Shown here one piece after another: positions 1 through 29,749 of a DNA stretch of 29,749 nt. Origin of the DNA: a virus; IMG/VR virus record IMGVR_UViG_3300028883_000110, positions 1 through 29,749 of that record. One strand, 5' to 3'. Numbering within the stretch: the stretch's first letter is position 1; each line of letters starts with the position of its first letter. The notes below the pieces were generated by a model. It did no database searches. It saw only the letters and a program-made list of their open reading frames with translations, and was not told the origin of the DNA. A program made the translations under genes and the position numbers.

Positions 1-32
1 CCGGCTTCTCGGCTCTCCCGTCCGAAACGCAG

Positions 33-308
33 ATGCTCTTTCGCGCCTGCTCCCAGGACCAACCGACCGTGAATGTCTACATGATGACCCAGCTCCATGC
101 GGTGCAGGGTCACTCGGAGGGCGTGGTGGTCAGGTGCCGGGAGGCGCGGGAGGCCATTAACCGGCGCTTCTCGGAGCTGGAGCACCGGCCCCTCCAGCGG
201 CACTTGCCGCTCTGGGCCAAGATCGCCTTCCCGGTCCTGGGCTCGCCGATCATCTTCTTGATGATCCTGGGCGGCATTTACTGGCTCAAGAAGAACGGAT
301 GGCTGTAA
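33..308 (+). CDS. small single-pass membrane protein, possibly 5'-truncated
   Basis: The reading frame stays open to the left edge of the window (codons from position 3) and no Shine-Dalgarno sequence precedes the ATG at 33, so the true start may lie upstream. The visible 91 residues have a polar, partly helical N-terminal two thirds and one hydrophobic segment near the C-terminus (about residues 63-86), followed by a short KKNGWL tail. One transmembrane helix after a polar helix occurs in many phage holins, spanins and tail membrane proteins, but nothing here decides between them. The stop codon directly abuts the start of the next gene, so it is probably co-transcribed with the virion genes. 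Function unknown; a lysis accessory role is only a guess. Confidence 0.55.
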   Translation: MLFRACSQDQPTVNVYMMTQLHAVQGHSEGVVVRCREAREAINRRFSELEHRPLQRHLPLWAKIAFPVLGSPIIFLMILGGIYWLKKNGWL

Positions 309-1349
309 ATGATCGACCTGCCCGTCGCAGCCAAAACCGACGCCGACAAGGTGGCATACTGCTACCGCGCGTTGGAACGTCTGCGACTGTGGCACAACGA
401 ACACGGCCTGCTGGTGCCGCAAAAAAAGCTAACCCTGCCGCAGTTCCGCGAGTGGCAGCGGGTTGAGTATCGGCCCCGTTGCGTCAAAACGTGCGCAAGG
501 CTCAACAGTCTGCGCGATCAACGGGTGTACTACAAGCCTGACCCGCGCACAGGGGCAGACGATGCGCGCCAAGTCACCATCGACGCAGAGCGCAAGGGCT
601 ATAAACTCGCGGGCCTTGCTGACAGTAGCTGGGACCAATGGATCGACCCGGACAAGCTGTTGGCCGCCGAGGTCAAGCCACCGCTGCCGGACCCTACCGA
701 AAACCTAACGACATATACGGAGGTTGACCCCAACAGCCATATCACGCCGGGTCCGGGTGGCGACAATGACAAGGCGGCTTTCGCCGGTCTGAGCCGCGAA
801 GAGACTGCATATCTCGTCACGGACGACGGGGCGGGGTTCTGGTCGGGTGATTGGGATATTGACGGCGAGGTCTATGTGGACGCCAACACCGGCACGGCAT
901 ATTTCTTCTGGCTGTGCTTCGCCAACACCGCGTCCGACTGGAAAACCATTCTGGACGCTGACGGTGATGCAATCGGGTTGCGCTTTCGTGTCGGTAGTTC
1001 CCAGCACATATACGAAAACGACGGCGGCGACCTGTACAGTGATGATTACGGCGCAGCCGACCCATCAACACCCTACTACCACTCCAAATTGCGAGACGAT
1101 GATGCCGGCACGCACGGCACCGTCTACGATTACATATACTCCGACGCGGCGCGGACCACGCTTCTTGACACCCTAAGCGTTGCGCTACACTCACAGCTCG
1201 ATTACCGGTACTTCTTCGCGCTGCAGTCCGGTAATTACGGCAACAACGCGACCAACGACGGGTACATCAACGAGATCGACCGGCACCAAGCGGCCGCGGC
1301 CAACGTGCCAGCGGCATTCGATCACTACATGAAGCGGAGGCGGGCCTGA
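309..1349 (+). CDS. virion protein with lectin-like beta-sandwich C-terminal region
   Basis: This 346-residue protein has two parts. Residues 1 to about 110 are charged and rich in Arg, Tyr and Trp, with a helical character. Residues about 165-335 alternate aromatic and acidic residues in short strands, ending in a YRYFFALQSGNYGNN...GYINEID pattern. That layout is common in LamG/concanavalin-A-like domains of environmental phage structural proteins. The fold call comes from the pattern only. A role in surface binding or capsid/tail decoration is inferred from the domain style and from its place at the head of a run of structural genes. It starts immediately after the preceding stop and its own stop overlaps the next start by one base (TGATG). 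Confidence 0.65.
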   Translation: MIDLPVAAKTDADKVAYCYRALERLRLWHNEHGLLVPQKKLTLPQFREWQRVEYRPRCVKTCARLNSLRDQRVYYKPDPRTGADDARQVTIDAERKGYKLAGLADSSWDQWIDPDKLLAAEVKPPLPDPTENLTTYTEVDPNSHITPGPGGDNDKAAFAGLSREETAYLVTDDGAGFWSGDWDIDGEVYVDANTGTAYFFWLCFANTASDWKTILDADGDAIGLRFRVGSSQHIYENDGGDLYSDDYGAADPSTPYYHSKLRDDDAGTHGTVYDYIYSDAARTTLLDTLSVALHSQLDYRYFFALQSGNYGNNATNDGYINEIDRHQAAAANVPAAFDHYMKRRRA

Positions 1350-2080
1350 TGCTCTACCTCAAACAGTCAACAGCCAAAACCCTGCGCGTCGGCCCGTTTG
1401 TGGACGACACCGACGGCAAGACCGCCGAGACCGGTCTGACCATTTCTCAGGCAGACATTCGCCTGTCCAAGAGCGGCGGCGCGTTTGCGCAGACCAATGA
1501 CGCGAGCGGGGCCACGCACGACGAAAACGGATGGTACTATCTGCAACTGGACGCGACCGACACGAACACGCTTGGCCCGCTCCAGCTTGCCATCCACGAG
1601 AGCGGCGCACTGCCGGTTTTCATGGAGTTCATGGTCGTCACAGCCAACTGGTTTGACAGCATGTTCTCAACCGATTACTTGCAGGTTGACGTTGAGCAGG
1701 TAGACGGCGACGGAACCGCCGCGGCCAACCTCAACAGCGCTTGTGACAACTACAGCGCGGAAACGGGTCTGGCAGGCTCACGGCTGGATGCTGCGGTTAG
1801 CTCCCGCAGCGACGGCACCGGGGTAACTCTCCATAGCGATTACGACGCCGCGAAGACCGCGGCGCAGGCGGGCGACCAGATGAACCTCGCGGATGACGCG
1901 ATCACCGGTGCGAAGTTCGACGAATCCACCGCGCACCCCCAGACCGGGGATGCCTTTGTCCGCGTGGGCGCTCCAGCAGGGGCCAGCATTGCGGAGGATG
2001 TTGCAAACGTCAAGAGCGTAGTGGACACTAATGAGGCTATCGCCACTAAGCTCAACTCCATGCTGGAAGAGGTGCCCTGA
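1349..2080 (+). CDS. BppU/fibre-like structural protein
   Basis: The 243-residue product opens with a compact N-terminal domain (about residues 1-110) of a type I recognise from many uncultured phage structural proteins. It starts MLYLKQSTAKTLRVGPFVDD, continues with repeated T-I/L-S-Q-ADIRLSK strands and a DENGWYYLQLDATDTNTLG segment, and then ALPVFMEFMV. This resembles N-terminal domains of baseplate or fibre proteins that attach to the virion. The rest (about 110-243) is low in aromatic residues, Ala/Asp/Thr rich and probably helical or fibrous. It overlaps both neighbours by one base, which suggests translational coupling. Assignment as a fibre or tail-attachment protein is inferred; the exact virion location is not visible. 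Confidence 0.6.
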   Translation: MLYLKQSTAKTLRVGPFVDDTDGKTAETGLTISQADIRLSKSGGAFAQTNDASGATHDENGWYYLQLDATDTNTLGPLQLAIHESGALPVFMEFMVVTANWFDSMFSTDYLQVDVEQVDGDGTAAANLNSACDNYSAETGLAGSRLDAAVSSRSDGTGVTLHSDYDAAKTAAQAGDQMNLADDAITGAKFDESTAHPQTGDAFVRVGAPAGASIAEDVANVKSVVDTNEAIATKLNSMLEEVP

Positions 2081-2586
2081 TGCCGGGAGCACCGACGGCC
2101 TACCGCTGGAAGGCCCAAGCCGACCAAACTGAATGGCGGTTCAAGGACGCCGCTATTGCGCAGTTGCTTGGCGGGGATGCGGTGTACCCTGATGAGGATA
2201 ACGTTCTTACAGGCAGTGGCCTGTATGGTCCCAGCGGTGACGACTACACGCCGAGCTATTCGCCAGATTTCCCGGAGCGTGAGAATGTAGCCCCGGACGA
2301 TACGGTTGATGGCGAGGCGGGCACGATGGACCTGCCCGAACTTAGTGCAGTTGACCCGTTGGATACTCTTCGTGGTTCCGAAGGAACCATGGATGTTCCT
2401 GAGTTATCGTCTGTTGACCCGTTGGATACTCTTCGCGACTCTGAAGGCACTATGGACGTTCCCGAGTTGGCCAACGTCCTTAACACCGACACGCTCCGCG
2501 GGGAGGCCGGTGAGTACTCTTCGTCTGCAACCACTACCAGTCAAACCAAAACCGGTGTCCGGTATGCCCGGTCGGGAGTTCGCTGA
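2080..2586 (+). CDS. small acidic virion-region protein with 21-residue tandem repeats
   Basis: No family is recognised for this 168-residue acidic protein. Residues 1-73 carry Trp/Tyr/Pro-rich sequence. Residues 74-146 contain three complete 21-residue repeats plus a partial fourth, each of the form DT-(V/L)-x-x-x-(E/A)-GTMD-(L/V)-PEL followed by a variable tail. The C-terminus is Ser/Thr rich with a basic end (RYARSGVR). Regular acidic repeats in a small protein between fibre-like and adaptor genes could form an extended linker or surface array, but this is inference. Both ends overlap neighbouring genes by one base, so it is probably translated as part of the structural operon. Confidence 0.6.
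   Translation: MPGAPTAYRWKAQADQTEWRFKDAAIAQLLGGDAVYPDEDNVLTGSGLYGPSGDDYTPSYSPDFPERENVAPDDTVDGEAGTMDLPELSAVDPLDTLRGSEGTMDVPELSSVDPLDTLRDSEGTMDVPELANVLNTDTLRGEAGEYSSSATTTSQTKTGVRYARSGVR
2299..2517 (+). repeat. 63-bp in-frame tandem repeat, 3.5 copies
   Basis: Copies lie at 2299-2361, 2362-2424 and 2425-2487, with a partial copy at 2488-2517. Copies 1 and 2 share the VDPLDTL junction almost exactly at the DNA level, whereas copy 3 has diverged at its end (VLNTDTL). The period is a multiple of three, so copy-number change would keep the frame of the host gene. Confidence 0.85.
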
Positions 2587-3668
2587 TGGCTCGAGAAATC
2601 TACGTTGAGAATTCTGAGGACGGGAGCCTGGCTGCAGCCGGGTCAGTTGTTCTCTCCGATTCGACTGGAGCTTACGGCATTCGCGAGAAGGCCACCGGGA
2701 CCGTAGTGGTCGAAGCCGACACGGCGACCGATAACCTCCGCACCGGCATCTACACCTACGACATCGGAAGCCTCGATGACTTGGTGGAGTACGAGTACTG
2801 CTTTAAGATCACTCGCGCCAGCGGGGATATCGAGTATGAGGCCGGGGAGATCGACGCTCTGACCACATCTGAGGGCGCCGAAAGCACCCTCACCCTCTGC
2901 TACGTCGAGCTCCTGTCCGAGGTTGGCTACTTCCTGTACGGCAAGACCGACATGAACGACCTCAGCACCGACGAGCAGGCCGTCTGTGACGAGTGCGTCC
3001 AGGCTGGCTATCGGCAGTTCCTCTACCCGCCGGCGGCCGAGGGCATCCCTGTAGGCTACGAGTGGACCTTCCTCCGGCCGACCACGTACCTCGAGACTGC
3101 GGAGGGCGATGCAGATCAGGACATGCCCTCGGACTTCGGCCGCCTGATCGGAGCTGGCCTCACCTACGACACCGACGCGCAGCGGCCGATGGTGCTGGCC
3201 GATGTGGGGGAGGGCAAGATTCGCCGACTCCGGATGACCAGGGAGGAAACCGGCAAGCCTCGAGTAGCTGGCCTGCGCCGGAAGACCACGGACGGGGAGA
3301 ACGCCCAGGGCTGGGAGATCATGTGGTATCCGACGCCCGACGATACCTACACCCTTTGGTATCGGTATGAGGCGTTGGTCCAGGCCCTGTCCAACGGGGC
3401 GCCCTACGCCCTCGGCGGGATCAAGTACGCCGAAACGCTCAAGGCGTCCTGTATTGCGATTGCGGACAAGAGGGTGAACGACTCGTCCGACAAGATGAAT
3501 GATTTTCTGCTCCTGTTGGCTGCGTCCATCAAGAGGGACAGAGCGGAGCAGGCCAAGTTCTTTGGGCCGGTAGGCTGCCAGGGTGAGTACGACGAGAACG
3601 GGGTTTCCCGGGGGCTCGGAAGCTACACCATGACCGTCAGTGGTCAGCAGGTCTACCCGTCTGGATAG
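2586..3668 (+). CDS. probable head-tail adaptor/connector protein with N-terminal beta extension
   Basis: This protein has 360 residues. Residues 1 to about 95 form a beta-rich extension with strand-turn patterns (GIYTYDIGSLDDLVEYEYCF). From about residue 100 the sequence resembles phage adaptor or tail-tube-A-like proteins seen in podoviruses. It has an alpha-helical opening (VELLSEVGYFLYG, EQAVCDECVQAGYRQFLYPP), a DMPSDFGRLIG segment, a WEIMWYPTPDDTYTLWYRYEA strand pair, then a helical tail (ETLKASCIAIADKRVND) suited to ring packing. Such proteins bridge portal and tail nozzle. The nozzle-like gene just downstream fits, but the match is from memory of pattern rather than a search. The start is the ATG overlapping the previous stop by one base. 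Confidence 0.6.
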   Translation: MAREIYVENSEDGSLAAAGSVVLSDSTGAYGIREKATGTVVVEADTATDNLRTGIYTYDIGSLDDLVEYEYCFKITRASGDIEYEAGEIDALTTSEGAESTLTLCYVELLSEVGYFLYGKTDMNDLSTDEQAVCDECVQAGYRQFLYPPAAEGIPVGYEWTFLRPTTYLETAEGDADQDMPSDFGRLIGAGLTYDTDAQRPMVLADVGEGKIRRLRMTREETGKPRVAGLRRKTTDGENAQGWEIMWYPTPDDTYTLWYRYEALVQALSNGAPYALGGIKYAETLKASCIAIADKRVNDSSDKMNDFLLLLAASIKRDRAEQAKFFGPVGCQGEYDENGVSRGLGSYTMTVSGQQVYPSG

Positions 3669-3725
3669 GCCGGTCGCAGTGGGCCTAGGGCCCCTGCCGG
3701 TGCTCATGGGGAGTGCCGACCGGCC
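3668..3725 (+). promoter_or_regulatory. candidate structured RNA element (three-way junction) before the decoration-like gene
   Basis: A perfect 9-bp inverted repeat pairs 3668-3676 (GGCCGGTCG) with 3717-3725 (CGACCGGCC). Inside it, 3677-3685 can pair with 3689-3696 (8 pairs, one bulged T, loop TAG), and 3700-3705 can pair with 3711-3716 (6 pairs, two of them G-U, loop ATGGG). The right outer arm ends two bases before the GGAGGA Shine-Dalgarno at 3728-3733. No T-run follows, so it is not a standard intrinsic terminator. It may control translation of the next gene or mark a processing site; this is inference. Confidence 0.45.
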
Positions 3726-3739
3726 GCGGAGGAAGTAGC

Positions 3740-4255
3740 ATGAAGAGACGAATTGAGAAGTGCCTGGGCATCCGGAACGTCGAGATGGGTTCCGGGATCG
3801 TGGGTTCTGCCGAAGTGGCGGAACACGTGGTCGAGAAGATCGGGAATCTGTTCTACACCCGAATCCTTTTGGACCTGACCGGACTGGACTCTGGCGGGAC
3901 TGCGGATGACATCATCGGCGGTGAGGACCTCGCCAACTGCCATCTCGGCAAGATTCGCGCGGGTGTTCACGGCACCATCTTTGCCGGGCGGCTGAGCTGT
4001 CTCGAGACTCCGGCGACTGGCGACGATGACCTCAATCTCTATTCGGCCGACGAGGGGACCGGCGTGCAGGATGCGGCGATCTCCGGGCTGACGGAAACCC
4101 AGCTCCTCGACGGTGGTGACCACACCAGCGCCTCGAGCACGGGTTTGTCCGCTCTCCCGGCCGACGGGGAGTTCCTGTACCTGACTGGTGGGTACGGCGA
4201 CTGTGACGCCACCTACACCGCCGGCAAGGTGCTCATCGAGCTCTGGGGCACCTGA
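3740..4255 (+). CDS. small beta-rich virion protein, decoration-like; paralogue of the fibre C-terminal domain
   Basis: The ATG at 3740 is chosen because GGAGGA (3728-3733) lies six bases upstream; a GTG at 3713 in the same frame has no such site. The 171-residue product has a short N-terminus and then a beta-rich domain starting YTRILLDLTGLDSGGTADDI and ending KVLIELWGT. The same domain, aligning over its whole length and with the same LIELWG end, forms residues 357-517 of the fibre-like protein encoded at 5851-7404. I remember similar domains near capsid genes of environmental phages, so head decoration or a trimeric surface knob are plausible roles. Neither is proven. It is the only gene in this stretch preceded by a long (71 bp) untranslated gap. 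Confidence 0.65.
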   Translation: MKRRIEKCLGIRNVEMGSGIVGSAEVAEHVVEKIGNLFYTRILLDLTGLDSGGTADDIIGGEDLANCHLGKIRAGVHGTIFAGRLSCLETPATGDDDLNLYSADEGTGVQDAAISGLTETQLLDGGDHTSASSTGLSALPADGEFLYLTGGYGDCDATYTAGKVLIELWGT

Positions 4256-4261
4256 TAGGTC

Positions 4262-5851
4262 ATGGCCAAAGCCCGCTCTGCTAAGATAAAGTTCCCGCTT
4301 GGCGGTGCATACCGCCGGGCAGGATACGCTCAGAAAACCCAGCCGTTCACCGCTCCCCGGGCGGTGAACGTGCGGGCTTTTGGGCCTCTTGAACGGCGCG
4401 GGCGTGGCGGCTCCCGCCCGGGTCTGGTAAAACTGGTCGATAACGATTTCGGAACGAACATACTTGGAATACAGTCGATTACTTACCTTGACTCGGACAG
4501 GGACCGCCAGCAGGACCTGGCCGTCATCTGTGACGGCGTTCTCAACATCGTCAGTGGGGAGACGGTCACCCCTACGACGGCCAATCTCGTCACCGACGAC
4601 GGGGACATGATCGTCGATGAGGATGGCAATCAGATCATCTTCACCTCGACGGTTTCGTCCTCGAGCCCGCTGGATAAGTCCAGCGCGTTCTCGATGGTCG
4701 AGAAGGGCGGGAAGCTCTACATCGCGGATTCCAGCCTGAAGAAGTACGACCCGGTCACTGGCGTTGTCGAAGTGGTAGCCGGGGCGCCAACCAGTCAGCC
4801 GCTGGTGTGTGTGTATCAGGAGCGCCTGGTGCTGGCCGGCGAAGACCACATGTTCTACATGTGTGCTCAGGCCGACGAGACGGATTGGAACTTCACGGTC
4901 GACAAGGACAACGTGGGCCGGGCAGTCGCCGGCTACGTTGGGGATGGCGGCAAGCTCGGTGAGGTCATCAACTCGATGGTCAACTACCAAGACAAGGCGT
5001 TGATCCTCGGCACGACTGACAGCCTCTGGGCGGTTTACGGCAACCCGGCCGGCGGCGGCAAGAAGGTTTGTGTGAGTGCCTTCTCCGGGGTTATCGCCCC
5101 CTCGGCGATCACGGTGACCCCTGACGGCCTGGTGCTGTTCGTGACTCGCCGGGGCATCTACTCCTGGCGGGTGGGCAGCGAGCAGGAACCGGAGCCCTTC
5201 AGCCTCGAGCGCCTTCCTGAGGCACTCCTCGACACTGATCCCACGGCGGTCGATGTGCAGCTCATTTATGACCACAAGGCCCGAGGCGTCCACCTGTTCC
5301 TGACCCCCTCGACCGGGGACGGGACGCACTGGTGGCTGGACCTCGTGAACAAGGCCTTCTGGGAGGTTTCCTTCGGCACGACCACGCATCAGCCGGTCTG
5401 CACTGGCAGGCTGGCTACGTCCGGAGACTCCGGCATCATGCTCGGGTGCCAGGACGGGTACTTGCGCTACTTCGCCAACAGCGCCGAGGACGATGACGGG
5501 GAGGACCTCGAGAGTAATCTCCTCCTGGGCCCGTTCCATGTGCCGCGCATGGAGGGGGCTGACGGCATGGTGGCTGAGATGGTGGCTGCATTCGCGGCAG
5601 GCAGCGGGGACGTAACGTGGAAACTGGTCATGGCCAACTCCGCGGAGACGGTAGTTGACCTGGCTGAGGACATGCTGGCCGGGACAGAGAGCTCGGATGC
5701 CCTTGCGTCCGGAACATGGCTGGCCGGCCAGAACAAGGTGGTTTACCCGCGGTCGCGCGGAGCTTGGGCCGTTCTGTGGCTGTCGGCTACTGAGCCTTGG
5801 GCCTACGAAGCTGTGACCATGTGGATGAAGAAACTCGGGAGGCTTCGGTAA
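4262..5851 (+). CDS. tail nozzle-like beta-propeller protein (T7 gp12-type role)
   Basis: This 529-residue protein begins with a basic loop-rich stretch (GGAYRRAGYAQKTQPFTAPR, then GGSRPGLVKL) typical of nozzle or stabilisation proteins that form the end of podovirus tails. The body is a series of beta strands of propeller style: LAVICDGVLNIVSG, KLYIADSSLKKYDP, ERLVLAGEDHMFYMC, KALILGTTDSLWAVYG, GLVLFVTRRGIYSW, GVHLFLTPSTGDGTHWWLDL and IMLGCQDGYLRYF. No Cys cluster or catalytic motif is seen. Its location after the adaptor-like gene and before the fibre-like gene matches podovirus order. The stop overlaps the start of the fibre-like gene by one base. Assignment rests on pattern and order; length is in the usual range for nozzle proteins in environmental podophages. 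Confidence 0.6.
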   Translation: MAKARSAKIKFPLGGAYRRAGYAQKTQPFTAPRAVNVRAFGPLERRGRGGSRPGLVKLVDNDFGTNILGIQSITYLDSDRDRQQDLAVICDGVLNIVSGETVTPTTANLVTDDGDMIVDEDGNQIIFTSTVSSSSPLDKSSAFSMVEKGGKLYIADSSLKKYDPVTGVVEVVAGAPTSQPLVCVYQERLVLAGEDHMFYMCAQADETDWNFTVDKDNVGRAVAGYVGDGGKLGEVINSMVNYQDKALILGTTDSLWAVYGNPAGGGKKVCVSAFSGVIAPSAITVTPDGLVLFVTRRGIYSWRVGSEQEPEPFSLERLPEALLDTDPTAVDVQLIYDHKARGVHLFLTPSTGDGTHWWLDLVNKAFWEVSFGTTTHQPVCTGRLATSGDSGIMLGCQDGYLRYFANSAEDDDGEDLESNLLLGPFHVPRMEGADGMVAEMVAAFAAGSGDVTWKLVMANSAETVVDLAEDMLAGTESSDALASGTWLAGQNKVVYPRSRGAWAVLWLSATEPWAYEAVTMWMKKLGRLR

Positions 5852-7404
5852 TGGCAAACGTGAAGATCAGTGAGATGACCCCGGACGGTTCGGTTGGCGG
5901 GAGCGAGCTCCTGCCCGTTTCCGATGCCGGGTCGCCCAAGAGCGTGACGGTCGACAACATCAAGGATTACATCGTCGATGCAATCGAGGCCATCTCTGCG
6001 GCTGAGTCGGTCAGTGGCTCGGATGGCATCTTTGTCCTCCAGGGCGGAGTTCTCAAGCCCGCGGACATTGATCTCGTCGCCCAGCACGCCATTGATACGA
6101 TTTGGGGCAAGGATGCCGAGGCGTCTCCTGATAGTGCCGACATCCTCGCGTTGAAAGACGGCGGGACCACAGAAAAGACGGTAACGCTGGCCCTCCTGGC
6201 TGAGTACGTTCGGGCAACCATCGAGGCTGCGATCCTCGATATCTCCGATCTCTCAGATGGCAGCGGGGCCCTGACCGGCACAGACAAGATGCTTGTGACC
6301 CAGGGCACAACCGGGAAGTACGTCACCCTTACCGATGTCAGTAATGCGATCTATGCTGCACTCAAGACCTACGTGGCAGCCTTGGGTGCGGTTACTACTT
6401 CGCTTACGGATGATGTGTTCTACTGCATCCAGGGTGGCACGGAGAAGAAGGTCACGCTTGCGGAGATTGCTACCTACATCGGCGCTCTCTACACTGTGCC
6501 CTCAGAGACAACCGCCAACGGAATCCCCCAGTGGACGAATGCCACTGGCGGCCTGAAGAACGGCTTGACGTTGGTAACCGCGGTCGGTGCGGAGGGGGAT
6601 GACAGTAGCGTCCCCAGCGAGCAGGCTGTTCGTGAGTCCATGAGCACGCTCGTCTACGATCAGGCTGACATAGGTGAAGCCCTTGCGGACGACGACACCA
6701 TCGTTGTCGATGACGGGGCCGCCGGCACTACCCAGCGAAAGAGCGCCCTTTCTCGGGTCTGGACCTACATCGTTACGAAACTCCAGGCTATTAGCGAGAA
6801 AGCTACTCCTGTTGTTGCTGACATCCTCTTGATTGCGGATACGGAAGACAGTAACGATCTCAAGAAGCTCACAATCACCAACCTGGCCACGGTGGTCAAC
6901 GGCCTGCTCTCGCGGGACATGACCCCGGGGACTGGCATCTCGACTGGGGACGAGACAATTTGCGAGCATACCGTTCGTATCATGGGCGGGATCATCAAGA
7001 CTGAGATTCTTGTTGATCTGACGGGCTTGAATGATGGTGACACTGCAGCCGACGTTATCGGCAAGGATGAAGACACGGCCAATTGCTATCTCGGGCAAAT
7101 TACCGCGGCTGTTAACGGCAGCATTATAGCGGGACGGATTACCTGTTTCGAGACTCCGGCTGGCGGTACTGTGGATGTGGATCTCTGGACTGCAAATGAG
7201 GGTACGCTTGCACAGGACACTGCGATTTCCGCAGCTACTGGTGAGGCGCAGCTCTGCGATCACGGCAACTGGGCTGCGGAGGAAGTGGACTTCCTGACGG
7301 CGTTCCCGCCCGACGAGGATTATCTATATCTCGTTACGGGGGCTCAGGGAACGGATGCCGACTACACGGCCGGCATCTTCCTGATCGAGCTCTGGGGTGT
7401 ATAA
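5851..7404 (+). CDS. fibre-like protein with about seven degenerate repeats and a C-terminal paralogous knob
   Basis: The start is the ATG at 5851, preceded by GGGAGG at 5837-5842. The frame is open upstream to 5797 but lacks a ribosome site there. The 517-residue product begins MANVKISEMTPDGSVGGSEL, the usual N-terminal signature of phage fibres and head-fibre proteins. Residues about 18-355 hold roughly seven divergent units of the pattern D-x-hydrophobic-(L/V)-x-x-G-x-x-K-x-V-T-(L/V)-x-x-(I/L)-x-x-(Y/A)-(I/V), near residues 18, 57, 95, 143, 186, 279 and 322. A longer spacer between units five and six contains VPSEQAV. Residues 357-517 are a knob-like domain related to the separate protein at 3740-4255. 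A trimeric fibre that binds the host or decorates the head is inferred. Confidence 0.7.
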   Translation: MANVKISEMTPDGSVGGSELLPVSDAGSPKSVTVDNIKDYIVDAIEAISAAESVSGSDGIFVLQGGVLKPADIDLVAQHAIDTIWGKDAEASPDSADILALKDGGTTEKTVTLALLAEYVRATIEAAILDISDLSDGSGALTGTDKMLVTQGTTGKYVTLTDVSNAIYAALKTYVAALGAVTTSLTDDVFYCIQGGTEKKVTLAEIATYIGALYTVPSETTANGIPQWTNATGGLKNGLTLVTAVGAEGDDSSVPSEQAVRESMSTLVYDQADIGEALADDDTIVVDDGAAGTTQRKSALSRVWTYIVTKLQAISEKATPVVADILLIADTEDSNDLKKLTITNLATVVNGLLSRDMTPGTGISTGDETICEHTVRIMGGIIKTEILVDLTGLNDGDTAADVIGKDEDTANCYLGQITAAVNGSIIAGRITCFETPAGGTVDVDLWTANEGTLAQDTAISAATGEAQLCDHGNWAAEEVDFLTAFPPDEDYLYLVTGAQGTDADYTAGIFLIELWGV

Positions 7405-8297
7405 TGGATAAGATCAATCCTGCTGCGTACATCACCGACACCGATCCGGCCATAGAGGCCGTGGCCAATACTTCTGACTGGTACGAGTGGCAGTACCTGA
7501 ACATCTCCGACGGCTCGCAGATTCCGTGGCTGCTCGCTCAGGGATGGCGTATCTACCGGGTAGTGTCCTCGGGCGGCACGGCTTACGAGTGGGGCCTCAA
7601 GCGCCGGGTGCTGCGCCCGGAGCGGGCCCTGGCTGACTTGGTGTCCTCATTCACCAGCGCCTACAATGAAGGCCGCTCGCTCAACGATCAACGCTACGAC
7701 GAGATCGTGGCGCTTTACAGTGTCATGCTGGACAAGACCGAGGACAGCCTCAACAGCCTCGAAACCGATGACACTTCCTACGATACCCTGGTCGAGTCGA
7801 TCATCACTGAGCTCCGGGAGGACAACGAGGACTTCAATGATGACATCGACGGCATCTTCGACGATTTCGGGGACAGCGAGCGAACCCGGATCGAGACACA
7901 GTTTGACAACCAACTGGCGGCAGCGCGGGCCAGCGCTATCGACCGAGGCGTCTACAACACTACGGTCTGGGATTCAATCTCGGCCGGCATCGAGCGGGAG
8001 CGGGCCGTAGCCAACACGGACCTCGAGGACAAGCTCCTCGAGCGCCAGCTCGCCGTCAAGGACCGGGCCTACACCCTCAAAGCTGACTTGCTTGCGAAAA
8101 TTCTCGCCGCGCGGGATCGCCTCCGCCAGCAGATTCACAATCTCGACCTTCAGCGGGTCGGACTGCGGAATCAGGTTCTCTCGGCCATGCTCAACTTCAT
8201 GGAGCGTCGGACAGACGGATACCCGGACCTGTCGGCCATTGGCCAGCTCACGGCGAGCCTGGGGGCTGGGGAGGCGGCGACGTACACGCCGTCATAA
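7404..8297 (+). CDS. coiled-coil virion protein, possible tail or ejection component
   Basis: No family is recognised. The 297-residue product has an N-terminal globular part with WYEWQYLNISDG and a basic strand (YEWGLKRRVLRPERA). A long, mostly helical region from about residue 85 to 275 follows, strongly charged and with heptad-like Leu/Ile/Ala spacing (LAAARASAIDRGVYN, LAVKDRAYTLKADLLAKILA). The C-terminus is short and Gly/Ala rich. Long coiled-coil proteins in this position, after nozzle and fibre genes, often form tail shafts or internal ejection proteins, which is an inference from context. Its start overlaps the fibre stop by one base (TAATG), and it ends 12 bases before the next gene. 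Confidence 0.6.
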   Translation: MDKINPAAYITDTDPAIEAVANTSDWYEWQYLNISDGSQIPWLLAQGWRIYRVVSSGGTAYEWGLKRRVLRPERALADLVSSFTSAYNEGRSLNDQRYDEIVALYSVMLDKTEDSLNSLETDDTSYDTLVESIITELREDNEDFNDDIDGIFDDFGDSERTRIETQFDNQLAAARASAIDRGVYNTTVWDSISAGIERERAVANTDLEDKLLERQLAVKDRAYTLKADLLAKILAARDRLRQQIHNLDLQRVGLRNQVLSAMLNFMERRTDGYPDLSAIGQLTASLGAGEAATYTPS

Positions 8298-8309
8298 TGG
8301 AGTCGATTT

Positions 8310-9107
8310 GTGGGCATTGACGTTACCAGTGGGACCAAGGGGGGATTCCAGCCTCCGAAGTCCTGGGGCAAGCCAAAGAAAGTTCGTCCTTTCGGTATGC
8401 CCACGGTGCCCTATGATCCGGCAACCGGGAAGTTCCTGGCTCTGGCTCCGGAGGCAGATGACGAGCTCTCCGGCCAGGGGAGCTGGATAGAGGTCAACGT
8501 CGATCTGGTCACGGTGTCTTCGACATCGCGCCTCTCGATCTCCGATACCACCGGCCTCTTCGAGGGATTCCCGCTCCGCTACCTGATTGGTAGCACCATG
8601 TACTACGGCATCATCGACGCCGTAGTCGAGGATTCCTACGTCGATGTTCGCGGGGCTCCCATCATCGGCGAGCTTGTGAGCCTCGAGGTCGGCCCTCCCG
8701 AGAGGGTTACCCAGCTTGATTTCTTTGTATCCGGGGAGTGTCTTATCGACGGTGAGGATGACGCGCTCCTGGCCGACTACATGTACACGTACTTCTCGTG
8801 GAACCTGCCGGGGGCGTATCTGGTTGCCATCTCCGCAACGGTGTCCCTTGACGATACGGTTTCGGACCCCTACGTGAACGTCTCCATCGACGGGAACAAT
8901 GTCTGTTCTGATTCGGCAGGGGCCGGCGTGGCAGCCATTCAGGATTCTTGGACGGACAGCTCCCTTGTGGGCATCTACCCGAATTACTACAACGCGAGCT
9001 GGCGTAGCCTCATTGAGATTGCCTGCACAGTCGCCGGGGGCGGTGCGGATGCTTCTGACCTGACTGTTAGCTGTACGTTTGTGGTGGACCAATGGGCTGC
9101 CGAGTAA
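8310..9107 (+). CDS. beta-rich virion protein of unknown function
   Basis: The predicted start is a GTG at 8310 with TGGAG at 8298-8302. The 265-residue product starts MGIDV, a pentapeptide shared with the unrelated-looking protein encoded at 10028. An N-terminal linker rich in Gly, Pro and Lys is followed by two beta-rich halves, about residues 55-130 (IEVNVDLVTVSSTSRLSI, RYLIGSTMYYGIIDAVVED) and 130-265 (TQLDFFVSGECLIDGEDDAL, YLVAISATVSLDD, SLIEIACTVAGGG). The second half has a jelly-roll-like alternation. No catalytic motif is seen. Tail or receptor-binding accessory is the best contextual guess. The stop lies 16 bases inside the next gene. Confidence 0.55.
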   Translation: MGIDVTSGTKGGFQPPKSWGKPKKVRPFGMPTVPYDPATGKFLALAPEADDELSGQGSWIEVNVDLVTVSSTSRLSISDTTGLFEGFPLRYLIGSTMYYGIIDAVVEDSYVDVRGAPIIGELVSLEVGPPERVTQLDFFVSGECLIDGEDDALLADYMYTYFSWNLPGAYLVAISATVSLDDTVSDPYVNVSIDGNNVCSDSAGAGVAAIQDSWTDSSLVGIYPNYYNASWRSLIEIACTVAGGGADASDLTVSCTFVVDQWAAE

Positions 9108-10009
9108 TCCGCGTGCCTCATCCGCCGCAGATGGCCGCCGCCTCTGTGTGGACCCTGGACGAGACTACGCCCTACACCCGGATTGAGGACTTCATGGCGT
9201 ATGGCGGGATTATGTACGCCTACAACATCGGCTCCAGCGGGGCGGCCGACCTGATTGACCGGGATGGTGGCTGGGATTTGGTTTCCACTGTAACTCACGG
9301 CATCGGCCTCAGCGGGGTTTTCCCCATCTTCCAGTTGTTCGGGGATGACCTGTATATGGCTGGGGCTGGCGCAGTTCACAAGTGGAACGGATCGGCGTTG
9401 AATCAGGAGTTCTACTACTGGGACAACAACTACAACCTGTTGCACGCCGGGTCTTACATGGACTGGATGGGCGATGCAAGCTCGAACATGTATGTTTCGG
9501 AGCACCAGACCACCGGCTCCGCCGGATCGTGGACGAACCGCAAGCGCAAAGACTGGAGGAACTATCCTTACGTTGCTACGCGATTCTTCTTCGATGGCGT
9601 TATCTGCAGCACCATCGGATACTGGACTGTTGGCGCCAGCTACTTGACCTTCACGGCCCGGGCGGGGAATCCCAACAACTACCGCCTGGGGTACTTCGAC
9701 GAGAAGCTCTGGCAGGGCTGGAATTCCAACGACATTCGTTACATCGCCTCCAAGGGCGATTCGTGGCACGCCTTGGGCGGCGAGCCCGCCGGCTACAATC
9801 TCCAGCACAGTGAGGGGACGGTAAACGGGCTGTACGTCCTGGCTCTTCGCACGGCCGACAGTAAGTCCTGCATCCTCTTCTACGACGGGGTAGACTGGTA
9901 CGAAGACTTGGTGATGGACACCGCGACGATCAACTGTATCGTCTTGTCGGGGGAAACGATGTGGATGGCCAACGACGAGGGCGAGATTTGGTACAAGAAT
10001 TACGCATAG
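9092..10009 (+). CDS. aromatic-rich beta-propeller-like virion protein
   Basis: This 305-residue protein is very rich in Tyr, Trp, Gly and Asn, and its pattern of short strands suggests a propeller or beta-sandwich: GGIMYAYNIGSSGA, DDLYMAGAGAVHKWNG, GDSWHALGGEPAGYNL, CILFYDGVDWYEDLV and ETMWMANDEGEIWYKN. Such composition is typical of phage proteins that touch cell-surface glycans, but no family is recognised. It starts inside the preceding gene (16-base overlap), so it depends on upstream translation. An 18-base gap with CTGGAGG separates it from the next gene. A receptor-binding or tail-tip function is inferred from composition and neighbours. Confidence 0.55.
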   Translation: MGCRVIRVPHPPQMAAASVWTLDETTPYTRIEDFMAYGGIMYAYNIGSSGAADLIDRDGGWDLVSTVTHGIGLSGVFPIFQLFGDDLYMAGAGAVHKWNGSALNQEFYYWDNNYNLLHAGSYMDWMGDASSNMYVSEHQTTGSAGSWTNRKRKDWRNYPYVATRFFFDGVICSTIGYWTVGASYLTFTARAGNPNNYRLGYFDEKLWQGWNSNDIRYIASKGDSWHALGGEPAGYNLQHSEGTVNGLYVLALRTADSKSCILFYDGVDWYEDLVMDTATINCIVLSGETMWMANDEGEIWYKNYA

Positions 10010-10027
10010 AGGCGCCTGGAGGCAATC

Positions 10028-11323
10028 ATGGGCATTGATGTAAGACACGGAGCAAACCCGAGTGTCGTCCTGGCGGCCAAGTATGGTGCCGGCCAGAATG
10101 CCGCTCGCCGGCAAGCGCAGCTCGCCGGCGCCCAGGCGGCCGAGCGCCGAAACGCCCGGGAGGACGAGCAGGAGTTCCGGCGCGAGATGACAGCCGGCGG
10201 CCAGCAGTTCCAGCGCGAGATGGCCGGGGAGCAGTTCGGCCGACGCCAGGAGCTCATGGAACTGGGGCAGGACCTCCGCCAAGAGGACTACGAGTTCAGG
10301 CTGACGGCCCAGCAACGTTTGGATCAGGAGAAGTGGCGCAATGCTCTTTATTGGGCAAAAACAACCGATGAATTGTCTGATGAAGTGCGTCAGGGCGGCA
10401 CTAGCGAAAGGCAGGAGGCTATCAGGCGAGCGGAAGCTCGTATAGCTGGAGCAGAGGATTTACTGCCGGCGAGGAAGGAGCCCAGCAAGTACCCGAAGGG
10501 GCAAGGCATTGGAGATATCTGGACCACGAAGAACGGTACTGAGGTCATGCGGGAGGTTGGCGGTGGAATTAAGAAGCTGGGTTCCGACCCCAATCAAATG
10601 ACTTTCCAAGACAAGGGGAGAGTGTGGGATAAGGCTGTCGCGGGTGCGACGAACTCGGAGACTGGTGTCGTTGACGAGGCGAAGCTCAGGCGGCTTTATG
10701 CGTTGGGAATCGAGATGATGGGAGGGCAGGGGGGCGGCATGAACCTCGATCCATCGATAGCTTTGGGGCATCAGGCTCCGGCGGCCGGTGCGTCGGTGCT
10801 GGGGCAGTTTGCCACTGACGAGCAGGGCCCGGTAGCCCCCGGGGAGCAGGCATCGGCAGCGAGGCAGCCATTGCCGATACTGGGTGCAGATCAGGCGCGG
10901 GCGCTGAGTCAGTTTGTCGCTGGTAAACCGGCAATGCTGACCGCGGATCAGACACGCGCGCTGGATGCCGAGGTCGAGAACTTCAGCGGCGATATGGAGA
11001 GTCCTGAGTACAAGGAAAAGCTCGCTGCGTTGCAGCTCTATCAGGGGCCGCCAGAGCAGGGTGGTCCTTCTGCGGCAAGTAAATGGTGGTGGGATGTGGT
11101 GGGAGTCGGGTATCCTTCAGGCGGGAAGAAGGCCGAAACCAACGCCTTTAGCCAGGCACGCAAGGACGTATTGCTGCTGGGCCGGGAGCTGATGCACACT
11201 CGGGGGGTAAAGAGCAAGGAGGCTGTCGACGCCTGGAATCGTCTCTCTCCTGACGCGCAGAAGCGAATGCACGCCGCTTATGCGGTGTGGAAGTCTGGGA
11301 AGCGAAATAAGTTCGGAAACTAG
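10028..11323 (+). CDS. internal-virion-like coiled-coil protein
   Basis: CTGGAGG sits just upstream of the ATG at 10028. The 431-residue product starts MGIDV, as does the protein encoded at 8310. Residues about 18-110 are extremely rich in Arg, Gln, Glu and Ala in a long amphipathic helix (ERRNAREDEQEFRREM, QELMELGQDLRQEDYEFR). The middle (about 110-250) is mixed. The remainder has Ala/Gln/Pro-rich linkers around short helical segments (QARALSQFVAGKPAMLTADQ). It directly precedes the giant polyvalent protein with a 12-base gap, the position held by internal core or ejection proteins in T7-like phages. That role is inferred; I do not recognise a family. Confidence 0.55.
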   Translation: MGIDVRHGANPSVVLAAKYGAGQNAARRQAQLAGAQAAERRNAREDEQEFRREMTAGGQQFQREMAGEQFGRRQELMELGQDLRQEDYEFRLTAQQRLDQEKWRNALYWAKTTDELSDEVRQGGTSERQEAIRRAEARIAGAEDLLPARKEPSKYPKGQGIGDIWTTKNGTEVMREVGGGIKKLGSDPNQMTFQDKGRVWDKAVAGATNSETGVVDEAKLRRLYALGIEMMGGQGGGMNLDPSIALGHQAPAAGASVLGQFATDEQGPVAPGEQASAARQPLPILGADQARALSQFVAGKPAMLTADQTRALDAEVENFSGDMESPEYKEKLAALQLYQGPPEQGGPSAASKWWWDVVGVGYPSGGKKAETNAFSQARKDVLLLGRELMHTRGVKSKEAVDAWNRLSPDAQKRMHAAYAVWKSGKRNKFGN

Positions 11324-11335
11324 CAGGGAGCAGTC

Positions 11336-14300
11336 ATGCCTGAGCAAGTCATTGTGACATCCCCAGAAGAGCTTATGAAGAAGCTCTCTGAGCCCGCGGT
11401 TTTGCCGCCGCCCCCGGCGCCGAGCCCTCGAAAGGTGGAGTCGCCGGAAGAGCTCCAGCGCACGATGGACTGGGGTGCTGCTGATTTCGTGCTCAGCGAA
11501 AATCCCGTGATGCCAGTTCCAGAGCACTTGGCAGTTGAGGTGCCGCAGCCTTCTGTGCTTGGGAGCAGGTACTATACCGTCCCCCCTCGTGGCGAGTGGG
11601 GCCGCATGGGGGAGATGGGGTTCCTTGAATCCATCGGGCGGATGAACCCGGAGGAGAAGCTCCCCGGGATTGGGCTGGGTGCGGACATCGGCCGGTTGCT
11701 GCTAGTCCGGGCCGCCGCGGATCGCGTCAGCAAGGCTCAGGCTGCCGGCAAGGATGTCTTCAAGGACAGGGCGTTCGATGAAGACCTGGACACCCTACGG
11801 AACACCTGGCTGCTGCATCAGTACGAATCGGCCCGCGGCCAGTCCTGGGCCGGCTTGGGCGCCGAGGTCCTTTCGGAAATTCCGTCATTTCTTGTCGAGA
11901 TGTGGGCCAGCGGCGGGATCGCCGGGGCGGCCCGGGTCGGAGCCAAGAAGGCGGTGCGGAAGGTGGTCGGCAATGGCCTACTTCGGACGGCAGGACAGAC
12001 CGGAGCGGGGCTGCTGGCCAGTGGGGGGGCTAGGCTGGCGACCGTCGGCGTTCCGCGGGTAGTCAAGGGCTACATTGAGCGCAAGAACCCACAGGCCGTC
12101 TTTGACAGTGCGTACAAGGTCCGGATCGAGGAGTCGAAAGAGACGCATGTTTCGGCGCTGTACAAGGCTGTGGGCGACACCTTCATCGAGTACCTCTCTG
12201 AAGAGTCTGGCGAGATCCTGGGCAAGTTGGGCGGTAGGGCTGTCCGGCGGCTTGCCGCCAAGTCGCCGAAGTTCGCCGCGCTCAACAACGCAATCCGCAA
12301 GGCATGGAGTAAGGTGCCCGGCAACAAGCCCTCCGGATGGGGCCAGCGGCTCAAGAAGGTCGGCTGGCACGGCATCGTCGAGGAGATGGGCGAGGAGCGC
12401 CTCGGGGATGTCTTGCGGTCGGTCCTCAGGGTTGAGGACAAGACGCTTGGCGAGGCGTTGATCCCGACCGGCAAGCAGTTCATGGCTGAGCTCATGTCGT
12501 TCGGTGTCATGGGCGGCGGGTTCGCCGGCGCCGGCCAGGTCAGGCAGTCAGTTCGCACCCGGCGGTATCGCAAGGCACTGCTGAGCGACGGCGGGGCCGG
12601 TGCGTGGGCCCTCCACAACTGGGAGAAGGCGGCTGACCTCGTAGATGGCGAGTCCAGCTCTCGGAAGGCGTTTGAGGCCGCCGGCCTGCCCAAGATGTCC
12701 GGCGAGGAGCGGGCTGCCTTCCTCGATCAGGTTACCGGGTTCCTGAGGGCCGCGGTTGAGCCGGCCCCCGCCACTGGCCAGTCGGGCGTGGAGCCCGAGG
12801 CTCTGGCGGTAGACCTGACTCCGGAGGAGATGCTCCGCCAGCAGATGGAGGGGGCCCAGCAACGCATCGAGGGAGCTACCGCCCGGGTTCGCGCAGAGAG
12901 GGAGGGGCGCGAAGAGGCCGAGGCCCAGACAGAAGAGAAGCGCCAGGCGATCCGGGACGAGTTCGAGACGCTGATTGGCGACTCGCTGGACCTCGAGGCC
13001 GATCTGCACCGCGCGTTCAGCGAGGGCGACCTCGACAAGGCGCAGGAGCTCAACAGCGCCCTTGTAGGGATGCACCAGAAGGCCCGTGAGCGGTTCTCCG
13101 GTCTTGACCTCTCTCAGCTCGCGCAGCCGATTGATCCCGCCATGTTCGTCATGCAAGAGGCGGGGCAGAAGACCCGAGACGAGCGGAGGAAAGCCAAGGA
13201 GTCGGGTCCGGAGCCAGCTCCGCAAGGGTACACCCGCAAGCAGCTCAACTCCAAGAGTCGGACGTTCCTGGCCGGGCTGGCCAAGAGCCGGGGGATTGCC
13301 AACCCGGGGAGCATGAACAAGAAGGCGCTGATCCGGGCCCTGCTGAAGACTCCGGCCGCAAAGCCGGTCGAGAAGCCGGCGCCCGCACCTGAGCCGGTAA
13401 AGAGCAAGGGCCTGAAGCCGGAGGCGGAGCTCAACTCGCTCCGGGAGCAGATTCAGCGGGCCCAGGAAGTGCTCGAAGAGAAGCCGCAGTTCAGCGGGAA
13501 CAAGACCTTCATGGCTCGCCTGGCCAAGCTGCAGGACCGGTACGCGGAGCTGGAGGCTCAGCAAGGGAGGGCTCCAGCTGAGAAGCCGGAAGCGCCCGAG
13601 TCGACCGCGAAGTGGGCCGCGGGCATCCCCGTCGAGAAGGCCAAAGAGCCTGCGGGAGAAGATCATGGCCCGGCAGGAGAAGAAGCTGGCAGTCAAGAAG
13701 TCGTAAGGACTCCTCGGCAGCCCGCACCTTCCGACGAATTCTTCCACACTGATGCCGAAGTCGTTCGCGCCCCGGTGTCTGAAATCAAGATCGACTCGAA
13801 GCGTTTCCAGTACAAGATCGACACCGACGAAGAGGGTGTTCGTGATCGACTGGAGGGGCCTTGGGATGATCGCGTGTCGGGCATCGTGCTTCTGTGGCAG
13901 GCGAAGAACGGCGACACCTACGTTGTCAACGGCCATCATCGGATCGAGCTGGCCAAGCGCGAAGGCGTGAAGGACATCCGGGCGGTTGTAGTTCGGGAGG
14001 CGGACGGGGTTACTCCTGGGGACGCCCGGTTGCGTGGTGCCATCGAGAACATCAAGTCCGGCCGCGGCACTACTGCCGATGCGGCCGAAATGTGGAGGCT
14101 AACCGATGAGCAAGACCTCGAAGTCACGGAGAAAGAGTACGGCGGCAACCCGAAGCAGACTCACGGGTACAAAATCGGGCGCCATGCCGCCGATCAAGTC
14201 TACGACCTATGGAGACGCGGCAGCCTTGGAGACAGCCAAGCTGCCGCCATTGCGTCAGCAGTCCCCGGAAACGAAGCCGACCAAAGATCAGCCCTCGAAT

Positions 14301-17300
14301 ACGTGAAGGATATGCCCGAAGCTACCGCTTCGGACATCCGCCGATTCATTGAGGCAGGTAAGTACATCAGCGCCCAGCCGGTAGAGGTTCAGGCTGGGCT
14401 CTTCGCGGGCGACACTGACTTCCAGTACCAGCAGGAGCTGCAGCGCAAGGTGGCCAAGCAGGCGGCGAAGAAGATCGCCGAGCTGCGTAGCCGCCGGGCG
14501 ACCATCCGCGGAGCCACGCGCATTGACCAGTCGAAGGTCGCCTCCGAGTACGGCATCAAGGTCAAGTCAGACCAAGACCTCAACGCCCTCGAGGAAGCGC
14601 TCGACAACGAGATCGATAAGCTGGAGCACTACTGGACTGACCCGGAGCTCGTCAAGGAGCTGCAGGAGCAGGCGTCCGGGGGGCAGGGCGACCTGTTCGA
14701 TCAGAAGCAGGATCAGAAGGAACCCGGCGGGGGCGCCAGCGGCAACGCGATGGCAGCGGCTGTCACTTCGTCTCTGAATGTCCTTCCCCGGAATCCCGAC
14801 GCGATCCAGGACGACCGCCCCAAGACCAAGTCGAGGGGGCGAAAAACTCCGCCCGTGTCGGAACCTGCCGCACCAGGCGAAGCTGAAGAGACGCTCGGAG
14901 CTCGATTCAAGCGAGCCATGAAGACGAATACCTTGGTGGATGGCATACTGCATTTGTTGTCTCCGGCCCATCGCGGAGTCGCGCTCCCCGGCCAGGAGGA
15001 CGCCCCCGCACTGCAGGTAGCTAAGATCAAGGCTGCGTCCGTTGCGGAGATGCACCGGAAGGACCTTGTCGTTGCCAAGCTCCTGCATGACGCAGAGAAG
15101 GCCAGCAGCATCAAATTCCGCAAGATGACCAATGCCGAGGTAGCCGACTTCGTTCATGCCATAGAAACCGGCCAGTCGCTCGACATTCCCGAGTTGCAGG
15201 TCCTGGCGGATACGCTGAGGAATCTGCTGGACGAAGGACGGACGCAACTGCAAGCCATCGGGAAACTGCAGGAGTTTTACGAGAACTACTTCCCGCACCT
15301 ATTCAAGGATGCCCGCAAGGCTCGCGACCCCATCGTCGCCGCGCTGTCAAAGCGTCACCTGAAACCGTCCGGCTTCTTGAAGCAGCGGAAATACCTCACC
15401 GTCAAGGAGGCAATGGAGTCCAACCCGGACCTTGAGCTGGCCCACTGGAACCCGCTGCTGATCGTCGCCATGCACCTGCATCAGGTGCACCGGCACCTGG
15501 CCGACCATCAAATCGTGCAGCAGCTCAAAGCGCGGGGGCTGGCTCGGTTCGTGGCTGCGTCCCTGACCAAATCCTACGCCCCGGCAGGGTGGGTGGCTGT
15601 TGATGATCCCTCGACTCAGGTGGTAGCTTCGCCAGAGATATCGGTGCAGGAAGCCTACGACCAACTGCTTGCCGATCAACTCAAAGGGGTCTTGGCCTCG
15701 CTGGGGATTACCCACGAGCGCATGGCGACCCTTGGCCGGCCGAATCTCTGGGGCCTGTCGATGACCGGCCAACCCCGGATCAAGACCAAGTTTGCGGGGC
15801 CGTTGAGCGTGCTGGGGCACGAGTTGGGGCACCAGATTGGGGACATCTTTGGCCTCTATGAGTACATGAGGACCGGGGAGCATACACAGGGCAAGGTCAT
15901 CGAGAAAGGCAAGTACAAGGGGCAGCGCAGCAAGTCGGACGCCCAGAAGAAGCGAGGCAACATCGACCGTGAATTCCGCGCACTGGCCAGACTGCGCGCT
16001 GAGGGGCACGACGGGCAAATTAGCAAGGCTCGCCTGCGCTATCTTATGAAGCAGGCGGAGAAGGAGGCTGTCATTCTCGAGGCTTGGCTGGCGGCTCCCG
16101 AGAAAATGGAGCGCGTGGCGCCTGAGATCACGAAGGCGTGGAAAGAGTTCCTCAGTGCTCACGAACGGCTCAAGCCCCTGTTGCATCTCAATCGATCTGT
16201 TGTTCTGGGGACGGCATCCACTACTCATAAGTTGCCCGGAGTGCTCAACCTTGGCCGGTGGTACGTTCCGGCTGAGGTTGGGACAATACTGGAGAACTAC
16301 CTGTCTCCAGGATTCCGCGGGTACAAGATTGCAGCGGTGGGCTCTACCTACGAATGGCTCAGGTTTGTCGGCGCTGCGATGAACCAAGCAAGTCTGGCGC
16401 TGAGCGGGTTCCATGCGATCAACGTCTCGACAGATGCTATCAATACCCAGATGGGCCTGGGGTTCCAGCAGCTATTCCGACTGCAGCTTAGCAAGGGTCT
16501 GAAGAACATAGTGCAGTCTCCCCTCGCCCCCGGAACGGCCCTCATGGCCGGCCGCAAGCTCCTCAAGGCCGTGCAGACTCCGCTGAACGAGATTGCAGAC
16601 CCTCAGATGCGGGAGATGGTGGAGGCGCTAGTCCAGGCCGGCGGCCGGGCCAAGATGGACCCCATGTACCACAATCAGATGCTGCAGGGTTTGACAACGA
16701 CCATGCGGGAGCTCACCGTCGAGGGCGCTGGCAACAAGGCAACAGCGGCGGTTAAGCTGCCGTTCCAGACGATCTTCGGTGCTATAGAGCTGGCTGCCTG
16801 GCCGATCATGCAGTATCAGGTGCCGGCACTCAAGCTGGGCTGCTTCCAGTTGTTGGCCAAGGACATCTATGCGGAGGCCGAGCGGAAGGGATGGTCGGAT
16901 GCCCGGCGTCAAGGCGAGCTCATGTCTGCCTGGTCCTCGGTGGATAACCGCATGGGGCAGATGACCTACGACAATCTGAACTGGCATCGGATGTTGAAGG
17001 AAGCATCCATGCTAGTTTTGCGTTCGGCTGGATGGAACCTTGGCTCGCTTCGTGAATTTGGCGGAGCTTTGTTCGTTGATCTACCCTCGACCCCGGCTCG
17101 TATTCTTCGGGGTGATGATATCATTACCCGTCGGATGGGGTACGCTGTTGGCGCAGGTATAAGTTACGCGCTCCAGGGGGCCCTAATAACCTACCTGCTG
17201 ACCGGCCTGTGGCCCTGGGACGATGATGACGAAGAGGATACCCTGTCGGAGCGGCTGAAAGATTACTACTTCCCCAAGACCGGGAATGTCAACCCTGATG

Positions 17301-18295
17301 GGACAGCGGAGCGGCTGGGGCTGCCGACCTACTCTCGAGACATTTTTTCTTGGTACACTCGACCGTGGACCACGCTTAAGCACAAATTGCATCCCTTGTG
17401 GGGCACCATTGCAGACCTCATTTCGAATGAGGATTACTACGGGACCGAAATCCGAGACGTGAAGGATCCCTTACCCCAACAGCTCATTGACATGGCCAGC
17501 CATATAGGGGAGTCGTTTATCCCCTTCAGCGTGCGGAACTACTTCCGATTCCGAGAGGCTGGCGAATCCAGGACTCAGGCATTCCTGCAAGGTGTTTCCG
17601 GGATTACGTCGGCTCCGAAATACATCACCGAAACACCCGCCCGTAAGCTGCTCAGTGAAATTGCGGCCAGCAAGCGCTCCCGGGGCTCCCGTTCGAAGGA
17701 GAAGGCTGAATATTACCGGCGTCGGACTCAGGCGATACGTGGATTGCGCTCCGGCCAGAAGGTTGACCTCAGTGGTTTCACTTCCGACCAGATTAAGGAC
17801 ATCCAGCGAGAGTCAAAGCTCACCCAGCTGCAGTCTTCGTTCAAGCGCTTGAGCCTTGAGGACGCTGTCAGAGTGTTCCACCTAGCCAATGCCGAAGAGC
17901 GGATGCAGTTGTTTGATCTGCTACTGGATAAGCGAGTCCGCACGACATCGGCCGACGATGACGTAATGCAGGCATACTACGCACTCAGGCTCTCTCAGGG
18001 AGAGATCGATGCCCGACGCAAGGCAGACCAGCAGGCGGCAGGTAAAGACCTCCTGAGGCTGTCTGTGGCCCAGCGCAAGGGTGAACCTGAGGAGCTCTAC
18101 CTGCAGCGCCTGGCCGAAATCAAGGGCAGACTCAAGAAGAACCCGGAATTCGACCTCGACAAGCACGCCGTCAGGGCCTTAATGAGGGCTGCTGCAAAGG
18201 GCTCCGGGTTCAAGACAACGAGGATGTATAGGGGTTTCAAGCTGACCCCCTACGGCAAGCGGGTCCGGAAAGCTGAGCGAGCCCTCGGACTCTAG
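11336..18295 (+). CDS. giant polyvalent protein (SAP/HeH-like, ParB-like, zincin, LPD38-like)
   Basis: One uninterrupted frame encodes 2319 residues, with GGGAG upstream of the ATG. Domains in order: a Gly/Ala-rich helical, partly hydrophobic region (about 180-420); a charged coiled coil (about 500-610); a SAP/HeH-like helix-turn motif (about 632-675, YTRKQLNSKSRTFLAGLAKS); a ParB/sulfiredoxin-like domain (about 810-920) with NGHHR at 865-869; a helical region after it (about 1020-1120); a gluzincin-like HELGH at 1495-1499 with a possible third ligand Glu1546; then an LPD38-like region from about 1640, including a hydrophobic helix near 1940-1960 (ISYALQGALITYLLTGLWPW). Polyvalent proteins of phages and conjugative elements are known to join such domains and to travel with the DNA into the host. 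Position after internal-virion genes fits an ejected protein. Processing by its own protease is possible but unproven. Confidence 0.8.
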   Translation: MPEQVIVTSPEELMKKLSEPAVLPPPPAPSPRKVESPEELQRTMDWGAADFVLSENPVMPVPEHLAVEVPQPSVLGSRYYTVPPRGEWGRMGEMGFLESIGRMNPEEKLPGIGLGADIGRLLLVRAAADRVSKAQAAGKDVFKDRAFDEDLDTLRNTWLLHQYESARGQSWAGLGAEVLSEIPSFLVEMWASGGIAGAARVGAKKAVRKVVGNGLLRTAGQTGAGLLASGGARLATVGVPRVVKGYIERKNPQAVFDSAYKVRIEESKETHVSALYKAVGDTFIEYLSEESGEILGKLGGRAVRRLAAKSPKFAALNNAIRKAWSKVPGNKPSGWGQRLKKVGWHGIVEEMGEERLGDVLRSVLRVEDKTLGEALIPTGKQFMAELMSFGVMGGGFAGAGQVRQSVRTRRYRKALLSDGGAGAWALHNWEKAADLVDGESSSRKAFEAAGLPKMSGEERAAFLDQVTGFLRAAVEPAPATGQSGVEPEALAVDLTPEEMLRQQMEGAQQRIEGATARVRAEREGREEAEAQTEEKRQAIRDEFETLIGDSLDLEADLHRAFSEGDLDKAQELNSALVGMHQKARERFSGLDLSQLAQPIDPAMFVMQEAGQKTRDERRKAKESGPEPAPQGYTRKQLNSKSRTFLAGLAKSRGIANPGSMNKKALIRALLKTPAAKPVEKPAPAPEPVKSKGLKPEAELNSLREQIQRAQEVLEEKPQFSGNKTFMARLAKLQDRYAELEAQQGRAPAEKPEAPESTAKWAAGIPVEKAKEPAGEDHGPAGEEAGSQEVVRTPRQPAPSDEFFHTDAEVVRAPVSEIKIDSKRFQYKIDTDEEGVRDRLEGPWDDRVSGIVLLWQAKNGDTYVVNGHHRIELAKREGVKDIRAVVVREADGVTPGDARLRGAIENIKSGRGTTADAAEMWRLTDEQDLEVTEKEYGGNPKQTHGYKIGRHAADQVYDLWRRGSLGDSQAAAIASAVPGNEADQRSALEYVKDMPEATASDIRRFIEAGKYISAQPVEVQAGLFAGDTDFQYQQELQRKVAKQAAKKIAELRSRRATIRGATRIDQSKVASEYGIKVKSDQDLNALEEALDNEIDKLEHYWTDPELVKELQEQASGGQGDLFDQKQDQKEPGGGASGNAMAAAVTSSLNVLPRNPDAIQDDRPKTKSRGRKTPPVSEPAAPGEAEETLGARFKRAMKTNTLVDGILHLLSPAHRGVALPGQEDAPALQVAKIKAASVAEMHRKDLVVAKLLHDAEKASSIKFRKMTNAEVADFVHAIETGQSLDIPELQVLADTLRNLLDEGRTQLQAIGKLQEFYENYFPHLFKDARKARDPIVAALSKRHLKPSGFLKQRKYLTVKEAMESNPDLELAHWNPLLIVAMHLHQVHRHLADHQIVQQLKARGLARFVAASLTKSYAPAGWVAVDDPSTQVVASPEISVQEAYDQLLADQLKGVLASLGITHERMATLGRPNLWGLSMTGQPRIKTKFAGPLSVLGHELGHQIGDIFGLYEYMRTGEHTQGKVIEKGKYKGQRSKSDAQKKRGNIDREFRALARLRAEGHDGQISKARLRYLMKQAEKEAVILEAWLAAPEKMERVAPEITKAWKEFLSAHERLKPLLHLNRSVVLGTASTTHKLPGVLNLGRWYVPAEVGTILENYLSPGFRGYKIAAVGSTYEWLRFVGAAMNQASLALSGFHAINVSTDAINTQMGLGFQQLFRLQLSKGLKNIVQSPLAPGTALMAGRKLLKAVQTPLNEIADPQMREMVEALVQAGGRAKMDPMYHNQMLQGLTTTMRELTVEGAGNKATAAVKLPFQTIFGAIELAAWPIMQYQVPALKLGCFQLLAKDIYAEAERKGWSDARRQGELMSAWSSVDNRMGQMTYDNLNWHRMLKEASMLVLRSAGWNLGSLREFGGALFVDLPSTPARILRGDDIITRRMGYAVGAGISYALQGALITYLLTGLWPWDDDDEEDTLSERLKDYYFPKTGNVNPDGTAERLGLPTYSRDIFSWYTRPWTTLKHKLHPLWGTIADLISNEDYYGTEIRDVKDPLPQQLIDMASHIGESFIPFSVRNYFRFREAGESRTQAFLQGVSGITSAPKYITETPARKLLSEIAASKRSRGSRSKEKAEYYRRRTQAIRGLRSGQKVDLSGFTSDQIKDIQRESKLTQLQSSFKRLSLEDAVRVFHLANAEERMQLFDLLLDKRVRTTSADDDVMQAYYALRLSQGEIDARRKADQQAAGKDLLRLSVAQRKGEPEELYLQRLAEIKGRLKKNPEFDLDKHAVRALMRAAAKGSGFKTTRMYRGFKLTPYGKRVRKAERALGL

Positions 18296-18319
18296 CCCGG
18301 ATTTCCCAGAATTTTGCCC

Positions 18320-18347
18320 TTGCGCTCCTGAGAGCGTCTGATATACT
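18320..18347 (+). promoter_or_regulatory. candidate sigma70-type promoter for the replication gene block
   Basis: TTGCGC at 18320-18325 and TATACT at 18342-18347 are separated by 16 bp. A TG at 18339-18340 gives an extended -10 element (TGnTATACT). The predicted start of transcription is near 18354, about 38 bp before the ATG of the helix-turn-helix gene. It sits in the only substantial gap between the virion genes and the replication genes. Confidence 0.55.
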
Positions 18348-18355
18348 ACTCTCAG
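18328..18355 (+). promoter_or_regulatory. candidate operator: 7-bp inverted repeat framing the -10 box
   Basis: CTGAGAG at 18328-18334 and CTCTCAG at 18349-18355 are perfect reverse complements 14 bp apart, so the -10 box lies between them. Centre-to-centre spacing is 21 bp, two helical turns, which suits a dimeric repressor. The nearby small helix-turn-helix protein is one possible binder; this is inference. Confidence 0.4.
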
Positions 18356-18391
18356 AAAGGCTCAATAGCCTCACGCATAGAAAGGAGAGAC

Positions 18392-18616
18392 ATGGAAACT
18401 GAGACAGCGGAGAAGGACTGGCTCGACGTTCGAGAGCTGGCGGAGCTATTCCGCATCTCCGTGCCGACCGTGTACCGCATCCTGAAGGACGGGCCGGCAC
18501 GCGAGCGGAAGACAAATTCGGTTGACCTCCGGCAGATACCCGATCGCTGGATCGGGGGCCGGAGATACTGGAATCGCCAGGTAGCACAGAGTCTCTTCAA
18601 CGGGGACTCGCAGTAA
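18392..18616 (+). CDS. small helix-turn-helix protein, AlpA/excisionase-like
   Basis: AAAGGAG lies just upstream of the ATG. The 74-residue product has a winged-helix signature of the AlpA/excisionase (MerR-like) type: WLDVRELAELFRISVPTVYR at about residues 10-29 forms the helix-turn-helix, followed by a wing-like stretch (RWIGGRRYWNRQVAQSLF). Proteins of this size bind DNA as regulators or as excisionases. No integrase is present in the window, so a regulator of the downstream block is more likely than a directionality factor. It is the first gene after the promoter and operator candidates and ends 12 bases before the ATPase gene. Confidence 0.7.
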   Translation: METETAEKDWLDVRELAELFRISVPTVYRILKDGPARERKTNSVDLRQIPDRWIGGRRYWNRQVAQSLFNGDSQ

Positions 18617-18628
18617 GAGGGAGGGTCT

Positions 18629-19435
18629 ATGTCTTTTGACCTTGGCAGCATCAAGAGCGCGAAGCAGGACCGACCACGGAGGATGTTGGTCCTCGGCAGG
18701 GCGAAAGTCGGTAAGTCGACTTTCGCAGGGGAGTCAGACTCCCCGATTTTCCTGCCGGTGAACGGCGAAGAGGGGATTGACGCGCTGGACGTTCCGGCGT
18801 TCCCCGTCGCGAAGAAGTTCCCGGATGTCATCGAGGCCATCGGCACGCTCTACTCCGGCGACCACAAGTACAAGACGTTCGTGGTCGACTCGGCGTCGGC
18901 GCTAGAGCCGATCATCTGGGACGAAACCTGCCGGATCAACGGCGGCGTCGACTCCATCGAGAAGGTCGGCGGCGGCTACGGCAAGGGCTTCCACGAATGC
19001 CTCAAGCAGTGGCGGGAGCTGCTCGAGGGGCTGGACGCCCTGAGGAACGACATCGGGATGCAGATCATCCTGATCGGGCACGTGAAGGTGGAGAAGTTCA
19101 ACGACCCCGCGTGCGAGCCCTACGACCGCTACAGCGCAGAGCTCCACAGGCACGCCACGGCGCTCCTCACCCGCTGGGCCGATGGCGTTCTCTTCATCCA
19201 GCACAAGACCATCGTGCGGAAGGATGACGCCGGCTTCAACAAGAAGCAGAACCGGGCCGTGGATACCGGCAACGGCCAGCCCTTCATGTACACCCAGGAA
19301 CGTCCGGCGCACCCCGGCGGTGGCCGCGGCGAGTGGGGCAAGCTCCCTTACGAGCTCCCGCTCTCTTGGGACGCCCTCAGTAACGCACTGGCTCAGGCAT
19401 CACAGCCGAAGAAGGCTCAGGGCACGAAGAAGTAG
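18629..19435 (+). CDS. Sak4-like RecA-fold ATPase (phage recombination/annealing)
   Basis: This 268-residue protein has a Walker A motif at residues 23-31 (GRAKVGKST) and a Walker B strand ending at Asp87 (TFVVDSASALE). IILIGHVKVEKF (about 150-161) provides the conserved polar strand and sensor typical of the AAA_24/Sak4 group. Sak4 proteins are short RecA-related recombinases or annealing helpers that work with a phage single-strand binding protein. The next gene (DUF669) and the nuclease gene downstream make a coherent recombination module. GAGGGAGGG precedes the ATG. The basic C-terminal tail (QPKKAQGTKK) is not part of the core fold. General ATP-binding phage protein is the cautious alternative. 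Confidence 0.8.
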   Translation: MSFDLGSIKSAKQDRPRRMLVLGRAKVGKSTFAGESDSPIFLPVNGEEGIDALDVPAFPVAKKFPDVIEAIGTLYSGDHKYKTFVVDSASALEPIIWDETCRINGGVDSIEKVGGGYGKGFHECLKQWRELLEGLDALRNDIGMQIILIGHVKVEKFNDPACEPYDRYSAELHRHATALLTRWADGVLFIQHKTIVRKDDAGFNKKQNRAVDTGNGQPFMYTQERPAHPGGGRGEWGKLPYELPLSWDALSNALAQASQPKKAQGTKK

Positions 19436-19465
19436 TCTCGGCGGCAGAAAAGGAAAGGAAGAACG

Positions 19466-20002
19466 ATGGGAGACATTCAGGACGTTTTCGGTGGCCATGA
19501 GTTCAACTGCAGCGAGGTTAATCCCGCGCAGGATTTCGAGGCACTCCCGGCCGGTTGGTACACGGCCCTCATCGAAGAGGCGGAGGTCAAGTTCGCCAAA
19601 GACAGCACTGAAGCAGCCAGGAAAGTGTTCCTCGCACTGAAGCTCAGCGTACTCGAGCCCCAGCAGTCCCGGGGGCGCAAGGTCTTCGCTAACATCACAC
19701 TGGATCACCCGACGAAGAAGGCCGTAGACATCGGTTGGGGGGAACTGTCTGCGCTTGGGAGGGCAACTCTGGTTCCCACCATCACGGATAGCTCCGACAT
19801 CCTCAACAAGGTGGTGCAGATCAAGGTCGCAGTAAAGAACAGTGACGGGTTCGGCGTTCAGAACGAAGTCAAAGGCTACAAGGCTCCCGAGAACGCAGCC
19901 AACACTGGCCAGCCTGCCGCGGCCCCGGCCGCCCCGACTGCCAATGCTCCGGCTGCGACTCAGGCAGCTCCCGCAAGCCTTCCGCCCTGGAAGCGGAAGT
20001 AG
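19466..20002 (+). CDS. DUF669-like protein, probable single-strand DNA-binding partner
   Basis: The 178-residue product has a compact domain (about residues 20-135) matching the DUF669 pattern: a FEALPAGWYTALIEEAEVKF start, an aliphatic strand FLALKLSVLEPQQSRGRKVF, then NITLDHPTKKAVDIG and a KVVQIKVAVKNSDGFGVQNE strand. A long Ala/Pro/Thr linker follows (about 140-172), ending SLPPWKRK. DUF669 genes commonly sit beside Sak3/Sak4-type ATPases and are thought to bind single-stranded DNA. Unlike classical SSBs, whose tail ends acidic, this tail ends basic, so partner recruitment would differ. The start has AAAGGAAG upstream. The gene is followed by a 103-bp structured gap. Confidence 0.7.
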   Translation: MGDIQDVFGGHEFNCSEVNPAQDFEALPAGWYTALIEEAEVKFAKDSTEAARKVFLALKLSVLEPQQSRGRKVFANITLDHPTKKAVDIGWGELSALGRATLVPTITDSSDILNKVVQIKVAVKNSDGFGVQNEVKGYKAPENAANTGQPAAAPAAPTANAPAATQAAPASLPPWKRK

Positions 20003-20003
20003 A

Positions 20004-20078
20004 CGCCCCTCCCGTGGGGCGGCAGCAGACCGGTCGGAACGGCCTTCTTCCCGGCGAGTTGCCGCCCCACTCTCTCTT
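20004..20078 (+). promoter_or_regulatory. candidate attenuator-like RNA: two mutually exclusive hairpins
   Basis: Within the 103-bp gap, 20004-20009 (CGCCCC) can pair with 20016-20021 (GGGGCG) as a 6-bp hairpin with a 6-nt loop. Alternatively 20014-20024 (GTGGGGCGGCA) pairs perfectly with 20060-20070 (TGCCGCCCCAC), extended by a G-U and a C-G pair. The two folds share 20016-20021 and cannot coexist. The long stem is followed by TCTCTCTT (20071-20078), a weak terminator-like tract. Control of the Gp157 gene and those downstream is inferred. Confidence 0.4.
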
Positions 20079-20105
20079 GGCAGCGAACAATGAGGAGACG
20101 AAGCT

Positions 20106-20630
20106 GTGGCGAAACAGACCCTGTTTGAGATCAGTCAGGACATGCAGGCCCTCGATGACCTGCTGGACGTAGCGGACATCGAGAGCCCGGAGGCTCAGGC
20201 CGCCCTGGCGGCGTGGGCCGAAGAGGTCCAGGAGAACCTCGAAACCAAGGTCGACAACTACGCGGCCTACATTCAGACCCTGCTCGCGCGGTCGGACGCC
20301 CGCAAGAAGGAAGGCGACCGCCTGAAGAAGAAAGCGACCGCCGACGAGAACAAGGCCAAGAAGCTGAAGGAGCACCTGAAGACCATCCTCGAGTTCCGGA
20401 AGGTCAAGACAGTCGACACCCTCCGCTTCAAGGTTACGGTATCCAAAGCCGGGGGCAAGACGCCCGTCGAGTGCAACGTCCAGCCGCAGGATTTACCCGA
20501 GGAGTTCCGCACAGAGGTCCCGGCCAGCTACAAGGTCAACACCGATGCTATCCGGGCCAAGCTGGAAGCTGGCGAGAAGGTCGACGGATGCCGGCTCCTC
20601 GAGAGGGGCACCTACCTGAGAGTATCGTAG
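20106..20630 (+). CDS. Gp157-family protein
   Basis: The start is a GTG at 20106 with GAGGAG at 20092-20097. The 174-residue product fits the Siphovirus Gp157 family. It has an N-terminal helical part with an acidic stretch (about 1-60), a long basic coiled coil (ARKKEGDRLKKKATADENKA, about 66-95), a strand TLRFKVTVSKAGGKTPVEC, then LPEEFRTEVPASYKVNTDAI and a VDGCRLLERGTYLRV end. The family is widespread in phages next to recombination genes. One member was reported to influence streptococcal phage resistance, but the molecular role is not settled. Here it sits between the SSB-like and nuclease genes, so DNA recombination is the likely context. Confidence 0.75.
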   Translation: MAKQTLFEISQDMQALDDLLDVADIESPEAQAALAAWAEEVQENLETKVDNYAAYIQTLLARSDARKKEGDRLKKKATADENKAKKLKEHLKTILEFRKVKTVDTLRFKVTVSKAGGKTPVECNVQPQDLPEEFRTEVPASYKVNTDAIRAKLEAGEKVDGCRLLERGTYLRVS

Positions 20631-20637
20631 GTGCGCT

Positions 20638-21732
20638 GTGGGTAACCTCGAGCAGTTCCTCCCCCAGCAATCCAAGACAGTCCAAGCAATCTACGACGCT
20701 TGGAAGAAGCGCGGAGATGCTGAGGCACCCAGGACCTACCTGGGTGCCAGCAGCATTGGTCATGAGTGCAGCCGCTTCCTGTGGTATCAGTTCCGGTGGT
20801 GCGGACGAGAGGAGTTCCCCGGCCGCATCTACCGGCTCTTCGATCACGGCGACAAGGAAGAGCTCCGGATGGTCAATGACCTCCGGGATATCGGCTGTGA
20901 AGTCCATCCAGTAGACCCTGAGACAGGCGAGCAATTCGCGATCAGCTTTGCCGACGGTCACGGCGGCGGGCACATGGACGGTTGTGCCTTGGGTGTTCTC
21001 GAGGCTCCGAAGACTTGGCATGTTGTGGAGTTCAAGACTCACAACGCTAAGTCATTCGGTGACCTCAAGCGCCGAGGCGTCCAGCAGTCGAAGCCGAAGC
21101 ACTACGCTCAGATGCAGGTCTACATGAGAAAGAGCGGGATGGAGCGAGCGCTCTATCTCGCCATCAACAAGAACACCGAGGACCTCTACGCCGAGCGCGT
21201 CAAGCTCGACCGGGAGTTCGCCGATAGCCTCTTGGAGCGGGCCGACCGGATTGTCAAGGCTGGCCAGCCTCCCCTGAGGGCGGGCGAGGGCCCCGATGCT
21301 CCCGTCTGTAAGTACTGTGCGATGATCTCACTTTGTCATGGGAACCCGGCCGGCGTGGCCGCGCCGTGCGTTGTCTCCTGCCGGTCTTGCGCTCACTCCG
21401 AGCCCATAGCCGAGGGCGCTTGGTGGTGTGAGCTCAACCAGAAGCGACTGAGCGCCATCGACCAGTCCCGGGCCTGCCAGCAGCATCTTTGGGCTCCCGG
21501 GATTATCACCTTTGCGGAGTGCGTCGACGCCGGCAAGAACCCCGACGAGAGCATGTTCATTGAGTACATGAACGAGGCCGACAATTCGACTTGGCGTAAC
21601 GGCAGCAACCTCGAGGACGGGCAGTTCTCCAGTGTGGAGCTGACCAAGATTCCGAAGTCTGCGCTGCACGGGAAAGACGGGGAGCGGATCAAGCATATCA
21701 AGCAAAAGATCAGAGGGGAGGTAGTTGGATGA
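20638..21732 (+). CDS. Cas4/RecB-like PD-(D/E)xK nuclease with iron-sulfur cysteines
   Basis: The start is a GTG at 20638, seven bases after the preceding stop. The 364-residue product shows the nuclease core: Asp114 in GGHMDG, then Glu131-x-Lys133 in WHVVEFKTHN, with Gln119-type support likely supplied by HYAQMQVYM. Cys44 plus Cys224, Cys227 and Cys233 (CKYCAMISLC) form the split four-cysteine arrangement that holds a 4Fe-4S cluster in Cas4 and AddB nucleases. A second set (Cys248, Cys251, Cys264, Cys280) suggests a zinc-binding insert not usual in Cas4. No CRISPR array accompanies it. It probably trims DNA ends for the Sak4 module. The last 47 residues are encoded by sequence repeated 539 bp downstream. 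Confidence 0.8.
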   Translation: MGNLEQFLPQQSKTVQAIYDAWKKRGDAEAPRTYLGASSIGHECSRFLWYQFRWCGREEFPGRIYRLFDHGDKEELRMVNDLRDIGCEVHPVDPETGEQFAISFADGHGGGHMDGCALGVLEAPKTWHVVEFKTHNAKSFGDLKRRGVQQSKPKHYAQMQVYMRKSGMERALYLAINKNTEDLYAERVKLDREFADSLLERADRIVKAGQPPLRAGEGPDAPVCKYCAMISLCHGNPAGVAAPCVVSCRSCAHSEPIAEGAWWCELNQKRLSAIDQSRACQQHLWAPGIITFAECVDAGKNPDESMFIEYMNEADNSTWRNGSNLEDGQFSSVELTKIPKSALHGKDGERIKHIKQKIRGEVVG

Positions 21733-21734
21733 GC
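21591..21734 (+). repeat. direct repeat A (nuclease gene 3' end), copy 1
   Basis: These 144 bp match 22130-22273 with four mismatches by eye (about 97 % identity). Copy 1 is the functional 3' end of the nuclease gene and runs four bases into the coding start of cargo gene X. Confidence 0.95.
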
Positions 21735-22085
21735 GATGTGCGGCGTGCCATGCACCAAGGCAGCGTTGAGCTTTACGGGAGTCGAATTAGGATGGAGCGG
21801 GCTATCGCTGCGCTTCGGAAGGAATGGTGGCCGACTGTCCACGTGGAAAGCGCCATAGAGAAGCTGGAGAGGATCGAGCAACTCAACAGTGTGCGGCAGG
21901 CATTACGCAGCGGGGTGTTGACATCTAGGGAGCGGTCCGTTATGGAGTCTCTCTACGGTCTTAACGGGCCTACTCTTTCGTTGTTGGAGTGTGGCGCAAA
22001 ATACAAGATTACCAGAGAGCGCGTCCGGCAGATTCAACACATGGCGATAAGAAAGCTGCAGGCAGCGCTGAGGCACCTAGCATGA
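21729..22085 (+). CDS. lone sigma-70 region 4-like protein (cargo X)
   Basis: The ATG overlaps the nuclease stop (ATGA) and the gene's own stop overlaps the ATG of the helicase-start copy (ATGA). The 118-residue product has a helical N-terminus with Trp residues (about 1-60). Its C-terminal half (about 63-116) looks like sigma-70 region 4: LTSRERSVMESLYGL, a short insertion, then KYKITRERVRQIQHMAIRKL, which matches the TRERIRQIE recognition helix of primary sigma factors. No region 2 is present, so it cannot act alone as a sigma factor. It may touch -35 DNA or the RNA polymerase flap and redirect transcription. A complete sigma-family protein is encoded at 28329-28994. GC is near 55 % by partial hand count, below its neighbours. 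Confidence 0.75.
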   Translation: MSDVRRAMHQGSVELYGSRIRMERAIAALRKEWWPTVHVESAIEKLERIEQLNSVRQALRSGVLTSRERSVMESLYGLNGPTLSLLECGAKYKITRERVRQIQHMAIRKLQAALRHLA

Positions 22086-22129
22086 ACCAAGCTCGCCTCT
22101 CCCTTCCCTCTGGCCGACCGAATCTCCAG
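22082..22129 (+). repeat. direct repeat B (helicase gene 5' end), copy 1
   Basis: These 48 bp correspond to 23074-23121. The last 27 bases are identical and seven mismatches lie in the first 21. The spacing between copies is 992 bp. Confidence 0.9.
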
Positions 22130-22267
22130 TTGGCGCAACGGCAGCAACCTCGAGGACGGGCAGTTCTCCAGCGTGGAGCTGACCAAGATTCCGAAGTCTG
22201 CGCTGCACGGGAAAGACGGGGAGCGGATCAAGCATATCAAGCAAAAGATCAGAGGGGAGGTAGTTAG
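22082..22267 (+). pseudogene. chimeric remnant: helicase start fused out of frame to nuclease end
   Basis: Positions 22082-22129 copy the first 48 bp of the helicase gene (27 of the last 27 bases identical, seven mismatches before that). From 22130 the sequence copies the nuclease 3' end. An open frame of 61 residues runs through, starting MNQARLSLPSGRPNLQ, but the nuclease part is read in a different frame from its parent. Its ATG overlaps the stop of cargo X, so it could be translated, but it most likely is recombination debris. The nuclease frame itself remains open to a TGA at 22269-22271. Confidence 0.8.
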
Positions 22268-22273
22268 GTGAGC
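22130..22273 (+). repeat. direct repeat A (nuclease gene 3' end), copy 2
   Basis: This copy joins seamlessly to the end of repeat B copy 1 and ends at the GTG start of cargo gene Y, exactly as copy 1 ends at the ATG start of cargo gene X. It preserves the nuclease C-terminal frame and stop. Confidence 0.95.
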
Positions 22274-23074
22274 TCATATACGAAAATGCGCCTATCGGAT
22301 CTGAAGGAGGAGGCGAAATCCGTAGGGGTTTCAGTCTCGGCGCTCTGCAAAACGTTGGTTAGAAACAAAACAAATGAGAGGTTTTGGCAGCACATTCGTG
22401 ATGAGGATGCACAGGCAAGGGCTTTCGGCTTGATGCTCCAGGCCGATATGTTTCTAGGAAACTGCATTCATTACTTCATGCCCAGTCGTGACTTTTGCGA
22501 CTGGTTGGTGTCCTGCCCGAAGGAGCTGGGCGCAAATCAGATTTACCGTGCGTGCAACATCCTCACTAATCGCTTTGCCTTACACTTCCCGATAGGGCAA
22601 GGATTGAGATCCTTCCTGGGGACGTTCATGGGCAACTCGTCAAACCCAAATAGGCCCGGCATCTTTTTAACATCAGGGCATGGTGCCTGCATGTGGGGTT
22701 CCGTGATACTTCCCGTCGGTGGGTTAAGTAAGCCGCTCGAATACCTGACGGATTCCTCGTCAGCGGTAATAGACCAAGTTCGTTACGCATCAAAACTTGT
22801 GGCCGGCTTTGGACTGTACGCTTCTTGCTTTCCCGGCTGTATTCGGCACGGGATTCCATCTGACTTGCGTAAGGGAAAATGGGACAAAACTCAGAAGGCG
22901 AAGACGGTGGTGATCTCCCGGGAAGTCAAATCTTCCGGGGGCATTACGCCTCACTACCGAAGCGGACATTTCCGATTGCTCAACGCAGACCGATACACCA
23001 AGAAAAAGGGGCAAGTCGTATTTGTTCATGGATGCTTCGTGAGGGGGGAAGCGCGTGTAGTGGTGAGAGATTAA
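22268..23074 (+). CDS. unknown cargo protein Y, compositionally distinct
   Basis: The likely start is the GTG at 22268, which overlaps the stop of the copied nuclease end (GTGA); GAGGGGAGG lies just upstream. The 268-residue product is not recognised. Residues about 1-60 are helical (LSDLKEEAKSVGVSVSALCK), residues about 60-200 are mixed with many Gly, Phe and Cys, and the C-terminus (about 205-268) is basic. A short pattern HYRSGHFRLLNADRYTKKKG followed by QVVFVHGCFV ends the protein; similar His/Arg-Gly-His endings occur in assorted phage proteins, including some anti-CRISPR relatives, so it gives no firm function. The first 170 bases count to about 49 % GC against about 63 % in a sample of the helicase gene, which points to separate origin. 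An accessory or anti-defence role is inferred from the cassette position only. Confidence 0.7.
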   Translation: MSSYTKMRLSDLKEEAKSVGVSVSALCKTLVRNKTNERFWQHIRDEDAQARAFGLMLQADMFLGNCIHYFMPSRDFCDWLVSCPKELGANQIYRACNILTNRFALHFPIGQGLRSFLGTFMGNSSNPNRPGIFLTSGHGACMWGSVILPVGGLSKPLEYLTDSSSAVIDQVRYASKLVAGFGLYASCFPGCIRHGIPSDLRKGKWDKTQKAKTVVISREVKSSGGITPHYRSGHFRLLNADRYTKKKGQVVFVHGCFVRGEARVVVRD

Positions 23075-23121
23075 TGACTCAGGCTACCCTCCCTCTTCCC
23101 TCTGGCCGACCGAATCTCCAG
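23074..23121 (+). repeat. direct repeat B (helicase gene 5' end), copy 2
   Basis: This is the genuine start of the helicase gene. It is partly duplicated at 22082-22129. The stop of cargo Y overlaps its first base (TAATG). Confidence 0.9.
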
Positions 23122-24732
23122 CCTCGCCCCTACCAAGAGGACGCGCTGGAAGCTCTGCACGCGCATGTCTGCAACAAGGAAACCAACCCCTGCGTCGTGA
23201 TCCCAACGGGCGGCGGGAAGTCCGTCTTGATGGCTTGGGCAATCCAACGCTGGAAGGATGACTACCCGCCGCTCCGGGTCGCGATCTTGGCGCACCGCAA
23301 GGAGCTCGTCGCACAGAACAGTAGCGAGCTGGCTGAGGTTTGGCCGGGCGCGGACATCGGCATCTACGCGGCCGGGCTCAAGAGGAGAGACACCGAGAAC
23401 AGCATCCTCTACGCCAGCATCGATAGCGTCTACAAGCGGGGCGGTGAGTTCACGTCGTTCGACATTATCATTGTCGACGAAGCCCACAGGATACCGCCAA
23501 GCGGGGAGGGGAAGTACCGCACCTTCATTGATATGCAGAGGCTTCAGAACCCGGGCGTGCTCATCATCGGCTTCACGGCCACCCCGTTCCGGATGACTGG
23601 GCCTCTCTGCCACAAAGACCACATCCTGCAGGAAGTCTGCTACGAAGCTCACATCCACAGCCTGATCCGAGACGGGTTCCTCTGCAAACTGTGGAGTCGC
23701 CGCGGGGAGCACCAACCCGATCTCTCCGAGGTCCGGAGGAACAACGGCGGAGACTACATCGTCAACAGCCTGTCTAAGGCGGTAGACCGGGATGAAATCG
23801 TAAGCCAGGCGGTGCATGACTCAGTACAGAACATCCGGCTTTACGACCGCCGACACATGATCTTCTTCTGTGTTGACGTTGAGCATTGCCGGAAGGTCAG
23901 CAAGGAGCTTCAGCTCTACGGAATCAACGCGCCGTATATCACAGCCAGCACGCCGCGCAAGAAGCGGGATGCCGTCGCCCGGGCATTCAAGGAGGGTCGG
24001 CTCCACGCGATTTGCAACGTGAACGTCTACACCGAGGGGTTCAACGCCAAGCAGGTCGATTGCATTGTGCTGCTGCGCCCGACGCTCTCCAAGGGGCTTT
24101 ACGTTCAGATGGTCGGCCGCGGCCTCCGGGTTCACCCCGACAAGGAAGACTGCCTCATCCTCGACTATGCCCACTGCATCGACGAACACGGGCCCGTGGA
24201 TTGTATCGACGCCGGGGAGGTTCCGCTCTTCGACTGCCGGCAGTGCGGCAATGTCTTCAGCCGGCAGATTCGGGTATGCCCTCACTGTGGCTGGAGAATC
24301 CCGCCTCAGGAGATTGAGGCGGCCGAGGCGGAGGAGCGCGAGAGGCGCCTGCACGCGATCAAGGCCAGCAATCGGAACATCCTATCCGGGGAGCCCGAGG
24401 ACCTCACAGTCGAGGATGTCCGGGTTCACCGGCATGTCAAGTCCGGGATGCCGGACAGCCTGAGGGTTGAGTATCGTTGCGGCCTCTTGATGGCGAGGGA
24501 GTGGATATGCCTCGACCATCCCGGCTTTGCCGGCGAGAAGGCCCGGCGGTGGTGGATAAAGCGCTTCGGCAGTCCAGCCCCCACAGTCGACGCCGCAATG
24601 GAAAACATGTTCCTGGCCAACCAGCTCAGGGAGATCACCCGCAGCATTACTGTTGTCCAAAAGGGGAAGTACAAAGAAATCACCGCGCATGACCTTGCGC
24701 CTGTAGCGAAGGGTAAGCATGTCGCATCTTGA
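23074..24732 (+). CDS. DEAH-box superfamily 2 DNA helicase with zinc ribbon
   Basis: The frame is open from 22879, but the ATG at 23074 is chosen because the duplicated copy at 22082 begins at the same ATG and the upstream stretch overlaps cargo Y. The 553-residue product has a Q-like RPYQ (18-21), Walker A PTGGGKS with Lys49, DEAH at 135-138, a TATP motif (GFTATPFRM), and motif VI QMVGRGLR (345-352). This is the RecA-pair architecture of phage DEAD/DEAH helicases related to RecG/UvsW and type I restriction helicases. A C4 zinc ribbon (Cys388, Cys391, Cys402, Cys405) and a C-terminal domain of unknown type follow. It probably remodels forks or recombination intermediates. The last 14 bases overlap the primase gene. 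Confidence 0.85.
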   Translation: MTQATLPLPSGRPNLQPRPYQEDALEALHAHVCNKETNPCVVIPTGGGKSVLMAWAIQRWKDDYPPLRVAILAHRKELVAQNSSELAEVWPGADIGIYAAGLKRRDTENSILYASIDSVYKRGGEFTSFDIIIVDEAHRIPPSGEGKYRTFIDMQRLQNPGVLIIGFTATPFRMTGPLCHKDHILQEVCYEAHIHSLIRDGFLCKLWSRRGEHQPDLSEVRRNNGGDYIVNSLSKAVDRDEIVSQAVHDSVQNIRLYDRRHMIFFCVDVEHCRKVSKELQLYGINAPYITASTPRKKRDAVARAFKEGRLHAICNVNVYTEGFNAKQVDCIVLLRPTLSKGLYVQMVGRGLRVHPDKEDCLILDYAHCIDEHGPVDCIDAGEVPLFDCRQCGNVFSRQIRVCPHCGWRIPPQEIEAAEAEERERRLHAIKASNRNILSGEPEDLTVEDVRVHRHVKSGMPDSLRVEYRCGLLMAREWICLDHPGFAGEKARRWWIKRFGSPAPTVDAAMENMFLANQLREITRSITVVQKGKYKEITAHDLAPVAKGKHVAS

Positions 24733-26983
24733 AGCAGCTCTAGAATACGCTAGCCGAGGCTGGCCGGTCTTTCCGCTCAAGCCCTACGGGAAGAAGCCAA
24801 TCATGGCCGGCGGATTCCACAAAGCCACTACCAACCTCGGCCAGATACGGGAGTGGTGGGAGCGATGGCCTGAGGCCAACATCGGAATTCCCTGTGGGGA
24901 GCGAACCTTCTGCGTTGTGGACATCGACCCCAAGCACAATGGGGATAAGACCTACAACGAGCTAGTCAGCAAACACGGGCCCTTCCCACCGACCCTCAAG
25001 CAGCAAACCGGGGGCGACGGTCTACACCTCCTGTTCAAGCCGGACCCCCGGGTCGGCAACAGCGAGTCCAAGATCGGCCGGGGGATCGACACCCGCGGCA
25101 ACGACAAGGGCTACATCTGTGTCGCGCCCTCCGTCCACGAGACGGGGAACACCTACAAGTGGGTCAACGAAGGGACGCCGCTGGCGGAAATGCCGGAGTG
25201 GGCCATTGAGGAGCTGGCCAGTCGCCCGAAGGCCGAGGCCCCGCCTCCCCCGCCGCCGCCCTCGCCGAGCTCCCGGCCGCTTGACTCTGCGGTCGAGGAG
25301 CGGGCCCGGGCCTACCTTCAGCAGTGCGAGCCCGCAATACAGGGCCAGGGCGGGCACGCCCGGCTCCTGTGGGCCTGCACGGCGATGGTTCACGGTTTCG
25401 AGCTCGATGACTCCACGGCCTACCAACTCCTCACGGAGGAGTACAATCCGCGGTGCTCTCCGCCTTGGGACCTGAGCGTCCCGGCTGAGAGGAGGGAGTT
25501 CCTCCGGAAGATCAAAGAAGGCCGCAAGGAGAAGCAGAAGCCTCACGGATGGCTGCTGCAGGAGATGCACCAAGCCGATGCAGCCATGATTGGGCACGCA
25601 CGGGATCAGGCCGACGCGCTGATTCGGTCGGCGCAGGCCCCCTCGCCTGCCCCGATGGTCGTCTCAGCGCCGGAGCCGGAGTCGCTGGCCCTGGGGGCCA
25701 CGCCACCGCCGGAGCTAATCTTGTACCCGCCGGGGTTGCTGGGGGATCTTGTCTCCTACATCAACAAGACTGCCCGCAAGGTGCAACCGCTGCTGGCGCT
25801 AGGGAACGCGCTGGCCTATTGCGGAGCGCTTTTCGGCCGGAAGATTCAAGACGAGTGGGGGCTCCGGACAAACCTCTTCTGCTTGGGGGTTGGAGAGAGC
25901 GGGTGCGGCAAGGAGCACTCGAGGCAGGTAACCAAGCGCCTCTGTATCGAGGCCGCAATCATCGAACGACTGCTCGGGGGCGAAGAGGTCACAAGCGATA
26001 GCGCCGTGCGATCAAGGCTGAAGCGGCACCCGTCGGTACTGTTCTGCTGGGATGAGATCGGGCACCTACTGGCAAGCATGATGGATCAGCGGGCCAGCGG
26101 GCACCGCCGCGGCATCGTGCCCTACCTGATGCAGATGACCGGCAGCGCCCGGACGATTTTGCTGGGCAAGGAGTACTCCGAGGAGGACCGGACTGACATT
26201 GAACAGCCACACGTGTGTATCTACGGGACAACAACGCCGGGCAAGTTCTATAGCGGTGTGACCTCCGCAGAGATCGAGAGCGGGCTGCTTGGGCGGTTCC
26301 TCGTATTTCGCGTGACGGACGATGACCCGCCTGTCAACTACGAGGGCAGCAAGCTCTCGGCCATCCCGGCACCACTAATTGAGCGGTCGCAATACTGGGA
26401 CCAGTTCCAACCGGACCCGCCGGAGGGCACCGGGGACATCCGGCAGTTTACCGGCGTCTACCCTACGGTCGTGCCGACCGACAAGTCCGCCAACAGGGCC
26501 TTCCAGGAGTTCGAGAACGACTGCCGCCGGAAGGCCCGGGTTTGCCGCAGAAACGGGGAGCCCTATCATCCGCTCTGGGTTCGGGCCGGCGAGCACGCAC
26601 GGCAGGTAGGGCTGATCCTGGCCGGCTGTGACTGCATGACAGCCTTGAGCGCCAGGATCACCCTCGAGCACGCGACCTATGCGTGCGCCCTGGTGCAGTA
26701 CGTGACCTCTGAGTTCGTCCGTGCGACCTCGCTTTGCATTGCCGACTCCGAGAACGAGCGCTGGGCCAAGAAGATTCACAAGCTAGTACGTGACGCCGGC
26801 CCGAAGGGCATGAAGCGCCGGGACCTCACGCGACAGACCCGACCCCTCTCCCTCCGGATGAGGGATGACATCATCAAGAACCTACTGGACGGCGAGTACA
26901 TTGTGCAGCTCGTCAGGAACCGGACCACCTACTACTTCTGCCCGCCGTTCGGGCTGAACATGACGACGGAGGAGCAAGCATGA
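24719..26983 (+). CDS. primase-polymerase fused to P-loop helicase
   Basis: The ATG lies inside the helicase gene end. Residues 1 to about 170 form an archaeo-eukaryotic primase-polymerase domain: ALEYASRGWPVFPLKPYGKK start, DxD motif at Asp68/Asp70 (VVDIDPKH), a GGDGLHLLF His motif, and a KGYICVAPS strand. A Pro-rich linker (about 178-190) and a helical spacer lead to a P-loop domain with GESGCGKE (Lys398), Walker B Asp445-Glu446 (LFCWDEIGH) and an IYGTTTPGKFY sensor-like strand, resembling DUF3987-type phage helicases. The C-terminus (from about 680) looks like a winged helix (LVRDAGPKGMKRRDLTRQ). Such fusions prime and unwind at phage origins. No family A or B DNA polymerase gene is visible in the window. 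Confidence 0.85.
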   Translation: MSHLEAALEYASRGWPVFPLKPYGKKPIMAGGFHKATTNLGQIREWWERWPEANIGIPCGERTFCVVDIDPKHNGDKTYNELVSKHGPFPPTLKQQTGGDGLHLLFKPDPRVGNSESKIGRGIDTRGNDKGYICVAPSVHETGNTYKWVNEGTPLAEMPEWAIEELASRPKAEAPPPPPPPSPSSRPLDSAVEERARAYLQQCEPAIQGQGGHARLLWACTAMVHGFELDDSTAYQLLTEEYNPRCSPPWDLSVPAERREFLRKIKEGRKEKQKPHGWLLQEMHQADAAMIGHARDQADALIRSAQAPSPAPMVVSAPEPESLALGATPPPELILYPPGLLGDLVSYINKTARKVQPLLALGNALAYCGALFGRKIQDEWGLRTNLFCLGVGESGCGKEHSRQVTKRLCIEAAIIERLLGGEEVTSDSAVRSRLKRHPSVLFCWDEIGHLLASMMDQRASGHRRGIVPYLMQMTGSARTILLGKEYSEEDRTDIEQPHVCIYGTTTPGKFYSGVTSAEIESGLLGRFLVFRVTDDDPPVNYEGSKLSAIPAPLIERSQYWDQFQPDPPEGTGDIRQFTGVYPTVVPTDKSANRAFQEFENDCRRKARVCRRNGEPYHPLWVRAGEHARQVGLILAGCDCMTALSARITLEHATYACALVQYVTSEFVRATSLCIADSENERWAKKIHKLVRDAGPKGMKRRDLTRQTRPLSLRMRDDIIKNLLDGEYIVQLVRNRTTYYFCPPFGLNMTTEEQA

Positions 26984-27306
26984 TTTTCCCGCTACCGCAA
27001 AGCAGTCTAAGGAGGGCACAGATCCGTGCCTACCAAGTGCTGAGAGCAGAGGGCGAGCCCTCGCGGCACCATCTAGATCAGGTGGTAATGAGGGCCTTGG
27101 AGGCTTACGAGGAAGATCGACCCAAGGTGTTGAGTAATACTCAATACAGAAGAATCGTCGCCGCCCTGCGAACAATTGCTAATTACGTGGGCATCACAGA
27201 GGAGGAATTCAACAAGAAATACCCAGACACAACCCCCCTTGTGGAACTGGGAGGTTGCGGCGCAGTTGCCTCCAGGGCCCTCGATTGCCTGACGGAGGAG
27301 CGGTGA
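26980..27306 (+). CDS. small protein of unknown function
   Basis: The ATG overlaps the preceding stop (ATGA). The 108-residue product is mainly helical: RRAQIRAYQVLRAEGE, LDQVVMRALEAYEED, and YRRIVAALRTIANYVGITEE. The end is Gly/Ala/Cys containing. No motif is recognised. Its coupling to the primase-helicase gene and the overlap of its stop with the next start point to a role within the replication operon, which cannot be specified. Confidence 0.65.
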   Translation: MIFPLPQSSLRRAQIRAYQVLRAEGEPSRHHLDQVVMRALEAYEEDRPKVLSNTQYRRIVAALRTIANYVGITEEEFNKKYPDTTPLVELGGCGAVASRALDCLTEER

Positions 27307-27629
27307 TGAAAGGCGTTCGCAGCCGATGGGAGCTCGTCAAGGAGGGGCTGAGCGACAAGCTCGCCACTGTTCCGGATTACGTCGAATGGGCGGCCGGGAT
27401 CGCTAACGAATGGATGGACGCAGACCCGACTGGAAGGACAACGCTAGACGATGGCGCTCACCAGGCAGTAGCCACGCTGCAAGACATCGTAGACCGCGCC
27501 CTGAAAGTCTACGATTACCGAGTTGTCGGCCTGGCCGCTACGGCCATCGAGACGGGCACCCTCCGGCGCACCATCGATGGGGTCGAAGAGGTTCGGTGCC
27601 TCCGGGGCTACGTCAATGACGGTAAGTGA
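27306..27629 (+). CDS. small protein of unknown function
   Basis: The ATG at 27306 overlaps the previous stop by one base and has GGAGGAG just upstream, so it is preferred to the in-frame ATG at 27255. The 107-residue product is acidic and helical (ELVKEGLSDKLATVPDYVEW, HQAVATLQDIVDRALKVYDY) with a basic, beta-like C-terminus (LRRTIDGVEEVRCLRGYVN). No family is recognised. The last 14 bases overlap the resolvase gene, suggesting coupled expression. Confidence 0.65.
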   Translation: MKGVRSRWELVKEGLSDKLATVPDYVEWAAGIANEWMDADPTGRTTLDDGAHQAVATLQDIVDRALKVYDYRVVGLAATAIETGTLRRTIDGVEEVRCLRGYVNDGK

Positions 27630-28008
27630 AACGGTCTTCGTGGTGCTGCCAATGCCGGCCCGGGTGCTGTCACCCAACCGGTCGCCGGCAACCATGCGGG
27701 GGCGCTACAAGAAGGCTGCAGCCGCGAAGAAGCTCCGCAGGCTTGCCCGGGAAGCAGCTCAAGAGGCGGCCATCGACAGCGCTCCCTGGCCACTGGCCAG
27801 CGTCTCGGCCACCTTCTTCTGCCGGGTGGACCGCCGCCGTGATCCGGACAACTATATGGCCATGCTCAAGCCGGCCTACGATGGCCTGGTCGACGCCGGC
27901 CTGCTCGTCGACGATGACTGGTGTCATCTGAAGCGCGGAGAGCCGCAGTTCGAGCTGGATCGCGAGTACCCGCGCGTAGAGCTCACAGTCACAAGGAGAG
28001 AGGCATGA
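27616..28008 (+). CDS. rusA: RusA-family Holliday junction resolvase
   Basis: The start is placed at the ATG at 27616, within the preceding gene; an ATG at 27652 is a less likely alternative. The 130-residue length is close to that of E. coli RusA. Conserved features are a PxPxRxxSPNR entry loop (residues 12-22), a long basic helix (about 30-52), and the catalytic cluster DPDN (Asp76, Asp78) followed by DGLVDAGLLVDDDW with Asp99-Asp101. RusA dimers cut four-way DNA junctions, with metal bound by these aspartates. In this operon it would resolve intermediates made by the Sak4, nuclease and helicase proteins before packaging. The stop overlaps the next start (ATGA). Confidence 0.85.
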   Translation: MTVSETVFVVLPMPARVLSPNRSPATMRGRYKKAAAAKKLRRLAREAAQEAAIDSAPWPLASVSATFFCRVDRRRDPDNYMAMLKPAYDGLVDAGLLVDDDWCHLKRGEPQFELDREYPRVELTVTRREA

Positions 28009-28328
28009 TTGCCAAGAACCCGCCACCCCCGGTTATCTTCGAGGCGAAGGACTATCAGATAGGGCCCAAGCGGAAGGTAAAGGTGCTCAAATACGTCCAG
28101 TGGCCAGGCACGCGACGAGAGGACCTGCATCCCGGCGTCGAGCAGTTGACGTTCTTGGGCTACGCTCCGGTGACCGGCATTCTCCCGAACGGGAACAAGT
28201 TCAGCCGCCCCATCTGCTTCTCGATCAAGGCCGAGACGATTTTCGAGGCGGTCGAGCGGTTCGAGGAGTTCCGCAAGGTAGCTGTCGACGATATGAACAA
28301 GCCCAAGATCGTACCGCCTGGGGGTTGA
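28005..28328 (+). CDS. small protein of unknown function
   Basis: The ATG at 28005 overlaps the resolvase stop and follows AAGGAGAGAG, so it is chosen over the longer upstream frame. The 107-residue product is a compact basic protein with strands KVKVLKYVQWPG and EQLTFLGYAPVTG, a SRPICFSIKAETIFEAVERF segment, and a Pro-rich C-terminus. No family is recognised. It ends directly before the sigma factor gene. A small DNA- or protein-binding accessory role is possible. Confidence 0.65.
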   Translation: MIAKNPPPPVIFEAKDYQIGPKRKVKVLKYVQWPGTRREDLHPGVEQLTFLGYAPVTGILPNGNKFSRPICFSIKAETIFEAVERFEEFRKVAVDDMNKPKIVPPGG

Positions 28329-28994
28329 ATGGCCGCACAACCCCCTCTTGATCGGCAGCACCTGATAGAGCAACACCTGGGGCTCGTCGAGGCCTACGCA
28401 AATCGGATAGCACACTCATCGAGCCTCCCCAGTTGCATCGACCGCGACGAGCTCGTCGCCTGGGGATTCGTGGGCCTGGCCGAAGCCGCTCGTCGATACC
28501 GCCCGCGCAGAGGCACCAAGTTTGCGACCTACGCAAACCATCTCATCCATGGTCGGATCATTGACGGGCTCCGCCGGATGGACTGGCTCCCGCGTGCGCT
28601 ACGCCTGGAGATTAAGGCGGGCACGCAGGCCAAGGTCCGGCAGGTTCCCTTGGATTGCCCGGTCAAGGATGACCTGACTGTTCGCGAGCTGCTGGAGGCC
28701 GCCGGGCCCGCAGCCAGCGAATGCGCCGAGCACCGCGAGCTGGCCAGCATTGCCATGCGGAAGGTGTTCGGCAAACACCGCGAGATTATCCGTCAGTACT
28801 TCTTTGAGCACAAAACGATGGCGGAGATCGGGGACAGCCTGGGCCTCACCGAGAGTCGCATTTGCCAGGTAGCCAACGAAGCAATGGGGATGATCCGGGA
28901 GGCTGTGGGCTCCACGGCCGCCGGGTCAGCATTCTACGCGAACAAGAATAGGAGGCATCCATGCCGCAAGCGCAGGAGCCGGCGTTCTGTCTGA
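28329..28994 (+). CDS. sigma-70 family RNA polymerase sigma factor
   Basis: The ATG directly follows the previous stop and GGGGG lies upstream. The 221-residue product has region 2 at about residues 10-95: DRDELVAWGFVGLAEAARRY, GTKFATYANHLIHGRIIDGL and the RMDWLPR end, very like FliA/sigma-28 region 2. Region 4 lies at about 135-195, with KVFGKHREIIRQYFFEHKTM, then a helix-turn-helix (MAEIGDSLGLTESRICQVAN). A separate region 3 is reduced or absent. The tail is strongly basic (RRHPCRKRRSRRS). Phage sigma factors redirect host polymerase to middle or late promoters, so the virion block is a plausible target. The 3' end overlaps the next gene. Confidence 0.85.
   Translation: MAAQPPLDRQHLIEQHLGLVEAYANRIAHSSSLPSCIDRDELVAWGFVGLAEAARRYRPRRGTKFATYANHLIHGRIIDGLRRMDWLPRALRLEIKAGTQAKVRQVPLDCPVKDDLTVRELLEAAGPAASECAEHRELASIAMRKVFGKHREIIRQYFFEHKTMAEIGDSLGLTESRICQVANEAMGMIREAVGSTAAGSAFYANKNRRHPCRKRRSRRSV
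28950..28955 (+). promoter_or_regulatory. strong ribosome binding site inside the sigma factor gene end
   Basis: AGGAGG at 28950-28955 lies five bases before the ATG at 28961. It supports that start for the next small gene, even though it overlaps the end of the sigma factor gene by 34 bases. Confidence 0.75.
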
Positions 28995-29176
28995 AGTTCA
29001 GAAGGGGAATGAAGTCAGTCCAGGCTTACGGATGCCTGTTGCTGATTCACGTGGGGCCGTGGGCCCTGTCCATCGGCCAGTACTACCGCCGGGGCTGGCG
29101 GTTCGAGTGGCGCAAGGGTAAGGGTTGGCTCCCCAAGACCAGGGAGTGCCTTTTCTACGAAAGGAAGCGAGCATGA
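28961..29176 (+). CDS. small basic aromatic protein of unknown function
   Basis: This 71-residue protein is rich in Arg, Lys, Trp and Tyr. It has a central hydrophobic strand or short helix (YGCLLLIHVGPWALSIGQYY) followed by GWRFEWRKGKGWLPKTRECL. The fold is probably a small beta domain. An internal ATG at 29009 (MKSVQAYG) is an alternative start, but the AGGAGG site favours 28961. Its stop overlaps the MazG-like gene start (ATGA). Function unknown. Confidence 0.6.
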   Translation: MPQAQEPAFCLKFRRGMKSVQAYGCLLLIHVGPWALSIGQYYRRGWRFEWRKGKGWLPKTRECLFYERKRA

Positions 29177-29544
29177 ACGGCATACTTGCAAACGTCCAGG
29201 CCGAGCGCGAGCGGCAAGTTAAGGAGTGGGGCCGGCAGGATCATCATCCGTCTTGGTGGCTGACGATCCTGGCCGAGGAGTTTGGGGAGGCGGCCAAGGC
29301 GATCCTCGAGGGCGACTTCCTTCAGTGCCATGAAGAGCTCGTCCAAGTCTCGGCCGTGGCCGCCTCCGCAGCCGAGAGCATCGAGCGCCACAACTGGAGT
29401 AGAGAGGCCGGACTTGCCTCCTTGCAGCGGGAAGTCAAGGAGCTGCGCGAAGTGCTTGCCGGCCTGGCTCGCAACGAGCCCGGGGACGCTGAGTATCCCT
29501 GCTGGCTGCAGCGAGCGCAGGCCTTGACGGGAGTTGGCCAATGA
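29173..29544 (+). CDS. MazG-like nucleotide pyrophosphohydrolase
   Basis: The ATG at 29173 overlaps the previous stop; the frame is open from 29125 but GGAAGCGAG precedes this start. The 123-residue product begins with an ERERQVKEWGRQDHHPSWWL segment followed by ILAEEFGEAAKAIL, which gives the metal-binding ExxE pattern (Glu35/36 and Glu39). HEELVQVSAVAASAAESIER supplies the second helix (Glu54/Glu55). This is the all-alpha MazG-like arrangement found in many phages. It may hydrolyse nucleoside triphosphates or alarmone-like nucleotides, or only clean the nucleotide pool. The C-terminal helix (about 75-105) is an extension of uncertain role. Confidence 0.75.
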   Translation: MNGILANVQAERERQVKEWGRQDHHPSWWLTILAEEFGEAAKAILEGDFLQCHEELVQVSAVAASAAESIERHNWSREAGLASLQREVKELREVLAGLARNEPGDAEYPCWLQRAQALTGVGQ

Positions 29545-29675
29545 AATATGTCCGATGGCTTTGGCGCGGCCCGGTCTTGGCCGCAGTATTCCTCGGGATG
29601 TGCTTCCTAGGCCTGGCATTCTTGGTCGGAGACTGGGCTGACCGGGTGCTGGATGACTGGACGGCTGTCCGGTAG
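29541..29675 (+). CDS. 44-residue single-pass membrane protein
   Basis: The ATG overlaps the MazG-like stop (ATGA). The 44-residue product has a basic N-terminus (MKYVRWLWRG), one transmembrane helix of about 19 residues (PVLAAVFLGMCFLGLAFLV), and an acidic end (GDWADRVLDDWTAVR). Orientation by the positive-inside rule puts the N-terminus in the cytoplasm. Holin-like, signalling or membrane-anchor functions are all possible; nothing decides between them. It is shorter than usual gene-finding cut-offs but is supported by the coupled start. Confidence 0.6.
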   Translation: MKYVRWLWRGPVLAAVFLGMCFLGLAFLVGDWADRVLDDWTAVR

Positions 29676-29716
29676 TCGTTCTTATGTTGCGTCCAGCAAG
29701 CGAAAGTGAGGGAGAA

Positions 29717-29749
29717 ATGAGCAAAGATCTGCCGTGCGTTCAGTGTCAC
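29717..29749 (+). CDS. 5' fragment of a probable zinc-finger protein, cut by window end
   Basis: GGGAG lies just before the ATG at 29717. Only eleven codons are visible: MSKDLPCVQCH. The Cys-x-x-Cys at residues 7-10 suggests the start of a small zinc-binding protein. The rest lies beyond the window. Confidence 0.45.
   Translation, partial: MSKDLPCVQCH

Follow-up and report, generated by a model that had tools for sequence, protein, structure and literature searches.

Two accessory genes stacked with remnants of both neighbours between the nuclease and helicase genes of an uncultivated phage

The window, the whole 29,749-nt stretch of viral DNA that was analysed, carries two unrelated cargo genes, X and Y, in tandem between an exonuclease gene and a helicase gene, and remnants of both neighbouring genes lie between them. 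The arrangement has the appearance of a gene exchange stopped halfway. The best explanation, to which we give a probability of roughly 78%, is that the border between the two core genes is an accessory slot and that a single homology-independent join between two co-infecting phages, one with X and one with Y in that slot, created the stack. The anatomy of the slot, a relative carrying Y as a single cassette, the variable content of the slot elsewhere and helicase scars of like kind in two further lineages are matters of direct observation.

The upstream border of the slot is the gene of a Cas4-domain exonuclease (20638–21732, plus strand; PHROG 1990, 5.7e-96), and the downstream border is that of a superfamily 2 DNA helicase (23074–24732, plus strand; Pfam ResIII, 4.1e-24; PHROG 16 DNA helicase, 1.2e-90). 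Repeat computation and direct reading of the sequence both give the order A1-X-B1-A2-Y-B2 between them, as the first-pass annotation had described it. Repeat A copy 1 (A1; 21591–21734, plus strand) is the true 3′ end of the nuclease gene, and copy 2 (A2; 22130–22273, plus strand) is a 144-nt remnant of a nuclease 3′ end. The copies are separated by 539 nt and are identical at 140 of 144 positions, which makes the earlier figure of about 97% exact. Repeat B copy 2 (B2; 23074–23121, plus strand) is the true helicase start. Comparison with B2 identifies copy 1 (B1; 22082–22129, plus strand) as a 48-nt remnant of the helicase gene start of another lineage; the two agree at 41 of 48 positions. All seven mismatches fall within the first 21 bases, and the final 27 agree throughout, as had been claimed. 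Scored against the slot, the window's own A and B sequences give 262 and 61 for the copies within it. The corresponding own scores in 18 slots without remnants do not exceed 25, so that chance is excluded. The window contains no N bases, and when the stretch from A1 to A2 was searched against the whole record, it matched only itself and B2.

Gene X (21729–22085, plus strand; 118 aa) starts with ATG and gene Y (22268–23074, plus strand; 268 aa) with GTG. Both begin at base 139 of repeat A, in agreement with the common start reported before, X in an ATGA overlap with the nuclease stop and Y in a GTGA overlap with the stop in A2. The likely ribosome-binding site for a cargo gene (AGGGGAGGT) lies within the 3′ end of the nuclease gene, and A2 carries the likely site for Y. 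A common end on repeat B had also been claimed and is not borne out: X ends at base 4 of B1 (ATGA, an overlap of four bases) and Y at base 1 of B2 (TAATG, an overlap of one base). Between the two genes, translation predicts a chimeric 61-aa reading frame (22082–22267, plus strand) that runs from the helicase start in B1 into another frame of the nuclease remnant A2. Its TAG stop immediately precedes the GTG start of Y, and the chain of coupled starts and stops therefore has no gap.

The joint between B1 and A2, at 22129/22130, is illegitimate. The parental flanks, ending in ...GAATCTCCAG and ...CAATTCGAC before TTGGCG, offer no useful homology, and by this comparison of flanks the joint is of the homology-independent kind expected of a mosaic exchange slot. 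B1 differs from B2 as the allele of another strain would. A single illegitimate join, from the B repeat of an A-X-B phage to the A repeat of an A-Y-B phage, thus explains the whole structure. In the proposed sequence of events, the nuclease-helicase junction would serve as a slot for accessory genes, the two core genes overlapping in many relatives, and a cargo gene placed there would use the ribosome-binding site of the nuclease end and overlap the helicase start. Two closely related phages, one A-X-B and the other A-Y-B, would co-infect a cell, and a single homology-independent break would link the first phage's helicase gene, at base 48, to the nuclease gene of the second phage, close to the 3′ end of that gene. 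The recombinant would have one intact nuclease gene, one intact helicase gene and X and Y in tandem, separated by scars of 48 nt from the helicase gene and 144 nt from the nuclease gene.

A relative with the predicted A-Y-B arrangement exists. The contig L003 (full record L150; IMGVR_UViG_3300028595_000086) matches the window from 14639 to 29749 and is near-identical over 15 kb; its slot holds nuclease, Y and helicase, and neither X nor remnants. The relatives therefore do not all carry X and Y together. The nuclease proteins are 99% identical, and Y and the helicase are near-identical. Differences between the window and L150 amount to 0.60% upstream of the junction, with a swapped ssb gene removed, and 0.16% downstream, where the match is ∼99.8%; the contrast is ∼3.7-fold (Fisher p 2e-5, which serves only as a guide, as neighbouring sites are not independent). 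Such uneven divergence fits what is expected if each side came from a different parent, but it could also stem from separate recombination tracts, which clearly exist, as the ssb swap demonstrates. At about 19430–19930, L003 has a different allele of the DUF669/SSB-like gene (74% protein identity) between flanks that are both ∼99% identical, and this difference is a clean allele swap.

A second contig, L004 (L151), shows no differences from the window between ∼18900 and 21516 and a single one in the 250 bases preceding that stretch; it may belong to the X lineage or to the same strain as the window. It ends directly before 21517, a site at which the window and L003 differ. Its DUF669/SSB-like allele is that of the window. 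L150 and L151 derive from different samples and both start exactly at 14639, inside a giant gene; this common start is a strain-variation or assembly break point. Both L003 and L004 have 39 extra bases at ∼18180, near the end of the gene for a 2319-aa protein (11336–18295), and in L003 these repeat in tandem a 39-nt unit at the gene's 3′ end, of which the window has one copy.

Searches of IMG/VR with protein sequence and with DNA words taken from B1 and from the common end of B did not yield an A-X-B parent. The DNA words matched L003 and, as 18-mers, two further records: L100, which has no similarity to the window, and L101, taken as chance. Of the first-pass proposal that recombination between an A-X-B and an A-Y-B genome stacked the cassettes, the A-Y-B genome has been found and the two-parent origin fits; the A-X-B genome has not, and the joint runs illegitimately from B to A, not through matching copies of A or B. 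Taken as a whole, the interpretation as a single-gene exchange slot in which two genomes were stacked is partly supported. Over 93 nt within A2 the sequence follows A1 and departs from L003, between ends that are L003-like; either gene conversion from one copy to the other or a Y parent unlike L003 could account for this.

Genes for Sak4-like, SSB, Gam-like and exonuclease proteins lie directly upstream of the slot. The Sak4-like single-strand annealing protein gene (18629–19435, plus strand; PHROG 124, 5.7e-29; Pfam AAA_24) is part of the phage's own recombination module, and genes of this module may have taken part in the join. It is plausible that the stack could collapse back to one cassette, between the A copies or between the B copies. 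It is possible, albeit rather unlikely, that the nuclease-helicase border is an accretion hot spot across a broad phage family, where repeated illegitimate joins add cargo and the phage's own annealing system, acting on the duplicated gene ends, drops either cassette; populations would then switch between X, Y and X+Y states. We consider it improbable that the stack is the older state and that L003-like phages arose from it by deletion between A1 and A2. Such a deletion is likely in principle, with 144-nt repeats 539 nt apart beside the phage's annealing protein. The A copy of L003, however, has C and C at two 5′ sites where A1 has T and T, together with five private bases found in neither A1 nor A2, so it is not a recognisable deletion product of the stack. 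The crossover would also have to be confined to the first 6 nt of A, and the helicase remnant is absent from most other slots.

The slot was surveyed in relatives with loci that hold both the nuclease and the helicase genes. As expected of an exchange slot, and as the first-pass annotation had anticipated, the flanking core genes are conserved and the content between them is variable or absent, ranging from nothing, with overlapping genes, to 2.5 kb with different genes. The slot is empty and the two genes overlap in L043, L063, L067, L073 and L098 and in the isolates C7, CGphi29 and Mcat17; in MW202867 the gap is <30 nt. Elsewhere the cargo is a cytosine methylase (L087), Nmad5 (L061), a nucleotidyltransferase-like gene (L099) or an HNH endonuclease (Roseobacter phage CRP-901), and further slots hold cargo genes without a family. 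Near-identical genomes that differ by the presence of cargo are found twice: the window and L003, and the pair L031 and L032, which are 98.8% identical on both sides and of which one has and the other lacks a clean 564-nt insert. In one slot gene (L005, 1855–2307), a 24-nt unit, translated as an 8-residue repeat, occurs ∼12 times. In MW202867 (L154, 6853–7275), a gene with only sigma-70 region 4 lies directly 3′ of the helicase gene, on the side opposite to that of X.

Helicase scars are present in two other lineages. In L007, whose nuclease is 47% identical, a 56-nt helicase-start scar (6511–6566) lies between two cargo genes; it is 92% like the true helicase start at 6956 and is entered by a stop-start overlap, TGATG. 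L006 has a degraded 28-nt helicase-start remnant (6943–6970) 3′ of a gene for a 156-aa cargo protein. These remnants score 86 and 41, respectively, against the background of ≤25. With helicase starts from other loci, scores were ≤30 in slots without remnants and 38 in L007, the latter perhaps touching the remnant itself. No nuclease-end remnant above background was found in the other slots, those of L006 and L007 included. From these comparisons we infer that stacking recurs at the nuclease-helicase slot, in the window and in two distant relatives.

The stack is known from one assembled contig only, and strain contigs A-X-B and A-Y-B might have been wrongly joined. The remnants are short, as expected of contig ends, and the end of L004 just before a variable site hints at mixed strains in its sample. 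Little probability attaches to such an artefact, however: the window is free of N bases, the joint has no shared k-mer, and A2 starts only 6 nt before the first difference from A1, where a branch point in an assembly graph would give the length of a k-mer. Moreover, the independent contigs L007 and L006 carry diverged helicase scars of a like kind. That a mobile element inserted A2-Y or X-B1 with replacement gene ends, restoring the split neighbour as some integrating elements do, is least probable of all: replaced gene ends would look alike under both models and one related slot holds an HNH endonuclease, but transposase, integrase and endonuclease domains were not found in X or Y, inverted ends are absent at the junction, and both nuclease and helicase remnants are present.

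The window is a clear, unusual case of known phage mosaicism, a variant of a known process and no new system. In T4-type phages, gene regions are reportedly shuffled and regulatory cassettes mobile (Arbiol et al. 2010, cited in PMC4177764), with small accessory genes swapped in a fixed region by recombination as in the window; those cassettes are said to be linked by a repeated regulatory element, whereas the common ends in the window are pieces of two core genes. Gene-scale mosaicism by illegitimate recombination and morons are established in phages (PMC3029335; PMC8136500). As in mycobacteriophages and lambdoid phages, single accessory genes lie between genes that are contiguous in relatives, and junctions fall near gene borders, often without a common boundary sequence (PMC3029335; PMC8136500). 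Morons typically have their own promoter and terminator; judged from the gene coordinates, each end of X and Y overlaps a neighbour's stop or start codon, which leaves no intergenic space for either element. The window differs further in that two cassettes are stacked and both neighbour-gene scars retained. The closest precedent found is gene 68 of mycobacteriophage Island3. This additional gene is flanked by a duplicated gene end of ∼50 bp and is missing from the relative Brujita, and the authors were unable to tell deletion from intermolecular gain (PMC3029335). Island3 has one extra gene and one repeat pair, whereas the window has two cargo genes and two different repeat pairs, from the nuclease end and the helicase start; the joint and both parental halves are therefore readable. 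The window goes beyond precedent in that its stack retains two different scars, a sister phage has a single cassette and stacking recurs at one site. The question of whether homologous exchange at boundary sequences or illegitimate joining builds phage mosaics is usually answered by inference from the end products. With both scars retained and a near-identical single-cassette relative for comparison, the stack shows one illegitimate join directly, with both core genes intact. Like helicase scars in two other lineages suggest that gain by stacking, followed by trimming, is a recurring route at this slot, and such a route is testable.

The product of X is a stand-alone sigma-70 region 4 protein (Pfam Sigma70_r4, 1.4e-10; 41 bits against a curated cut-off of 24.1), and its matches in the PDB are likewise to sigma region 4. 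In full sigma factors, region 4 recognises the −35 element and contacts the flap of the polymerase. Sigma region 2, which binds core polymerase and the −10 element, was not found in the 118 aa, which rules out a full sigma factor; X may redirect transcription. In the phage collection its relatives were only the region 4 part of other sigma-like proteins, and no counterpart of X was present in the relative loci fetched. Towards its end, the window encodes another sigma-like protein (28329–28994), in which regions 2 and 4 are both present.

Gene Y has a GC content of 51.5%, lower than that of neighbouring genes, and belongs to an uncharacterised phage/prophage family. Its relatives occur in spirochaete genomes and IMG/VR phages, with a conserved C-terminal motif, PH[FY]RxGHFR...KKGQ. 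Neighbouring paralogues of the family (L128, 4473–5297 and 6288–7157; L114; L117) are found in spirochaete genomes and also in a viral contig matching one of them. No match to Y was found among families in Pfam, PHROG, NCBIfam and PADLOC or in phage and plasmid records. Fold models were poor from the single sequence and moderate from an alignment (pLDDT 65); the latter gave no credible match in a PDB fold search, and in a viral fold library mostly uncharacterised phage proteins with low TM-scores. The C-terminal motif, which we took to be like that of the anti-CRISPR AcrVA2, had suggested a relation to it. This assignment was dropped, as there was no profile match to the solved AcrVA2 structure among PDB sequences; nor did AcrVA2 appear among the 50 top-ranked PDB folds listed, whose TM-scores were all low, although the fold comparison is a weak one with a model of only pLDDT 65. 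Elsewhere in the window, two copies of a 63-nt repeat (2350–2468) lie inside a gene for a 168-aa protein (2080–2586).
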